Of a stretch of 64,000 bases of DNA, positions 1-64,000 are shown in pieces. The translations under genes and the position numbers were made by a program. The DNA is from an uncultured Flavobacteriaceae bacterium (GTDB taxonomy: Bacteria; Bacteroidota; Bacteroidia; Flavobacteriales; Flavobacteriaceae), in contig CANNAN010000001.1 of NCBI GenBank assembly GCA_947502635.1, positions 1-64,000 on the forward strand, in the 5' to 3' direction. Position 1 is the first letter of the stretch, and every line of letters starts with the position of its first letter. Below the pieces are notes generated by a model. The model did not search any database and was not told the DNA's origin. It saw only the letters and a program-made list of their open reading frames with translations.

Positions 1-164
1 GTTTCTTGAAACGATTATCCATTTATAAAGGATGCAAACAAGCATTTTTATCTAAACTTGATTTAGAAATGTCTTTTCTTAAAAACTTCTTCAAATATTT
101 AACTATTTTGGACTAAAACCCGTAGTGGGTTTCTTATCTTTAGTACGTTTTTATAATAAACAGA

Positions 165-2606
165 ATGACAGAAAATAAAGAACTTGATTTAGCGTGGGAT
201 TTTGTTAATAATACCGATAGAAACGTATTTTTAACAGGGAAAGCTGGTACAGGAAAGACTACTTTTTTACATAAGCTAAAAATGAGATCTTTAAAGCGTA
301 TGGTGGTTGTAGCTCCTACAGGAGTTGCAGCTATTAATGCAAAAGGCGTGACCATACATTCGTTTTTTCAGATGCCTTTTGGACCACTTTTACCAGATAC
401 AGATTTAAATGGCGGATCTGGTTTTAACCGTAAGTTTAGCAAGACTAAAATAAATATTATTAAGTCTCTGGATTTATTGGTGATTGATGAAATTAGTATG
501 GTTCGAGCCGATTTATTGGATGGCATAGATAGAGTTCTGAGACGCTATAAAAACAGAAATAAAGTATTTGGAGGCGTTCAATTATTAATGATAGGCGATT
601 TGCAGCAGTTATCTCCTATTATAAAAGAAGATGAATGGGAATTATTAAAACACCATTACAAAAACGGCTTCTTTTTTAGTAGTCAGGCGTATATGCAAAG
701 CCATGCTATTACCATTGAATTAAGTCATATTTACAGACAAGATAATCCCAAGTTTATTGAAATTCTTAATGAAATTCGAACCAATACCTTAACACAAGCT
801 TCGGCAGACGAATTAAACAAACGTTATCAGCCTAATTTTGTACCAGATGAAAAAGAAGGTTATATATCCTTAACAACACATAATAATAAGGCAGAACATA
901 CCAATAATAGAGAATTGAATAAGCTAAAGGCGAAAACCTATACTTATAACGCCAGTATTGAAGGCAAGTTTCCTGAATATGCTTATCCTAATAAAGAAGA
1001 ACTTACTTTGAAAGTTGGGGCACAGGTCATGTTTATTAAAAATGACAGTTCGCCAGAAAAACGCTATTTTAATGGTAAGATAGGCAAAGTGATTCATTTG
1101 GATACAGATGAAGTTGTTGTGCATTGTCAGGAAGACGATTTTAATATTGTAACCACACCAGAAATTTGGGAGAATATTAATTACAGTGTGGATGCAGAAA
1201 CGAAAGCCATTACCGAAAATAAAATTGGTTCTTATACACAGATGCCTTTGCGATTGGCATGGTCTATAACCATACATAAAAGTCAGGGGTTAACTTTTGA
1301 AAAAGCCATTATAGATGCACAAGGGGCTTTTGCACACGGGCAAACCTACGTGGCATTGAGCCGATGTAAATCTTTAGAAGGTTTGGTGCTAAACAGTAAG
1401 ATAAGTTCCAGCCATATTATTAGTGATAGCAATGTGTTATCTTTTAATAAAATGGCCGAAGAAAATCAGCCAGACGAACGTATTTTGCAAGCATCAAAGG
1501 CAGAATTTCAGTTGAATTTAATAGCAGAATTGTTCGATTTCTATAAATTCCTCCATCCCATAGGGCGTCTGCTAGATATTTATTATAATAATAAAACCAT
1601 TATAGAAGGGCAAATAGAAGCCCCATTAAATACTATGAAATCCTGTGTTACAGGTTTGCTAAAAGTAGCCAATGGATTTAAGTCACAACTAACTAGTTTA
1701 GTAGAAACTTTAGAAACGCCAGAATCGAGTGAAGCACTCCAAGATCGTTTTACAAAAGCAATCAATTATTTTAATACCCAGACAAAAGAACATATAACCC
1801 CAGCAATAAAATCCTTTGGTTTTACCACAGATAACAAAGCGATTGAAAAAGATTTACTTAAACAATTTGAGACTTTAGAAACGTTGTTGGCAACCAAGCT
1901 ACTCTATTTTGAAGGATTAACAACAGGTTTTAATGTCACCAACTTTTTAGAGCTACGTGCTAAATCTGTTTTTCTTGCCAAAGAAAAGCCTAAAAAGCCT
2001 AGAAAAACGGTTATAGATGGCACGACTAATCTTGAGCTATTTGAGTTGCTACGTGAACTTAGAAATACAATTGCTAAACGCGAAGATTTAATACATTATC
2101 AAGTATTTACACAAAAGGCCTTGTACGATATGTGTGAAACTTTACCAACCAATAAAAAAGAACTAACAGAGGTTAATGGCATGGGGAAGGTACGTGTTGA
2201 AAAATATGGTACCGAAATTTTGGAGGTCGTAAGAGCCTACTGTGATGAGCATGATATAGAAACCTCTAAAGCTAGTGAGATCGACTTTTTTGAGAAACCA
2301 AAACCAAAGCGTAAAGCAGGCGATACTAAAAAAACCTCTCTGGACTTATTTAAGGCAGGAAAATCTCCCGATGCGATCGCTTTAGAGCGTGATTTGAATG
2401 TCAATACCATCATAGGACATTTGGCAAGTTTTATACCTTCTGGTGAAGTAAAAATAACCGATTTAATTTCTGAAGTTCACTATAAAGAACTAAAAACAAT
2501 TATTCCTAAAACAAAATTTGAAAACCTGTCGGACCTAAAACATAAGATAGACACGAAGTATACTTATGGTGAATTGCGTTTGGTATTAGATGATTTATCT
2601 AATTAA
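165..2606 (+). CDS. Pif1/RecD-like superfamily 1 helicase with HRDC and C-terminal helix-turn-helix domain
   Basis: An 813-residue ATP-dependent DNA helicase. The Walker A motif GKAGTGKT lies at residues 25-32 and the Walker B IDEIS near 107-111. The late helicase motif ITIHKSQGLTF near residue 368 is typical of RecD/Pif1 proteins. An HRDC-type nucleic-acid-binding domain spans about 615-695 (it includes NGMGKVRVEKYG), and a helix-turn-helix segment about 720-768 follows. This domain order is a recurrent Bacteroidota arrangement and suggests a cytoplasmic role in replication or repair. The ATG at 165 is the first usable start and has no strong Shine-Dalgarno. The gene stands alone; its neighbours give no further hint. 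The family call is firm; the biological role is inferred. Confidence 0.9.
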   Translation: MTENKELDLAWDFVNNTDRNVFLTGKAGTGKTTFLHKLKMRSLKRMVVVAPTGVAAINAKGVTIHSFFQMPFGPLLPDTDLNGGSGFNRKFSKTKINIIKSLDLLVIDEISMVRADLLDGIDRVLRRYKNRNKVFGGVQLLMIGDLQQLSPIIKEDEWELLKHHYKNGFFFSSQAYMQSHAITIELSHIYRQDNPKFIEILNEIRTNTLTQASADELNKRYQPNFVPDEKEGYISLTTHNNKAEHTNNRELNKLKAKTYTYNASIEGKFPEYAYPNKEELTLKVGAQVMFIKNDSSPEKRYFNGKIGKVIHLDTDEVVVHCQEDDFNIVTTPEIWENINYSVDAETKAITENKIGSYTQMPLRLAWSITIHKSQGLTFEKAIIDAQGAFAHGQTYVALSRCKSLEGLVLNSKISSSHIISDSNVLSFNKMAEENQPDERILQASKAEFQLNLIAELFDFYKFLHPIGRLLDIYYNNKTIIEGQIEAPLNTMKSCVTGLLKVANGFKSQLTSLVETLETPESSEALQDRFTKAINYFNTQTKEHITPAIKSFGFTTDNKAIEKDLLKQFETLETLLATKLLYFEGLTTGFNVTNFLELRAKSVFLAKEKPKKPRKTVIDGTTNLELFELLRELRNTIAKREDLIHYQVFTQKALYDMCETLPTNKKELTEVNGMGKVRVEKYGTEILEVVRAYCDEHDIETSKASEIDFFEKPKPKRKAGDTKKTSLDLFKAGKSPDAIALERDLNVNTIIGHLASFIPSGEVKITDLISEVHYKELKTIIPKTKFENLSDLKHKIDTKYTYGELRLVLDDLSN

Positions 2607-2813
2607 AAGAGGTAAAGATTTTGTTGGTTTGTAATGTATTGCTTTACCTATCGTCCTGTTACTAAGGTGTACCCACCATTGAATCTAAATAGCTAGACAT
2701 CATAGAACTTTCCTGGAGTATTTATATTGATAGAAAACAATAAGTTAGCGCCTAATCCTACAATTAATGTAGCTTTTTTTGTGTTAAATAAATCTTTTTC
2801 CTACTTTTAAGAT

Positions 2814-4343
2814 GTGAAAATAACATCTATTAAAGCTAACCAAGAGCAAAATACAGTTACAGATCCCAATCGACCTGTTATTAAATTGAGTCAATCACAA
2901 CTGGATATAAATGATCCAGCTTTACGTGTCGTTTTTGAAGATTTGCAGGGTAATATTTTAAAGGGTCACGGACGTTCACACTCCTTGCATTTGTTTCTGC
3001 AATTCACTGCTAGTTCTGATCGTAACCGAGAATGGGTTGCAAAAATAGCACCCCGATTAACTTCAACTTTGGAGCAACACCAAACATCACTAGATTATAA
3101 GCATTCAGGAAAAGAACACCTATTTACAGGGCTTATGCTAAGTTGTTCAGGGTATCAGGCACTAGGAATAGAAGACCAGAAAATTCCAGATGACAAAGCT
3201 TTTCGAGCTGGAATGAAAGACATTGAATTTAGATATGATACAGGACCAGGTGGGGCACATAAACGCACTGTTAATCCTTTGAATGATAATCCGAAAAATT
3301 GGGAAGCCCCTTTTCAGGAAAATATTGACGCTTTAGTCGTACTCGCTTATGGTGGCGAAAATTTAGAAGCTAAAAAGAGTGAAGACTATTTAAACGAAGC
3401 GCTTGAAAAGATTCAGGCTGAAATTGCGGGTATTGCGACCATCCTATCTATTCAAAAAGGTTACGCACTAAGAAATAACAATGGAAGGATTATAGAACAT
3501 TTTGGATTTGTAGATGGCATTAGCAACCCCGTGTTTTTTAAATCTGATTTTCAACGTTGGGAAGAAAAAGAAGGCACCGAACTTTATGATCCATCGGCAC
3601 CTTTTGGGCTCATTGCTGTTAATGACCCTGGAGGACAGTCTGCAGCAAATAGTTTTGGATCCTACTTTGTATATCGCAAGATGCAACAAAATATAAAAGG
3701 ATTTAGTGATCAAACCAAACAGTTTACAAGCTTACTTTCTAATGCTGTTGAACGTGATATTGACCCTGAACTTGCTGGTGCATTTGTATTTGGACGGTTT
3801 AAAAATGGCACTCTGGTAACAACAAATTCAAGAGAAATCACAAAATCTTTGTCAAATAATTTTAATTATGATACCGATACCGAAGGTTTAGGATGTCCAT
3901 TTCAATCGCATATCCGAAAAACAAACCCACGAGGGGATACCCATAGAAAAAATAGCGTTCCAATGCCTAGTGAACGAAGCCATCGAATTGCCCGCAGAGG
4001 AATAAGTTATGGTTCTAAAGATCTGAGCCCAGCTTCTGAATGGACGGATGCAGGATTGCTTTTCCTTTCATGTCAAAGCGATATAGAACAACAATTTTTA
4101 GTCATGCAATGTGCCTGGTCAGACAATCCAAACTTTATTAATGAGGGTACTGGCACAGATCCAATTACTGGGGGACAAAATGCAGGATTAGACAAAGAGG
4201 TAAAAAAATGGGAACTTCAAATAGACGGCAAGAAAGTCTCTATAGATTTTAAATATAAGGACTTAGTGAAGATACGTGGCGGCGAATATTTTTTTGCACC
4301 AAGTATTTCATTTTGTAAAAAATTAAATATTAATCATTCTTAA
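2814..4343 (+). CDS. DyP-type peroxidase
   Basis: A 509-residue heme peroxidase of the dye-decolorizing family. The domain opens with LQGNILKGHGR (about 43-53). The hallmark GxxDG motif is GFVDG with catalytic Asp234, and CPFQSHIRKTNPR (361-373) and RRGISYG (about 393) form the conserved heme-pocket half. The length fits the larger DyP subfamily. There is no signal peptide, so it is probably cytoplasmic. The start is GTG at 2814: an overlapping ATG at 2812 is followed at once by a stop, and the next in-frame ATG lies inside the domain. It is first in a three-gene run with an SRPBCC protein 19 nt downstream and then a cupin. The physiological substrate cannot be read from the sequence. Confidence 0.9.
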   Translation: MKITSIKANQEQNTVTDPNRPVIKLSQSQLDINDPALRVVFEDLQGNILKGHGRSHSLHLFLQFTASSDRNREWVAKIAPRLTSTLEQHQTSLDYKHSGKEHLFTGLMLSCSGYQALGIEDQKIPDDKAFRAGMKDIEFRYDTGPGGAHKRTVNPLNDNPKNWEAPFQENIDALVVLAYGGENLEAKKSEDYLNEALEKIQAEIAGIATILSIQKGYALRNNNGRIIEHFGFVDGISNPVFFKSDFQRWEEKEGTELYDPSAPFGLIAVNDPGGQSAANSFGSYFVYRKMQQNIKGFSDQTKQFTSLLSNAVERDIDPELAGAFVFGRFKNGTLVTTNSREITKSLSNNFNYDTDTEGLGCPFQSHIRKTNPRGDTHRKNSVPMPSERSHRIARRGISYGSKDLSPASEWTDAGLLFLSCQSDIEQQFLVMQCAWSDNPNFINEGTGTDPITGGQNAGLDKEVKKWELQIDGKKVSIDFKYKDLVKIRGGEYFFAPSISFCKKLNINHS

Positions 4344-4362
4344 ACACTAATAACCAATTATT

Positions 4363-4803
4363 ATGGCAGAACAAGAACAAGGATACAAAGACTGGAGAGT
4401 TGTCCAATCTATAGAGGTAGGTGCTACCGCCGAAAAAGTATGGGATGTTATCGGAGGTTTTTACACTATTCATGAATGGCACCCCGATATTACAGAACTT
4501 GAGGTCATTAAGGATCAAACAGAAACTCGTCAAATGCGCAGACTGCTTACTTTTCCTGGTCAACCCAAAGCAATCGAAGAATTAGTTATGATGGATAATG
4601 CAGATTTTCATTACCGTTACAAATGGCATGCAGGCGAGTGGGGAGAAGCGATTCACAAATACTATTCAGACTTACGTGTGTTCGATCTAAAAGGCGGCAC
4701 AAGTATCGTACAATGGATTGCTACATTCTATTATAAAGAAGATGCCATTTCTGAGTTTTATCAAAGAGGTTTTGACGAACTGTTAAGACGATTCCCATTG
4801 TAA
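4363..4803 (+). CDS. SRPBCC (START-like) small-molecule binding protein
   Basis: A 146-residue cytoplasmic protein with the helix-grip fold of polyketide cyclase/dehydrase-like SRPBCC proteins. The N-terminal strand is followed by the typical ATAEKVWDVIGGF helix and a GFYTIHEWHPDI stretch, and it ends in the long C-terminal helix. Such proteins bind hydrophobic ligands and some catalyse cyclization or dehydration; no catalytic residue can be assigned here. It sits between a DyP peroxidase and a cupin with short gaps and no terminator, so the three are probably co-transcribed and may act on one small aromatic or lipid substrate. That shared role is inference. Confidence 0.75.
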   Translation: MAEQEQGYKDWRVVQSIEVGATAEKVWDVIGGFYTIHEWHPDITELEVIKDQTETRQMRRLLTFPGQPKAIEELVMMDNADFHYRYKWHAGEWGEAIHKYYSDLRVFDLKGGTSIVQWIATFYYKEDAISEFYQRGFDELLRRFPL

Positions 4804-4833
4804 ATAATTAAAATAACATAAAATAGAAAATCT

Positions 4834-5280
4834 ATGAGTGAAACAATGCTACTTAAACCAAGAGAAGGTCAAAGAACTAAGATCACAGGTTTCGATGCTA
4901 TATATCGAACTTATAAGAGTGTAACAGGCAATTTGCTTGACTATTTTGAATTGGTGGTGCCAGCAGGACAAGGCGCTCCTTTGCACATCCATCATAAAAA
5001 TGATGAGAGCTTGCATGTACTAGCAGGCGATTTTACATTTCAGGTTGAAGAAACCGAATCTAGAGCGCCTACAGGAACATTTCTTTATATTCCAAGAGGG
5101 GTACCTCACAAATTCACAAATATTGGTACTACAGAAGGGCGTTTAATAGGAACCTTTACACCTGCCGGAACTTTTGAGTTTTTCGATAAATTAACGGAAT
5201 TGTCGCAGGACGATTTTGAAGAAATTCAAGCATATTCTAAGAAATATGGCCACGAAGTACTTGAAGCAGGTAACTATTAA
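4834..5280 (+). CDS. cupin-domain protein, quercetinase-like
   Basis: A 148-residue single-domain cupin. The first metal-binding motif is LHIHHKNDE near residues 50-58, followed by the glycine turn LHVLAGDFTF; the second is IPRGVPHKFTN near 88-98. The His-x-His, Glu and His metal ligands are present, so it probably binds Fe, Mn, Ni or Zn. Related proteins are dioxygenases, isomerases or sugar-binding proteins, and the sequence does not separate these. It is the last gene of the DyP/SRPBCC/cupin operon, 30 nt after the SRPBCC gene, and a factor-independent terminator lies about 118 nt beyond its stop. Confidence 0.8.
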   Translation: MSETMLLKPREGQRTKITGFDAIYRTYKSVTGNLLDYFELVVPAGQGAPLHIHHKNDESLHVLAGDFTFQVEETESRAPTGTFLYIPRGVPHKFTNIGTTEGRLIGTFTPAGTFEFFDKLTELSQDDFEEIQAYSKKYGHEVLEAGNY

Positions 5281-5397
5281 TTAATAAGACCTAGTGCTTT
5301 TAACTGGGACCTAGTTTATAAATAGAACAGAGTAACATACTTAGTCTCTTTTTTATATTATAATAAACCGAGTGAGAGATAAAATAAAGTAAGGAAG

Positions 5398-5429
5398 AAC
5401 CAACATACTTATTGTGTGTTGGTTTTTTT
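5398..5429 (+). terminator. factor-independent terminator after the DyP operon
   Basis: An 8-bp perfect stem (AACCAACA at 5398-5405 with TGTTGGTT at 5417-5424) closes an 11-nt loop and runs into a tract of seven T (5423-5429). It lies downstream of the cupin gene in the correct orientation to end the three-gene operon. Confidence 0.8.
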
Positions 5430-6057
5430 CTTAAAATATTTAGTTAGTTTAAAGGGATTTAGCGGTTAGTGTTGCTGTTTTATGCATGGCTCAGTGCAGG
5501 TAATACGGCAATATTTTACATAATATAGATTTATAGCTATCATTTTTTTTATAAATGAATCTTAGTTGTAAATATCATAATTCTGTAACGCGTCCTCTGT
5601 GTTAAGGATCGCTTTATTGACTGTATAAATCCATTTATAAATGCCCTGTAATATTTTGCATTACCTGTAAACCGACAGACTGGTGTAACTTTGATAAAAA
5701 GCTTTTGCCCGTGTTTATTTTCTTTGATTTTTTTCTTTTTAAAAGCTTCTTAAAAATGTAACCCTTTAGGATTCACTAGTGCTTATCTATTAAAGAAGGA
5801 TAGCGAGCGAGTAAATAACTTTGCCCAAAACGATAATTGAAGCTAAGTATGATGTATATGGAATGGTTTGTACATGGTATTTTTCGTGCTGCAACAAAAT
5901 GACCCTCGTAATTAAAAATGATTGCTCAATACAGTTTCTTTTTTAGGTTGGGATATGTTTTAAAAAGGTTTAGATAGGCAAAATTATAAAATGAAGGGCC
6001 TTAAAAACATGTTCACTGTCAAAAAACGTTGATTTTACAATGAGAAAAGAACAAAAC
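5430..6057. other. gene-free stretch, no recognizable content
   Basis: Together with the terminator this makes an 820-bp gap before the E1-like gene. I see no tRNA, no long reading frame with recognizable protein similarity and no insertion-sequence ends. Only weak 8-bp inverted repeats around AAGCTTTT (about 5700 and 5745) stand out. The last 45 bp before the gene hold the regulated promoter described separately. Confidence 0.5.
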
Positions 6058-6103
6058 CTACCCTTTCGAGTAAAGTTTCATACCCAATTACTCACTATTT
6101 TTG
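6058..6103 (+). promoter_or_regulatory. predicted LuxR-regulated promoter of the E1-like gene
   Basis: The box CTACCCTTTCGAGT (6058-6071) starts exactly 38 nt upstream of a perfect TAnnTTTG -7 element, TATTTTTG at 6096-6103. No TTG-type -33 element is found 19-21 nt upstream of the -7 box, as expected if an activator is needed. The same box and spacing recur before the acyltransferase and before the exported-protein operon. A transcript starting just after the -7 box supports translation from the ATG at 6122 rather than from 6101 or 6104. Confidence 0.7.
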
Positions 6104-6121
6104 ATGCAAACCTTATTATAT

Positions 6122-6877
6122 ATGGATACTAGATATAGCAGAAATAGAATATACTTAACAGAAGAAGAGCAAGAAGTAATTAAAAATTGTCCAATAGTAT
6201 TGGGAGGCGCAGGAATTGGAAGTATGATAGCAGAATGTGCATTACGTTTAGGTTTTGAAAACCTAACGATTATAGACGGAGACCAAGTAGAAGTTTCTAA
6301 CCTAAATAGACAAAATTATACCGAAGAAGATATTGCAACCGATAAAGTTAGTGCAATAAAAAAAAGATTATTATCTATTAATAGCAAGGCAAATATAAAA
6401 ACACATAATTGCTTTTTAACGGCAGAAAATGTAGAAGAGTATATTAATGGTCATAAAATTGCTATTAATGCTTTAGATTTCTCTACAGATGTTCCATTAT
6501 TTTTTGATCAAATTTGCCAACAAAAAAACATTCCTGTTTTACACCCATATAATTTAGGTTGGGGCGGGTTAGTTACTATAATTACTCCAAATGGTTTGGC
6601 TTTAAATTCAATAGAAAAACCTCATGAAAAATTTAATGAGGTTAAAATGGTAGAATATGCGTCTAGTTATTTAAAATTTTGGAAAACACCACACGATTGG
6701 ATAGACACTATTATAGAAAAATATAAAGAGGAAAAAGAAGTTTTACCTCCACCTCAGTTATCTATAGCTTCTTGGACAGTAGCAGCCATGTGTGCACACT
6801 TACTTTTTAATATAGCAACAAATAAAAAAATAAAAAAATTCCCCGAATTTTATCTATCCACACTAATGAATGAATAA
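6122..6877 (+). CDS. ThiF/MoeB/HesA-family E1-like adenylyltransferase
   Basis: A cytoplasmic E1-like enzyme of about 251 residues. It has a Rossmann loop (GGAGIGS), the acidic ribose contact in TIIDGDQVEVSNLNRQN, the Arg/Gln of NLNRQ and the DKVSAIKKRL lysine helix, all hallmarks of enzymes that adenylate a carboxylate. The CxxC zinc pairs of MoeB/ThiF are absent and no obvious catalytic cysteine loop is seen, so it may activate a small molecule or peptide C-terminus without thioester transfer. In-frame TTG at 6101 and ATG at 6104 also exist, but they overlap the -7 box, so ATG 6122 is preferred. It converges with the LuxR gene with no gap, and its promoter matches the two divergent-side operons. 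Confidence 0.8.
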   Translation: MDTRYSRNRIYLTEEEQEVIKNCPIVLGGAGIGSMIAECALRLGFENLTIIDGDQVEVSNLNRQNYTEEDIATDKVSAIKKRLLSINSKANIKTHNCFLTAENVEEYINGHKIAINALDFSTDVPLFFDQICQQKNIPVLHPYNLGWGGLVTIITPNGLALNSIEKPHEKFNEVKMVEYASSYLKFWKTPHDWIDTIIEKYKEEKEVLPPPQLSIASWTVAAMCAHLLFNIATNKKIKKFPEFYLSTLMNE

Positions 6878-7636
6878 TTAAATCAATTTATTATTAGTTG
6901 CATAGGCAATAGCTTCAGAAATATTTGCGACATCTAATTTTTCAAACATTTTTTTTCTGTGAAACTTAACCGTATCAGGCGAAACAAAAATAGCTTCTGC
7001 TACTTCATTTATAGTGTAACCTCTGGTGGAGTATTGTAGAATTTCTTTTTCTCTGCTGGTCAATTTTATAACTTCTGTTTCTCTCCAAAAATCACCATCT
7101 AAATCGTAATTAAAAAGTTTGTTATCCCCTTTCTTATAAATCTTAATATTACCAGATTTGCTTTCGGCAGAAAGGGATATAATACAAATAGCCTTCCATA
7201 TTTTACCATCATTTGTTAAGAATAAAGGGGTTAGTTTTTGATTGATTAAAATCTTTTTACCTTCTTGATTCTTTAAATGATAATCGTAAGATATTGTATA
7301 ATTCTTTCTCTCTTCTAATGGTATTTTTTCATAAAAATCGAATCCAACTGTATTTATTTTTAGAAGAAGATTTAAATCTGGTTCTATAACATATTTAAAA
7401 TAGAAAGCATACCCCATTTCTTTTATTTCTTCGGCAGTATGCCCACATAAAAACAGTGGATTATCTGAAACATATTCAAACCCCTTTTCTTGATAGTCTA
7501 TGACATAAATACTCTTATAAGTAGTTCTGGCAAAGGCCTCTATTGGCTCTAAATAATTGGCAGTCTGGTTTTGCTCATCGTTAGAAATATTATTAACGAT
7601 GTTTTTAAAAGAGAAAAAGTCATTTATATCAGACAT
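6878..7636 (-). CDS. LuxR-type (NarL/FixJ HTH) transcriptional regulator with PAS-like sensor domain
   Basis: A 252-residue regulator. Residues about 35-165 resemble a PAS sensor fold (YVIDYQEKGFEYVSDNPLF then a long helical and strand region). The C-terminal LuxR-type HTH occupies about 190-250 (LTSREKEILQYSTRGYTINE, then a SPDTVKFHRKKMFEKL recognition helix). There is no response-regulator phosphorylation domain and no canonical acyl-homoserine-lactone-binding domain, so the PAS part presumably senses a ligand directly. It is divergent from the LuxI/FeeM-like acyltransferase and converges with the E1-like gene. It is the natural candidate to bind the repeated CTACYYTTTNGWGT boxes. That assignment is inferred from location and dyad shape. 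Confidence 0.85.
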   Translation of the reverse strand: MSDINDFFSFKNIVNNISNDEQNQTANYLEPIEAFARTTYKSIYVIDYQEKGFEYVSDNPLFLCGHTAEEIKEMGYAFYFKYVIEPDLNLLLKINTVGFDFYEKIPLEERKNYTISYDYHLKNQEGKKILINQKLTPLFLTNDGKIWKAICIISLSAESKSGNIKIYKKGDNKLFNYDLDGDFWRETEVIKLTSREKEILQYSTRGYTINEVAEAIFVSPDTVKFHRKKMFEKLDVANISEAIAYATNNKLI

Positions 7637-7642
7637 ATCTTA

Positions 7643-7650
7643 CAAATATA
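7643..7650 (-). promoter_or_regulatory. possible -7 box of the luxR-type gene
   Basis: On the minus strand this reads TATATTTG, a perfect TAnnTTTG, six bases before the ATG at 7636, which implies a leaderless or very short-leader transcript. The upstream box copy at 7666-7679 would overlap its -33 region, a layout compatible with autoregulation. Confidence 0.4.
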
Positions 7651-7664
7651 GTGTTTTTTAATAT

Positions 7665-7680
7665 ACTACCCTTTTGTGTG
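7665..7680 (+). promoter_or_regulatory. upstream copy of the regulator box in the divergent promoter
   Basis: CTACCCTTTTGTGT at 7666-7679 is a direct repeat of the box at 7705-7718, differing at one base and offset by 39 bp. It has no -7 element 38 nt downstream, so it may be an auxiliary site for the acyltransferase promoter or an operator for the divergent regulator gene. Confidence 0.55.
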
Positions 7681-7704
7681 GTTTTTTTGGTAATTAGCTC
7701 ATTA

Positions 7705-7750
7705 CTACCTTTTTGTGTAATAACACTGGTAGGGTATCTAAATAGATTTG
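7705..7750 (+). promoter_or_regulatory. predicted LuxR-regulated promoter of the acyltransferase gene
   Basis: The box CTACCTTTTTGTGT (7705-7718) begins exactly 38 nt before the perfect -7 element TAGATTTG (7743-7750). No TTG lies at the -33 position. The ATG follows 19 nt after the -7 box. Geometry and sequence match the promoters at 6058 and 8441. Confidence 0.7.
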
Positions 7751-7769
7751 TGAACAAAACATACCATAT

Positions 7770-8456
7770 ATGACACTCGCAAACAACTATTTAGAAAAAC
7801 TTCAAGCAAATCAAATATTTGATTTAGCAGAATTTGTTGTAACAGAAAATTTCAAACATCATTCAAATAATAGTTTACCTAAAGACTACAAAAATGATGT
7901 TAATTCTATTCATAAAGAAGAGATGAGTTATTATGAAAATTCTGAAGTTTATACCGCTAAAGATCATTTGGGATCTATTTTGGGTGCTATTCGTGTTTTA
8001 AAATGGAATTATACAGATGTTTTACCGCTTCAAAAGATTTTTAATATTAATCCTCTTCTGGCGATTAACAAACCCAACATAAATAATATTTACCATATAG
8101 GACGCTTTGCCATAAAAAAAGATGTACAGGGTATTAATTTGTTTAAACAATTAATGGTTTGTGCCATTGCACCTATTTGCAAACACACTGGAAATATAGC
8201 TTTTGCCGAATGCGACAGCAAACTATTAAGAGTACTTCACATGCTTGGTATAAAAACGACTGTTATAGGTGAGTCTGTTAACTATTTAGGCTCTGAAACA
8301 ATACCAATAGCATTAACCTACGAAGGGTTAATTGATTTTTATAATGAAAATAAGGCTTTAGTTTCTAAGGATGCTTTAAAGCCTCAAGTGAAATCTCATA
8401 GACTACCTAAAAGGGTAGTTTTCAATACGAAACAAAAGGACTACTCTTTAGTGTAG
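7770..8456 (+). CDS. LuxI/FeeM-like GNAT-fold N-acyltransferase
   Basis: A 228-residue cytoplasmic protein that resembles the autoinducer-synthase-like branch of the GNAT superfamily (N-acyl amino acid synthase FeeM, LuxI). Features: an acidic start of a central strand with LGSILGAIRVLKW (about 70-82), the characteristic strand and turn YHIGRFAIKKDVQG (about 109-122), a helix LFKQLMVCAI, then FAECDSKLLRVLHMLGIKT (about 150-168) and a C-terminal strand. Family members transfer an acyl chain from acyl-CoA or acyl-ACP to an amine such as an amino acid. It is divergent from a LuxR-type regulator, which recalls a signal synthase/receptor pair. Canonical acyl-homoserine-lactone chemistry cannot be claimed. 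The fold call is moderately sure; the product is unknown. Confidence 0.6.
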   Translation: MTLANNYLEKLQANQIFDLAEFVVTENFKHHSNNSLPKDYKNDVNSIHKEEMSYYENSEVYTAKDHLGSILGAIRVLKWNYTDVLPLQKIFNINPLLAINKPNINNIYHIGRFAIKKDVQGINLFKQLMVCAIAPICKHTGNIAFAECDSKLLRVLHMLGIKTTVIGESVNYLGSETIPIALTYEGLIDFYNENKALVSKDALKPQVKSHRLPKRVVFNTKQKDYSLV

Positions 8457-8486
8457 CATAAATAAAGTGCCGAGTATATACTTTTG
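8441..8486 (+). promoter_or_regulatory. predicted LuxR-regulated promoter of the exported-protein/HTTM/DCC operon
   Basis: The box CTACTCTTTAGTGT (8441-8454, continuing AG to make the dyad CTAC-N8-GTAG) overlaps the end of the acyltransferase gene. It starts exactly 38 nt before the perfect -7 element TACTTTTG (8479-8486). The leader to the first gene would be about 90 nt. This is the third instance of the same spacing in 2.4 kb. Confidence 0.7.
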
Positions 8487-8580
8487 AAGTAATAAAAATA
8501 ATTTGTTGCAACATAATTCAGGCGGATACTGAAAAGCCTTAAAATAGAGTAAGTAATTTAAACTATAAAAACCTTTAATT

Positions 8581-8955
8581 ATGAAAACTAGAATTTTTTT
8601 ACCAGTATTTACAATGTTAAGTTTAATGTTATTGTCTTTCACTACAAACAGTGAAGCAAAGGATAACGAATCTATTGAAGTTTCCGAAAACGGAACCTAC
8701 TATATGCAAAAAGCGACATTTGATGAAAGTGATCAAGAACAATTAATCCAATTGGACAAATTTTTTGTTAACAATGCAAATTCGGCCGAATTAAGACTAA
8801 CTATTAGCCGTGTAAGATCATGGAACCATAAAGATTTTACCGAAAAATCATTCATCGTTACAGATAGATACAATCCTGCAATTGTAAAGGAAGGGCTTGT
8901 TAGAGAATACCGTGAAAAGTTAGATAATATTATGTTTAGATATGTAAGACAATAG
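8581..8955 (+). CDS. small secreted protein of unknown function
   Basis: A 124-residue protein with a clear N-terminal signal sequence (basic MKTR, a hydrophobic core to about residue 22, then SEAKD as a likely cleavage region), leaving a mature part of about 98 residues, rich in charged residues and without cysteine. I recognise no domain. It is the first gene of an operon with an unknown membrane-anchored protein (41 nt gap), an HTTM protein and a DCC protein, under the predicted LuxR-type promoter. It could be a substrate or partner of the HTTM/DCC pair; that is inference from position only. Confidence 0.7.
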   Translation: MKTRIFLPVFTMLSLMLLSFTTNSEAKDNESIEVSENGTYYMQKATFDESDQEQLIQLDKFFVNNANSAELRLTISRVRSWNHKDFTEKSFIVTDRYNPAIVKEGLVREYREKLDNIMFRYVRQ

Positions 8956-8995
8956 TCTTCAATTTGTTACAAGTAATCATAAAAAAGCTAAAACT

Positions 8996-9589
8996 ATGAA
9001 AATACGTTTTTTAACAGCTACTTTTTTATGTTCTTCCATAGTAACCATTCAACTATTATGCCTCGTGTTTGTAAACACTTACCAGTTGGTTGATGGTTAC
9101 TATGTAACAAATAATAGAAAAGAAGAATGTAAAAACGATAAGTTCCTTCAAGCGGGGAATAAGATATTAACCTCAGGTTTATACAAATTGTATACTAATT
9201 ATACAGGAACAAACTCTGGGTATGGTTTTTACGGTCCAAATGTTGGAAGTGAGTTTATTTTATCATTCACAGTATTAGACAGTGATAACAAAGTGTTAGG
9301 AAAACACCGTCGTCCTTCAACAATAATACAGAATGAAAGTAAACAAAGATTCGATTTATGTACCTACCCAATGATGTTAAGGATTGAACAAGAAAATAAA
9401 AATAAAATACTAGATGATTATTTTGAAGTTCTACTACATCAAATCTCAGAAAAAATAAATAACGAATACGATTCAGGTTATAAAGTTATTGCTGAGATCT
9501 TTTTACATGATTTTCCAGACATTGAAAACTCTTCAAAAGGAGAGCAAGAAGGCTTCAAAATTTTGGAACGTTATAAATTCACTTTTTAA
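8996..9589 (+). CDS. membrane-anchored periplasmic protein paired with HTTM; SdpA-like by position
   Basis: A 197-residue protein with one N-terminal membrane helix (about 5-30) followed by a soluble region presumed to be periplasmic. A conspicuous segment near residues 66-88 (YTNYTGTNSGYGFYGPNVGS) looks like a conserved core. Two cysteines lie in the N-terminal helix, one just after it, and one in FDLCTYP. It is followed 11 nt later by an HTTM protein. In the Bacillus Sdp toxin system a small anchored protein, SdpA, similarly pairs with the HTTM-family protein SdpB. The sequence is not clearly SdpA, so the similarity is of arrangement rather than proven homology. Confidence 0.65.
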   Translation: MKIRFLTATFLCSSIVTIQLLCLVFVNTYQLVDGYYVTNNRKEECKNDKFLQAGNKILTSGLYKLYTNYTGTNSGYGFYGPNVGSEFILSFTVLDSDNKVLGKHRRPSTIIQNESKQRFDLCTYPMMLRIEQENKNKILDDYFEVLLHQISEKINNEYDSGYKVIAEIFLHDFPDIENSSKGEQEGFKILERYKFTF

Positions 9590-9600
9590 AACTATTAGCC

Positions 9601-10572
9601 ATGTCAGTACTAAAAAAAATAAAAGAAAAAATTCATACTTTTTTCTTTGCAGAAGATACCACCAAAGGCGCATTCCTTACTTATTTTAGAATAGGTACAA
9701 GTCTGTTTGTTCTTATCCATCTTTTAAGTATTATTTTAGATTTTAAAGATCTGTATAGCAAAAATGGCATTGTACCTTACGATGTTAGAGAATTTCTAGC
9801 CTCTAAATATGTGTTTCCAATTCACAAAATAATTTTCTTTTTTGAAGATTTAGGATGGCAAGAAAACACCATTCTAACAGGATTTATATTAACATTTATA
9901 TTTTTCTTATTGGCTTTAATGACTGGGTTTTTTACCCGATTTTCGGCTATAGTAGTGCTCTTTTTGTATGGATCTATCTCTAGTACTTCCTATATTTATG
10001 GTGTAGATGGATTTGTTACAACGGCATTATTCTACTTAATTATTTTTCCAGTAGGTTATTTCAATTCTATTGACAATCTATTATTTAAAAACAGAAAGCG
10101 GGGAAATCTTAATGTAACATTATTTAAGCGGTTATTTCAAATTAATATATGTCTTGTATATTTTTTTGGTGGTCTTGTTAAAATGACGGGAGATACCTGG
10201 TGGAATGGCGAAGCAGTATGGAAGGCTATGAATTTATGGAGTGCAAATAGTATTTTTAATTTTGATTATACATGGCTGGCAGAAAACTCATATATACTAG
10301 TAATTTTAGGCTGGGGCGTTTTAATTATAGAAACACTCTATCCAATCTTTATCTGGAGTTCCAGAACCCGAAAAATATGGCTTACAGGAACATTGTTTAT
10401 GCATATAGGAATAGGATTATTTCTAGACTTATATTTCTTTGCTGCCTTTATGATGTTTTGGAATATGACAGCTTTTTATATCACAAAACCAATTGCGACT
10501 AACGAACTTATTCCAAGTTTCAATTTTCTAAAGAGAAAAAGAATTTCACAAGAAGTAACATTAGAAATTTAA
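9601..10572 (+). CDS. HTTM-domain multipass membrane protein
   Basis: A 323-residue integral membrane protein with several hydrophobic helices. It carries the HTTM (vitamin K-dependent gamma-carboxylase-like) core: YFRIGTSLFVLIHL near residue 28 and the hallmark FFGGLVKMTGDTWWNGEAVW near 188-207, followed by LFMHIGIGLF. The family includes the gamma-carboxylase and the bacterial SdpB protein needed to mature a peptide toxin. It lies between a membrane-anchored unknown and a DCC thiol oxidoreductase with 11- and 6-nt gaps, so tight co-expression is very likely. HTTM and DCC genes often occur together. Catalytic activity and substrate are unknown. Confidence 0.85.
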   Translation: MSVLKKIKEKIHTFFFAEDTTKGAFLTYFRIGTSLFVLIHLLSIILDFKDLYSKNGIVPYDVREFLASKYVFPIHKIIFFFEDLGWQENTILTGFILTFIFFLLALMTGFFTRFSAIVVLFLYGSISSTSYIYGVDGFVTTALFYLIIFPVGYFNSIDNLLFKNRKRGNLNVTLFKRLFQINICLVYFFGGLVKMTGDTWWNGEAVWKAMNLWSANSIFNFDYTWLAENSYILVILGWGVLIIETLYPIFIWSSRTRKIWLTGTLFMHIGIGLFLDLYFFAAFMMFWNMTAFYITKPIATNELIPSFNFLKRKRISQEVTLEI

Positions 10573-10578
10573 AATGTT

Positions 10579-10983
10579 ATGTGGCATCAACTTTTAGAAA
10601 CACATGTACTAATTATGTATGATGGAACTTGTGGTTTTTGTAATGAATACATTCAATTTATTTTAAACAGAAACCCTTCACGGAAACTTAAATTTGTGTC
10701 CTCACAATCAGAAATAGGAAAAGAAATCATACAATCACTATCAATTAAAGGTTTTGAAACCTCTATCATTGTGGTTACAGGGCAAGAGTATTACAAAAAA
10801 TCGAAAGCGGTTTTCATTATTATGAAATATCTTGGAAAACCTTGGAAATATGTAGCGTATTTGCAAATTATTCCAACATTCGTAACAGCTATTTTTTACA
10901 ACATATTATCAAAATACCGATACAAATTAGCAGGCAAATATTGTCGGTTAATTTCTAAAGAAGAGCAGGCATTCTTTCTTTAA
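10579..10983 (+). CDS. DCC-family thiol-disulfide oxidoreductase (DUF393)
   Basis: A 134-residue thioredoxin-like protein of the DCC family. The defining motif appears as YDGTCGFCN at about residues 14-22, with the CxxC redox pair Cys18/Cys21; the rest matches the family length, ending with a YRYKLAGKYCR segment. It follows the HTTM gene by 6 nt, so its ATG at 10579 is probably translationally coupled. The pairing suggests that it supplies or relays electrons for the membrane enzyme or handles thiols of the exported proteins. There is no clear terminator before the next gene, which has its own 126-nt leader. Confidence 0.85.
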   Translation: MWHQLLETHVLIMYDGTCGFCNEYIQFILNRNPSRKLKFVSSQSEIGKEIIQSLSIKGFETSIIVVTGQEYYKKSKAVFIIMKYLGKPWKYVAYLQIIPTFVTAIFYNILSKYRYKLAGKYCRLISKEEQAFFL

Positions 10984-11109
10984 ACAGCATCATTTTACAA
11001 CAAATTTAGGACCTTATTTATAAAATAACAACAGCTTATTTTATGGCATTTATATGTCATTATTTGTCTGCTAAAGAGATCGTGTAATTACTATAAAGAA
11101 CCATTTATA

Positions 11110-13764
11110 ATGAAAAAGTATGCCCTAATACCATATTGCTTACTTTTTGTGCAGCTTGCTTTTGCACAAAATGTATTGTATGAAATAAAAGGGGCCGTAA
11201 ACGGTGTTATGGATAGTATTCCTTTAGAGTCTGCAACCGTTTATTTACAAAACACGAAAGACAATAGTTTAATTACCTATACCACTTCAGATAGAAAAGG
11301 CGCTTTTATCTTGAGCGGTAAAACCACACATAAAAACGCGAACCTTTTTATCTCTTACGTTGGGAGTAAAACATATACAAAAACCATAGCGATTAAAGCA
11401 AAAACAGATCTAAAACGAATCTACCTTGAAAACAGTTCCATGTTAGATGCCGTTACCATTACCTCCAGATTGCCCGTTATTATAAAACAAGATACTTTAG
11501 AGTTCGATCCCAATGCTTTTAAAACCAAAAAAGAAGCATCGGTAGAAGATTTTATAAAAAAACTGCCAGGTGCAGAGGTTGATGCTCAAGGAAATATTGC
11601 AATTAATGGGAAAGTGGTCAATAAAATATTGGTAAATGGAAAACCTTTTTTTTCAAACGATCCTACAATAGCAACACAAAACCTAACCAAAGATATTATA
11701 GAAAAATTACAAGTTACAGATACCAAAACAAACTCGGAAGCTTTTACGGGAGAAGCTGGTAATGGCGACTATAAAACAATTAATCTTGTTATAAAAGAAG
11801 AGCACAATAAAGGAGCCTTTGGAAACCTGGCAGCAGGAATAGGAGATAATGATCGGTATGAGTTTTCGGGAATATATAACAAATTTAATAACGATAAAAA
11901 CATTAGTTTTTTAAGTAATGGGAATAATATAAATGCTCCAAGAATTAATTTTGGAACTAAAGGTATTACGGTTTCAAAAAAAGCAGGAATGACCTATGCC
12001 GATGAAATAGCAAAAAACCATTTTTTAGGTATAAACTATGTCTATGCAGATCGTTTGTTTGAAAATAAATTAATAGCATCAACAGAATATATCGTTCCAG
12101 AGGCACCTTATGTCTTAAATGCAGTCTCAACTTCTAAAACAGAAAGTAGTAGGCATGGTCTTGATTTAGAGCATCAGGTTAAAATAAGTGCAACATGCCA
12201 TTTGGATGTAATTGCTACATACAATTATTCATCAACAGAAAGCCTGTATAACAGTGACTCAGAAACATTTGATGCCTTTAATACACTCACAAATTCATCA
12301 ACCACAAACTCCAATAATACAGAAAAAGCCAAGGAATTTACAAATGCCATAGATTTCACTAAAAAACTAGGAACTAAAGGGGCTTTTGTAAAATTAAAAT
12401 TAGGTTATGGAATACATCATTTAGAAGGGGATGATTTTTTAGTTTCAGAAATTTCATTTTTCAATTCTTCGACAGCAGATATTTTTAGAAATCAATTTAC
12501 AGATACCAATGAAAAAGAAAATTCTATAACAACAAGGCTCCTTTTTAGATTGCCCATTATAACACAAAAAGTATTTGTAGACTTTGAGTACGATATTTAC
12601 AAACGCCAACAAGAAAGTCATAAAATTGTTTTCGATTTTAATCAAGATCAACAAGCCTACACACTATTTAATACACCATTAAGCTCCGATTTTACTTATA
12701 AAAATAAAACAGAGACTCCTAGAGTAAAATTAAATTATAAGAATAAAAAGCTTAGAGTATTTGTTAACTTTAATTATGCTTTTAAAACATTAGAAAATCA
12801 AGATAAACTTCGCCCTGATTTAGATATAAAACGCGATTTTGGAATCTTTACATACGAAAGTGGCATTTATTATAAATTAAGTAACAGAACTCTCATTAAT
12901 AGTGGAATAAGTTTAGCAAACGCCATTCCATCGTTATCCCAACTACAATCCTTTACCAATGTTTCAGACCCACTTAATATAATACGGGGAAACCCTAATT
13001 TAAGACCTCAAAATAAATATAGTATTTACCTTAATTTTAGAACAAATAATTTTAAAAAAGGATTTGGATTTTATAGCCTGCTAAAGGCAGATTTAGAGCG
13101 TAATACAGTCGCCTCTAAATACACAATTACAGACAATTTAATTCGGGAAACAACATATTTAAATGTTAATGGTAATTACGGATATCATAGTTTTTTTAAC
13201 CTATACAAAAACATCAAGTTAGATGCGTTGAGAAAAATACGTATTAAATTAGATGGCGCTATAAGTACCACAAAACGGGTAAATTTTAATAACGACACCC
13301 AATACCATGTGCGAACAACCAATTATGGGCCCTCATTTGGTTTTGATTTTGAATGGGAGAATACGTTCGATTTTAATATGGATTATAACTGGAATTACAT
13401 AAAAAGTAATTATTCCATTGATGGTTTCGAGGATGAAGAAATTATTACCCACCAATTAAATTTTTATACCGAAACTCAAATATTAGAAAACCTGCGGTGG
13501 GAAAATAAAATGAGATACATATACAATCCAAATGTCTCTGATAATTTCGATAAGCATGCTTGGTCGTGGAATACTTCGTTAACATATAGTTTTATGAAAG
13601 AAAAGCTTAATCTGTCTTTAAAAATGTATAATGTCTTAGATCAAAATATAAATACACGACGTATTGTGACCACAGATTATATTAAAAACTCACAAAATTT
13701 AGCTTTACAGCGTTTTATAATGCTTACCCTTGGTTGGCGATTTAATTCTTTTAAAAAGAAATAA
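11110..13764 (+). CDS. outer-membrane beta-barrel receptor with carboxypeptidase-regulatory-like N-terminal domain
   Basis: An 884-residue outer-membrane protein of the TonB-dependent receptor type common in Bacteroidota. It has a signal peptide (cleavage after LAFAQ), a beta-sandwich regulatory-like domain (about 22-105), a plug-like region (about 112-215, with VEDFIKKLPGAEVDAQGNIA and KILVNGKPFF) and a long beta-strand barrel ending in a TLGWRFNSFKKK tail. No SusD partner adjoins it, so it is unlikely to be a glycan PUL importer; a peptide, metal or small-molecule role is possible. It lies 127 nt after the DCC gene without the regulator box, so it is probably a separate unit. Confidence 0.8.
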   Translation: MKKYALIPYCLLFVQLAFAQNVLYEIKGAVNGVMDSIPLESATVYLQNTKDNSLITYTTSDRKGAFILSGKTTHKNANLFISYVGSKTYTKTIAIKAKTDLKRIYLENSSMLDAVTITSRLPVIIKQDTLEFDPNAFKTKKEASVEDFIKKLPGAEVDAQGNIAINGKVVNKILVNGKPFFSNDPTIATQNLTKDIIEKLQVTDTKTNSEAFTGEAGNGDYKTINLVIKEEHNKGAFGNLAAGIGDNDRYEFSGIYNKFNNDKNISFLSNGNNINAPRINFGTKGITVSKKAGMTYADEIAKNHFLGINYVYADRLFENKLIASTEYIVPEAPYVLNAVSTSKTESSRHGLDLEHQVKISATCHLDVIATYNYSSTESLYNSDSETFDAFNTLTNSSTTNSNNTEKAKEFTNAIDFTKKLGTKGAFVKLKLGYGIHHLEGDDFLVSEISFFNSSTADIFRNQFTDTNEKENSITTRLLFRLPIITQKVFVDFEYDIYKRQQESHKIVFDFNQDQQAYTLFNTPLSSDFTYKNKTETPRVKLNYKNKKLRVFVNFNYAFKTLENQDKLRPDLDIKRDFGIFTYESGIYYKLSNRTLINSGISLANAIPSLSQLQSFTNVSDPLNIIRGNPNLRPQNKYSIYLNFRTNNFKKGFGFYSLLKADLERNTVASKYTITDNLIRETTYLNVNGNYGYHSFFNLYKNIKLDALRKIRIKLDGAISTTKRVNFNNDTQYHVRTTNYGPSFGFDFEWENTFDFNMDYNWNYIKSNYSIDGFEDEEIITHQLNFYTETQILENLRWENKMRYIYNPNVSDNFDKHAWSWNTSLTYSFMKEKLNLSLKMYNVLDQNINTRRIVTTDYIKNSQNLALQRFIMLTLGWRFNSFKKK

Positions 13765-14288
13765 AAGTATTGCAGCTCTTCTTATTTTATTCTCAAAATG
13801 TTTCTTTAAAATGTGATGAATATTTTTTTTGCTGAAAAGGCAGCAGGAGATGGACAAAATATCAATAAAATAGGATTCTTTATTCTAATATTTAGACTCT
13901 TTAGTAGGTAGCAACCATTCTCTAATATCCACATCCAAAATTTTCGCAATACGCTTTAAATCTTTTAAATGTGGTTGTGATTTATACAAATTTATACATT
14001 TGAAAAATAAAGTTGAAAATATTTTCATCGTTCTAACTTATAATAACATTGTTGCAAACGATATAAATATAACTTCAAAGAATATCGTGGAAATATGGGG
14101 GTTGATTCTATCATTGATTTTAGTTAATTTTGAATATACCACAAAGAATAAATAGACTAAAAGAGGTGCTTTTTATTAAGAGAATAAGTCAAAAAAATGA
14201 CTTCCAAATTAGATAGAAATCCTAGGTTACTTCAATGTGTCATAATAAATCACAGTAATATAATAATTGGTTTAATCAATATTTTAAT
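13765..14288. other. gene-poor gap at the left edge of an accessory island
   Basis: This 524-bp gap holds only the broken XRE-like reading frame described separately (13885-14028, minus) and AT-rich sequence. No tRNA, terminator or transposase end is evident. Confidence 0.5.
13885..14028 (-). pseudogene. truncated XRE-type helix-turn-helix remnant
   Basis: A 47-codon frame on the minus strand from ATG at 14028 to TAG at 13885. Its last 30 residues (SQPHLKDLKRIAKILDVDI, then REWLLPTK) look exactly like the C-terminal half of a phage or plasmid-type XRE DNA-binding domain, whereas the first 16 residues do not form the expected first helices. The frame therefore looks like the tail of a regulator whose start was lost. 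Such remnants are common at integration sites. It may be non-functional; expression cannot be judged. Confidence 0.55.
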
Positions 14289-14594
14289 ATGAAAAACGAG
14301 CAATTAATAATTAGCCTTATACTGCAAGATCTTAAACATAATCAGTTATTATTAGGACTAGAGAAGATAGGTTTAAATGTTAATGATACACACTATTTAA
14401 GCATCTTAGAGGTTGTTTTTCAATTAATGAAAGTTCCAGAACAAACACTGGATGATTGTGGCGCATTGTACTTAAATTTTATGGATCAGGCTATTCAATA
14501 TAAAATGTCCGATACAATTAAACAAGACACATTAAAACCTTTAGCAGAAGTTTGTTATAGGCAATTGAGGGGTTTGATAGATATGGAGTATTGA
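14289..14594 (+). CDS. small protein of unknown function
   Basis: A 101-residue, largely helical, leucine-rich cytoplasmic protein with no signal peptide, membrane segment or motif that I recognise. Two cysteines (in DDCGALYL and EVCYRQ) are not in a metal-binding arrangement. It stands alone between an XRE remnant and a GIY-YIG gene, nearly 200 nt from the latter, and its coding quality is ordinary for the region. No function is proposed. Confidence 0.55.
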   Translation: MKNEQLIISLILQDLKHNQLLLGLEKIGLNVNDTHYLSILEVVFQLMKVPEQTLDDCGALYLNFMDQAIQYKMSDTIKQDTLKPLAEVCYRQLRGLIDMEY

Positions 14595-14791
14595 ATTGTG
14601 TTATGATGTTGTGTGTTATATTATGTAACTTGAACTTCTGTAAAAGCGAAAGTTGTTACTATCGTTTCTTGAAAAAATTATCTCCAAAAGTTTCTTAACT
14701 ATCTTAATGGAACACTTTTATGCGATGATGTAGGAAGGAAGTATAATGTGTGTGAAATGACAAATTGAGCGAAGAGTTTTAATCATTTTTA

Positions 14792-15250
14792 ATGAATTAC
14801 TTAAGACATATACTTTCTAATGGCTATCTACATCTTGATGAGGTAATATATATATTATTTTGCGAGAATGATAAGTTTTATGTGGGACATACAACGAACT
14901 TTGAAAGTCGATTAAAATATGGTCATTTTGGAAAAGTCAGTAATAGGAATTATTTTCTTAGGTTAAACCCACCTATAGATGTATTATTTTTTATTAGAAC
15001 AGGTATTACACACAGTGATCATAGTATTAATATTCATGATTTAGAAGATTATGTAACCGTGATATTTAGTGAAAAGTATGGTGCAGAAAACGTGTTTGGT
15101 GGTTTCAGACACCTAAAGAGAGCAGATAGAAGAATAAAATTTGTTGAGGAGTATGACTATTCTACTAATGAGCAGACAATAAATTTAATTGACCTACTGA
15201 TTGATTTCGAATTGCCTGAAATATTCGAAATTAAAAATAATATTTTATAG
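14792..15250 (+). CDS. GIY-YIG nuclease-fold protein
   Basis: A 152-residue protein. Its N-terminal part matches the GIY-YIG fold: VIYILFCENDKFYVGHTTNF (about 18-37) supplies the first strand (VIYIL for GIY), the second (FYVG for YIG) and the following helix with Arg41 in the position typical of the catalytic arginine. An acidic helix with DLEDYV follows. Proteins of this size act as structure-specific or homing nucleases, or serve in restriction. It lies directly upstream of the long palindrome and the QueC/OGG operon, but is 253 nt away and probably transcribed separately. Activity is not proven because the motif is a variant. Confidence 0.6.
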   Translation: MNYLRHILSNGYLHLDEVIYILFCENDKFYVGHTTNFESRLKYGHFGKVSNRNYFLRLNPPIDVLFFIRTGITHSDHSINIHDLEDYVTVIFSEKYGAENVFGGFRHLKRADRRIKFVEEYDYSTNEQTINLIDLLIDFELPEIFEIKNNIL

Positions 15251-15298
15251 TTTTCAAAAAAGGATAAACACTTTTTCTACAACGACGTAGAGGGGACG

Positions 15299-15337
15299 CG
15301 TAAATGTTTGAAATTAACTTAATTTCAAATATTTACG
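15299..15337. repeat. 17-bp-arm palindrome between the GIY-YIG gene and the QueC/OGG operon
   Basis: The left arm CGTAAATGTTTGAAATT (15299-15315) and the right arm AATTTCAAATATTTACG (15321-15337) pair over 17 bp with a single G-U-compatible mismatch around a 5-nt loop (AACTT). No T-tract follows on the plus strand, so it is a poor terminator. It may be a regulator site, a boundary of the island or a structured leader element. Confidence 0.75.
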
Positions 15338-15503
15338 GTTTACCTTTAAATTAATTCCTACAAAATTTACTATATTTAAACTCTCCCTATTAAAGTAATT
15401 AGTAGTAGAAGTAAATTGGTTCATAAAATAATTAGTTCTATGAATATTTTTTCGCTAGCAAATAAATCATTTAATATTTTTAATAAATAAAAATTATATA
15501 ATT

Positions 15504-15878
15504 ATGGGTAGTAGTGGTTCAGGAAATTTTTCAGATTATTCTGAGAATAAACCATCAGGTGGAAGTGGGAAATCTGGAGGAGCAAGTGACGAAAATAAAT
15601 GCGAGAAGGCTTTTACAGCTATGTTAGAAGAAATAGATAGATGTTCTTATTATACTAAAACAAAGGATGTTCCAAAAGTAGGAGAGGAAATCAATATCTC
15701 TTTTGATAAAAGACCGATAGCCATCTCTAAAAAAGGCTTAATAATTGGATATCTACCAACAAAATTTAATTATATAAAAATGTGTCTAGATGATGGATAT
15801 ACTTATGTAGGAAGAGTTGTTAGTTCTTCTAGTGATTTGGTAGCAGCCGTGAGTATTGATGTTATACCTAGTCATTAA
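15504..15878 (+). CDS. small Gly/Ser-rich protein with N-terminal Met-Gly; candidate conjugation substrate of the QueC-like enzyme
   Basis: A 124-residue protein starting MGSSGSGNFSDY, followed by a flexible Gly/Ser/Lys linker to about residue 28 and a compact C-terminal domain (about 32-124, from NKCEKAF). Removal of the initiator Met would expose Gly2. From memory, in Qat and type IV CBASS systems QueC-like proteins attach a deazaguanine to the N-terminal glycine of a partner with this kind of tail; I could not check this here. The gene is first in the operon and its stop overlaps the next start by one base (TAATG). It is therefore the likely substrate or carrier. The C-terminal domain itself is unrecognised. 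Confidence 0.75.
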   Translation: MGSSGSGNFSDYSENKPSGGSGKSGGASDENKCEKAFTAMLEEIDRCSYYTKTKDVPKVGEEINISFDKRPIAISKKGLIIGYLPTKFNYIKMCLDDGYTYVGRVVSSSSDLVAAVSIDVIPSH

Positions 15879-17191
15879 TGAAACCAGAAATTTGTATTCT
15901 TGGAGATATTGTTACTGACATAACTTTACCCCAAAATGAAAATGAAATAAAAATACGCTTGGGGGGCATAACTCATTCGGCTAGAGGTTTATGGGCAATT
16001 AATTTTAACTATGGCGCCTGTTTTATTGCACCATCATATTTGTCTAAAGAAATTAATAAATTTTATAGCCATCACAATGCAAACGAAATTCATCAACTAG
16101 GTATTGTTAATGGGGCACCATATACATTTTTAATTGGTAGTGTTAAAGAAACTGGAGATCAGCTATACGATTTCATATTAAGAGATCAAATAGAGATAGA
16201 GTATAATGCGAAAAATTTAAAAAACATTAATGGATATAAAGAAGTATTAATTACCTCTGGGAATTTTGATCTAAATTTAATTTTAAAAGAAATAAATCAA
16301 AAAAGCAACGTTCATATTGATTTAAGTAATAATATATCTAAATTTTCGCAATTGGACGGGTATTATTATAAAACCATATTTTTATCAACATCTTCAAATC
16401 TATTTCTTGATTATTATAAAGATTCATTTAAAGAATTTTGTGATTTATTTGAAAAAAGATGTAGTGTTTTAGTACTCAAAGAAAATAGAGGAGGTTCAAG
16501 AATTTATGATTTTGAGAATAAGAAAGAATATCAAATACCATCAATTACTCAGCCCATAGTACATTCGGTTGGCCTAGGTGATGTATACAATGCTTGCTAT
16601 GTAGCTTACTACAAGAAGTTAGGTGTTGAGAAAGCTGCTTTTTTATCTTCTTGGATTGCTTGTGAGTATGCTTCAACAACTTTTCCAGATGATTTTAAGA
16701 AAAATGTATCGAGAGTTTTAAATACAAAAATAGAAGATATAATTTCTATGGGAGGATGTATTTTACCTTGGGAAAACAGAAAATTATATCCTATTTATAT
16801 TGCTGCTCCTGATTTTGATTATTTAGATACAACACAAATCGAAACTCTTGTGAAATCTTTGCAGTATCATAATTTTCATCCAAGGAGACCAATAAAAGAG
16901 AATGGGCAATTATCTCTTGAAAACACGAAGGAGGATAGAATTGAAACTTATACAAATGATATTGAATTAATTAAAAAGTGTAAACTATTAATAGTTGTTT
17001 ATATTAATGATGACCCAGGTACTATGATTGAATTAGGATATGCTAAAGCTTTAGGTGTGCCTTGTTTAGTTTTTGACCCTTATAACAAAGCTTATAATTG
17101 TATACTGACTGAAATGCCAGAAACTGTTTCATCAGATTTAGATGTTATTATCTCTGAAGTTTTTAATGAATTATCAAAATTAAATGAATAA
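15878..17191 (+). CDS. PfkB-like kinase fused to nucleoside 2-deoxyribosyltransferase-like domain
   Basis: A 437-residue two-domain protein. Residues 1 to about 275 are a PfkB/ribokinase fold: ILGDIVTDITLP at the start, then the anion-hole and catalytic loop HSVGLGD with Asp235 as the presumed base (usual family form DTTGAGD). Residues about 298-437 match nucleoside 2-deoxyribosyltransferases: YPIYIAAPDFDY, an acidic helix, then DPGTMIELGYAKALGVPCLVF with catalytic Glu385. Such domains cleave or exchange the base of (deoxy)nucleosides or nucleotides; kinase plus base-exchange suggests phosphorylation of a nucleoside followed by base release or swap. Start and stop overlap both neighbours (1 and 8 nt), so expression is coupled. 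Confidence 0.8.
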   Translation: MKPEICILGDIVTDITLPQNENEIKIRLGGITHSARGLWAINFNYGACFIAPSYLSKEINKFYSHHNANEIHQLGIVNGAPYTFLIGSVKETGDQLYDFILRDQIEIEYNAKNLKNINGYKEVLITSGNFDLNLILKEINQKSNVHIDLSNNISKFSQLDGYYYKTIFLSTSSNLFLDYYKDSFKEFCDLFEKRCSVLVLKENRGGSRIYDFENKKEYQIPSITQPIVHSVGLGDVYNACYVAYYKKLGVEKAAFLSSWIACEYASTTFPDDFKKNVSRVLNTKIEDIISMGGCILPWENRKLYPIYIAAPDFDYLDTTQIETLVKSLQYHNFHPRRPIKENGQLSLENTKEDRIETYTNDIELIKKCKLLIVVYINDDPGTMIELGYAKALGVPCLVFDPYNKAYNCILTEMPETVSSDLDVIISEVFNELSKLNE

Positions 17192-17801
17192 TAAAGTAAT
17201 TTTACTTGCCTCTGGGGGGTTAGACTCTACAACAATGGCATATTGGTTATTAGATAAAGGGATAGATTTTATTCCTTTATTTATAAAATATGGTCAACAT
17301 TGTGTTGATACAGAACTTGAAACTCTAAAAAGTGTTTTGCCAAAAACATACATAGATAAGATTGAAATCATAGACATTAGTAGTGTTTATAAATATTCTA
17401 ACAGCAAATTTATAAATGAAGCAAACTTATGGGAAGAAGAAATTACTGCTGATGACTTGTACATTCCATATAGAAATATATTAATCCTTACATTAGCGGC
17501 ATCTTTTGCTCAATCTTTAAAAATAAATGAAGTTTATTCAGCTTTTATAAATAGTAATCACGCCAAAGAAATAGATTGTTCAAAAGAATTTTTTTCTAGA
17601 ATGGAAATGATGTTAGGAGAATATGGAGCGATAAAAATTAAAATGCCTTTTTTAGAAATGACAAAATTTGAAGTGGCACAAATAGGAATAAAAGTCAAGG
17701 CACCAATAGGAAAAACATTTTCTTGTCAAGCTTCATCAGAAATACCTTGTGGAGCTTGTCCAAATTGTGTTGATAGATTAGAAGCATTAAATAATTTATA
17801 A
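17184..17801 (+). CDS. QueC-like 7-cyano-7-deazaguanine synthase homologue
   Basis: A 205-residue PP-loop ATPase of the QueC family. The ATP-binding SGGLDSTT lies near residues 10-17 and YIPYRNILILTLAASFAQ near 93-110. Near the C-terminus a zinc tetrad reads FSCQ, then CGACPNC (C-x7-C-x2-C-x2-C), as in QueC. Canonical QueC adenylates 7-carboxy-7-deazaguanine and makes preQ0. No queD, queE, queF or folE is nearby, so a housekeeping queuosine role is unlikely. Position after a Met-Gly Gly/Ser-rich protein instead suggests a QatC/Cap9-like role, joining a deazaguanine to a protein N-terminus. It overlaps the preceding gene by 8 nt. Confidence 0.85.
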   Translation: MNNKVILLASGGLDSTTMAYWLLDKGIDFIPLFIKYGQHCVDTELETLKSVLPKTYIDKIEIIDISSVYKYSNSKFINEANLWEEEITADDLYIPYRNILILTLAASFAQSLKINEVYSAFINSNHAKEIDCSKEFFSRMEMMLGEYGAIKIKMPFLEMTKFEVAQIGIKVKAPIGKTFSCQASSEIPCGACPNCVDRLEALNNL

Positions 17802-17814
17802 AAACGTTAATACT

Positions 17815-18471
17815 TTGCAAATAGTTGTAGAATCAGCGAGAAATTTAGTTGAATATATTAAATCTTTAGATGAACTATCTTTAAATCATCATAGAAGAAA
17901 TTCAGGATATACCCATATTGGAGCTTTATTTACTGATATTATTTTGCAAGCAGGATTAAATTACAAAAATGTTGTTAGGCCTCGTGTTGAAAAGATGATG
18001 TCAGATTTTCCTGAAGCAGATAATCTTGAGAATTTAAAATTTATAATTAATAAATATAGTCTTGAAAATATTTTAAGTTGGAAGCACCCTGTTAAACTTG
18101 AAAGATTTAATGATTTAATAAAATTTTGTTCAGATAGAAATATTAATAATTGTGACGATCTTACTGTCTTTTTAAGACATAAAGATAATAGAATTTTGTT
18201 TTTATCTGTAAAAGGTTTAGGTCCTAAAACACTAGATTATACAATGAAATTGCTCAATTTTGATACTATAGCTGTAGATAGGCACATAATTGGCTTTATT
18301 GAATCAGCAGGTTTAAATCATATAAATTATAATTACACAAAAAAAATAGTAGAGTTTGCTGCTGATTTATTAAATGTTTCTAGATCTTCATTGGATGAAA
18401 CTATTTGGTATTATATGTCTTCTAAAAATATTGACTCAATTGATACTACCCAGTTTGAAATGAAGCTTTAG
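17815..18471 (+). CDS. HhH-GPD DNA glycosylase/AP lyase, OGG-like
   Basis: A 218-residue protein of the helix-hairpin-helix glycosylase superfamily. The hairpin and active site read VKGLGPKTLDY with Lys138 at the position of the OGG1 Schiff-base lysine, and AVDRHI supplies the catalytic Asp155. The four-Cys iron-sulfur cluster of EndoIII is absent. The family removes damaged or modified bases such as 8-oxoguanine. Start is TTG at 17815: no in-frame ATG exists between the upstream stop at 17788 and residue 61, which is too far inside. It lies 13 nt after the QueC-like gene. OGG-like genes also accompany QueC-like genes in type IV CBASS, where I recall them as Cap11. Confidence 0.8.
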   Translation: MQIVVESARNLVEYIKSLDELSLNHHRRNSGYTHIGALFTDIILQAGLNYKNVVRPRVEKMMSDFPEADNLENLKFIINKYSLENILSWKHPVKLERFNDLIKFCSDRNINNCDDLTVFLRHKDNRILFLSVKGLGPKTLDYTMKLLNFDTIAVDRHIIGFIESAGLNHINYNYTKKIVEFAADLLNVSRSSLDETIWYYMSSKNIDSIDTTQFEMKL

Positions 18472-18553
18472 GATTACTTTTTAACTTTATAAATTTTGGT
18501 GAAACAATAGGTGAGTGAAGCGTGCATATTTTAGAGGTTTAGTATTAAAAATT

Positions 18554-18606
18554 ATTAAGATTTATAATTATACTATAGCTTTAAAGCAATCTTAATGAGT
18601 TATAAT
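18554..18606. repeat. inverted repeat between convergent QueC/OGG operon and photolyase operon
   Basis: ATTAAGATT (18554-18562) pairs perfectly with AATCTTAAT (18598-18606); the 35-nt loop contains the self-complementary GCTTTAAAGC. Its position between two convergent operons would suit a bidirectional terminator or an island boundary, but a strong T-tract is missing. Confidence 0.4.
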
Positions 18607-18630
18607 GTTTCCAAAATCATACTATTTTAA

Positions 18631-19935
18631 TCACCCCAAAGCCTCCCCATAAACCTTCAAACAACGTTCCCTTGCTAGTTTGTGATCCACTAGCGGAAGC
18701 GGATACGTAAGCTCATGAAATTCAGGAACCCATTTTAGAATATAATCTAAGTTTTTATCAAATTTTTGTGCTTGAGTTGTTGGGTTAAATATTCGAAAAT
18801 AGGGTGCCGCATCTGTACCACAACCAGCTACCCATTGCCAATTACCAATATTGCTAGACATGTCGTAATCCAATAATTTTTTAGCAAAATAGGCTTCACC
18901 CCATCGCCAGTCAATTAAAAGATGTTTACATAAAAAACTAGCAACCACCATACGCACACGATTGTGCATGTTACCAGTAGCATTAAGTTCGCGCATACCA
19001 GCATCTACAAGCGGATAGCCCGTTTTACCTTGGCACCATAAATAAAATTCCTGCTCGTCGTTACGCCAAACAATACGATTGTACTTAGGTTTAAAAGCTT
19101 TAGTGGCAGTATGCGGAAAGTGCCATAAAATCTGCATAAAAAATTCACGCCAAATCAATTCTTTTAAAAAGGTGTTATTAGCTTGCTTAGAGGCTAATAA
19201 AACAATTTCGCGAATACTCACAGTACCAAAACGTAATTGAATACCTAGTTTAGAACTCCCATCGAGCGCAGGGAAGTTGCGTTTACTTTCGTAGGTATTT
19301 ATAAAAGTAGCATTTAATTTATAGCCATTAACCTTTATAGCAGACGCTTTAAGCCCCATATCTTGAAGCGAAAGAAAAGGCAATTCATTATTTTTTACGA
19401 AGTTATTTAAATGTTTTTCAGAAGGAAACTTTTGAATTCCCTGTATTTTAAAGGCTTCCAACCATTTTTTTGAATAAGGTGTGTACACTTTATATGGCAA
19501 CCCATCTTGCTTTACAATATTATCTTGTTCAAAAATAACCTGATCTTTAAAGGTGTTAAACGCAATACCTTTAGAGGTTAAAAGGGTTTCAATTTGCTGG
19601 TCGCGCTGTAGGGCATAAGGTTCGTAATCTCGATTTGTATAAACCGTAGTTATATGGTATTCTGAAATGAGCTGTTTATAAATCGCTACTGGTTTTCCTA
19701 AATAGGTGGCCAAACAACTTCCAGAAGCTTTTAGTTTTGTATTTATTTTTTCTAACTGCTCATGAATAAATGTAACGCGTGCATCATCAGGATCTAAAGT
19801 ATCAAGAATATCAGAGTCAAATATAAAAATAGGTAAAACAGGAGTCCCAGATGTTAATGCCTCATACAACCCCGTATTATCATGAAGCCTTAAGTCCCTT
19901 CTAAACCAAAAAACAGCAACCTTTTGCTTAGTCAT
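18631..19935 (-). CDS. cryptochrome/deoxyribodipyrimidine photolyase
   Basis: A 434-residue flavoprotein of the photolyase/cryptochrome family. The N-terminal antenna-domain Rossmann start is VFWFRRDLRLHDN; the C-terminal FAD domain contains LIWREFFMQ and the signature NWQWVAGCGTDAAPYFRIF (about 365-383). These fit a class I cyclobutane-pyrimidine-dimer photolyase that repairs UV damage with blue light; the length is slightly short for the family (450-470). It is the last gene of a five-gene minus-strand operon and abuts the SRPBCC gene directly. Repair activity is likely, though a photoreceptor role cannot be excluded. Confidence 0.9.
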   Translation of the reverse strand: MTKQKVAVFWFRRDLRLHDNTGLYEALTSGTPVLPIFIFDSDILDTLDPDDARVTFIHEQLEKINTKLKASGSCLATYLGKPVAIYKQLISEYHITTVYTNRDYEPYALQRDQQIETLLTSKGIAFNTFKDQVIFEQDNIVKQDGLPYKVYTPYSKKWLEAFKIQGIQKFPSEKHLNNFVKNNELPFLSLQDMGLKASAIKVNGYKLNATFINTYESKRNFPALDGSSKLGIQLRFGTVSIREIVLLASKQANNTFLKELIWREFFMQILWHFPHTATKAFKPKYNRIVWRNDEQEFYLWCQGKTGYPLVDAGMRELNATGNMHNRVRMVVASFLCKHLLIDWRWGEAYFAKKLLDYDMSSNIGNWQWVAGCGTDAAPYFRIFNPTTQAQKFDKNLDYILKWVPEFHELTYPLPLVDHKLARERCLKVYGEALG

Positions 19936-20433
19936 TTAAAAAGATTTAAAGGTTAATTGGTTAGGAATAGCTTCTAGTTTGCCAAAGCGTTCTGTTAATT
20001 TTTGCTCTCTGTAACTAAAAATTTGTTTAAGCTGCTTTTTTACGATGATGGGATGCGCCAATTGGCCTAATAGACCAAAAGGGATTTTATAATCAATAAT
20101 ATCTTCCATTTCTATGCCGCCATCAATGTCTTTTATAAAATGTTTGTGATGCCATAAGGCGTAAGGCCCGAAACGCTGTTCGTCAACAAAATAGTCCCCT
20201 TCCTTAACGTGTGTGATTTCTGTGACCCATTTTGTAGTATACCCAGGAAAAGGCGTTACTTTATACTGAATAATCTGACCAGAAAACATAGGTCTATCTG
20301 CTCCAGACAATATATGAAACCCCATATGGTCTGGTGTAATGACTTTAAGGTTTGCTGGATTGGATAGAAATTCCCAAGCTTTTTGTTTTGAAATAGGAAA
20401 CGCTTGTTTGGAATGTAATTGGTAGAGTTTCAT
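19936..20433 (-). CDS. SRPBCC family protein of the photolyase operon
   Basis: A 165-residue ligand-binding helix-grip protein (SRPBCC, sometimes annotated as cell-division-inhibitor-like). It shows ISKQKAWEFLSNPANLKVIT (about 14-33), a central sheet with EMEDIIDYKIPFG, and a final amphipathic helix. Its stop abuts the photolyase start, and the Lacal_2735-like gene ends 3 nt upstream, so it is embedded in the operon. Similar proteins often accompany photolyase and DUF2867 genes in flavobacteria; the ligand is unknown. Confidence 0.8.
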   Translation of the reverse strand: MKLYQLHSKQAFPISKQKAWEFLSNPANLKVITPDHMGFHILSGADRPMFSGQIIQYKVTPFPGYTTKWVTEITHVKEGDYFVDEQRFGPYALWHHKHFIKDIDGGIEMEDIIDYKIPFGLLGQLAHPIIVKKQLKQIFSYREQKLTERFGKLEAIPNQLTFKSF

Positions 20434-20436
20434 AAG

Positions 20437-20613
20437 CTAATTTAATTTTGAGGTTAGTTTCTCAATTTCTTTAGATAGTATGTCGGCTTCAACATATTTT
20501 TCATCGCTTAACTTTCTGTTAATGGTAGACAGTTTATGTGCTTCTTCCAGTAGCTTTCTATGTGTGTTATTAAGCTTTTGAAGTGGTGATTTTTTCTTAA
20601 AGAAATTAAACAT
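20437..20613 (-). CDS. Lacal_2735-like small coiled protein
   Basis: A 58-residue frame from ATG at 20613 to TAG at 20437. It reads MFNFFKKKSPLQKL, then a charged helix with LLEEAHKLSTINRKLSDEKY and KEIEKLTSKLN. I recognise this as the small flavobacterial family named Lacal_2735, of unknown function, often found with photolyase operons. The short gaps on both sides (3 nt and 12 nt) and the family match show that it is a real gene despite its size. Confidence 0.8.
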   Translation of the reverse strand: MFNFFKKKSPLQKLNNTHRKLLEEAHKLSTINRKLSDEKYVEADILSKEIEKLTSKLN

Positions 20614-20625
20614 ATCGGTTCTTTT

Positions 20626-21087
20626 TTAGTTATACAAAAGGATGTAAAGATTTAATGATGTGGCAATACAAAGCCATATAAAATAAGGCATAATAAACAG
20701 ACTTTTGAGTTTCATAACATGATAAAATGCTACCAAAAAGTAAGCGACCAGTAATGTGAGTAGTATTAAATTTATGAGTCCCAAAGTGATTAAATGCTGA
20801 TTGAAAAACAGATAATTCCAACTAACGTTTAATAGAAACTGTATGGCAAATAATAATACAATTTTGTTAGATTTTAGGGTATCGTACAGAAAGGTCATGT
20901 AAACAGAGAAACAGACCATAATAGTACTCCATGCGGCACCAAATACCCAGCTTGGAGGTGTCCACGGTGCTTTATTTAAATCCATATACCATGCAGAGGT
21001 TGGTCCGTTTTGCATGAGTAAAATGCCAATACCAAGCGCTCCAAAATTGATGAGTAAGAAGATTAAGAATAAAACTAATTTTTTCAT
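20626..21087 (-). CDS. tspO: TspO/MBR family tryptophan-rich sensory protein
   Basis: A 153-residue integral membrane protein with five predicted helices and the TspO signature WYMDLNKAPWTPPSWVFGA (about 33-51), followed by SWNYLFF near 90. TspO proteins bind porphyrins and cholesterol-like ligands and are linked to light, oxygen and tetrapyrrole stress. Its place in an operon with a photolyase fits a light-response function. It lies 12 nt upstream of the Lacal_2735-like gene and 23 nt downstream of the SDR gene. Confidence 0.92.
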   Translation of the reverse strand: MKKLVLFLIFLLINFGALGIGILLMQNGPTSAWYMDLNKAPWTPPSWVFGAAWSTIMVCFSVYMTFLYDTLKSNKIVLLFAIQFLLNVSWNYLFFNQHLITLGLINLILLTLLVAYFLVAFYHVMKLKSLFIMPYFIWLCIATSLNLYILLYN

Positions 21088-21110
21088 TTTAAAGATTTTT
21101 ATACTTGCAA

Positions 21111-22532
21111 TCAGGCTACAATTTTATTGATCATACCATTAAAAATAAGCCCATGAAAGGGTAATACGGCGTACCAATACAAGCGCCCCCAAAGCCCTTT
21201 TGGTCTAAAAGTGGCCTTTTGTGTTAAGATATTATTATTATCAATTCTAAATTCTAGCCAAGCTTCGCCCGGCAGTCGCATTTCGGCAAATAAGAGGAGT
21301 CGCTTTTCTTTATTATCTGCATAAAGCACGCGCCAAAAATCTAGAGCATCTCCAGCCTGCAATTCACTAGGATGTCTTCTGCCACGTCTTAACCCAATGC
21401 CGCCCACTAGTACATCGATAAATCCTCTTAATTTCCAAAGTATCGTACCATAATACCAGCCATTTTGTCCGCCAATAGACCAAATACGGGTAATAGTTTG
21501 TGCTTCATTTTTAATACTTCTTTTTTTAGTATCCTTAAAACAACCAAACTCTGGGACTTCAATATATTGAGAGATGTTTTTGTTAAATCGCCCACTAACC
21601 AAAGAATCTTTCCAACTGGATATAATACTATTCTGTTCTATTTTCTGGAAGGCTTTTTTTACCGCTTGCTTATAAGCTATAGGAGTTATACCCAACAACT
21701 CATTAATATTGTTTGGTTTTCCAATCACCTCTACTTTCATACTATCTACTAAAGAAATGGCTAGTTTGTAAGAGGTTGCTGTTATAAAGAATAACCAATA
21801 GGACGATAGTTTTGGTGTCATTACAGGAACCGTTAAAATGTATCTTTTTAATTTTCTAACATCACCAAACTGTAACATCATTTGTTTATAGGTTAAGATA
21901 TCTGGACCTACAATATCAAAAGACTTATTTCCAACCTTAGGATGGTGGATTGCTTTTGTTAAAAAAGAAAGCACATCTCGTATCGCTATGGGTTGACATT
22001 TGGTGTTTACCCATTTTGGAGTGATCATAACGGGGAGTTTTTCAACAATATCTCGTATAATTTCGAAAGAAGCACTGCCACTACCAACAATAATCCCTGC
22101 TCTAAAAGTAGTGAGTTTGTACATCTGCGATTGTAGCAATTGCTCTACTTTATATCTGGATTTTAAGTGTTTAGATAACTGATTGTCGTTTACAATACCA
22201 CTTAGGTATATAACTTGTTTTACTTTGGTTTGCTCTAAACGCTTTTTGAAATTTACAGCGCATTGTTTTTCTAAAGTTTCAAATGTCTCAACACTGGAAG
22301 ACATGGAGTGTATTAAATAATAACTGAGATCGATATCTTTAGGAATCGCTTTCAAGCTTTCTTCTTTAAGGAAATCGACCTCTATAATAGCGACTTTTGG
22401 ATGCTTTATTAGTGTTTGCGGTACACGATTTATATCTCGTACGCAGCATATTAGCTCATGCCCGAGTTCTAATAATATTGGAATGAGTCGTTTGCCAATA
22501 TAACCCGTAGTGCCTGTGACTAATATTTTCAT
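21111..22532 (-). CDS. SDR-family NAD(P)-binding protein with C-terminal DUF2867 domain
   Basis: A 473-residue two-domain protein. Residues 1 to about 290 form an atypical short-chain dehydrogenase/NmrA-like Rossmann fold beginning ILVTGTTGYIGKRLIPILLE. Residues about 320-473 match DUF2867 (WSIGGQNGWYYGTILWKLRG near 358-377, then GDALDFWRVLY and a long C-terminal strand region ending PFHGLIFNGM). The reaction is unknown. It is the first gene of the photolyase operon, 19 nt after a TACCTTTG promoter box, and is divergent from a TetR gene. Confidence 0.85.
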   Translation of the reverse strand: MKILVTGTTGYIGKRLIPILLELGHELICCVRDINRVPQTLIKHPKVAIIEVDFLKEESLKAIPKDIDLSYYLIHSMSSSVETFETLEKQCAVNFKKRLEQTKVKQVIYLSGIVNDNQLSKHLKSRYKVEQLLQSQMYKLTTFRAGIIVGSGSASFEIIRDIVEKLPVMITPKWVNTKCQPIAIRDVLSFLTKAIHHPKVGNKSFDIVGPDILTYKQMMLQFGDVRKLKRYILTVPVMTPKLSSYWLFFITATSYKLAISLVDSMKVEVIGKPNNINELLGITPIAYKQAVKKAFQKIEQNSIISSWKDSLVSGRFNKNISQYIEVPEFGCFKDTKKRSIKNEAQTITRIWSIGGQNGWYYGTILWKLRGFIDVLVGGIGLRRGRRHPSELQAGDALDFWRVLYADNKEKRLLLFAEMRLPGEAWLEFRIDNNNILTQKATFRPKGLWGRLYWYAVLPFHGLIFNGMINKIVA

Positions 22533-22550
22533 GCGATAGTGTTTATCTTA

Positions 22551-22606
22551 CAAAGGTAATGATAAATATCAGTTTGTTTAATTTTTTAGATTAAATGTTA
22601 AACAAA
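22551..22606 (-). promoter_or_regulatory. photolyase-operon promoter with upstream inverted-repeat operator
   Basis: On the minus strand TACCTTTG (plus coordinates 22551-22558) is a perfect -7 box, 18 nt before the ATG at 22532. Upstream of it lies a perfect 9-bp inverted repeat, TTTGTTTAA (22573-22581) and TTAAACAAA (22598-22606), spanning 34 bp over the expected -33 region, where no TTG is found. This suggests control by an activator or repressor, possibly a light-responsive regulator encoded elsewhere. Confidence 0.6.
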
Positions 22607-22696
22607 GTTGTTCGCAGGACATTTTGTGTAGATGATTAACATAAACCTTTCTACATCAATCGATAAAAGGTTCATTTTGTTAAAAAAAATAAAAAT

Positions 22697-22740
22697 AATA
22701 GTAATACTATTGTTTTTTAATAGTAATACTATTATTTTTG
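22697..22740 (+). promoter_or_regulatory. TetR autoregulatory promoter with twin identical operators
   Basis: Two identical 15-bp near-palindromes AATAGTAATACTATT lie at 22697-22711 and 22719-22733, 22 bp apart (about two helical turns). They interlock with a complete Bacteroidota promoter: TTG at 22710-22712, a 20-bp spacer, and TATTTTTG at 22733-22740. Bound TetR would cover the -33 box and the spacer. The ATG follows 10 nt after the -7 box. Confidence 0.8.
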
Positions 22741-22750
22741 TCGTGTTGCT

Positions 22751-23425
22751 ATGAATACAATATCTGTACATATAAATATTAATTCGGGTCTTTATAAAAA
22801 GAACCCCGAGTCTTCCGATCTTGGTAAGCGCATCGTTTCTAAAAGCATAGAAATGATTCATGAAATAGGATTTGAAGATTTTACGTTTAAGAAACTGGGT
22901 GTTGAGATAACTTCGAACGAAAGTTCGATATATCGTTATTTTGAAAGCAAACACATCCTTCTTGTTTATCTTATAAACTGGTACTGGAGTTGGTTAGAGT
23001 ATAGGTTGATATATAAAATACAAAACATAAAATCACCAAAGGAGAAACTGGAAATTGCTATCGGTTTACTTGTACAAGAAGTGATAAACGACAACGACTT
23101 TTCGAACATTGATGAGGTTTTATTGCATAAAATAATAATAGATGAGTCGTCTAAGGCCTACCACACCAAATCGGTTGATGCCGAAAATGAAAAGGGCTAT
23201 TTTAAATGCTATAAACGTGTTGTACAACGCGTAAGTGAATTAGTTCTGGAATGTAATCCAGATTTTGAATTTCCACATATGTTGGTTTCAACGGTTATAG
23301 AAGGCGCGCATCAACAACGTTATTTTTCACAGCATTTACCATCGTTAACAGATTTTGAGAAAGGAAAGAATAATATAGTTAGGTTTTATACAAACTTAGT
23401 GTTTAAAACATTGCATATCTCATGA
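22751..23425 (+). CDS. TetR/AcrR family transcriptional regulator
   Basis: A 224-residue one-component regulator. After a short N-terminal extension, a TetR-type HTH (about 30-75) shows SKSIEMIHEIGFEDFTFKKL, then SNESSIYRYFESKHILLVYL, the typical recognition helix. The C-terminal ligand domain is helical and divergent. It heads an operon with a small membrane protein (4-nt ATGA overlap), an ABC exporter, an HlyD adaptor and a TolC channel, so it probably represses this efflux or secretion system and itself. The twin operators in its promoter support autoregulation. Confidence 0.9.
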   Translation: MNTISVHININSGLYKKNPESSDLGKRIVSKSIEMIHEIGFEDFTFKKLGVEITSNESSIYRYFESKHILLVYLINWYWSWLEYRLIYKIQNIKSPKEKLEIAIGLLVQEVINDNDFSNIDEVLLHKIIIDESSKAYHTKSVDAENEKGYFKCYKRVVQRVSELVLECNPDFEFPHMLVSTVIEGAHQQRYFSQHLPSLTDFEKGKNNIVRFYTNLVFKTLHIS

Positions 23426-23745
23426 GTAGCAAATTTCAAACATATCGGCTTTTATATACCTTAATGGCGGTAATTATGGCGCTATATTTTGTATCACAAA
23501 ATACAATTCAAAATTATTTGACAGACTCAAATACAGAGGTTGTTTCCTTGAAAAAAGAGACTTCAGAAGATTCAGAAAAGAAAGATACTATTGAAGAATT
23601 GAAAGAAGATTTTAAAAAGATTCATACGCAGTTTGTGTATACTATATTACCTCAAAAAATAGATGATAACTTTACTTACCATGCTGAAAAAATGAGCATG
23701 ACTCTGAGCTTTGATGTTCTAATTCCACCCCCAGAACAGATCTAA
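23422..23745 (+). CDS. small single-pass membrane protein of the export operon
   Basis: A 107-residue protein with one N-terminal membrane helix (about 9-26) followed by an acidic, lysine-rich linker (residues about 38-72, likely helical) and a short C-terminal domain ending in SFDVLIPPPEQI. I recognise no family. It overlaps the TetR stop by four bases, so it is translationally coupled to it, and it precedes the ABC exporter by 125 nt. A role in the same export or signalling unit is inferred from position. Confidence 0.65.
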   Translation: MSSKFQTYRLLYTLMAVIMALYFVSQNTIQNYLTDSNTEVVSLKKETSEDSEKKDTIEELKEDFKKIHTQFVYTILPQKIDDNFTYHAEKMSMTLSFDVLIPPPEQI

Positions 23746-23870
23746 TTTTCTTTTTTTATGTGAATGCCATATGAGTTAATCTTATACATGGCATCGCAGC
23801 TACATGCAACATTACAATCAATTAAAAACAGTATTAACTAATGGCAACTGCCATTTAGTATCAATATTCT

Positions 23871-25547
23871 ATGGAACAAAAACAGTTAACGCCATGGAGG
23901 CGGTTTATGGGCTTATTACAGCTGGATAAAAAAGATATTAGACAAATTTTTTATTATGCCATTTTCGCGGGTATAGTCGCTTTATCCTTACCATTAGGTA
24001 TACAGGCAATAATCAATTTTATTCAAGGGGCGCAAGTCTCTACTTCGTGGATTATATTAGTAATTTTAGTAACATTAGGAGTTGCTTTTCAAGGGGTACT
24101 GCAATTAATGCAAATTAGAATCCTTGAGAACATTCAACAAAAGATTTTTACAAGATCTTCTTTTGAGTTTGCTTATCGGTTTCCTAAAATAAAGATGAGC
24201 GAACTTCGCAATTTTTACCCGCCAGAGTTGGCAAATAGGTTTTTTGATACCTTAACAGTACAAAAAGGATTATCTAAAATTTTAATTGATTTTCCAGCAG
24301 CTTTATTACAAATAGTACTTGGGTTATTACTACTGTCATTCTACCATCCTTTCTTTATTATTTACGGGATATTGCTTTTGGCTTTGGTATATATTCTTTT
24401 TAAATCTACAGCTAGAAAAGGACTTGAAACCAGTCTTTTGGAATCAAAAAATAAATACAAAGTAGCACATTGGATACAAGAGGTTGCGCGCTCTTTAATT
24501 AGTTTTAAGCTGGCAGGAAAGAGTCATTTGGCAATGAATAGAAATGACGATTTAACGGCTAAATATCTTGCGGCTAGAGAAAGCCATTTTAGAATATTAT
24601 TGACACAATTTATTCAAATGATAGGTTTTAAAGTGCTTGTAACTTCAGGTTTATTACTTATAGGTGGTTTACTGGTGCTTAATCAACAAATGAATATTGG
24701 TCAGTTTGTAGCTGCCGAGATTATTATTCTGCTTTTAATAAGCTCTGTAGAAAAGGTAATTACAGGATTAGAATCTTTTTACGATGTCCTAACTTCTTTA
24801 GAAAAAATAGGCCAGATAGTAGATAAAGAATTGGAACCTCAAGAAGGGATTGATCCTTTTGAAAATAGTAGTAACATGACTTTAGAGTTAAATGACCTGA
24901 AATACTATTCGCCAGAAGGAGAAGAAATACTTAAAGGTATTAATTTTAATGTTTTACCAAAAGATAGAATTCATTTAGAAGGCGCTTCGGGATCTGGAAA
25001 AACAACTTTACTTAAAATAATTTCGGGTTTAATAGAGCCAACAAGTGGTGCTTTATATGTAAATGATGTGTCTCTAAAAGCGGTATGGCCAAATCGTTAT
25101 AGGTCTCATATTGGACAGGTATTGCCAGATCAAACACCTTTTGAGGGCACTATACTTGAAAATATAGTATTCGATACCAATAATATTGTACGGGAACAGC
25201 TTAATGAAGTGCTAAAACAAGTTGGTTTGTTAGATTTTATAAAAAAACAACCAAAAGGCTTGAAGACCATGATAAATCCTGAGGGACAGCAAATACCGTC
25301 AACAGTCTCTAAACGTATTGTATTAGCAAGAGCCATCATTCAAAATCCAAAATTATTAATCCTTAAAGATCCTTTAGAGCATTTTGAAGAAGAAGAGGCC
25401 AACCGAATTATCGATTATTTAGTGTCTCCAGAACGGGATTGGACACTTATTATTTCTAGTAGTAATCTTTCATGGAAAGGCAAATGTCGTAGAACTATGA
25501 AATTAGAAAAAGGCGTATTAATAAATAAAAATAATACCGATGCTTAA
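23871..25547 (+). CDS. ABC exporter (fused permease/ATPase) with degenerate ATPase motifs
   Basis: A 558-residue half-transporter with six membrane helices in the first 310 residues and an ATPase domain from about 340. Walker A is intact (GASGSGKTT at 371-379). The signature region reads STVSKRIVLARA in place of LSGGQ, Walker B reads LLILKDP with Lys499 and Asp500 where Asp-Glu are normal, and the switch His is missing from IISSSNLSW. ATP hydrolysis may therefore be weak or regulated. I recall similar degenerate forms in related Bacteroidota ABC-HlyD-TolC operons, so this is probably a family trait rather than decay. It overlaps the HlyD gene by 8 nt. Confidence 0.85.
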   Translation: MEQKQLTPWRRFMGLLQLDKKDIRQIFYYAIFAGIVALSLPLGIQAIINFIQGAQVSTSWIILVILVTLGVAFQGVLQLMQIRILENIQQKIFTRSSFEFAYRFPKIKMSELRNFYPPELANRFFDTLTVQKGLSKILIDFPAALLQIVLGLLLLSFYHPFFIIYGILLLALVYILFKSTARKGLETSLLESKNKYKVAHWIQEVARSLISFKLAGKSHLAMNRNDDLTAKYLAARESHFRILLTQFIQMIGFKVLVTSGLLLIGGLLVLNQQMNIGQFVAAEIIILLLISSVEKVITGLESFYDVLTSLEKIGQIVDKELEPQEGIDPFENSSNMTLELNDLKYYSPEGEEILKGINFNVLPKDRIHLEGASGSGKTTLLKIISGLIEPTSGALYVNDVSLKAVWPNRYRSHIGQVLPDQTPFEGTILENIVFDTNNIVREQLNEVLKQVGLLDFIKKQPKGLKTMINPEGQQIPSTVSKRIVLARAIIQNPKLLILKDPLEHFEEEEANRIIDYLVSPERDWTLIISSSNLSWKGKCRRTMKLEKGVLINKNNTDA

Positions 25548-26898
25548 CATATCTCATAACCAAATAAATAAAAAGGTAAGCTTAGAAGGCTTTAAATCTC
25601 ATAAAAGAGTCTTTGGAAAAAGGCATTATAAAATGTTTAACCGGTTTTTAGGGGCCTTTTCGATTGTTGGAATCATTTTTTTGTTTTTACCCTGGACACA
25701 AAATGTGACTGCAGATGGGTATGTAACGACATTAACCCCAGATCAAAGACCGCAAACCCTACAATCGCCCATACCAGGAAGAATAGAACAATGGTATGTT
25801 AGAGAAGGCGATTATGTTAATAAAGGCGATACTATACTTCGTATTTCGGAGATTAAGACAGAATATCAAGACCCAAGACTTGTAGAGCGTACCAAGCTGC
25901 AACGGGATGCAAAAAGCAATTCGGTACAGTCTTATAAAGGAAAGGTTGTTGCTCTTGGAAATCAAATAGATGCGATATACAGAGAAAGGCGTTTAAAACT
26001 GTCGCAAGCTGAAAATAAATTGAAGCAATCCTTTTTAAAAGTAAAAAGTGATAGTATCGACTTAGAAGCTGCAAAGACAAATTATAAAATTGCTAAGACA
26101 CAATTAGAACGTATTAATACACTTCAAAAAGAAGGCTTAAAACCGATGACAGCTGTTGAAGAGAAACGATTAAAGATGCAAGAAACACAGGCAAAATTGA
26201 TTTCTCAGGAAAATAAGTTGATGTCCAGCAAAAATGATGTATTAAATGCCAGAATAGAAATTAATAGAGTCACGGCTGCATATGCTAATAAGCTTGCTAA
26301 AACGAGTAGTGATAAATTCACGGCACAATCTAACCAGTTTGAAGCCGAAGCGCAAACATCGAAATTAGAAAATCAAACCTCTAATTACGAACTTAGAAAT
26401 GCACTCTATTTTATAACAGCACCCCAAGATGGTTATGTAAATAAGGCACTGCGGGCAGGGATTGGTGAAACTTTTAAAGAAGGTGAAGCTTTGGTTGGTA
26501 TTATGCCTGCTAATTATGATTTGGCAGTAGAAACCTTTGTAGAGCCTATAGATTTACCGTTAATACATAAGGGGGAACGTGTGAGAATTCAATTTGATGG
26601 CTGGCCTGCTATTTTCTTTAGCGGATGGCCCAATGCGTCCTTTGGAACTTTTGGGGGCCAAGTTGTAGCTGTAGAAACCTTTATTAGTGATAATGGGAAA
26701 TTCAGGGTGCTCATTGCACCAGATGCTAATGAGAATGAATGGCCTAAAAATGTACGTGTTGGCTCTGGTGCCTATACCATTGCTTTATTAGAAAATGTCC
26801 CCATCTGGTTTGAAGTATGGAGAAAGTTAAATGGCTTTCCACCTAATTATTATAAGCCCAGTCAAAATAAAGCAAAGCTTAAAACCGCAAAAAAATAG
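25540..26898 (+). CDS. HlyD-family membrane fusion protein
   Basis: A 452-residue periplasmic adaptor of ABC export systems. One membrane helix (about 38-55) is followed by a lipoyl-like half (GRIEQWYVREGDYVNKGDTI, about 82-101), a long alpha-helical hairpin (about 125-285) with many Gln/Lys/Glu, the second lipoyl half (APQDGYVNKAL near 294) and a beta-barrel domain. It links the inner-membrane ABC protein to the TolC-type channel encoded next. The start overlaps the ABC stop by 8 nt, so the genes are coupled. Confidence 0.9.
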   Translation: MLNISHNQINKKVSLEGFKSHKRVFGKRHYKMFNRFLGAFSIVGIIFLFLPWTQNVTADGYVTTLTPDQRPQTLQSPIPGRIEQWYVREGDYVNKGDTILRISEIKTEYQDPRLVERTKLQRDAKSNSVQSYKGKVVALGNQIDAIYRERRLKLSQAENKLKQSFLKVKSDSIDLEAAKTNYKIAKTQLERINTLQKEGLKPMTAVEEKRLKMQETQAKLISQENKLMSSKNDVLNARIEINRVTAAYANKLAKTSSDKFTAQSNQFEAEAQTSKLENQTSNYELRNALYFITAPQDGYVNKALRAGIGETFKEGEALVGIMPANYDLAVETFVEPIDLPLIHKGERVRIQFDGWPAIFFSGWPNASFGTFGGQVVAVETFISDNGKFRVLIAPDANENEWPKNVRVGSGAYTIALLENVPIWFEVWRKLNGFPPNYYKPSQNKAKLKTAKK

Positions 26899-26902
26899 GA
26901 AC

Positions 26903-28309
26903 ATGAAAATTTTATTGAACTGTTGTATATATTTTTTCAGCCTTTTTATTGTCGCTCAAGATACCCTAAGTGATTCCTTATCTTTTCAGGAATATATGGG
27001 CTATGTAAAACAGCATCATCCTTTGGTGAAGCAGGCTAACTTAACCTTAAACATTGGGGAGGCTAACCTTTTAAAGGCTAAAGGTGGGTTTGACCCGAAG
27101 ATAGAAGTTGATTTCAATCGAAAAAAGTTCAAGAATACAGAATACTATAATGAATTGAATACAACTTTTAAAATACCAACGTGGTATGGTGTTGAATTTA
27201 AGGCCAGTTTCGAGCAAAATTCGGGAGATTTTTTGAACCCGAATTTATCTGTGCCAGACGATGGTTTGTACAGTGCAGGCGTTTCTGTGTCTTTAGCACA
27301 GGGATTGCTGATTAATGATAGAATGGCATCGCTTAAAAAAGCCCGATTTTTTAGAGAACAGTCGAAAGCAGATAGAGATTTATTAGTTAATAATATATTA
27401 TTTGAAGCTGGGATCGCCTATACAGAATGGCTGGAGGCTGCTAACGAAGCACAAATTTTTTCGAACTTTTTAACCAATGCCAAAACCCGTTTTTTGGCTG
27501 TGAAACGCAGTGCAGAAATAGGCCAAGTCGCAGCCATAGATTCTATTGAAGCTAAAATAGCATTGCAAAACAGGCAGTTAAGCTTTGAAGCAGCTAAGTT
27601 AAAACGTATAAAAGCAGCTTTAAAAGCAAGTAATTATTTATGGATTCAAGGAATTCCTATAGAGATTGAAGCTACCGTTATGCCTTCTAAACCTACTATA
27701 GATGATTTAAATATGGCGCTAATGGTACAACAAAATGTCATAGATTCTTTAAACTTAGAGAATCACCCTAAGTTAAGGTCATTAAATAATAAGATAGGCC
27801 TGTTAAAAGTTGATAGAAATTTAAAAATGAATAAACTATTACCGAAGCTTAATTTGCAGTATAATTTTTTATCTGAAGACTACGAGCCGTTACGAAGTTT
27901 TAATACCTCTAATTACAAAGCATTTGTGAATTTTAGTGTTCCTCTTTTTTTACGTAAGGAACGTGGTGATTTAAAACTCGCTAAATTAAAGTTACAAGAT
28001 GTTAATTACGAAAGAACATCGCAGGTGCTTACCATAAGAAATAAGATAAGCGCAATTAATAACGAGATACAGTCTTTGGATAAACAGCAAAGCATTGTAA
28101 ATAATGTTGTGACTAATTATGAAGTATTGTTAAAAGGGGAGGAACGCAAGTTCTTTTTAGGTGAGAGTTCCTTATTTCTTATCAATTCGCGTGAGCGTAG
28201 TTTGATAGATGCCCAATTAAAAGAGAATAGCATTATTATAAAACGGCTTGAATCCAGTATCCGATTTTTTAATACCCTTGGAGTAAGCCCAATAGATACT
28301 ATTAGATAA
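26903..28309 (+). CDS. TolC-family outer-membrane channel
   Basis: A 468-residue outer-membrane efflux protein. The signal peptide MKILLNCCIYFFSLFIVAQ precedes two repeated helical halves with the TolC pattern (for example SRERSLIDAQLKENS near the C-terminal coiled coil). An upstream in-frame start at 26831 would add 24 residues with no signal character inside the HlyD gene, so ATG 26903, four bases after the HlyD stop, is preferred. It completes the tripartite exporter. Substrate unknown. Confidence 0.88.
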   Translation: MKILLNCCIYFFSLFIVAQDTLSDSLSFQEYMGYVKQHHPLVKQANLTLNIGEANLLKAKGGFDPKIEVDFNRKKFKNTEYYNELNTTFKIPTWYGVEFKASFEQNSGDFLNPNLSVPDDGLYSAGVSVSLAQGLLINDRMASLKKARFFREQSKADRDLLVNNILFEAGIAYTEWLEAANEAQIFSNFLTNAKTRFLAVKRSAEIGQVAAIDSIEAKIALQNRQLSFEAAKLKRIKAALKASNYLWIQGIPIEIEATVMPSKPTIDDLNMALMVQQNVIDSLNLENHPKLRSLNNKIGLLKVDRNLKMNKLLPKLNLQYNFLSEDYEPLRSFNTSNYKAFVNFSVPLFLRKERGDLKLAKLKLQDVNYERTSQVLTIRNKISAINNEIQSLDKQQSIVNNVVTNYEVLLKGEERKFFLGESSLFLINSRERSLIDAQLKENSIIIKRLESSIRFFNTLGVSPIDTIR

Positions 28310-28310
28310 T

Positions 28311-28338
28311 GTGTGCACAGAAAGCATATTTTTTTTTT
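28311..28338 (+). terminator. possible factor-independent terminator after the export operon
   Basis: A weak hairpin (AATGTGTGC with GCATATT, one bulge) is followed by about ten T (28329-28338) directly after the TolC stop. The stem is short and imperfect, so the call is tentative. Confidence 0.35.
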
Positions 28339-28547
28339 GACTCGGGTGTTTTCTAAGTATTATAATGTGAAGTGAAATAAGTATTTTAAAATATTGACAA
28401 GCCTTTAGATCGCTAATTTATATGTAGTTCTGGAATTTTTAATAGATCTAAATTATTAATAGACATCATTATAATTATCCAAAACTTTACTTATATTGTG
28501 GAATTAAAGTTAATTTCACACAGATTTTTACTACATACTAAGATATT

Positions 28548-31500
28548 ATGATAAAGAATCATTATTATATATTCTTGTTCATATGCCTGTCTAATTTATT
28601 GGTTGGACAGACCTCATATCAAACATCTAATGATTTAAAATTCGAGCATTATTCTTCTAATGAAGGATTATCTCAAAGATCGGTAACATCTATTTTTCAA
28701 GATAAAAAGGGCTATTTGTGGTTTGGAACCCGAGATGGATTAAATAAGTTTGATGGGAAAAATTTTGTTCAATATCGCCACAATTCACAGGATTCAACAA
28801 GTTTAAGCTATAGCTGGATTAGTGCGATTTATGAAGATGCCAAAGGGAATTTGTGGGTCGGTACAAAACAAGGGTTAAATAAGTATAATCCGATTGATAA
28901 TAATTTTGTAAGATATAAGTATTCATTAAAAGAAAATACGATTTCAGATAATGAGATTTGGGATATTACCCAGTTGGATGATGATTTTATTTGGGTTGCT
29001 ACAAATAATGGGATCAATAAAATAGAAATAGAAACAAACAAAGTTTCTCATTTAAAATATGAAAAGAATAGTATAACATCCATTTCAGACAATAGGGTTA
29101 GAAGCTTTTTTGCTTCAAATGAAAAAGAATTATGGATCTGTAATACCCAAAGTATAGACGTTTATAACGCTCAAACTAAAAATTTTAGACGTTATAATTA
29201 TCCGGAAGGCACTATAAGAAATGCCCATGTAAATAATTCGCCATCTGTATTTATAGATCGTAAACAAAATGTATGGCTGGGGTACGAAGGAGGACTTGCT
29301 ATTTTAGATAAGTCCTCTAATACTTTTGTAAACTACCATCTAAATGCATCGAGAATAATTGATCAACCTGTAAGGAGTATAAAAGAGGATCATCTTGGAA
29401 ACCTCTGGGTAGGAAGTTATAACGGACTTTATATATTTAACAGCAAAGCAGAAGCCTTTAAACATTATGTGCATGATGAAAATAATGATAGAAGCTTAAG
29501 TCAAAACTCTATATACCAAATTTTAATGGACTCTAACGGGGGGGTATGGATTGGTACATGGGCTGGAGGTGTGAACTTTTTTGATAAAGACCACGATAAT
29601 TTCAAAAGTTTATCTTCAAGTTTAAATAATAGAGGGTTAAATTATAAAGTCATTAGTTCTATTGTAGAAGGTGCCGATAAGAAAATATGGATTGGCACCG
29701 AAGGAGGCGGTATTAATCTTTATGATAAATTAACGGGAAAGGTAGAATATTTTACAAAAGACCCTTTAGCTCGTTTTAGCTTAAGTTCCAATAATATTAA
29801 GCATATGGTTAAAGGTACCGATGCTATTTTATGGATTGGGATGCATGATGGCGGTGTTAATTATGTAGATCCTAATACAAGACCTTTAAAGTTTTATAAT
29901 CTTGAAGATACTTCGCCCAAAGGCACCAATCTTAAAGACTATAAAATTACAACGCTAAAGGAAGATGGCAATAAAAATTTATGGATTGGAACCTTAACAG
30001 ATGGAATTATTTTTTACAATTCGGAAAAGGCTTCATTAACAAAATTTAAAAGCCCAATTAAATCTGTAATATTCATTAATCAGTCTAGTGATCCAAATAT
30101 TTTACTTTTTGGAGGTACGGGAGGTATTGGTACCATTGATATTAATTCAAAAAGTATTAAGCTGATTAATTTTAATAATGATCAAAGTGAATACGGGTTT
30201 CCCATACAAACAAATTGCATATATGAAGACGAAAACGAGAATTATTGGATAGGAACAGAAGGTAAAGGTCTTTATAAATACAATCCTAAATTAAACGAAT
30301 CTGAACATTTTGGAACCAATGAGGGACTTCCAAGTGAAATAATATATGGGATTTTGCCAGACGCAGATAAAAATTTATGGCTTAGTACTAACAATGGGTT
30401 GAGTAAGTTTGATATTAAAAAATTAGCTTTTAGAAATTTTTATGTGTCCGATGGACTCCAAAGTAATGAATTTAATTATGGAGCATTTCTAAAAACATCT
30501 TCGGGCGAATTAATGTTTGGAGGTGTGAATGGGTTAAATCATTTTAATCCTGCAGATATAGTAGATGAAGATTTTGTTCCAAATTTAGATATATACGCTA
30601 TTAACGTTAGAAATAAACCCTTTTTAAGAATTACCGATTCAATAAAAGAAATAAAATTAAAGCACGATCAAAACGATTTTAAATTTGATTTTGTAGCGAT
30701 TAATTTTTCTAATCCAGATAGTAATAATTATGCTTACATGCTTGAAGGGTTTGATTCTAATTGGAACCATATTGGTAATAATACAAGTGCTAACTATACC
30801 AATTTAAGTCATGGTACTTATGTTTTTAAAGTTAAAAATTCTATTAACCCTAATTCATGGCGTGAAAAACCAGCTGAAATAAAAGTAACCATATTACCAG
30901 CACCATGGAAAACCTGGTGGGCTTACCTTATATACTTGTTTTTGGCGTCTTTACTGTTTTATTTTATAAGAAAGTTAATCAAAGCCAGAATTAATGCTAA
31001 AAATGAACTTAAAAGAGAAAGGCTTGAAAAAGAGCAGATTGAAGAAGTGAATAAATTAAAACTTCAGCTTTTTACAGAGATATCTCATGAGTTTAGAACA
31101 CCACTTACGCTAATTTTAGGACCTGTTGAACAATTGCTAAAATTTAATATTGAAGCACACCCTGAATTCAAACAAAAATTAGATACGATTAAAATAAATA
31201 CAAATGTTTTATTACAACTTACCAGCGAATTATTAGACTTTAGAAAAAGTGAATCGGGCAAAGCCAGATTATTTGCATCAAAAAATAATATTGTGCCTTT
31301 TATTCAAGAAACTAAGTTTTCATTTGATGAGCTAGCCCAGCAAAAAAATATTGATTTTCAATTTATCTCTAAAAAAGAGGTTATTAAAGTTTGGTTTGAT
31401 GACGCTAAATTGAGAAAAATCCTATTTAACTTACTTTCTAATGCGTTTAAATACTCAAGTGAAAATCAGAAAATTATAGTTCGCACATCTGTAACATCAG

Positions 31501-32669
31501 ATAAGCATAGCCTGAGTTCAAAAAAAGCTGTTAAAATTGATATTATTAATTTCGATAATGTGATTCCAAAAGAAAAAATCAATTTGATTTTCGATAGGTT
31601 TTACAGACTGGATCATAAAAACCTATATACAGGGAGTGGTTTAGGCTTGTCACTCACAAAGCGACTGGTAGAGTTACATAAAGGAGAAATATTGGTGAAA
31701 AGCTCTAAAAGAAAGGGAACCTGTTTTAGTGTTTATTTACCGCTAGGAAAAGGACATCTTTCAGAAAATGAGCAATTTGAATTTTTAGAGACCAATGTTG
31801 AGAACCAATTGGTTAGTGACGATCCTTTTGTAAAGCAAGAGTTGCATAAATTGGCGCTTGAATCGGAAACTAACATAGCGCCAATTGATGCTTCTCGTGA
31901 AACTATATTGTTGGTTGAAGATAATACAGAAGTTAGAAGTTACATTAAAAGTATTTTTTCTAAAAACTATAATATATTTGAAGCTGCAAACGGGAAAGAT
32001 GCTATTGCAATAGCCCAAAAAAGAGAGATTGATATTATTGTAAGTGATGTGATGATGCCTATTATGGATGGTTTTGAATTATGCCATAAGATAAAATCTG
32101 AAATTATAACAAGTCATATTCCAGTTGTATTACTTACAGCTAAAACCTCAGATCAATATAAAAAAACAGGTTATAAAATTGGCGCAGATATATATATCAC
32201 CAAACCATTCGATGTTGATGTTTTAAAGCTTCGGGTTTTTAATTTATTAGAAAACAGAAAGAACATTATTTCTAAATTTAAGAAAGATATTATCTTAGAA
32301 CCACAGGCATTGAATGTTACTTCTGAGGATGAGAAATTTTTACAAAAGGCAATAAAAATAGTCGAGGATAACATTACAAATCCAGATTTTAATGTATCTG
32401 TATTTACAAGTTTTATGGGGATGAGTCGCCCCGTACTGTATAGAAAACTTAAAGCTTTAGTCGATCAATCTGTTTCAGAATTTATAAGAGGTATTCGGTT
32501 AAAAATAGCAAAGCAGATGTTGCTTGAAACCAAAATGAATATTTCGCAAATAGCTTATGAAGTTGGATTTAACGATCTTAAATATTTCAGAAAATGTTTC
32601 AAAGAACTTTTTAATGAAACACCCACGGTTACCAGAAATCGAAACCTTAAAAAAACGATTGCATCTTAA
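28548..32669 (+). CDS. hybrid two-component system regulator of the PUL
   Basis: A 1373-residue single-protein sensor-regulator. A signal peptide (about 1-21) and about 700 residues of two-component propeller repeats (recurring LWxGTxxGLNxY-type motifs) form the periplasmic glycan sensor. A Y_Y_Y-type domain (about 700-785) and one membrane helix (about 790-812) follow. The kinase has EISHEFRTPLTLILGP with His847, then an HATPase (NAFKYS, GSGLGLSLTKRLV). A receiver domain carries phospho-acceptor Asp1167 (VSDVMMPIMDGFELC), and an AraC-type HTH ends the protein. It sits directly upstream of susC and should switch on the locus when it binds an oligosaccharide. Confidence 0.95.
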   Translation: MIKNHYYIFLFICLSNLLVGQTSYQTSNDLKFEHYSSNEGLSQRSVTSIFQDKKGYLWFGTRDGLNKFDGKNFVQYRHNSQDSTSLSYSWISAIYEDAKGNLWVGTKQGLNKYNPIDNNFVRYKYSLKENTISDNEIWDITQLDDDFIWVATNNGINKIEIETNKVSHLKYEKNSITSISDNRVRSFFASNEKELWICNTQSIDVYNAQTKNFRRYNYPEGTIRNAHVNNSPSVFIDRKQNVWLGYEGGLAILDKSSNTFVNYHLNASRIIDQPVRSIKEDHLGNLWVGSYNGLYIFNSKAEAFKHYVHDENNDRSLSQNSIYQILMDSNGGVWIGTWAGGVNFFDKDHDNFKSLSSSLNNRGLNYKVISSIVEGADKKIWIGTEGGGINLYDKLTGKVEYFTKDPLARFSLSSNNIKHMVKGTDAILWIGMHDGGVNYVDPNTRPLKFYNLEDTSPKGTNLKDYKITTLKEDGNKNLWIGTLTDGIIFYNSEKASLTKFKSPIKSVIFINQSSDPNILLFGGTGGIGTIDINSKSIKLINFNNDQSEYGFPIQTNCIYEDENENYWIGTEGKGLYKYNPKLNESEHFGTNEGLPSEIIYGILPDADKNLWLSTNNGLSKFDIKKLAFRNFYVSDGLQSNEFNYGAFLKTSSGELMFGGVNGLNHFNPADIVDEDFVPNLDIYAINVRNKPFLRITDSIKEIKLKHDQNDFKFDFVAINFSNPDSNNYAYMLEGFDSNWNHIGNNTSANYTNLSHGTYVFKVKNSINPNSWREKPAEIKVTILPAPWKTWWAYLIYLFLASLLFYFIRKLIKARINAKNELKRERLEKEQIEEVNKLKLQLFTEISHEFRTPLTLILGPVEQLLKFNIEAHPEFKQKLDTIKINTNVLLQLTSELLDFRKSESGKARLFASKNNIVPFIQETKFSFDELAQQKNIDFQFISKKEVIKVWFDDAKLRKILFNLLSNAFKYSSENQKIIVRTSVTSDKHSLSSKKAVKIDIINFDNVIPKEKINLIFDRFYRLDHKNLYTGSGLGLSLTKRLVELHKGEILVKSSKRKGTCFSVYLPLGKGHLSENEQFEFLETNVENQLVSDDPFVKQELHKLALESETNIAPIDASRETILLVEDNTEVRSYIKSIFSKNYNIFEAANGKDAIAIAQKREIDIIVSDVMMPIMDGFELCHKIKSEIITSHIPVVLLTAKTSDQYKKTGYKIGADIYITKPFDVDVLKLRVFNLLENRKNIISKFKKDIILEPQALNVTSEDEKFLQKAIKIVEDNITNPDFNVSVFTSFMGMSRPVLYRKLKALVDQSVSEFIRGIRLKIAKQMLLETKMNISQIAYEVGFNDLKYFRKCFKELFNETPTVTRNRNLKKTIAS

Positions 32670-33132
32670 AAAAGAACTTCTGCCTCGTTAAAAAATAATG
32701 TTTGTTCATCCTTATGAAATATAATGGATTTGAATGGCAAATCAATACGAGGTGCTTTTAAGATTTGATCCATATGTCTTTTGAACAATTAGTCCACGTA
32801 AAATGAACGTAATAACTCCCTTTGTTTATAAAATTAAAGATAAATTTATACTTTAAGTTAAAACAATATAATTCCAATCTAAATCAGCCTTATCATTTAG
32901 TTTATATATTGTTTTAAAGTGAAAAAGGTAGTTTTTAAGATTTAAATTTTAAGTTAAGTTGAATTAGTTTAGTTGAAAAGGGAGCGTTTTAATACGCTCC
33001 TTTTTTTTTGAATTGCATCGTCGTTTTTTTAAGATAAGAACGATTTCCCCCTTCTTTTTTTACTCATATTCCCCTGAGACGGCTGGGGTAGCGATGTAGA
33101 TTTACCACTTATTAACAAACTAAAATTTAAAA
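32670..33132. other. 463-bp regulator-to-susC intergenic region
   Basis: It contains a strong terminator-like hairpin (see 32980-33009) and, 3' of it, CCCC-N10-GGGG around 33071-33088 and the near-consensus -7 box TAGATTTA at 33097-33104, 28 nt before susC. No reading frame of note. The susC promoter could lie after the terminator; alternatively the hairpin could act as an attenuator in a long leader. Confidence 0.5.
32980..33009 (+). terminator. factor-independent terminator between the hybrid regulator and susC
   Basis: GGGAGCG (32980-32986) pairs with CGCTCC (32995-33000) around a short A/T loop; the stem is preceded by A-rich sequence and followed by nine T (33001-33009). It should stop read-through from the regulator gene into susC. 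Confidence 0.85.
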
Positions 33133-36100
33133 ATGAAAAAAAGAATTACTAAATCGACTAGATGGTATTGTTTTATGGCAATGCTCTATCTATTTTGTAC
33201 ACAGGTCGTATTAGCTCAAGAGCAAAGTATTTCTGGTAGTGTTTTAGATGAAAACAATGTCGGAATTCCTGGAGTGAATATTCTGGTACAGGGAACTAAT
33301 AAAGGAGCAGTAACGAATTTTGATGGAAATTTTAAAATAAATGCTTCCTCAGGAGATATATTGGTCTTTTCATATTTGGGTTATAAAACACAAAATGTTG
33401 TATTAGGTAATAGAACTACAATTACTGTAACGATGGTTGCGGATGTGGAACAATTGGATGAATTGGTGGTTGTAGGGTATGGTGCTCGAAAAAAATCTGA
33501 CTTAACAGGTTCTGTGTCAACAGTAAAAGGGGAGTCGTTAACAGTTGCTCCAATGGCTAATCTCTCGGCTGGACTCTCAGGTAAATTAACTGGGGTAGTA
33601 ACTTCTCAACAAACAGGGTTACCTGGTTTTGATAATACCACAATTAGAGTAAGAGGTACAAGTACATTGAATAATAATAGTGCGCTTATTATTGTTGATG
33701 GTGTGGAAAGGCCTTTAGGAAGAATTAATCCTAACGAAATAGAAAGCATCACGGTGCTTAAAGATGCAGCTTCGGCAGCTATATATGGTGCCAGAGCAGC
33801 GAATGGTGTTATCTTAGTAACTACAAAAAGAGGAGGCAACCGCAAAGCAACCTTTAATTTCTCAACTAGTTACGGAATACAAACCATATTGAATTCTCCA
33901 CAAATGATGAATTCTCTAGAATTTGCCACGCATTTTAATGAAGCTCAATTAAACTCTAATCCTAATTTAGATCCATCTGGATTAAGATTTTCACCGCAAG
34001 ATATTGAGGATATTAGAAATGGTTTAACACCAGATACGGATTGGTATGCTGAGGTTGTCCAAAATAATGCACCCATATTACAACATAATCTAACGATTGA
34101 TGGGGGGAATGAAAAAACAGGCTATTTCCTTTCTTTTGGACATTTAGACCAAGAGGGGCTTTATAAAAGTTCTGGTTTTAAATCATATAGCCTTCGTTCC
34201 AATATAGATACAAAAATTGGTAAAAACTTAACCATTGGTTTGGATGTAGTAGGTAGATTGGAAGAGACTACTAATAGTGCCTTTGAAGGTTTGAATGATA
34301 ACCCAGACAGAACAAATTTTGCTACATGGGCAATATTTGCAGCTGTAGGTAATGGTATTCCAACATTTGCACCTTATGTTGATGGTGATGGAGACGGAGA
34401 AGTTGATGACCTAGGTTTTGATGGGAAAATTGATTCTGCTATTGGTCGTGCAAATCATTCAGGGCTTTACGAAAGAAATAACAATGTATTTCAAAGTGCA
34501 TTAAACTTAAATTATGATTTTCCTTTTTTAGAAGGTCTTTTTGCTAAAGCGAGGTATTCTTATGATGCATCGTTTAACAACAGAAGAGCTTTTAAAACAC
34601 CATTTACTTATTACCAACCAACCAGCGCAGGATTTAGCGTTGCCGAAAGTGCACCATCGCCTTCATTAACAGAAAATAGAGGGACTTGGAACCAAAGAAC
34701 AGCACAATTTAGCTTGGGCTATGATAAAGAATTTGGAAAGAATAAAATTGGTGCACTATTGTTATATGAGCAAGTTGAAATATCATCAAGTAACTTAGGA
34801 GCATTCCGCGATGGATTCTTAGGAACAACTATCGACCAATTCATTGCAGGATCTGAAGAAAATGCATCTAATAGCGGATCGGCAAGGGAGCAAGCTAGGA
34901 TAGGATATGTAGGTCGCGTTAATTACGATAGAGCTGGTAAATACTTATTTCAGGCTAATTTTAGATATGATGGCTCACATAGATTCGCTAAATCTAATCG
35001 ATTTGGTTTCTTTCCAGCTGTTAGTGCGGGATGGAGAATTTCAAAAGAAGACTTTTTTCCTCAAGATGGGGCTATTAGTAACTTAAAACTAAGAGCTTCT
35101 TGGGGTAAGTCTGGTAATGATAGATTAAGAAACGGCGATTTTCAATATTTATCTCAATTTGATATCAAATCTTCTGTGTCAGCTTTAGGAGGATCCACTA
35201 GGACAGGAATAAGCGAATCAATTCTATCTAATCAATCCGTAACATGGGAAGCGGCCATAGGATCTAATATCGGGTTTGAATTAGGACTATTAAATAACAA
35301 AATAGGCTTTGAGTTTGATTATTTTACTAAAGACACAAAAGATATTTTAATTGCATCTACTGGTAATACACCAGATACTTTTGCAGGGCGTTTACCTGAG
35401 TTAAATCTTGGAGAAACAAAAAGTAATGGTATTGAAGCTGAAGTTAGGTATTCAGATAATTTTGGAGACTTTAGTTTAACTACATCTGCTAATATTACTT
35501 ACGCAACTAGTGAGGTTGTTAATATAGCTGAAGCCGAAAATGTTAATCCTTGGTTTAAGCTTACAGGTCAGCCAATAGGCGTAGAACGTGGTTTGGTTGC
35601 ACTTGGCCTATTCCAATCTAGAGAAGAGTTGGATAATTCCCCAAGGCAAGACCAAGATGAAGCTAATCCAAATTCTACACTTTTCCCAGGTGATATAAAA
35701 TATCAGGATGTTAATGAAGATGGTGTTATTGATGGAGACGATAGAACCATTATTGGTAAAAGTGCTCTTCCAGAAGTGGTTTTTGGTTTTAATCTAAATA
35801 TGCAATACAAAGGTTTTGGTCTTGTAGCAAATTTTCAAGGAGCTACAGGATATACAAGATATATTGAATATGTGCCTTTTTCAGTTGAATCGAATTCCAG
35901 AGCAGCATTAGTTGACTCTTGGAGACCAGATAATGTAGGGGCCAGATTTCCACGATTAACAGTAGGAGGTACAGCAAATAATAGTTTAAGATCTAGTTTT
36001 TGGTTAAATGATGTGACTTATTTCAGGTTAAGAAATGTACAGTTGTCGTATACACTACCAAGCTCAGCATTAGAATCTGTAGGAATCGACAGTGTTAGAC

Positions 36101-36231
36101 TTCATTTATCTAGTACCAACCTATTTACTTTAACAAATGTAAAAGATGTAGATCCAGAAGGACCTTCAACAGAAAGGCCTTATTATCCACAAATGAAGTC
36201 TACGACGTTTGGCGTAAACATAACCTTTTAA
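33133..36231 (+). CDS. susC: SusC/RagA-type TonB-linked outer-membrane glycan importer
   Basis: A 1032-residue outer-membrane transporter. A signal peptide (about 1-29) is followed by a carboxypeptidase-D-regulatory-like domain (about 32-115), the conserved VVVGYGARKKSDLTGSVSTV junction (about 112-131), a plug domain with IRVRGTSTLNNNSALIIVDG (about 173-192), and a 22-strand-type barrel ending in a terminal aromatic Phe (GVNITF). It imports oligosaccharides with its SusD partner, encoded 11 nt downstream, powered by TonB. It is the first structural gene of the locus and presumably the main target of the upstream hybrid regulator. Confidence 0.95.
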   Translation: MKKRITKSTRWYCFMAMLYLFCTQVVLAQEQSISGSVLDENNVGIPGVNILVQGTNKGAVTNFDGNFKINASSGDILVFSYLGYKTQNVVLGNRTTITVTMVADVEQLDELVVVGYGARKKSDLTGSVSTVKGESLTVAPMANLSAGLSGKLTGVVTSQQTGLPGFDNTTIRVRGTSTLNNNSALIIVDGVERPLGRINPNEIESITVLKDAASAAIYGARAANGVILVTTKRGGNRKATFNFSTSYGIQTILNSPQMMNSLEFATHFNEAQLNSNPNLDPSGLRFSPQDIEDIRNGLTPDTDWYAEVVQNNAPILQHNLTIDGGNEKTGYFLSFGHLDQEGLYKSSGFKSYSLRSNIDTKIGKNLTIGLDVVGRLEETTNSAFEGLNDNPDRTNFATWAIFAAVGNGIPTFAPYVDGDGDGEVDDLGFDGKIDSAIGRANHSGLYERNNNVFQSALNLNYDFPFLEGLFAKARYSYDASFNNRRAFKTPFTYYQPTSAGFSVAESAPSPSLTENRGTWNQRTAQFSLGYDKEFGKNKIGALLLYEQVEISSSNLGAFRDGFLGTTIDQFIAGSEENASNSGSAREQARIGYVGRVNYDRAGKYLFQANFRYDGSHRFAKSNRFGFFPAVSAGWRISKEDFFPQDGAISNLKLRASWGKSGNDRLRNGDFQYLSQFDIKSSVSALGGSTRTGISESILSNQSVTWEAAIGSNIGFELGLLNNKIGFEFDYFTKDTKDILIASTGNTPDTFAGRLPELNLGETKSNGIEAEVRYSDNFGDFSLTTSANITYATSEVVNIAEAENVNPWFKLTGQPIGVERGLVALGLFQSREELDNSPRQDQDEANPNSTLFPGDIKYQDVNEDGVIDGDDRTIIGKSALPEVVFGFNLNMQYKGFGLVANFQGATGYTRYIEYVPFSVESNSRAALVDSWRPDNVGARFPRLTVGGTANNSLRSSFWLNDVTYFRLRNVQLSYTLPSSALESVGIDSVRLHLSSTNLFTLTNVKDVDPEGPSTERPYYPQMKSTTFGVNITF

Positions 36232-36242
36232 AATAAACAATA

Positions 36243-37952
36243 ATGAGAAAGATACACATATTAATAGTCATTTTTTGCCTGTTTTCAATGGTAGGCTGTC
36301 ATAACGATCTTGATGTAGAAAACAAGTCTGGGATTAGCTCTGATGCCGTTTTTTCAGACGAAGGATTAGTAGAAGCATTCCTTTATACGCTTTATTCATA
36401 TACTGGAGTAGATTATATGCGAGGCATTAGCGAGATAGGGAGTGATGGACCTTCTAACCGTCTTTACAATAACACATACCATTTGGCTTCGATTACAGAT
36501 GAAGCAAGAGCAAAAAGTGGTTGGGTTGGAGCGAATAGAAATGTCGCGCCTGGAAACATATCTCCAACGAACAATGCTGGTTTAGAACCTAATTTTTGGA
36601 AAAATTGTTATAGAGGCATCAGGGAATGCAGTACCATGGTAGTTGGCTTGAATGATTCAAATTTAGACGCTTCCTTTGTAAGTCAAATAAGTGCTGAGGC
36701 GAGATGGTTAAGAGCTATGTTGTATTTTGAATTGGTGAGACGATATGGTGGTGTACCGTTAATTACGACACCACACGGTATAGATGACGATTTATTAGTA
36801 TCTCGTGCTACTGCTGATGAGGTGTACGATTTTATTTTTTCAGAGTTAGAAGCAGCAGCAGCAGATTTACCATCTGTTAATGATGGTGCTGCAAGAGATC
36901 GAGCTAATAAAGAAGGGGCTTGGGCATTAAACGGGAGAGCTATGTTGTATGCAGAAAGATGGGCGCAATCGGCGACTCTTTCTAAAAGGGTTATCGATGC
37001 AGGCATGGAATTATCTTCAGATTATAATGAGTTGTTTAGATCATATGGAGGCGATCCAGAAATACTTTTTGAAGTGCGTGTTGAAGTGGGAACTTTTGCT
37101 CATGGCTTAGATAAATGGAACTGGCCATTAGGTTATAGAAGTGAAGCAGGAGGACAAACAAACCCTACGCAAGAGTTTGTAGATTCGTATGAAACTACCG
37201 ATGGATTGCCTATTACTGATCCGCTTTCTGTTTACGATCCTAACGACCCTTATGCAAATAGAGATCCTAGATTTACAGCTTCAATTGGTTTTCATGGAAA
37301 CCCTTGGGGTTTAACACCAAAAACAGGGATAGACAGGCTGGATATCGAATTTATTATTGGTAGAGATGGGTTGAGGAACCCAAATGATGGAAACGATACG
37401 CAAACAGGGTATTATCTTAAAAAATTCATGGACCCATCTTTAGGACAGGATCCAGATAGAGGTGCTAGTAAAACATCTTTCAAGCACCTAAGATTTGGTG
37501 AGGTATTGCTAAACTACGCTGAAGCTAAAAATGAAGCAGACGGTCCAGATCAAAGTGTGCATGACGCGATCAACGAAATTAGAAGTAGACCAAGTGTGAA
37601 TATGCCGAATATTCCAGCTGGTTTAGATAAAGATGAAATGCGAGAAAGAATTCGTCAGGAAAGAAAAATTGAGTTGGCTTTTGAAACACATCGTTGGTAT
37701 GATTTAATTAGATGGAGAATAGCTGAAGATGTTTTAAATGGTAAACAATTTCATGGAATGAAAATAACTAGAACAACGCCTGTACCAGACCCGTATGAGG
37801 CTGAGTATGATCCTGCAAATTTGGTTTATGACCCTACATTTGTTGTAAGTACTACGGTACCTCAGGTGTTTTTACCACATTTTTATTTGATGCCTATTCC
37901 ACAATCGGAAATAGATAAAAATATAAATTTAAGACAAAACCCAGGGTATTAA
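36243..37952 (+). CDS. susD: SusD/RagB-type surface glycan-binding lipoprotein
   Basis: A 569-residue lipoprotein. The signal ends in FSMVGC with the acylated cysteine at about residue 19. It shows the SusD tetratricopeptide-like architecture: RWLRAMLYFELVRRYGGVPL (about 154-173) and the C-terminal RQERKIELAFETHRWYDLIR (about 470-489) with the final PIPQSEIDKNINLRQNPGY. It caps the SusC barrel and delivers glycan. The 11-nt spacing shows tight coupling with susC. Confidence 0.95.
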   Translation: MRKIHILIVIFCLFSMVGCHNDLDVENKSGISSDAVFSDEGLVEAFLYTLYSYTGVDYMRGISEIGSDGPSNRLYNNTYHLASITDEARAKSGWVGANRNVAPGNISPTNNAGLEPNFWKNCYRGIRECSTMVVGLNDSNLDASFVSQISAEARWLRAMLYFELVRRYGGVPLITTPHGIDDDLLVSRATADEVYDFIFSELEAAAADLPSVNDGAARDRANKEGAWALNGRAMLYAERWAQSATLSKRVIDAGMELSSDYNELFRSYGGDPEILFEVRVEVGTFAHGLDKWNWPLGYRSEAGGQTNPTQEFVDSYETTDGLPITDPLSVYDPNDPYANRDPRFTASIGFHGNPWGLTPKTGIDRLDIEFIIGRDGLRNPNDGNDTQTGYYLKKFMDPSLGQDPDRGASKTSFKHLRFGEVLLNYAEAKNEADGPDQSVHDAINEIRSRPSVNMPNIPAGLDKDEMRERIRQERKIELAFETHRWYDLIRWRIAEDVLNGKQFHGMKITRTTPVPDPYEAEYDPANLVYDPTFVVSTTVPQVFLPHFYLMPIPQSEIDKNINLRQNPGY

Positions 37953-37960
37953 ACAACCTT

Positions 37961-38117
37961 AAAGAGGGTGTCTAAAAAGCTTAGAAATTGTCATTTTGAG
38001 TGCAGAATATACGAAAGTATGGCTTGTCGAAAAATCTCAAAATAGTGATATATAAATATTTAATTTTTAAGAGATTCTTCATTTTATTTAGAATGGCACT
38101 TTTTAAACATCCTCTTT
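37961..38117. mobile_element. MITE-like non-coding repeat element
   Basis: A 157-bp element bounded by imperfect 19-bp terminal inverted repeats (AAAGAGGGTGTCTAAAAAG at 37961-37979; CTTTTTAAACATCCTCTTT at 38099-38117; 17 of 19 pair). Inside are nested TCATTTTGAG / CTCAAAAT and TTCATT / AATGGCA arms typical of dispersed flavobacterial intergenic repeats. It codes for nothing and sits just after the susD stop, where it could also fold as a transcript 3' end. Confidence 0.65.
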
Positions 38118-38233
38118 TTATTATAAAAGAATAAATTTTTAATTAAAATCGACTATAGAAAGCTTATTAACGACGTTACGCGGTAACTAAAGCTATTTAT
38201 TACTCTATTGAAAAACTTCTATTAAAATTGGAT

Positions 38234-39460
38234 ATGAAATTTAAACAACCAAAGCCCCTTTTCTATATATTATTACTAATAAGTGTTGTGATAGTTGGGT
38301 GTATACAATCAGGAAAAGCAAACCAAGTAGAAAAGAAGTTATCACAGGAGCAAGGCTTTGTGGTAGGAGACCAAATCTTAGCCGCTGAAAAAAACTATAA
38401 ATTACTGGTTAATAATGCAAGAAAGGCAAATAATATTCCAAGATCACTAGAGAAAAATAATATTAAATGGATTCATAATGATTTTGATTGGACAGAAGGC
38501 TTTTTCCCAGGTTCGCTTTGGTATTTGTATGAGTTAACCAATAATGAAAAATGGAAAAAAGAGGCTATATATTTTCAAGAGTTGAATTTTGACGATCGTT
38601 TTGCTTCTAGTCACGATTTAGGTTTTGTTTTTCAGTGTTCATATGGTAATTCGTTTCGATTAACAAAAGAAGAACAAAACAAAACAACCCTAATAGATGC
38701 ATCCAATACTTTAATTGGTCGTTTTAATGAAGCAGTCGGTTGTATAAAATCATGGGATGTAGATAGTGGATGGCAACAACAAAGAGGTTGGCAGTATCCT
38801 GTTATAATTGACAATATGATGAATCTTGAATTGTTGTTTGAAACATCTTTGCTAACAGGAGAAGATAAATATAAAGATATTGCAATTTCACATGCAAATA
38901 CCACATTAAAAAACCATTTTAGAGAAAATAATAGTTCGTTTCATGTTGTGGATTACGATTCTATTTCTGGTGTAGTAAGGTCAAAACAAACAGCACAAGG
39001 GCATGCTCATAATTCTTCTTGGGCTAGAGGTCAGGCTTGGGGACTTTATGGGTTTACAGTTTGCTATCGTTATACTAAGAATCCTGAATATTTAGCACAA
39101 GCTAAAAAAATAGCAAATTATATTCTAAGTGATTCTGCTATTGCAAAAGAACATATTCCCTATTGGGATTACAATGCCCCTAATGTGCCAAATGAACCAA
39201 AAGATGTTTCGGCAGCAACGATTACAGCATCTGCTTTAATTGAATTAAGTCAATATTCTGGTGAAATATATCTGAATAAAGCCAAAGATATCATTGAAAC
39301 ATTATCAACAGATGAATATTTTGCAAAACCAGAAACCAATGGAAATTTTTTGCTTAAGCATAGTGTGGGGAGTATACCTCATGGCGCAGAAATTGATGTT
39401 CCGTTAAATTATGCAGATTATTACTATCTGGAGTCTCTAGTAAGATTAAGGAAGTTATAA
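38234..39460 (+). CDS. GH88 unsaturated glucuronyl hydrolase
   Basis: A 408-residue lipoprotein (IVGC lipobox near residue 19) with the (alpha/alpha)6 fold of GH88. It has DFDWTEGFFPGSLWYLYELT (about 85-104), SHDLGF with Asp128, IIDNMMNLE with Asp193 (the pair used for vinyl-ether hydration in the family) and AHNSSWARGQAWGLYGF. It removes delta-4,5-unsaturated uronic acid from oligosaccharides made by a polysaccharide lyase. This implies that a lyase acts upstream; the beta-helix proteins nearby are candidates. The start is ATG 38234; a TTG two codons earlier is possible but less likely. Confidence 0.9.
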   Translation: MKFKQPKPLFYILLLISVVIVGCIQSGKANQVEKKLSQEQGFVVGDQILAAEKNYKLLVNNARKANNIPRSLEKNNIKWIHNDFDWTEGFFPGSLWYLYELTNNEKWKKEAIYFQELNFDDRFASSHDLGFVFQCSYGNSFRLTKEEQNKTTLIDASNTLIGRFNEAVGCIKSWDVDSGWQQQRGWQYPVIIDNMMNLELLFETSLLTGEDKYKDIAISHANTTLKNHFRENNSSFHVVDYDSISGVVRSKQTAQGHAHNSSWARGQAWGLYGFTVCYRYTKNPEYLAQAKKIANYILSDSAIAKEHIPYWDYNAPNVPNEPKDVSAATITASALIELSQYSGEIYLNKAKDIIETLSTDEYFAKPETNGNFLLKHSVGSIPHGAEIDVPLNYADYYYLESLVRLRKL

Positions 39461-39567
39461 ATAGTGTTTTATTAATAAATGATTATTTGTAAATACTTAC
39501 TTCGTTAAATCAAATGCTCTAATAAGGACAGTATGTGGTAAAAGTGAACTATGGTTTAGTTGGGTAG

Positions 39568-39786
39568 ATGTCTCACCATAATGGAGATATCTGGGCGCAT
39601 TGTACTCCAGTAGGAGATTTTGGAATCGGAGCACCAAGATGGGGTAATTGGGTATTTGGAGGTGTTTGGTATTCTAGATCCTTGGAAGTCCCTCAAGTAA
39701 AATCAAGTCATTTGAAAGGATATTACAGTTATAATGTCGCTATAGGGCCAAATAAGCCGATCAAAATTAGTTTGAAGGTTGAATAA
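39568..39786 (+). pseudogene. GH95-like fragment, probable internal-deletion remnant
   Basis: A 72-codon frame. Its first half, SHHNGDIWAHCTPVGDFGIG then PRWGNWVFGGVWY, resembles a catalytic-domain segment of GH95-type alpha-L-fucosidases (usual form HHPSDxWA...PxWANWPMGGAWL), while the second half looks like a protein C-terminus. The rest of a 700-800-residue enzyme is missing, there is no signal peptide, and the preceding in-frame codon is a stop. It is best read as a leftover of a deleted GH95 gene in a locus that now relies on GH29. Translation is possible but function is unlikely. Confidence 0.5.
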
Positions 39787-39808
39787 TTAAAATAAACTTG
39801 TAATTTTA

Positions 39809-41503
39809 ATGGAATTTAGATTGAAAACATCAATGGTACTTAGAGTTAAAATAAGTATGGCTATTATTTTTTTTGTCATAGCTTCATCTTGTAAAGCACA
39901 AGAAAGCGCTCAAATCTGGCAAACCTATGTGGCCCAAAAATCTGCTGGGAAGCCAACTTCAATAATAGATTATTCTTATGCAGGATATGCTTTTGGAGAA
40001 ACAGGCATACCAAATAGTACCGTATTAAATTACCCAATTTTTAACGTGACTACTTTTGGAGCAGTCGCCAACGATACTATTGCTGACGATTTTGCAATTA
40101 CTAAAGCAATAAAAGCAGCCGAAAAAAACGGTAAAGGGATTATCTATTTTCCTAAAGGTAGATTTATTGTTAATAAAGGAGAGCATACTAGAGGGTTTGA
40201 AATAAATAGCTCAAATATAATTTTGAAGGGAGCAGGAGCAGGTCCAGAAGGCACCGAAATTTTTATGCAGGATTATATGAAGCATGACAAAAGCCTTTTC
40301 AAATGGACATCTCCACATATGTTTACTTTTAAACCTAAAAATTTAAATGTTGATACATTTTGTTCAACAAACATAGCTGGTAGGCCTTATTCTTATACTT
40401 CTAAAATAGTTAAAGACTCTAAATTAGGCTCTAAAACCATATATGTTGAAAATGCTAAACAGTTTATAGGCCAAACACATATTATTTTGGTCATGCCATA
40501 TAATAAAGAATCAATGATCGATTTTATGGGCGATTTGCAAACAAGACCACAATGGGAGCGAATTAATAAAAAAGGCATAGCAGCAAATGAAATACATAAA
40601 ATAGCATCGATAAAAGAAAACACGATAACTCTTGAAAAACCATTGTTAACAGATGTGAAAAAACAATATGGCTGGTATATAGCACCCCATGAAGTTATTG
40701 AAGAGTGTGGTTTTGAGGATATTCATTTCGTTGGTAATTTTCAGAAAAGTTTTGTACATCATAAAAATCAAATTCATGATGGGGGTTGGAAAGGTGTAAA
40801 AATGGCCCACGTATCTAATTGCTGGATCAGCAGATGTGTATTTACAAATGTTAATAGTGCTGTAGCAATTGTGGGTAGCATAACGACTTCTGTAATGATG
40901 AATATTATAAATGGTAAGCAAGGCCATGGGTCTGCTGAAATGACTTTTGGTACAAGAAACTTTGTCGGTTTATGGAAAGATGATACAGATAAAGGCCAAT
41001 GGCATGGTATAGACGCGTCTCATCTAGCAGCAGGAAATGTAGCATGGCGTATATATGCTCCAAAAGGAAGAGGGTTCGATTTGCATTCAGGAAATACAAG
41101 ACAAACACTTTACGATTGCTACGAAGGATACAATATGAGTGGACATGGAGGGAATTATAAAATGGAACCTCACCATTTAAATGGGTTCACATTATGGAAT
41201 TTTAAGCAGTACGGACCAGCAGTAACAAATTATGATTATTGGTCATTACAGCCACGAGAAGATAACTCTAAAAGTCCTTATTGGGGATTTGCAATTGCAA
41301 ATCCTAATGTTATAGGTTTCCATGGAACTAATACGACATTTAATGAGGCTAGTTTGGGATATTCCGAAAGTATAGGAAAGAAAGTATTGCCAGAATCATT
41401 GTATGAAGCACAACTAACTTATAGGATAGGGGAACGTCCAGATTGGATTAATGACGTATTAGAAACATGGAAAAAATGGCATAAAGAAGTCGGTAAAAAG
41501 TAA
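39809..41503 (+). CDS. right-handed beta-helix protein, pectate-lyase-3/DUF4955-like; candidate polysaccharide lyase
   Basis: A 564-residue exported protein. A signal ending near ASSCKAQ (possibly a lipoprotein) is followed by a pectate-lyase-superfamily opening, NVTTFGAVANDTIADDFAIT and GIIYFPKGRF (about 75-118), then parallel beta-helix coils with DIHFVGNF, WISRCVF, and aromatic- and His-rich faces (AEMTFGTRNF, HGSAEM). The C-terminal LTYRIGERPDWI matches the DUF4955 type found in many Bacteroidota PULs. With a GH88 next door, a lyase generating unsaturated uronides is expected and this is the best candidate, but catalytic residues cannot be assigned. An alternative start at ATG 39833 is possible. 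Confidence 0.7.
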   Translation: MEFRLKTSMVLRVKISMAIIFFVIASSCKAQESAQIWQTYVAQKSAGKPTSIIDYSYAGYAFGETGIPNSTVLNYPIFNVTTFGAVANDTIADDFAITKAIKAAEKNGKGIIYFPKGRFIVNKGEHTRGFEINSSNIILKGAGAGPEGTEIFMQDYMKHDKSLFKWTSPHMFTFKPKNLNVDTFCSTNIAGRPYSYTSKIVKDSKLGSKTIYVENAKQFIGQTHIILVMPYNKESMIDFMGDLQTRPQWERINKKGIAANEIHKIASIKENTITLEKPLLTDVKKQYGWYIAPHEVIEECGFEDIHFVGNFQKSFVHHKNQIHDGGWKGVKMAHVSNCWISRCVFTNVNSAVAIVGSITTSVMMNIINGKQGHGSAEMTFGTRNFVGLWKDDTDKGQWHGIDASHLAAGNVAWRIYAPKGRGFDLHSGNTRQTLYDCYEGYNMSGHGGNYKMEPHHLNGFTLWNFKQYGPAVTNYDYWSLQPREDNSKSPYWGFAIANPNVIGFHGTNTTFNEASLGYSESIGKKVLPESLYEAQLTYRIGERPDWINDVLETWKKWHKEVGKK

Positions 41504-41509
41504 ATTCTT

Positions 41510-44500
41510 ATGAAAGTCTCTCTCGTTTTAAAATTTGTTTTAGGATTCATTGTAACGAACCAAGTCGTTGCACAAACGTTTCATCGATCGGAAGTCAATG
41601 CAGGTTTGGGAATATTATCGGAGAATAATGGTGTTGCCGTAGCCGATTATGATGGAGATCATGATCTGGATTTATTTGTTGTAGCTAAAGCAAAAGATAA
41701 TAACAGTAAAGAAATAAGCAAGAGCAGGCTGTTTAGAAATAAAGGCAATGGCCAATTTGAAGATGTTACCGAAGTTTCGGGCTTGGTTAATTTGTTTCCT
41801 TCCAACGAAACAGCAGATTTGTTCGCAGGTCTCGATGGTATAAAGTATGGTGCTTCGTGGGGAGATTATGATAATGATGGATTCCCAGATATATTTTTTA
41901 CCCATTCATTCAAAATTCAACTTTTCCATAATGAAGGCGACGGTACATTTGTAGAAAGAACGATTGAGGCTGGTTTCGAAAAATATAATTCATGTAGAAA
42001 TACAAGTGCAACATGGTTTGATGTTAATAATGACGGATTTTTAGATATATACATTTCAGATTGGGGGGGCTGTACTAATAACAGTTTTTATATTAATAAT
42101 GGAGATGGCACATTTGATAACGTTACAAATCAATTTGGAGATAATAATACCAAATTGTCTTATATGAGTGTTCCTTTCGATTTTAATGACGATGGATGGA
42201 TGGATTTATATGTTGCAAATGATAAGAACGAGCCCAATGAACTTTTTATAAATAATATGGGTATTAGCTTTGAGGATAAAGCAAGTGACTACAGCGTTAA
42301 TAATTTTGGAGATGATATGGGTATCGCGATTAACGATTATAATAACGATGGTCTTTTTGATTTTTTTGTAACTAATATTGGAGAAAACATACTGCTAACC
42401 AATCAAGGTAATAACACATTCGTAGATGTTGCTATTGGAGAAAATATTAGTAGCACAGGTTGGGCATGGGATGTGAATTTGGCCGATTTTGATTTAGATG
42501 GTGATGAAGATTTGTTTGTGGTAAATGGCTTCAGTGCCATAGAATACAATGCGTATTTTAAAAATTTATTAGTAGAAAACGGTACGGGTTTTTTAGATAT
42601 TTCTGAACAGGTGAATCTAAACGACTTAACAAAAAGTGTAGGATCTACGCCATTTGATTATGACAATGACGGAGATTTGGATGTATTCATAACCAATACA
42701 GATAGAGCGTCTTTCTTCTATGAAAATCATATTATTAATGAAGTGTCCCCAACTAACCCGCATTGGTTTAAGGTGATATTGCAGGGGACTACATCAAATA
42801 GAAATGCCATAGGAACTAAGCTTACAATAACCACAAGTCAAGGTGCTTTACATAGATATTATACAGGTCTTGGTTTTCTATCGCAAAGTATACTGCCTGT
42901 CCATTTTGGCTTAGGAGATGTTTCTTCAATCTCAGAACTAAGAATTGAATGGCCATCTGGACTCATAGAGGTTCATAACAATTTAGATGTCGATACCCAC
43001 ATACTAGCAGAAGAAGGAAATGGTTATACGGTTCTAGATCTTCCAGAAGTTAATAAGATAAGAGGGTGTACAGATCCTAGTTCTTGTAATTACAACCCAG
43101 AAGCAGTTATAGATAATGGTACATGTACTTATCTGGAATCTAAAGAAATTTCAGGCAAATTAAATGCAAACAATTTAACCGCCGAAGTATATGCTTATCC
43201 AGTTGCAAACGATTCAGAACTAAGGTGGTCGGTCACAGGAGGAAAAATTATTGGTAAACAGACAAATTCAATTACAGTAGAGTGGGGTATTGGGCCTCTG
43301 GGAGAAGTTTCGGTTGTTGAATCAAATTCGCTGTGTTCTACACAACCCATTAGGCTCGCCATAAATTTTTCGATTTCTGATGATTATTCCATAGCAAGAA
43401 TTTGGAATGAAGCATTATTGCAAGCCATTCGGAACGATTATGCGAGACCAACCGTGCATGCTAGAAATCTTTTTCATACCAGTATAGCTATGTATGATTC
43501 TTGGGCAATTTATGATGAAAAAGCCAAGCCGTATTTAATTGGAAACCAAGTACAGGGTTTTAATAATACATTTGACGGTTTTCAGATAGGTGAAAATATA
43601 GAAGAGGATAGAGATAAAACGATCAGTTATGCAGTATACCGTTTATTGAATCACAGGTTTAAAAATTCTCCTAATAAGGAAGCCACTTATGAAATATTTA
43701 ATGCTATAATGAACCATTTAGAATATGATGTTAATGACGATTCAACAGATTATTCTAATGGTAGTGCTTCGGCTTTGGGTAATTTTATAGCAAATACAAT
43801 TATAGATTATGGTTTAATTGATGGGGCTAGAGAAGTGAGAGATTACGATAATTCGTTTTATTTACCAATTAATGCCCCTTTAGCACCAATTGTTCCTGGA
43901 AATGATAATATTACTGATCCTAATAGATGGCAGCCTTTAAGTTTAACCCAATTTATTGATCAAAGCGGAAACTTAGTTGATGGTACCACGCCCGATTTTT
44001 TGAGCCCAGAATGGGGCGCTGTTAATCCTTTTGCGCTTCAGGAGAGTGATAAGAAAACTTTTTTGAGAGATGGAGACGATTATGCTGTTTATCATAATCC
44101 CGATACACCACCTCAATTAAATCTTATGTCTAATGATGTTTCAAGCGAAGCCTATAAATGGGGCTTTTCTTTGGTGTCTATCTGGGGGGCGCATTTAGAC
44201 CCGTTGGATAATGTTATTTGGGATATTTCTCCAAAGTCTATAGGCAATATAAGCATCGATAATTTTCCTTCTAGTTATACCGAATATCCTGATTTTTATA
44301 AGGATATTGAAGGGGGGGATATTTCGGGAGGTCATTTAGAAAACCCGCATACAGGATCCCCTTATGAGGAACAACTAGTGCCTAGAGGTGATTATGCACG
44401 TGTTTTAGCTGAGTTTTGGGCAGATGGCCCTGATTCTGAAACACCACCAGGACATTGGTTTACATTACTAAATTATGTGAGTGACCATAGTTTGTTAACC

Positions 44501-45496
44501 AAGAAACTGAATGGAAAAGGAGATGTTTTAGATGCATTAGAGTGGGATGTGAAATCATATTTTATAATGGGAGGTACCATGCATGATGCAGCTATTACAG
44601 CCTGGGGTATAAAAGGATGGTATGATTATATTAGGCCTATTTCGGCTATACGTTACATGGCTGAATTAGGACAAAGTAGTGACCCTGCACTAGGTAATTA
44701 TAATGTTGGAGGAGTCCCATTAAAAGAGGGGTATATAGAAGTGGTAGAAGAAAATGACCCATTAGTGGGAAATAACTCAGAACATCTTGGAAAAATAAAA
44801 TTATATACATGGAGGGGACATGACTATATAGGTAATCCAGAATCGGATAATGCAGGTGTTGGTTGGATTTTAGCTGAAAATTGGTGGCCTTATCAACGCC
44901 CAAGCTTTATTACACCTCCATTTGCGGGCTTTGTGTCTGGACATTCTACTTACTCCAGAGCTGCAGCAGAAGTTATGACCTTGTTAACTGGAGATGCCTT
45001 TTTCCCTGGAGGCTATGGCGAGTTTATTGCTAGAAAGAATGAATTTTTAGTCTTTGAAGAAGGGCCAAGTGTAGATGTTAAATTGCAATGGGCAACTTAT
45101 AGAGATGCATCAGACCAATGCAGCTTATCAAGAATTTGGGGAGGTATCCATCCACCAGCAGACGACATTCCTGGAAGGCTTATTGGCGAGCAAATTGGGG
45201 TTGATGCTTATCAGTTTGGTGTGCAATATTTTGAAGGGAAGGTAAATGGTAACCAAGAAAGTACGGATTATACCATATATCCAAATCCTATGATTGAAAA
45301 CACATTATACGTAACCAATACCAAGCCTTCAGATATTTTTCAGGTATTTGACTTGAAGGGAAGTTCCATTTCAATAGAAGGTATACAGTATAACGAGAAT
45401 GCGGAAGACACCATGCTCACTTTTTCAGATGCCATAACTAGGGGTGTTTATGTTTTAAAAATTAATTCGAAAGCTAAATTAATTTTAAAAAAATAG
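41510..45496 (+). CDS. giant secreted fusion: FG-GAP propeller, ASPIC/UnbV, vanadium haloperoxidase-like domain, type IX sorting tail
   Basis: A 1328-residue exported protein. After a signal peptide (cleavage near VVAQ), FG-GAP/VCBS repeats (DYDGDHDLDLF, DYDNDGFPDIFF and others, about 30-400) form a propeller. An ASPIC/UnbV domain ends near residue 490 and a Cys-rich GCTDPSSCNYNPEA calcium-type repeat lies near 518. From about 622 to 1240 a PAP2/vanadium-haloperoxidase-like domain shows RPSFITPPFAGFVSGHSTYS (Ser-Gly-His near 1142-1144) and SRIWGGIHPP (about 1206). A YPNP-type T9SS C-terminal domain closes the protein. It is probably cell-surface or secreted. Its start is 6 nt after the beta-helix gene, so it belongs to the PUL operon, where an oxidative enzyme is unusual. 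Confidence 0.85.
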   Translation: MKVSLVLKFVLGFIVTNQVVAQTFHRSEVNAGLGILSENNGVAVADYDGDHDLDLFVVAKAKDNNSKEISKSRLFRNKGNGQFEDVTEVSGLVNLFPSNETADLFAGLDGIKYGASWGDYDNDGFPDIFFTHSFKIQLFHNEGDGTFVERTIEAGFEKYNSCRNTSATWFDVNNDGFLDIYISDWGGCTNNSFYINNGDGTFDNVTNQFGDNNTKLSYMSVPFDFNDDGWMDLYVANDKNEPNELFINNMGISFEDKASDYSVNNFGDDMGIAINDYNNDGLFDFFVTNIGENILLTNQGNNTFVDVAIGENISSTGWAWDVNLADFDLDGDEDLFVVNGFSAIEYNAYFKNLLVENGTGFLDISEQVNLNDLTKSVGSTPFDYDNDGDLDVFITNTDRASFFYENHIINEVSPTNPHWFKVILQGTTSNRNAIGTKLTITTSQGALHRYYTGLGFLSQSILPVHFGLGDVSSISELRIEWPSGLIEVHNNLDVDTHILAEEGNGYTVLDLPEVNKIRGCTDPSSCNYNPEAVIDNGTCTYLESKEISGKLNANNLTAEVYAYPVANDSELRWSVTGGKIIGKQTNSITVEWGIGPLGEVSVVESNSLCSTQPIRLAINFSISDDYSIARIWNEALLQAIRNDYARPTVHARNLFHTSIAMYDSWAIYDEKAKPYLIGNQVQGFNNTFDGFQIGENIEEDRDKTISYAVYRLLNHRFKNSPNKEATYEIFNAIMNHLEYDVNDDSTDYSNGSASALGNFIANTIIDYGLIDGAREVRDYDNSFYLPINAPLAPIVPGNDNITDPNRWQPLSLTQFIDQSGNLVDGTTPDFLSPEWGAVNPFALQESDKKTFLRDGDDYAVYHNPDTPPQLNLMSNDVSSEAYKWGFSLVSIWGAHLDPLDNVIWDISPKSIGNISIDNFPSSYTEYPDFYKDIEGGDISGGHLENPHTGSPYEEQLVPRGDYARVLAEFWADGPDSETPPGHWFTLLNYVSDHSLLTKKLNGKGDVLDALEWDVKSYFIMGGTMHDAAITAWGIKGWYDYIRPISAIRYMAELGQSSDPALGNYNVGGVPLKEGYIEVVEENDPLVGNNSEHLGKIKLYTWRGHDYIGNPESDNAGVGWILAENWWPYQRPSFITPPFAGFVSGHSTYSRAAAEVMTLLTGDAFFPGGYGEFIARKNEFLVFEEGPSVDVKLQWATYRDASDQCSLSRIWGGIHPPADDIPGRLIGEQIGVDAYQFGVQYFEGKVNGNQESTDYTIYPNPMIENTLYVTNTKPSDIFQVFDLKGSSISIEGIQYNENAEDTMLTFSDAITRGVYVLKINSKAKLILKK

Positions 45497-46061
45497 CCAA
45501 ACCGAATTTTCCAATAACTAATTTAAGTATATAGCCTTCTTTCCAATTAAAAAGTTTGGCTTGGGCAAATGAATTAGCTCCAATCTTATATGATGAGTTC
45601 ATCATGCCATAACCCCTTGAAGTAAAAGTAAAACATATTATAGTTTAAAAAGTAATCTAAAGTAAATCGATACAATTTTAGTTTTATTTAAATGTGAGGT
45701 TGAGCGCAGTCGAAACCTAATTAAAACAACTGAATTTTTAAGACCTTTCGACTGCGCTCAAGTTGACCATCTTTATTTTATCGAGCTTTTGTCTATGTCT
45801 TTATAAATTTTAAACCCACGTTAAAGTAAAGAAAATCATATCTTTTTTTTAATGGCCTTGAACTAAATATTAACCATAAAGAGATATCTCTACCCCTAAG
45901 GGTACATCTTAAATTTCAATCTTTGTTTTTCCGTATAAACACTATCCAAATTTATTATTGATGAATAAAGAAATAATTAACGATTAAGGTTGGTTTTTCT
46001 ATTAATTGGTTTAGAGTTATAGGTTTTTATAGAACACTAACAAAAATAAAATCTTAAAAAA
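45497..46061. other. 565-bp intergenic region in the PUL
   Basis: It holds the REP-like hairpin at 45700-45761 and otherwise AT-rich sequence without a recognizable gene. A widely spaced GCCAAAC/GTTTGGC pair (45496-45502, 45554-45560) is too distant and lacks a T-tract. A separate promoter for the GH97 gene could lie here, but I see no convincing TAnnTTTG box. Confidence 0.5.
45700..45761. repeat. REP-like intergenic hairpin
   Basis: A perfect 16-bp inverted repeat, TTGAGCGCAGTCGAAA (45700-45715) with TTTCGACTGCGCTCAA (45746-45761), around a 30-nt A/T loop. This GC-richer core is the classic dispersed repeat of flavobacterial intergenic regions. Confidence 0.8.
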
Positions 46062-47984
46062 TTGAAAATTAATATCTCAATATTATCAGCTGCAATCTCA
46101 TTACTTCTATTTTCTTCTTGTGGTACACAAAATAAAGGTGTTGTAAAAAAGAGTACACGAAGTGAAGTTATTTTAAAAAGTCCGAACAATCACTATGCGT
46201 ATAATTTTAAAATTAATGAAGAAGCAAATACCGCAACCTATACTATCAAATACAAAGGAAAGGATATTATAGCACCATCAGGTTTAGGATTTGAGATTGA
46301 AGGTGTTTCTATCGGGGGAAAAGTCAAGATAGAAGCCACAGAAAAGACATCTGTTAGTACCACTTGGAAGCCTGTTTATGGCGAAAAGAACGAATATCCA
46401 GATATATATGAAGAAACATTGATCTCTTTATCAGGAAATAATGCAATGTTTAACCTTAGGGTTAGGGTATATAATGAAGGTGTAGCTTTTCGTTATGAGT
46501 TTTCAAAAAACCAATCTAAAATTCAAATTAATAAAGAGCTAACAGAATTCTCATTGGCTCATGATGCACAAGTATGGAAAGCCTCTAGGGCACAAAAACC
46601 AATTGTTAAAACACCAATTTCAAAAATAAGAGGAGCAGTTGAAAGACCTTTATTGGTAGAATTGTCGGATTCTTTGTTTGTTGCTATAGGTGAGGCAGCA
46701 TTGGTTGATTATGCCAGAATGAAGCTTACTAACAATCCAGAGAAATCAGGAACATTAGTTTCTGAACTTAGTAGTGACGTTATAAAGGACAAGCCATTTA
46801 ATACGCCTTGGCGCTTTATAATGGCTTCAGAAAAACCAGGTGAAATATTAGAAAATAATTTTCTTGTTCTTAATTTAAATGAAGAAAATAAATTAAAGGA
46901 TACTTCCTGGATTAGACCAGGGAAAATTATTAGGGAATCAACACTTACAACCAAAGGGGGTATGGCCTGCGTAGATTTTGCTGTAAAACACAACTTGCAA
47001 TTTATTGAATTCGATGCAGGTTGGTACGGTAAAGAAAATGACGAAGCGTCTGATGCTACTACGATTACAATAGATTCTGAGCGCTCTAATGGGCCATTAG
47101 ACCTATTAGGAGTAATAGAATATGCCAAGAGTAATAATATAGGAGTTGTTCTTTATGTGAATAGAAGAGCGTTGGAAAAACAGTTAGATGACATATTGCC
47201 TCTGTTAAGCTCTTGGGGAGTTAGCGGGCTTAAATACGGTTTTGTGAATGTAGGCTCTCAAGAATGGACAAGCTGGTTGCACGATGCCGTTAGAAAAGCA
47301 GCAGATTATAAAATGATGGTCGATATTCACGATGAATACCGTCCAACAGGTTATTCTAGAACCTATCCAAACTTAATGACCCAAGAAGGTATTAGAGGAG
47401 ACGAAGAGGCACCAAAAAATTCTATGGTATTGAATACCTTGTTTACCAGAATGATTGCAGGAGCAGGCGATCAGACGAACTGTTATTTTGCAACAAGAGT
47501 AGAAGAAAGAATGAGTTCACATGCTTCACAATTAGCAAAGGCGGTTTGTATTTATAGTCCATGGCAATTTTTATATTGGTATGACAGACCAGAAGGGTCA
47601 GATGCAGATGGGCCAGGTGCAGGAGATACTAAATCATTTATCCAAGAAGTTCCAGAATTGGCGTTTTATGATGCACTTCCCACAGTTTGGGACGACACCA
47701 AGATCATTGATGGCTACCCAGGCGAATTTGGTATTGTGGCAAGGCGTAATGGTAACGACTGGTTTTTGGGAGCTTTAACAGGGGATAAAGGACGAAAATT
47801 AGATATCGCTTTAGGTTTTCTGGATCAAGGAAAAACTTATGAAGCCACTATTTATTCAGATGATGAAAATAGCCAAACAATAACTAAAGTGAAAATAGAT
47901 AAGAAAAGTGTCAAGTCTTCCGATACAATAAATTACGAAGTATTAAAGCAAAATGGGCTTGCCATACATTTTCGAGCACTATAA
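46062..47984 (+). CDS. GH97 glycoside hydrolase
   Basis: A 640-residue lipoprotein (lipobox LFSSC near residue 20) with the GH97 layout: an N-terminal beta-supersandwich (about 35-285), a (beta/alpha)8 barrel (about 290-540, WIRPGKIIRESTLTTKGGMA; IEFDAGWYG; YRPTGYSRTYPNLMTQEGIR) and a C-terminal beta domain. The barrel strand GLKYGFV has Gly where, from memory, retaining GH97 galactosidases carry their Asp nucleophile, so an inverting, SusB-type mechanism is suggested. It should cleave alpha-linked glucose or galactose. The start is TTG at 46062: the signal peptide begins right there and no suitable ATG exists. Confidence 0.9.
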   Translation: MKINISILSAAISLLLFSSCGTQNKGVVKKSTRSEVILKSPNNHYAYNFKINEEANTATYTIKYKGKDIIAPSGLGFEIEGVSIGGKVKIEATEKTSVSTTWKPVYGEKNEYPDIYEETLISLSGNNAMFNLRVRVYNEGVAFRYEFSKNQSKIQINKELTEFSLAHDAQVWKASRAQKPIVKTPISKIRGAVERPLLVELSDSLFVAIGEAALVDYARMKLTNNPEKSGTLVSELSSDVIKDKPFNTPWRFIMASEKPGEILENNFLVLNLNEENKLKDTSWIRPGKIIRESTLTTKGGMACVDFAVKHNLQFIEFDAGWYGKENDEASDATTITIDSERSNGPLDLLGVIEYAKSNNIGVVLYVNRRALEKQLDDILPLLSSWGVSGLKYGFVNVGSQEWTSWLHDAVRKAADYKMMVDIHDEYRPTGYSRTYPNLMTQEGIRGDEEAPKNSMVLNTLFTRMIAGAGDQTNCYFATRVEERMSSHASQLAKAVCIYSPWQFLYWYDRPEGSDADGPGAGDTKSFIQEVPELAFYDALPTVWDDTKIIDGYPGEFGIVARRNGNDWFLGALTGDKGRKLDIALGFLDQGKTYEATIYSDDENSQTITKVKIDKKSVKSSDTINYEVLKQNGLAIHFRAL

Positions 47985-48059
47985 TTAATTAGAAACCTCT
48001 TACTTTATCAAAATCTAATCGTTATGAGGCGTGTTTGAAAAGTCGATTAAACAAGAGCA

Positions 48060-50063
48060 ATGAATGTTAAAAATAAAGATTGTATGCTAATGCTTAGATT
48101 GACAGTATTGTTTTTCTTTTTTATATCGTTATGCCTAAACGCAAAAACCATCTATGTTGCTAATAAAAAATTAGTCACAGAAGATGGATCATTAAACTTT
48201 CCTTTTTCTAGCATTCAAAAAGCAACAGAAAGGGCATTTCCTGGAGATACCATTTTTGTTTTTGAAGGTATTTACAGAGAACGCGTTATTCCAATTAGAA
48301 GTGGAGAATCAGGTAAACCCATTGTTTTTTTAGGGCAACCAGGTAAAAAAGTAGTAATAAAAGGGTCCGATATATGGACTCCAAATTGGAGTAATGAAAG
48401 TCAAGGTATTTTTTCGGCAGTTCCAGAAGAAGTGCTGTTCAATGATTTGGTATCAGATTATCCCGATAGCCATAACCCTTTTAAAGTGAATTTGGCATCA
48501 ACGCCATACCAGCGTCAAGGCAAGCGAGAGTTGGAACGTGGTTATGGAGGCGATTCAACATTGGTCTATACTTGCGGTCAGGTTTTTGTAAATGGAAAAC
48601 AATTTTTAGAAGTTCCATTTAAGAAAGAATTAGCTCCCGAAAGTTGGTATTACGAACCAGAAACCAAAAAAATATATATCCATTTTGGAAATTTAAAGCC
48701 ACAAAAACAACAAGTAGAAATTTCAACAAGACGAAGAATTTTTGCACCAGTTAAAAGGAATTTAGGCTATATAACCGTAGAAGGCTTTTTAATGGAACAT
48801 TGTGGGAATCAATACCCAACAAATTTTTGGAGAACAGATGTTTGGGCACAAAAAGGCGCATTAGGCTTACAGGCTGGTCACCATTGGGTTGTAAAACGTA
48901 ATGTGATTAGGCATGTAAAAACATTCGCTATTGATGCAGGGCATGTCGATTTAAACGGTAAAAAATATGAGGCCAACAATAATATAATTGAAGAAAATTA
49001 CATCATAGAAAATGGTTCTGCTGGTATTTTAAGTAATAGTTCGGAGGACATGATTATTAGAAATAATGTCTTATTGCGCAACAATACCATGAAGTTTTGG
49101 GGCATGAAACGTTGGGAACAGGCAGCCATTAAATGCCATCATGCAAAGAACGGATTTATCTACAATAACTATATAGCAGATAATTATTTAACTTATGGTA
49201 TTTGGCTTGATAATCATTTTCCAGACTCTCGAGTTTCAAGAAATGTTATTGTGAATAATGGAAAATCAGGAATATTCTTGGAAATGAGCGATTATGGTTT
49301 CGATCGACTCTTTGTAGATAATAATATTATAGTAGGTAATGTACAAAACCCTATTTATTGTCATGACGTATCTGGAGCAACAATTATGCATAATTTATTG
49401 GTAAATACACCAAAGCAAAAAAAGTTCGGACAAGGTTATTTTGTTCGTCAGGTAGATCCTAGAACTAAAACATACCATCACAGTCTTTATAACAATATTT
49501 TTGCAGGGAGTTACCCGGTTCTTGATTTCAATTATCCATCGCATAGAAGCGGTAAACAACGTATAGATTTTAATATCTATGATGTTGATAATACAGACAA
49601 GGCATTTTGTATTAATAAGGCATCAGATGATCCGTCTCCCTGGACCAATGAAGAATTTTATAAACTAATAGAAAAAGAATTGGTTGCATTTAAAGATCTA
49701 GAAGGGTTTAGTGATAAAGTAAGGGTCGCATTAACTTTTAAGCAGTGGCAGGCCTTTTGGAAAGCACATGATTGTTCTAATGATGAAAACAGCAGTTTGT
49801 ACCCAGGGATTAAGGTTGAATACCTTCCTGAAAATCATGAATTGTTGGTTTTTATTCCTTTTAAACCAAGTAAAAAGAAATCTAAGAATCATGATTTTGT
49901 TGATGTTGATTTTTGGAATCAAAAAATACCCCAAAATGGAAAGGCTTTACCAGGGCCATTTCAAAATTTAATAAAAGGAAAAAACAGTTTTGTTATATGG
50001 AGTGGTTTAAAGGTTTTGAAAAAAGGTGAATTGCCTGATTTTGCCGAGTTTCATATAAAGTAA
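48060..50063 (+). CDS. right-handed beta-helix exoenzyme, GH141-like or lyase-like
   Basis: A 667-residue exported protein. After a signal peptide (about 1-28) comes TIYVANKKLVTEDGSLNFPF and SIQKATERAFPGDTIFVFEG (about 30-70), the opening of DUF1565/parallel-beta-helix proteins, then YRERVIPIRSGESGKPIVF. About 20 Asn-rich coils follow (NNNIIEENYIIENGSAGIL, IIRNNVLLRNNT), and a C-terminal beta region. GH141 fucosidase/xylanase enzymes and several lyases share this arrangement; I cannot decide between them. It lies 75 nt after GH97 and 31 nt before a GH29, within the same operon. Fucose-side-chain removal would fit the neighbours. Confidence 0.65.
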   Translation: MNVKNKDCMLMLRLTVLFFFFISLCLNAKTIYVANKKLVTEDGSLNFPFSSIQKATERAFPGDTIFVFEGIYRERVIPIRSGESGKPIVFLGQPGKKVVIKGSDIWTPNWSNESQGIFSAVPEEVLFNDLVSDYPDSHNPFKVNLASTPYQRQGKRELERGYGGDSTLVYTCGQVFVNGKQFLEVPFKKELAPESWYYEPETKKIYIHFGNLKPQKQQVEISTRRRIFAPVKRNLGYITVEGFLMEHCGNQYPTNFWRTDVWAQKGALGLQAGHHWVVKRNVIRHVKTFAIDAGHVDLNGKKYEANNNIIEENYIIENGSAGILSNSSEDMIIRNNVLLRNNTMKFWGMKRWEQAAIKCHHAKNGFIYNNYIADNYLTYGIWLDNHFPDSRVSRNVIVNNGKSGIFLEMSDYGFDRLFVDNNIIVGNVQNPIYCHDVSGATIMHNLLVNTPKQKKFGQGYFVRQVDPRTKTYHHSLYNNIFAGSYPVLDFNYPSHRSGKQRIDFNIYDVDNTDKAFCINKASDDPSPWTNEEFYKLIEKELVAFKDLEGFSDKVRVALTFKQWQAFWKAHDCSNDENSSLYPGIKVEYLPENHELLVFIPFKPSKKKSKNHDFVDVDFWNQKIPQNGKALPGPFQNLIKGKNSFVIWSGLKVLKKGELPDFAEFHIK

Positions 50064-50094
50064 TTTATATATGCTTAAGGAGTAGAAAGTAGAT

Positions 50095-52095
50095 ATGGCA
50101 AAGAGTAAATATAATAATAGGAATAAATTATTGACAGCACCAAATTTAATGATGTCAATAGTATTGTTCTTGTTTACCTATACTGTTTTGTCACAAGAAA
50201 AAATTGAGGCTATTGGAAAGTACGATATCTGGAATCTTCCAGATTTACAAGTATATCCTGGTACTTATAAACCAAATTGGGAATCATTAAAGAAATATGA
50301 AGTGCCAGATTGGTTCAGAGAAGCCAAACTGGGAATTTGGTCGCATTGGAATCCGCAATCAGTTCCCGAAGCTGGAGGTTGGTATGCCCGTTGGATGTAT
50401 ATTGAAGGAGATAGACGTCATAAACATTGTATTGAAAATTATGGACATCCTTCAGAATTTGGATATAAAGATATATGTGCCATGTGGACTTGCGATCAAT
50501 GGGATCCAGATGCCTTCTTGAAAATGGCCATAGATGCTGGGGGTAAATATTTTGTTGCCTTAGCAAACCATCATGATAATTACGATAGCTGGAATTCAAC
50601 ATACCAGCCATGGAACTCAATGAATCTTGGTCCTAAAAAAGATATAATAGCTATTTGGAAAACGACCACTAAAAAATATGGATTACCCTTTGGTGTATCT
50701 GTACATGCTTCACCAGCAAGGACATGGGGACAATTTATGCCTCATTATTTTGGAAGTGATAAAGAAGGGAAATATAAAGACGTTTCTTATGATGCTGCAA
50801 CCGTAACTATTGAAGATGGAAAAGGAACAGCTTGGGAAGGTCTTGATCCAAAAGACTTATACGGCTTTCCGCATGACAAGGAATTAGATGCTAATCAATC
50901 CCCTTTTGCGAATCAGTTTATGTGGCGTGTAGACGATTTACTAAAATATAATCCCGAATTGCTTTATTTTGATGAAAGTGTAGGCGTAAATGGTTGGGTT
51001 GATTTAGGAGTGAAAATGGGCTTTGGTCATCTAGCACCGCAAATAGCTGCTAATTATTATAATAAGAGTATGGCCATGAACCATGGTAAACAAATAGCTG
51101 TTTTAAATATGAAAGGGGTTGGAGGAAAGGCTAATAGCTTATATACTATAGAGGAAGCTGAGGTTGTTGCCAATGCGTTGGTAAAAGATAGTGAGAAAAA
51201 AATTGAGGGCCAGATAGAGGCTTATCCTTTCCAAACAGATGATGCTATTGGCCCTTGGTTTATTAATAAACAAAGACTTAACTATAAAGATGCCAAATGG
51301 GTTATTCATACACTAATAAATAATGTTAGCAAAAATGGAAACTTGTTACTAGCAATTCCACAACGAGCCCAAGGGAATGTTGATCCTAAAGCAGTTGAAA
51401 TTTGTAAAAATATTGGTGAGTGGATGCGGGTAAATGGCGAAGGAATTTACGGTAGTCGTCCGTTTGAAGTTTTTAAAAGTAAAGTTGGTAATTACTATTT
51501 TACCAGAAAAGGAGGTTCTGTTTATGTATTTTGTTTAGAATGGCCAAAATCAAAAAGTATAACAATTCCAGAATTAAAAAAGGGAGGTGCCACTATTGGA
51601 AATATTTTAGAGATAAAATTATTGGGTAGTAATGGCAAAATTAATTTTGAACAAAATGATGAGGGTCTAAATGTTCAATTTCCTAAGAATGCACCAAATA
51701 AAATTGCAGCTGTATTTAGAATAAAGCAAGATAAAACATGGATAAACGATGATGATCCTGGTGTTCGCTACTTTGGTTGGGTTCATAAAGTAAACAGAGG
51801 CCAAAAAGAGTTTAATAACGATGTACACGAGTCAAATGAAAAAGGAGAAAGATGTAGCTATTCGTTTGAAGGCACAGAAGTAGATATTATAACAAACACA
51901 TCTCCAAATATGGGTAAATTGGTTGTTTTAATCGATGAGCAATTATATGATATAATAGATTTAGGCAAGCAAGAACATTGTGGTGTACAACAAAGAGTGT
52001 TTTCTTCAAAGAAATTACCTTTTGGGAAACATAAAATAGAAGTTATAAATACAACGAATAAGTTAGTCGTTATAGACGCTTTAATAATTAAATAA
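50095..52095 (+). CDS. GH29 alpha-L-fucosidase
   Basis: A 666-residue exported enzyme with a signal anchor (about 17-34, TYTVLSQE). The GH29 barrel has WFREAKLGIWSHWNPQSVPE (about 75-94), ALANHHDNYDSWNS (about 158-171), and the nucleophile strand YNPELLYFDESV with Asp293. GNLLLAIPQRAQG ends the barrel, and beta domains follow, including an extra C-terminal beta module (about 550-666). It removes terminal alpha-L-fucose by a retaining mechanism. It is most similar in the window to the GH29 at 59868, and quite different from the tandem pair that follows. Confidence 0.9.
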   Translation: MAKSKYNNRNKLLTAPNLMMSIVLFLFTYTVLSQEKIEAIGKYDIWNLPDLQVYPGTYKPNWESLKKYEVPDWFREAKLGIWSHWNPQSVPEAGGWYARWMYIEGDRRHKHCIENYGHPSEFGYKDICAMWTCDQWDPDAFLKMAIDAGGKYFVALANHHDNYDSWNSTYQPWNSMNLGPKKDIIAIWKTTTKKYGLPFGVSVHASPARTWGQFMPHYFGSDKEGKYKDVSYDAATVTIEDGKGTAWEGLDPKDLYGFPHDKELDANQSPFANQFMWRVDDLLKYNPELLYFDESVGVNGWVDLGVKMGFGHLAPQIAANYYNKSMAMNHGKQIAVLNMKGVGGKANSLYTIEEAEVVANALVKDSEKKIEGQIEAYPFQTDDAIGPWFINKQRLNYKDAKWVIHTLINNVSKNGNLLLAIPQRAQGNVDPKAVEICKNIGEWMRVNGEGIYGSRPFEVFKSKVGNYYFTRKGGSVYVFCLEWPKSKSITIPELKKGGATIGNILEIKLLGSNGKINFEQNDEGLNVQFPKNAPNKIAAVFRIKQDKTWINDDDPGVRYFGWVHKVNRGQKEFNNDVHESNEKGERCSYSFEGTEVDIITNTSPNMGKLVVLIDEQLYDIIDLGKQEHCGVQQRVFSSKKLPFGKHKIEVINTTNKLVVIDALIIK

Positions 52096-52119
52096 ATATT
52101 CTAAAAAAACAATAATAAA

Positions 52120-54093
52120 ATGAAAAGATCATGTGCTCTTTTGTTGACTGTTCTAATAACAGTTTTAATGTCTAATTTAACATATTCTCAAGATATTGAA
52201 CTGGCAAAACCGTCTCCAAAACAGATAAAATTTGCAGATTGGGAGGTTGGAGCATTTATCCATTTTGGTTTAAATGTATTTACAAATATGGAGCATGGCG
52301 ATGGTCAGCACTCACCGTCCATGTTTAATCCAACAAATTTAGATGCCGAGCAATGGGTGCTAACGGCAAAGGCTATGGGAGCCAAATATGCTTGTCTTAC
52401 CGTGAGACATGAAGGAGGCTTTTGTCTCTGGCCATCAAAAACTACAGATTATACCATTGCAAACAGCCCATACAAAAACGGTAAAGGAGATATCGCTAAA
52501 GAGTTTGTAGATGCCTGTAGAAAACATGGAATCGTTCCAGCTTTTTATCATACAGCGGCTTTTGATGCCAATGCTACATTAGGAAAATACGAGGGCAATT
52601 TAGAATTACCATTAAAATGGGGGTCTACTTGGAGTAAAGCTATGGGAGAGGCTCATAGAAAAGATCCAGATTTAAGAAAAAAATTAAAAAAGATTCAGGT
52701 AGAGCAAATGCGTGAGTTGCTTACTAATTATGGGCCAATAGGTTTTATGTGGTCAGACCATTGGGATGCAAAAGACCCTAATGGCGTTTGGCGTGCAGTG
52801 ACAGATTTAGCAGAAGAGCTTCAACCAGAGTTGGTATTTATGGGGCCAGATTCTTGGGTACCAGGTAATGAGACTGGGCATGTAGTATATCCTATGTGGA
52901 ATGCAGTGAATACAGTAGACGGAACTAAATACTCGCGACCATCAGCCAATGCCAATGATTTAACAACTAAAAATGATTACGGCCTGTTAGAAGGCGAAGT
53001 GAGAACAGGTCATCCATTAGGTAAATTTTGGCGCGTTAGAGAGTGTACAACCAATACAGGATTTAATTATGGAGGCTGGTTTTGGCATCCAGATTCTATT
53101 AAAAGAACAGCTCCTAAAAAACATTGGGAACATCTAGATTTATACTACAGAACAGTAGGTTTAGGAGCTAATGTAATCATCAATCTACCACCAGATAATA
53201 GAGGTTTGGTACCTGATGATATTGTTAAAGCCGCTGAAAAATTTGGTGACGCAATCAATGAACGATTCTCTAAACCTATAGCTGAATTAAAAACAGTTGC
53301 ATCAGGTGATATTGTAGAGTTATCTTGGAAAAAAACAAAAAAAATAAATACCATAGTAACTATGGAAAATATTGCTAACGGACAAAAAGTGATAAAATAT
53401 ACACTTGAAGCCTATGTTGACGGTAAGTGGCAAAAATTGGAACCAAGAAACAGGGTCATGGGTTTTAAACCTTACAGTAACAATCCAGGATACGAAACCA
53501 TAGGTCATAAAAAAATTGATAGAGTGAAACCGGTAGTCACTAATCGTATTCGCTTTAAATGTCTAGAATCTGTTGTTCAACCAGTAGAGATTAGAAGCTT
53601 GGCGGTTTTTAATTGCGACCCTATTACTAGAGATTTTGATTCTAGTTATCCTTATATAAGTGGTGTTGAAACAATCTATGAATCTGCACATGGTGGCGTA
53701 AGAAGAGATAAGAACTATAGAGGTAATAAAATATTTATTAACGGAAAGCATTTTAAACGTGGTTTAATGGTTTGTCCTGTTGGTAAAGAAAAGAAAGGAG
53801 TTGTAGAGTATGATTTAACACAATACCCTAAAGCTAAAGGATTAAAAGCGTCCATAGGTATTGAAGATATGATTGGGGATAGAGGTTCTGTTGTTTTTAT
53901 TGTAGAAGGCTATAAAAAAGATAAATGGGTTGAGTTATACAGGAGTAAGAGATTTACAGGTAAAGATGATGCAGTGGAGATAGATATAAAGTTCCCTCCA
54001 AATCTAAGCGAACTTCGTTTAACGACTACAGACGGAGGGGACAATGAAAATTCAGATCACTCTGTATGGGCCGATGCAATGTTCACGAAATAA
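52120..54093 (+). CDS. GH29 alpha-L-fucosidase with C-terminal NPCBM domain
   Basis: A 657-residue exported enzyme with a signal peptide (about 1-23). GH29 motifs: FADWEVGAFIHFGLNVFTNM (about 40-59), TVRHEGGFCLWPSKTTDYTI, and IGFMWSDHWDA with nucleophile Asp213. NVIINLPPDNRGLVPDD follows the barrel. After the catalytic and beta-sandwich parts, residues about 520-657 form an NPCBM carbohydrate-binding domain (KIFINGKHFKRGLMVCPVG; GDRGSVVFIVEGYKKDKW). It is a close paralogue of the next gene, which lacks the NPCBM, so they arose by tandem duplication. It is 24 nt downstream of another GH29. Confidence 0.9.
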   Translation: MKRSCALLLTVLITVLMSNLTYSQDIELAKPSPKQIKFADWEVGAFIHFGLNVFTNMEHGDGQHSPSMFNPTNLDAEQWVLTAKAMGAKYACLTVRHEGGFCLWPSKTTDYTIANSPYKNGKGDIAKEFVDACRKHGIVPAFYHTAAFDANATLGKYEGNLELPLKWGSTWSKAMGEAHRKDPDLRKKLKKIQVEQMRELLTNYGPIGFMWSDHWDAKDPNGVWRAVTDLAEELQPELVFMGPDSWVPGNETGHVVYPMWNAVNTVDGTKYSRPSANANDLTTKNDYGLLEGEVRTGHPLGKFWRVRECTTNTGFNYGGWFWHPDSIKRTAPKKHWEHLDLYYRTVGLGANVIINLPPDNRGLVPDDIVKAAEKFGDAINERFSKPIAELKTVASGDIVELSWKKTKKINTIVTMENIANGQKVIKYTLEAYVDGKWQKLEPRNRVMGFKPYSNNPGYETIGHKKIDRVKPVVTNRIRFKCLESVVQPVEIRSLAVFNCDPITRDFDSSYPYISGVETIYESAHGGVRRDKNYRGNKIFINGKHFKRGLMVCPVGKEKKGVVEYDLTQYPKAKGLKASIGIEDMIGDRGSVVFIVEGYKKDKWVELYRSKRFTGKDDAVEIDIKFPPNLSELRLTTTDGGDNENSDHSVWADAMFTK

Positions 54094-55643
54094 TGAAATT
54101 ATATAAAAAATATCTCAATATGATTAAATATAAAAATTTTATACTCATAATTGTTTTTGCTCTTTTATGCTTGGCTTGCAAAAAAGAAAAAAAACAACAA
54201 GAATTTCAGAATGAAACCTCAATATTGACTAAGCCAAGTAAAAAACAGATTGAATTTGCCGATTGGGAAGTTGGTGCTTTTTTTCACTTTGGTTTAAATG
54301 TATTTACAGGACAAGAACATGGCGATGGAAAAGAACCGCCTTCAAAATTTAATCCAACAGAATTAGATGCAGAACAATGGGTGTTAACAGCCAAATCAAT
54401 GGGAGCTAAATATGGGTGTTTAACGGTAAGACACGAAGGAGGGTTTTGCCTATGGCCATCTAAAACTACAGATTATACGATAGCTAGCAGTCCTTATAAA
54501 GATGGTAAGGGAGATATTGCTAAAGAATTTGTTGATGCCTGTAGAAAGCATGGATTAAAAGTTGGGTTTTATCATACTTCAAGTCATGATGCTTACACAG
54601 GTTTAAACTGGTATGATGGCCCTATAGGTTGGGGGCATAGTCGAGATTCTTTAATGACAATAGCATTTAAAGATAAAAAAAGGAAAGAAAAATACCGACA
54701 AATACAATTAGACCAAATGCGTGAGCTTCTAACTAATTACGGACAAATAGACTTTATGTGGTCTGATCATTGGGGAGCTCCTGGCAGTGAACATATTTGG
54801 AATCCTATTACAGATCTAGTGGCAGAACTTCAGCCCAATATGGTGTTTATGGGGCCAGAAACCTGGGTGCCAGGAAACGAATCAGGCCTTGTGGTGTATC
54901 CTATGTGGAATGCAGTTAATACAGTAGATGGGACTAAATATACACGTCCTGCACCTAATTCAAATGATAGCTCGGTTGAAAATGATTATGGTTTGCTTGA
55001 AAATGAGGTAAGAACTGGGTACCCATTAGGTAAATATTGGCGTGTAAGAGAGTGTACAACACATTGGGCATTTCATAGAGGAGGCTGGTTTTGGCATCCA
55101 GAGGTTACACTGCCCTTGCCCTTGTCTAAACATGTAGATTTATATTATAGAACGGTTGGATTAGGGGCTAATACCATAATAAACCTACCGCCAGATCATA
55201 GAGGGTTGGTTCCTGACACTATTGTTGTGGCTGCTGAAAGGTTTGGAAATGAAATTAAAAAGCGTTTTTCTAACCCGATAGCAGAATTAAGTGATATTGA
55301 AAAGGGGGATGTTGTTGAGCTTAGTTGGGATGAACCAAAAGAAATTAACACGGTTGTTTTAATGGAAAACATTGCTAACGGACAACGTGTAGCAAAATAC
55401 ATTCTGGAAGCTTTTGTAGATGGTAAATGGCAAGCGTTAAAAGCAGTTAATTATTTTCCGATAGCTAAGAAACCTTATAATAGAAACCCTGGCTACGAGA
55501 CTATTGGTCATAAAAAGATTGATCGTGTAGAACCAGTGAAGACTAATAAAGTTAGATTTAAATGTTTAAAATCTGTAGAAGGCTTAACAGAATTACGAAA
55601 AATTCAGGTTTTCAATTGTGAACCATATGATAAATTAAGGTAA
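54093..55643 (+). CDS. GH29 alpha-L-fucosidase, tandem paralogue without NPCBM
   Basis: A 516-residue lipoprotein (lipobox LLCLAC). Start ATG 54093 shares its first base with the previous stop codon (TAATG), giving coupling; ATG 54120 is an equally good signal-peptide start, and ATG 54066 upstream is less likely. Catalytic barrel: FADWEVGAFFHFGLNVFTGQ, TVRHEGGFCLWPSKTTDYTI, and IDFMWSDHWGA with Asp225. It parallels the preceding enzyme throughout (both share ANGQ, NPGYETIGHKKIDRV), but stops after the beta-sandwich. The two probably differ in linkage or in retention on the polymer. Confidence 0.9.
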   Translation: MKLYKKYLNMIKYKNFILIIVFALLCLACKKEKKQQEFQNETSILTKPSKKQIEFADWEVGAFFHFGLNVFTGQEHGDGKEPPSKFNPTELDAEQWVLTAKSMGAKYGCLTVRHEGGFCLWPSKTTDYTIASSPYKDGKGDIAKEFVDACRKHGLKVGFYHTSSHDAYTGLNWYDGPIGWGHSRDSLMTIAFKDKKRKEKYRQIQLDQMRELLTNYGQIDFMWSDHWGAPGSEHIWNPITDLVAELQPNMVFMGPETWVPGNESGLVVYPMWNAVNTVDGTKYTRPAPNSNDSSVENDYGLLENEVRTGYPLGKYWRVRECTTHWAFHRGGWFWHPEVTLPLPLSKHVDLYYRTVGLGANTIINLPPDHRGLVPDTIVVAAERFGNEIKKRFSNPIAELSDIEKGDVVELSWDEPKEINTVVLMENIANGQRVAKYILEAFVDGKWQALKAVNYFPIAKKPYNRNPGYETIGHKKIDRVEPVKTNKVRFKCLKSVEGLTELRKIQVFNCEPYDKLR

Positions 55644-55680
55644 TCGCAGAATTTGCCTAAAAGAAATTTTAAAATATAAA

Positions 55681-57888
55681 ATGATAAACAAAAAATTAGC
55701 ATTAGTATTTATTAGTTTAATCACAATTTCTACTGTGTTTTCTCAGAGTAACTCTAAGCATGTTGAAATTAAAATTAATAAGCTCATTGCTAAAATGACT
55801 TTAGAGGAAAAAGTACATCAATTGGCAACTCAATATCCAAATGCTAATATGAGATTGGGAATTCCCAATATAAGTGCTAATGAGTGTTTACATGGGATTA
55901 AGATGAATCATGCAACCGTCTTTCCTCAGGCCATAGCTATGGCAAGTACATGGGATTTGGATTTAATAGAACGTATGGGACATACTGTAGCCAAAGAATC
56001 TCGTGCCTTTGGTATTCATCAGTGTTATACACCTATGTTAGCAGTAGTTCGTGACATTCGCTGGGGTAGGACAGAGGAAAGCTATGGAGAAGACCCTTAT
56101 TTGGTTGGAAAAATTGGTAGTTCTTATATTAAGGGACTTCAAGGGATGGGAGACAAACGTTTTGATAAAGACCATATTTTAGCAACAGCAAAACATTTTG
56201 TGGCAGATGGGGAACCTATGGCAGGAGATAATGGAGCAGCTCATGATGTATCAGACTACACGTTGCATAATGTGCATTTATATCCGTTTCGTTTGGCAAT
56301 AAAAGAAGCTAAAGTAGGCGCTATTATGCCTGCGCATCATGTGTTAAATGGTATGCCATGTCATGCAAATAGTGAAATACTTAATGATATTTTAAGAGAT
56401 CAATGGGGATGGGATGGATTAATTGTTTCAGATAATGGTGATTTACGATCTTTAAAACGGGTATTTAGTTATGTTCCAGATTGGAATCATGCCGCAAATG
56501 AAGGGTTAAAAGTTGGCATTCATCAAGAACTCGCTTTATTTCAAGGCTGGAGTGAGCAACGTATGTATGGAGATAATTTAATAGAGGCGGTTGAGAAAGG
56601 AATCGTTTCAGAAGACCTATTAAACAATGCCGTAGCACATGTATTAAAGACTAAGTTTGAGCTAGGGCTTTTTGATGCCGATGTAACTTTAGATGATCGT
56701 TTTGATGTCATAAAACATCCAGACAATGGTGAACCTAAAAAAGTATCACAATATGATGCCGAAATGTTCAAAAAAGCATTGTACGTAGGACTTGCAAAAG
56801 ATAACTGGAAAGAAATTGTTTCAAACCAAAAACATAACGATCTTGCTTTAGAAGTAGCGCATAAGGGCATTGTTCTTTTGAAAAATGAGGATAATTTACT
56901 GCCATTGTCAAAAAAGAAAAGCAAAAAGATAGCAGTAGTAGGACCTAACGGAAATGCGATGCGTTTAGGGGGTTACTCACCAGACATTCCTAAATATTAT
57001 ATTTCAATTGTAGATGGAATAAAATCTTATGTTGACAAAGATGCAGAAGTAACATTTGCAGAAGGTTGTGATTTTACACCCTCAATAGAAAATATTCCTA
57101 AGGCTGTAGAGTTGGCTAAAAAATCAGATATTACCATTGTAGCCATTGGAGGATCTGAAGAAACCTGTCGTGAAAATCAAGATCGCGATGAATTAGGATT
57201 ACCAGGGCCTCAACAAAAACTAGTAGAAGCCATTCATGCCACAGGAAAACCATATATTGTGGTTTTATTAAATGGTCGTCCACTTTCTATTGAGTGGATA
57301 GCAGAGCACTCTAAAGCGATTATTGAAGGCTGGTACTTAGGCCAAGAAACAGGAAAAGCCATAGCTAATGTGCTTTTTGGAGAAGTTAATCCTAGTGGGA
57401 AATTACCAATTTCATTTCCAAGAAATGTGGGACAAGTACCCTTATTTTACAATAAACTACAAACGGGGCGCCCAAGAGACATTTATAATTCAAACCCAGA
57501 GCCCTTATTCCCATTTGGATATGGGTTGAGTTATACAACTTTTGAAATAGGAGCGCCTAAATTAAAAAAAAGCACTATTTCTATAGATGGAAATACGTCT
57601 GTGTCACTATATGTTAAAAACACAGGTAAATATGAAGGGGAAGAAGTGATACAGCTTTATGTACACGATAAAATTTCAAAAAGAGCCAGACCACTTAAAG
57701 AATTAAAAGGTTTTAAAAGAGTTAAGTTAAAACCAGGAGAAACAAGCGAAGTAAGTATTGAAATAGGAACACAACAATTAGAATATTGGATTGATGGAGG
57801 TTGGAAAATAGAACCAGGTGAATTTGAAATAATGATTGGAACAAACTCTAGAGATTTACAGACATGTAAACTAATTGTTGAACAATAG
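55681..57888 (+). CDS. GH3 beta-glycosidase (glucosidase/xylosidase type)
   Basis: A 735-residue exported enzyme with a signal peptide (about 1-22). The barrel domain shows NECLHGIKMNHATVFPQAIA, RWGRTEESYGEDPYLVG and the nucleophile strand GLIVSDNGDL with Asp251. The alpha/beta sandwich (KIAVVGPNGNAMRLGGYSPD, about 418-437; GGSEETCRENQDRDELGLPG) and a fibronectin-III-like C-terminal domain (VSLYVKNTGKYEGEEVIQLY) follow. It removes terminal beta-linked glucose, xylose or similar residues in the periplasm. It is part of the PUL operon, 37 nt after GH29. Confidence 0.93.
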   Translation: MINKKLALVFISLITISTVFSQSNSKHVEIKINKLIAKMTLEEKVHQLATQYPNANMRLGIPNISANECLHGIKMNHATVFPQAIAMASTWDLDLIERMGHTVAKESRAFGIHQCYTPMLAVVRDIRWGRTEESYGEDPYLVGKIGSSYIKGLQGMGDKRFDKDHILATAKHFVADGEPMAGDNGAAHDVSDYTLHNVHLYPFRLAIKEAKVGAIMPAHHVLNGMPCHANSEILNDILRDQWGWDGLIVSDNGDLRSLKRVFSYVPDWNHAANEGLKVGIHQELALFQGWSEQRMYGDNLIEAVEKGIVSEDLLNNAVAHVLKTKFELGLFDADVTLDDRFDVIKHPDNGEPKKVSQYDAEMFKKALYVGLAKDNWKEIVSNQKHNDLALEVAHKGIVLLKNEDNLLPLSKKKSKKIAVVGPNGNAMRLGGYSPDIPKYYISIVDGIKSYVDKDAEVTFAEGCDFTPSIENIPKAVELAKKSDITIVAIGGSEETCRENQDRDELGLPGPQQKLVEAIHATGKPYIVVLLNGRPLSIEWIAEHSKAIIEGWYLGQETGKAIANVLFGEVNPSGKLPISFPRNVGQVPLFYNKLQTGRPRDIYNSNPEPLFPFGYGLSYTTFEIGAPKLKKSTISIDGNTSVSLYVKNTGKYEGEEVIQLYVHDKISKRARPLKELKGFKRVKLKPGETSEVSIEIGTQQLEYWIDGGWKIEPGEFEIMIGTNSRDLQTCKLIVEQ

Positions 57889-57919
57889 AAAAAGTAAGGC
57901 TGGTAAAAAGCAATCAATA

Positions 57920-59842
57920 ATGAATAAATTGAAATGTATAGTTAGTCTCATAGTCGTGGTTTTAAGTCTATATTCTTGTACTATAAGAAAAGAAGAAGTA
58001 ACTGTAAAATCACCCAATGGCAATATAGCAGTTAAATTTCAGCTTTTTAATGGCAAGCCTACAGTGTCGTTGTTTAAAAATGGCATTCAAATATTAAAGC
58101 CTTCCTCGGTAGGCCTTAAATTGAAAGAAGCGCAAGAGTCTCTTTTTTCAATAGATAGTATTTCTTCTAATGGTTCGAATACCACTTGGGAGCCTGTTTG
58201 GGACAAAAACTCAAAAATAGTTGATACTCACAACGAAATTACATATTGGTTAAAAGGGGATAATGGGTTTGTTTTGGGTGTTGTTTTAAAAATTTATAAT
58301 GATGCATTGGCCATACGTTATGAAATTCCAGAACAAAAAGGATTTAAAAAGTTTACCATAGAAGAAGATTTAACATCTTTTGTGTTTACTCAAGATCATA
58401 CCTTTTGGTCTGCGAATGGAGAACGACATAATCTAGGGCCTTTGCCGTTGAGCCAATATCCTGAAAAAACCAAATACACCCCAACAGTATTGAAATTGGA
58501 TGATAATTGCTATGCATCAATTTTAGAGGCAGCAATTTATGATTTTGCCAATTTTAATTTAGCAAAAGGTAAAGATGCTTTGAGTCTTAAATGTGTTATG
58601 AACAAATCCATAGGAGTAACTCCTGCTAAAACATCATGGCGTGTTGTTCTATTAGGGGGCAAACCGGGCGATTTAGTTGAATCTAATACCTTGGTAAATC
58701 TTAATCCGCCATGTGCTATCAAAGATCCATCATGGATAAAACCAGGCAAGGCAGTTTGGGATTGGAGAGTTTGGGGTTACAAAACAAAAGATAATTTTAC
58801 ATACGGCTTAGATACTAAATCTCATAAGCGTTTAACAGACTTTGCGGCAGATAATAATATCAAATATTTACTAATGGACGCCGATTGGTACGGACCAGAA
58901 TTCTCTCCTGATGCTAACCCAACAACAGCTAATAATAAAATAGATATAGAAGAAAATATGGTGTATGCCAAAAGCAAAGGTATAGGCATTATTCTGTATC
59001 TAAATGATGTCGGGGCTAAGAAATTTGGTTTAGAACGTATCTTAAAGCAGTTCAGTGATTGGGGGGCTTCTGGAATTAAGTATGGATTTATGACTACCAA
59101 AGGCCAGGACAAGGTTACTTATACCAGAAAAGTGGTAGAATTATGTGCCAAATATAAGTTAACAGTAAACTTTCATGATGGCCCATTGCCACCAAGTGGA
59201 GACCGAAGAACATGGCCTAATTTAGTAACCCGAGAGTATGGGCACTCTCAAGCAGATGCAAAACGATCGTACTATCCAGAGACAGTAGTCAATCAAGTAT
59301 TTATTAACATGATAACAGGGCCGTTAGATATGTGCAATGGTTGGTTTGGTTTCGAAAATGCAGAATCCCGAGTTCGGGTATTTGAAAAAATACCAGGAAC
59401 AGTGGCTGCTGAGGTCGCAAAACTAGCTGTTTTGTTTAGTGGTATTCACATCATGCCCGACTCGCCCGAAGAATATAATGGAAAGTCTGATGTATTTGAT
59501 TTTGTAAAGACCTTACCAGATACTTTTGATGAGTTGAAAATTATTGATGGCAAAATAGATGAATTTGTTACCGTGGGCAGACGAAAAGGGGATAACTGGT
59601 ATATTGGTTCGCTTACCAATAGAGACTCGAGAGCATTAACTATTAAATTATCCTTTTTAAAAGAAGGTGTTAAGTATAAAGCAACACTTTATGAAGATGC
59701 CCCAGATAGTCATTTTTTAAATAATCAAGAATCTTATAAAATAACTCGGAAAACTGTAGAAAAAGGAGATGTTTTAAATGTGAAACTTGCACCAGGCGGT
59801 GGAAATGCGATACGGTTGGTAAAGCAATATAAAAGGCTATAA
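57920..59842 (+). CDS. GH97 glycoside hydrolase, second copy
   Basis: A 640-residue lipoprotein (LYSC lipobox near residue 20). ATG 57920 gives a proper lipoprotein signal; the upstream ATG 57875 would overlap GH3 and add 15 polar residues. It has the same three-domain layout as the GH97 at 46062, with WIKPGKAVWDWRVWGYKTKD, LLMDADWYGPEFSPDANPTT and GIKYGFMTTKGQDK, again with Gly in place of the retaining nucleophile Asp. The substrate loop differs (NFHDGPLPPSGDRRTWPNLV), so it probably cleaves a different alpha-linkage. Confidence 0.9.
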   Translation: MNKLKCIVSLIVVVLSLYSCTIRKEEVTVKSPNGNIAVKFQLFNGKPTVSLFKNGIQILKPSSVGLKLKEAQESLFSIDSISSNGSNTTWEPVWDKNSKIVDTHNEITYWLKGDNGFVLGVVLKIYNDALAIRYEIPEQKGFKKFTIEEDLTSFVFTQDHTFWSANGERHNLGPLPLSQYPEKTKYTPTVLKLDDNCYASILEAAIYDFANFNLAKGKDALSLKCVMNKSIGVTPAKTSWRVVLLGGKPGDLVESNTLVNLNPPCAIKDPSWIKPGKAVWDWRVWGYKTKDNFTYGLDTKSHKRLTDFAADNNIKYLLMDADWYGPEFSPDANPTTANNKIDIEENMVYAKSKGIGIILYLNDVGAKKFGLERILKQFSDWGASGIKYGFMTTKGQDKVTYTRKVVELCAKYKLTVNFHDGPLPPSGDRRTWPNLVTREYGHSQADAKRSYYPETVVNQVFINMITGPLDMCNGWFGFENAESRVRVFEKIPGTVAAEVAKLAVLFSGIHIMPDSPEEYNGKSDVFDFVKTLPDTFDELKIIDGKIDEFVTVGRRKGDNWYIGSLTNRDSRALTIKLSFLKEGVKYKATLYEDAPDSHFLNNQESYKITRKTVEKGDVLNVKLAPGGGNAIRLVKQYKRL

Positions 59843-59867
59843 ATTACTGGAGAATTAGTGAAATAAT

Positions 59868-61397
59868 ATGAAAAAAATAATACTTATAATAACAATAGTT
59901 TTTATCGCATCGTGTAAAAAACCTTCTAAAGAGGAAACGCAAAAAAAACAGCCAGTAACTTTTGAGCCTACTATTGAATCTCTTCAACAATATCAATGTC
60001 CAGAATGGTTTCGAGATGCTAAGTTTGGTATTTATATGCATTGGGGGGCTTATTCCGTTGCAGAGCAAGGCGAATGGTATGCCAGAAGGTTGTATGAAGA
60101 AGATAGGCCAGAGTATGAACATCACTTAAAAACATACGGGCATCCCTCAGAGTTTGGATACAAAGATTTTATACCCATGTGGAAAGCAGAAAATTTTGAT
60201 CCAGATAAATTAGTGGCATTATTTAAGAAAGCAGGCGCTAAATATTTCACTCCATGTGCGGTACATCATGATAATTTCGATTTATGGAATTCTAAACATC
60301 ACAAGTGGAATGCTGTAAATATGGGACCAAAGAAAGATTTAATTGGGATGTGGCGGGAAGCTACATTAAGAGCAGGCTTGCGTTTTGGTGTTACCACACA
60401 TTTATCAAGAAGTTACAGCTGGTTAAATACAGCTAATGGAGCCGATTCTAAAGGTCCGCTGAAAGGTGTGCCTTATGATGGCGCACAAGGTGAAGGCAAA
60501 GGGCTTTATCCGCCCAAGCATGATGATATGCATGCCCGAGCACCATTTAACGCACCAAAAGCATGGAGGGATTTGTGGGCTAACAGGCTTAAAGACTTAA
60601 TAGATAATTACAATCCAGACTTGCTTTATTTTGACTGTGCCGTACCTTTTAGAGGAGACGATGAAGGAAAAATAGGTATGGATGTTATCAGTCACTTATA
60701 TAACCATAGCACAGAAATTCATAATGGTAAAAATGAAGCAGTAATGACTATTAAGGACCGTCCTTGGCAAGGGTTGTACGCCGATGGTATAGCCACCCTC
60801 GATTTTGAAAGAGGAAAAGCGAACTATATATTGAGTGAGCCATGGCAAACAGATGACTCCATGGGGCCATGGGGATACAATGTAAACAGACCATATACAA
60901 CTAGTGCGACTTTAATTGATAAATTAATTGATATTGTTAGTAAAAATGGTAACATGTTACTTAATGTGCCAATAAAAGCAGATGGAACGTTAGATGATAC
61001 CGCAACATCTATTTTAGAAGATATGGGAGCATGGTTAGCTGTAAACGGTGAAGGTATTTATGGAACAAGACCTTGGTATATCTACGGAGAAGGGCCTACG
61101 CACCATATGCCGCATTTTACACAAAAATCTCCCTATGGTAAAAAGGATATTAGGTTCACCAAAAAAGGAAATTACCTGTATGCTTTTGTTTTAGATTGGC
61201 CTGGTGAAAATACAGAAGTACTTATTGAAATGATAACAAAATTAAATACCAGGGTTGGTGAAATTAAATCTATAGAACTGTTGGGGTATAATGGTGAAAT
61301 TCAATGGAAATCTGGGCCTGATGGCTTGGTAATAAAGACACCAGACCAAAAACCAAATGATTTCGCATATACGTTTAAAATAGAATTGAAGGAGTAG
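59868..61397 (+). CDS. GH29 alpha-L-fucosidase, fourth copy
   Basis: A 509-residue lipoprotein (lipobox FIASC at residue 16). GH29 motifs: WFRDAKFGIYMHWGAYSVAE (about 45-64), EFGYKDFIPMWKAENFDPDK, AVHHDNFDLWNSKHHKWNAV, and the nucleophile strand NPDLLYFDCAVPFRGDDEGK with Asp256. GNMLLNVPIKADG closes the barrel, followed by a short C-terminal sandwich. It resembles the GH29 at 50095 far more than the tandem pair at 52120/54093, so two GH29 subtypes are represented. It lies 25 nt after GH97. Confidence 0.9.
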   Translation: MKKIILIITIVFIASCKKPSKEETQKKQPVTFEPTIESLQQYQCPEWFRDAKFGIYMHWGAYSVAEQGEWYARRLYEEDRPEYEHHLKTYGHPSEFGYKDFIPMWKAENFDPDKLVALFKKAGAKYFTPCAVHHDNFDLWNSKHHKWNAVNMGPKKDLIGMWREATLRAGLRFGVTTHLSRSYSWLNTANGADSKGPLKGVPYDGAQGEGKGLYPPKHDDMHARAPFNAPKAWRDLWANRLKDLIDNYNPDLLYFDCAVPFRGDDEGKIGMDVISHLYNHSTEIHNGKNEAVMTIKDRPWQGLYADGIATLDFERGKANYILSEPWQTDDSMGPWGYNVNRPYTTSATLIDKLIDIVSKNGNMLLNVPIKADGTLDDTATSILEDMGAWLAVNGEGIYGTRPWYIYGEGPTHHMPHFTQKSPYGKKDIRFTKKGNYLYAFVLDWPGENTEVLIEMITKLNTRVGEIKSIELLGYNGEIQWKSGPDGLVIKTPDQKPNDFAYTFKIELKE

Positions 61398-61448
61398 TAA
61401 TATGTCTGTAACAGCACCACGTTAGAAATAAATTTAAATTATAGAGAA

Positions 61449-62045
61449 ATGAAAATTAAAGACCTAGTTTCAATAATTTTAAGAATCATTGGGTTAGTTG
61501 CATTTTGGAAATCAATCCAAGCTTTTGGTTCAATGTTAAGTGGTATTGGAGTATTGATTTCAATGTTTTTAAATAATCATCATGTGAATAATTCATTTAT
61601 GATTATTATAGGAACGGCTATGGTTTTGAATTTTATATTACCCTTAGCTGTTGCTATTATATTCATATTTCGGACTGAAAGAGTGTTGTCAATAATTAAG
61701 ATTAAAGAACAAGATCAGATTTACTTAAATCTTGACAAACATTTACTTTATCATATAGTAATGATTGTATTTGGGTTTATGATTATTATGCATGGATCTG
61801 GGAATTTTCTTGAGTTTAATCTCAAGACTGACACCAAAACTGAATATATTACAAAAAACATTTCGAATAAAAATCAATCGCCGAATATTTCAAAAGAGGA
61901 AAAGGTTTTTGTGACACACTCAAAGAGTAAGAATATAAACTATTTTGCTTTGATTGAGATTGTTTTTGGAGTTGTTTTATTGACTAAAGCTGCTGATATA
62001 TCTAAGAAAATCGAGAATAATTTTACTTCAAAAAGAACGAATTAA
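61449..62045 (+). CDS. four-helix membrane protein of unknown function in the PUL
   Basis: A 198-residue integral membrane protein with hydrophobic segments at about 6-40 (one or two helices), 51-75, 97-120 and 165-185, separated by short polar loops, including a Lys/Thr/Asn-rich stretch at about 127-155. I recognise no family and no sugar-transporter signature. It lies 51 nt after GH29 and 100 nt before GH43, in the same direction, but its unusual nature for a PUL suggests either a permease-like helper or a passenger gene. Confidence 0.6.
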   Translation: MKIKDLVSIILRIIGLVAFWKSIQAFGSMLSGIGVLISMFLNNHHVNNSFMIIIGTAMVLNFILPLAVAIIFIFRTERVLSIIKIKEQDQIYLNLDKHLLYHIVMIVFGFMIIMHGSGNFLEFNLKTDTKTEYITKNISNKNQSPNISKEEKVFVTHSKSKNINYFALIEIVFGVVLLTKAADISKKIENNFTSKRTN

Positions 62046-62145
62046 ATTAATAATTAAAACTATAAGAACAGGTATAAGTAATGGTAGTAATATGTACAAG
62101 GGATTTGTCACTAATCATATAATTTACCTTTAGCTCATTAAAAAT

Positions 62146-63066
62146 ATGCATTTACATTTAAAAATAGTGATATGGATTGTGGTTGGAATTACAGGATGTA
62201 GTTATATATCTGCTCAAAACAACCCCTTGAATATGAATGCGCTATACACTGCCGATCCTACTGCCCGAAATTGGGGAGATAATAAGATATGGCTTTATAC
62301 GTCACACGATGTGCCTTGTATGGCAAGCTATTCCGCAATGAACGATTGGCATGTTTTTTCTTCTAAAAATGGCACAAGTTGGAAAGACCACGGTAGTGTG
62401 CTTTCATTAGATAAATTAAATCAACAAGGTTGGCAGGTATATAATGCCTGGGCACCAGATTGTGTAAAAAAAGATGGTAATTATTATTTTTATTTTCCTG
62501 TTAAAGGAATGAAAGATAAAGAATGGAAGATAGGTGTTGCAAGGAGTAAAAAACCTTATGGGCCATTTGAAACTCCCAAATTAGTGGTCGCAAATTGGGG
62601 CATAGATCCTAATGTGTTTGTAGATGATGATGGAAAGGCTTATTTATATTGTCAATTTAAAATGGGTGCCCTTAATGATGACATGGTAACTGTTAAAGAA
62701 GAAACCATTGTCGAATTAAAAGATGTAGCTCACGTTCCTTATAGTCATTATGAAGGTCCTTTTGTGTTTAAACGCAACAATAAATATTATTATTTGTGCT
62801 CATCCGAAGGCTACAAACGATTAATTTATTATATGAGTGATCACCCCCTGGGCCCTTGGGAATATAAAGGCACATTAATGGAGCCAGATGAAAGACCAGC
62901 AGAAAACAATCATTGTTCTGTAGTTAAATTTAAAGACAGATGGGTCTTGTTTTATCACAGAAAGGTATGTAATAAAGCACGCAAAATCTGTGCAGATTAT
63001 ATGTCTTTTAATGATGATGGAAGTATTCAGAAAGTCATCAGGACAGAAAAAGGTATTGAATTTTAA
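62146..63066 (+). CDS. GH43 glycoside hydrolase
   Basis: A 306-residue exported enzyme with a short signal (about 1-26; ITGC may be a lipobox). It has the five-bladed propeller pattern of GH43: the catalytic base in LYTADPTARNW, the pKa-modulating Asp in NAWAPDCVKKDGNYYFYFPV, the general acid in HYEGPFVFKRNNKYYYLCSS, and IDPNVFVDDDGKAYLYCQF. The length fits a single-domain exo-acting arabinofuranosidase, xylosidase or galactosidase; the sequence does not decide. It is co-directional with the locus. Confidence 0.88.
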   Translation: MHLHLKIVIWIVVGITGCSYISAQNNPLNMNALYTADPTARNWGDNKIWLYTSHDVPCMASYSAMNDWHVFSSKNGTSWKDHGSVLSLDKLNQQGWQVYNAWAPDCVKKDGNYYFYFPVKGMKDKEWKIGVARSKKPYGPFETPKLVVANWGIDPNVFVDDDGKAYLYCQFKMGALNDDMVTVKEETIVELKDVAHVPYSHYEGPFVFKRNNKYYYLCSSEGYKRLIYYMSDHPLGPWEYKGTLMEPDERPAENNHCSVVKFKDRWVLFYHRKVCNKARKICADYMSFNDDGSIQKVIRTEKGIEF

Positions 63067-63304
63067 TGAACATTATTGAGCCCTTTAGTTAGAGTGTTTT
63101 TTAAGTAATCAATTGTATTTCAGGTTCATTTAAAAACGGGTATTGAAGAGATACTCCTAAATTTGGAATATTTGTAACACTCTTTAGATCAAATTAACAC
63201 CCCTGCCTAGTTTTTATAGTGATTATTTTAGCTAATTAGTTAATTGAGGTAAAACTTTTAATCCAAGTAAAAGCTGTCTCTAAATCAAATTAAGAAGTAT
63301 ACTA

Positions 63305-64000
63305 ATGAAAAAAAACATTTTATTTTTTGTAGCTAGCATCATTATCATATACGTTAGCTGTAATCGCAAACTTGTTAATACCGATAAAGACACGACTACA
63401 AAATTAAGTGAGCGTACAAATACTTATAAAATACTAAAAGTAGGCCAAGTTAAAGCACGAGGATGGATGCTCGAACAAATGAAATCAGATCTTGAAGTAG
63501 GTTACTTAAGTGCATTTCTTGATTATTGCTCTTTTGTAAACCAAGATGCTTTCAATGCCAATAGGATGAAATCGGATGAGCATTTTAAAGGTTTTGAACA
63601 CCTAAGCACATGGTGGGGTGCAGAACCAGAAGGCTATGTGAAAGATGGTTTGTTAAGAATGGCTGTTCAAAGTAATAATAAGCGGTTTTTAGGAGAAGCC
63701 AAACAGTGGATGGAACGCTTGTTGGAGTATCAAGATAAAGACGGTTATATTGGTATTTATCCCTCAGGAAATGAAGAAGGGACAAGATATAATCATGAGA
63801 ATAAAGCAGATAATGCAGAGTTATGGGTACAAAGTAGAATGTTCTCTGCAATGTTGGCTTGGTACGAATATACCATGGATGAACGTTTTTTAATAGCCGT
63901 AGAGAAGGCCGTTCAGTTATCTATTAGTCAGTATACAGACCGAAACTATTTTACATTACCAAATAAAGGTAAGCGATCTGGAATGAGTCATGCCGTTGGT
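63305..64000 (+). CDS. DUF1680/GH127-family enzyme, beta-L-arabinofuranosidase-like, truncated by window end
   Basis: An open frame from ATG 63305 runs off the window (232 codons seen). It begins with a lipoprotein signal (IIIIYVSC, Cys at about residue 19), then ARGWMLEQMKSDLEVGYLSA (about 52-71), YVKDGLLRMAVQSNNKRFLG and QDKDGYIGIYPSG, the opening of the (alpha/alpha)6 barrel of DUF1680/GH127/GH146-type enzymes, then ENKADNAELWVQSRMFSAML. It probably removes beta-L-arabinofuranose. The catalytic Cys/Glu region lies beyond the window, so the subfamily is open. Confidence 0.75.
   Translation, partial: MKKNILFFVASIIIIYVSCNRKLVNTDKDTTTKLSERTNTYKILKVGQVKARGWMLEQMKSDLEVGYLSAFLDYCSFVNQDAFNANRMKSDEHFKGFEHLSTWWGAEPEGYVKDGLLRMAVQSNNKRFLGEAKQWMERLLEYQDKDGYIGIYPSGNEEGTRYNHENKADNAELWVQSRMFSAMLAWYEYTMDERFLIAVEKAVQLSISQYTDRNYFTLPNKGKRSGMSHAVG

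Follow-up and report, generated by a model that had tools for sequence, protein, structure and literature searches.

Four tightly packed ORFs on the plus strand of the 64,000-nt stretch of DNA analysed here (the window; positions 15504-18471) form an operon that we interpret, on balance, as a mobile QueC-type system for N-terminal protein conjugation, most likely serving anti-phage defence. This interpretation draws on a conserved gene order, intact catalytic residues, an invariant N-terminus and a HIRAN-like fold, all obtained by computation, and on an architecture that looks like that of two known phage-defence systems, type IV CBASS and qatABCD, by analogy with which we propose its chemistry and a role in defence. 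Junctions between consecutive ORFs, calculated from their coordinates (Table 1), are a 1-nt overlap, an 8-nt overlap and a 13-nt gap, as given in the first-pass annotation that proposed a four-gene operon.

Table 1. Coordinates of the operon, its domains and motifs, and the chromosomal spot that holds it.
Feature	Position	Strand	Basis or remark
Variable spot holding the operon	2607-18630		Between a helicase-like gene (165-2606) and a photolyase gene (18631-19935)
Small protein, 124 aa	15504-15878	+	Disordered Gly-rich tail and HIRAN-like domain; candidate substrate for the QueC-like enzyme
Tail residues 1-12, motif MGSSGSGNFSDY	15504-15539	+	Alignment of non-redundant relatives
HIRAN-like domain, residues 34-123	15603-15872	+	AF2 model and Foldseek
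PfkB-type kinase fused to nucleoside 2-deoxyribosyltransferase (PfkB-NDT), 437 aa	15878-17191	+	Pfam, AF2 model, alignment
PfkB/ribokinase-fold part, about residues 1-300	15878-16777	+	Structure match; GxGD Asp235
NDT domain, residues 306-408	16793-17101	+	PF05014; Asp379/Thr382/Glu385
QueC-like PP-loop enzyme, 205 aa	17184-17801	+	Pfam, PDB search, alignment
EIDC, codons 129-132, versus canonical YPDC	17568-17579	+	Alignment
Zinc-type Cys tetrad, residues 181-195	17724-17768	+	Alignment
OGG-like HhH glycosylase/lyase, 218 aa	17815-18471	+	PRK01229, hhalign, Lys138/Asp155 conservation

Of the 53 genome loci recovered by a scan seeded with the PfkB-NDT protein only, 50 have the complete four-gene set in the same order, as do 11 of the 13 viral-contig loci that this protein alone identified; the operon is retained across two bacterial phyla. 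The proposal of a four-gene system survives this comparison because the genes co-occur in a fixed order in other genomes, and the 50 complete loci rule out chance co-location. Five loci are incomplete: three (L051, L062 and L064) end at a contig edge, in L007 the QueC frame stops after 87 aa and the next ORF clusters with a transposase-like ORF, and in L054 the PfkB-NDT match reaches residue 343 only, with neither QueC nor OGG found. A conserved fifth gene was ruled out, as no family of flanking ORFs recurs in more than 8 loci. Across 40 systems, the pairwise-distance matrices of PfkB-NDT, QueC and OGG correlated with one another at r 0.91-0.96, and that of the small protein correlated with the other three at r 0.69-0.82 (4 of the 15 canonical QueC in this comparison were not usably extracted). 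Non-redundant counts below derive from 43 systems with <90% QueC identity (window included; L005, L007, L072 and L073 omitted).

The QueC-like enzyme was matched by Pfam QueC (PF06508, E 3.9e-38) and by the PADLOC QueC model (E 1.2e-29); PADLOC gave no match to the other three proteins. Its P-loop and Cys tetrad, described at first pass as intact, are present in the window and conserved among relatives. The best PDB match was Cap9 (E 2.5e-13; B. subtilis QueC, 3.8e-8), making Cap9 the nearest solved chain and bearing out the suggested likeness to type IV CBASS. Assignment as canonical QueC (preQ0 synthase) was rejected on a TIGR00364 equivalog score of 112 bits, below the cut-off of 150.3. The base-stacking Tyr of YPDC is replaced by Glu in 43/43 systems, with Asp and Cys retained; the Tyr is present in all 5 canonical QueC that were properly extracted (4 of 9 were not usable). 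Glu129/Asp131 thus occupy, in all 43, the place where the Tyr/Asp deazaguanine pocket of type IV CBASS would be expected. In a survey of 50 host genomes (loci L038, L039, L054 and L056, 4 of the 53, omitted), neither canonical QueC nor QueE was found in 16 and full-length QueE was found in 30, the host of the window among these, with canonical QueC taken as E below 1e-50 and full-length QueE as E below 1e-38, thresholds that we set at gaps in the match lists. The 16 hosts imply that 7-carboxy-7-deazaguanine is probably not the base in every case, and the 30 that a deazaguanine is possible there, the window's host included. With Glu in place of the stacking Tyr, and with many hosts apparently lacking the means to make 7-carboxy-7-deazaguanine, this compound is probably not the base used.

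The small protein was found at 52/53 genome loci, the exception (L051) being cut at its start. Its tail has the consensus MGS[ST]GSG..DY among non-redundant relatives, with Gly2, Asp11 and Tyr12 each conserved in 42/42, and mean pairwise identity is 0.77 over residues 1-12 versus 0.41 in the linker (residues 13-32) and 0.44 in the domain. A HIRAN-like fold of this protein was overlooked in the first-pass annotation. The AF2 model has pLDDT >90 across most of the domain, and the first 16 Foldseek matches were HLTF HIRAN (12) or Lactobacillus lp_0118 (3k2y; 4), with prob 1.00, TM about 0.5-0.6 and a best E of 2.1e-3, none reaching E 1e-3. A Pfam scan of the protein gave no match, and a search of its sequence profile against the PDB returned no HIRAN chain, its sole match being an S-layer chain in which no stretch passed alone. 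From the predicted fold, and weakly by E-value, the small protein appears to carry a HIRAN-like domain and is probably DNA-binding. The likeness to the HLTF HIRAN domain lies in this predicted fold, whereas the small protein shares 8-12% sequence identity across the HLTF matches, lacks an attached helicase and has a Gly-rich N-terminal tail. No paper on HIRAN together with QueC was found among open-access PMC papers. The small Gly-rich tail also resembles the precursor of a peptide-nucleotide natural product (RiPP-like), and a nitroreductase-family gene accompanies some sister operons (one above the Pfam cut-off, one just below); that such a product is made from the small protein is nonetheless very improbable given the conserved folded domain and the absence of both a transporter and a protease among the four genes.

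In the PfkB-NDT protein, the NDT domain was matched by Pfam PF05014 (E 1.9e-15), and Asp379/Thr382/Glu385 are retained in 43/43 systems, as is the GxGD Asp235 of the PfkB part. PfkB was not detected by the Pfam scan of the window protein; the AF2 model (pLDDT 93) matches ketohexokinase/ribokinase (E 3e-14). The protein therefore combines the features of a nucleoside 2-deoxyribosyltransferase (PF05014 and the catalytic Asp/Glu motif) with those of a PfkB kinase (ribokinase fold and GxGD Asp). Libby et al. 2026 report, in the part of PMC13329287 considered here, that PfkB-NDT adjoins about 89% of QueC cluster 4 and interpret this as purine salvage. Both domains are known in nucleoside metabolism, yet purine or deazapurine salvage seems an improbable role for this operon: the small HIRAN-like protein with its invariant N-terminus is present at 52 genome loci, the distribution is mobile and sparse, TIR sister operons exist, and the Cys signature CH(x)5CxxCxGCxK given in PMC13329287 differs from that of the window protein (SCQASSEIPCGACPNC, of the form C(x)7CxxCxxC).

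OGG is an ancillary gene of type IV CBASS. A search of open-access PMC literature returned no paper with both terms in that sense. The OGG-like protein of the window has the HhH and catalytic Lys/Asp features of OGG/HhH-GPD enzymes; Lys138 and Asp155, singled out at first pass, are both present and conserved in 42/42 non-redundant relatives. Pfam gave no match to this protein; it was matched to PRK01229 (E 2e-4) and, by hhalign, to the OGG proteins of sister operons (96.6%), three of which, among those scanned, were matched by Pfam Ogg-HhH. The exact start of the ORF is uncertain because it is listed with a TTG start.

Three sister operons (L072, L137 and L138) are of a TIR type, comprising PfkB, TIR-TGT, OGG, QueC and a TIR protein that starts MGGG and thus carries the Gly-rich N-terminus. 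All three have lost the NDT motif and carry a TGT domain while PfkB stays, and the motif is kept in the 12/12 other PfkB-NDT proteins aligned; in the few sister operons seen, NDT and TGT are mutually exclusive, so that the earlier suggestion of NDT as a stand-in for TGT gains support. The same comparison bears on a different account, in which modification of the HIRAN protein by the QueC protein serves as a switch and killing is by NDT as a nucleotide or NAD+ hydrolase, restrained until the HIRAN protein signals infection. A standalone NDT-like effector occurs in retron Eco1, which hydrolyses NAD+ (from part of PMC12405507), the catalytic Asp/Glu of NDT is retained 43/43 and TIR proteins are part of sister operons. 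We nevertheless consider this account unlikely, since the fused kinase, with its GxGD Asp in 43/43, suggests substrate metabolism rather than a bare toxin, and the TIR type loses the NDT motif but not PfkB.

In plasmid-type sister operons the residue after Met of the small protein is Ser (7/9) or Cys (1/9), and Gly2 is therefore not shared by all sister types. DNA adenine methylase genes lie near several of these operons, and this, together with the HIRAN-like fold and the N-glycosidic bonds that OGG-like and NDT enzymes target, could suit nucleic-acid modification of a Dpd-like logic, with a modified base made and put into or removed from DNA, OGG and NDT providing excision and exchange, and the small protein acting as a DNA-binding subunit. 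We give this little credence: the operon has no TGT or DpdA-like gene, and the invariant disordered N-terminus and the MGGG tail of the TIR proteins would be left unexplained.

Likeness to type IV CBASS extends to a partner with an MG-type N-terminus, to the OGG-like gene and to the YxQ(x)5E spacing of the window QueC protein, which equals the Cap9 spacing in the part of PMC13329287 considered. The NDT of the operon is part of a kinase fusion, EIDC takes the place of YxDC and the tail belongs to a HIRAN-like protein, all unlike type IV CBASS; membership was rejected in the absence of a CD-NTase, a TGT-like Cap10 and the Tyr/Asp pocket. With qatABCD it shares a QueC-family enzyme whose base-pocket Tyr position departs from canonical and a partner protein whose long disordered tail bears a conserved MG N-terminus, present here as MGS rather than MGTS. 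The comparison with the N-terminal Gly-rich QatB thus stands (disordered-tail N-termini are MGTS in QatB and MGGS in CdnD, from part of PMC13279940). The pocket is Glu/Asp here versus Thr/Thr in QatC, the QueC protein (205 aa) lacks the QatC extensions, and the partner is HIRAN-like rather than helical as in QatB; membership was rejected for want of a QatA ATPase and a QatD TatD nuclease. Pfam and PADLOC found no CD-NTase, TGT-like Cap10, QatA ATPase or QatD TatD nuclease among the four genes, in agreement with the first-pass annotation. PfkB-NDT is shared with QueC cluster 4, whose signature, as given in the consulted part of PMC13329287, matches 8/9 plasmid-type sister loci and not the window QueC, and membership was rejected on that signature; sections 7 and 8 and term searches of that paper yielded neither a small protein nor OGG nor a role in defence for cluster 4. 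No existing name for the four-gene system was found in the open-access PMC literature, a scope that could overlook a description published behind a paywall or as a preprint. "Undescribed", as the system had been called, is not quite accurate, because PMC13329287, as far as considered, already places PfkB-NDT next to its QueC cluster 4.

Under the conjugation reading that we favour, Met1 of the small protein would be removed to expose Gly2, as in CdnD. The QueC-like enzyme would use ATP to activate a guanine-like base at its carboxyl or another leaving position and then couple it to the amine of Gly2, in the way that Cap9 acts on CdnD. PfkB-NDT, a sugar or nucleoside kinase with a base-exchange enzyme, might supply the base, taking the place of the TGT (Cap10) of type IV CBASS, or alternatively convert the protein-bound base to a nucleoside or nucleotide. 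The HIRAN domain, judging from its fold, could sense DNA ends arising from infection and bring the tagged protein there, and, in the weakest step, the OGG-like glycosylase/lyase may act on DNA at the site or take the tag off. In a more specific version, which we think quite unlikely, the HIRAN protein would receive a non-deazaguanine base on its Gly2 by ligation, with NDT adding (deoxy)ribose and PfkB phosphate; the DNA-end sensor with its N-terminal nucleotide would be linked to, or block, replicating phage DNA, and the OGG-like lyase would resolve the junction. The same modular QueC conjugation chemistry, using either TGT or NDT for base exchange, would in this version have the TIR and CD-NTase systems as further outputs.

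In 2025-2026, QueC-family enzymes were reported to conjugate a nucleobase to a protein N-terminus in type IV CBASS, and the same was proposed for Qat; the conjugation reading would make the operon a third design, both compact and widespread. Judged by gene content, such systems seem to follow a rule of a tailed partner protein, QueC and a base exchanger (TGT or NDT), often with OGG, and a new base is indicated by the altered pocket and by the hosts that lack QueE. The ligation product of QueC-like enzymes without the Tyr pocket, and the role of glycosylases and base exchangers in QueC-type systems, become testable with this operon.

Occurrence is sparse (1/60 relatives by QueC; 2/395 Bacteroidota by PfkB-NDT), and a search of 50,697 phage records gave no match. 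Operon neighbours across loci include phage capsid, DUF6441 and integrase genes as well as AriA-, PtuA-, dGTPase- and CBASS cyclase-like genes. PADLOC models, which are redundant, matched 170 times among 150 neighbour ORFs (sampled from 248) versus 45 times among 122 control ORFs (from 148), with no family exceeding 5 ORFs and a type I R-M locus in the control set. Occurrence with defence genes and on mobile elements is accordingly suggestive. The helicase-like gene bordering the variable spot is conserved, and the spot itself spans 0.3 kb in one relative and holds PADLOC PDC-S06 candidate defence genes in two relatives.

ORF listing of the window bore out the four gene positions of the first-pass annotation, and the ORF coordinates reproduced its 1-nt and 8-nt overlaps and 13-nt gap between genes. 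Pfam matched the NDT and QueC portions of the operon proteins; the PfkB kinase portion was recognised through its fold and the OGG portion via PRK01229 and profile comparison. The operon had been put forward as a candidate undescribed defence system, and a search against a defence collection (PADLOC) recognised the QueC protein and left the remaining three unrecognised. The expectation that the four genes co-occur in this order across genomes held when 84,980 species genomes were scanned with no query but the PfkB-NDT alignment: 50 of the 53 loci found this way, with species names from Bacteroidota and Pseudomonadota, were complete and in order. All four genes were also in order at 11/13 PfkB-NDT loci on viral contigs. 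Among incomplete loci, L051, L062 and L064 were cut by contig ends, L054 was disrupted and L007 had a truncated QueC; after the shortened L007 frame comes an ORF whose cluster also contains a transposase-like ORF, and the break looks like an insertion. A tblastn search found PfkB-NDT proteins in five plasmid records, and the three loci read (Proteus, Cupriavidus, Neotabrizicola) repeated the window operon's gene set and order. Two of the five records are Proteus entries of ~4.08 Mb filed as plasmids (NZ_OL790811.1, NZ_OL790812.1), which are probably chromosomes. Intergenic gaps were short across loci (medians -1, -4 and +14 nt), and the operon was rare (1/60 relatives; 2/395 Bacteroidota genomes).

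Mean pairwise identity of the small protein was 0.77 over residues 1-12 versus 0.41 in the linker and 0.44 in the domain, with Gly2, Asp11 and Tyr12 kept in 42/42 sequences. Its AF2 model has a disordered tail and a high-confidence fold at residues 34-123. Foldseek gave 0 rows at E 1e-3 or better; rows 1-16 (E 2.1e-3 to 1.8e-2, probability 1.00) were HLTF HIRAN chains (12) and Lactobacillus lp_0118 (4), and the next row had probability 0.11. Sequence searches did not detect HIRAN in this protein. The MG-type conserved N-terminus is shared with QatB (MGTS) and CdnD (MGGS) as given in PMC13279940, where Gly2 is the acceptor in CBASS. A conserved N-terminus on a predicted disordered tail is what N-terminal modification would require.

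Enzyme residues were counted over 43 non-redundant systems. QueC SGGxDS, Tyr36, Gln38, Glu44, Arg97 and Lys161 were invariant, and its four Cys were kept in 43/43, 42/43, 43/43 and 42/43, respectively. Against the PDB, the window QueC matched Cap9 best (E 2.5e-13), with the QueC enzymes of B. subtilis and E. coli next, and its YxQ(x)5E spacing equals that stated for Cap9 in PMC13329287. Canonical QueC carried YPDC in 5/5 usable sequences; at this position window-type QueC, from operons with the window's gene set, carried EIDC, with Glu in 43/43. PMC13279940 describes this Tyr as stacking on the base in Cap9 and the Asp as reading the base's Watson-Crick edge. Because the window type retains the Asp but replaces the stacking Tyr with Glu, its pocket suggests a guanine-like but different base as substrate.

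The best-supported explanation is QueC-driven conjugation to Gly2 of the HIRAN-fold protein, with PfkB-NDT as partner. The QueC-like enzyme would attach a base to this residue, and PfkB-NDT would handle base and sugar, a role held elsewhere by TGT. PfkB Asp235 and NDT Asp379/Thr382/Glu385 were invariant across the same 43 systems; one main rival takes the NDT for a retron-Eco1-like effector. OGG, with Lys138/Asp155 kept in 42/42, would act on DNA or on the tag, and nucleic-acid modification is a second main rival. Computation shows the gene set, N-terminus, residues and fold; we infer the whole of the chemistry, as well as infection sensing and protection.

Sister loci were reached through Haloarcula-type and Rhizobium-type PfkB proteins. 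Nine plasmid-type loci were read (L005, L129-L136), which encode a small protein, PfkB-NDT and QueC. In 5/9 (L129-L133) an OGG-like gene lay nearby, and several had a dGTPase, Mrr-like or DNA adenine methylase gene close by. The plasmid-type small proteins are homologues of the window's (hhalign 96.9%; six sequences), with Ser (7/9), Gly (1/9) or Cys (1/9) after Met; the haloarchaeal ones look like two tandem domain copies. A nitroreductase-family gene followed QueC in 4/9 (two called by Pfam, two by eye). All four loci (L129, L131, L132, L133) combine it with a Met-Ser start, and the N-terminal Ser could conceivably undergo some chemistry there. Purine salvage, the third main rival, is what PMC13329287 infers for its cluster 4, a QueC group that carries CH(x)5CxxCxGCxK as its signature and neighbours PfkB-NDT; this signature occurred in 8/9 plasmid-type loci, whereas the window QueC lacked a match.

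The three TIR-type loci, on rhizobial plasmids, encode PfkB, TIR-TGT, OGG, QueC and a further TIR protein with MGGG at its N-terminus; in L072 this last protein matched ThsB_TIR (E 9e-26). By Pfam, TGT was above cut-off in L137 and below it in L072; both matched PADLOC's TGT. The NDT motif was lost in 3/3 TIR-type PfkB proteins and present in 12/12 others aligned. The midpoint-rooted QueC tree had four separate groups: window type (17 sequences, support 0.89), plasmid type (9, 1.0), TIR type (2, 1.0) and canonical (11, 0.87).

To ask whether the base could be deazaguanine, fifty operon-carrying genomes were searched with two profiles, PF06508 and one built from 13 QueE sequences. At E below 1e-50, 23/50 had a canonical QueC, and at E below 1e-38, 30/50 had a full-length QueE; these profiles detected neither in 16/50, comprising six MAGs or uncultured genomes and ten named isolates (Pleomorphomonas, Aminobacter, Alterinioella, Stappia, Cohaesibacter, Albimonas, Defluviimonas, Paracoccus, Cypionkella, Sediminimonas). 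Hosts scored without QueE may have a divergent, overlooked QueE or rely on salvage. The window's own genome (G000) has two PTPS genes and one QueE-like gene, and no QueC was found there besides the operon's own. Ten more Bacteroidota hosts likewise scored for QueE and not for canonical QueC.

Coordinates of the operon, its setting and related loci
Feature	Location	Remark
Variable spot	window 2607-18630	between helicase-like and photolyase genes
ThiF/E1-like protein	window 6101-6877	within the variable spot
GIY-YIG domain ORF	window 14792-15250	just upstream of operon
Four-gene operon	window 15504-18471 (+)	
PfkB-NDT	window 15878-17191	437 aa
Shortened QueC frame	L007:8311-8571	
Haloarchaeal small proteins	L005:6844-7476, L136:4345-5001	plasmid type
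TIR-type loci	L072:2703-7065, L137:5001-9395, L138:5001-9401	rhizobial plasmids
QueE-like and two PTPS genes	C8:5408-5986, C3:7037, C13:40104	G000

The helicase-photolyase spot spans 16.0 kb in the window and 0.3, 2.1, 4.3, 9.6, 10.2 and 11.2 kb in six relatives fetched from the genus; cargo differs among relatives, with PADLOC PDC-S06 candidate defence genes in 2/4 scanned. Operon neighbours at other loci include phage capsid, tail, DUF6441 and integrase genes, as well as HsdR, AAA_15 with PIN, AbiEii and dGTPase-like genes. PADLOC models gave 170 hits in 150 neighbour ORFs versus 45 in 122 control ORFs taken from 20 stretches elsewhere in these genomes, an excess that is only suggestive because the models are redundant. 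The window spot also holds the ThiF/E1-like protein (PADLOC E1-E2 models, E 3e-16) and the GIY-YIG ORF (PF01541, E 1.3e-7).
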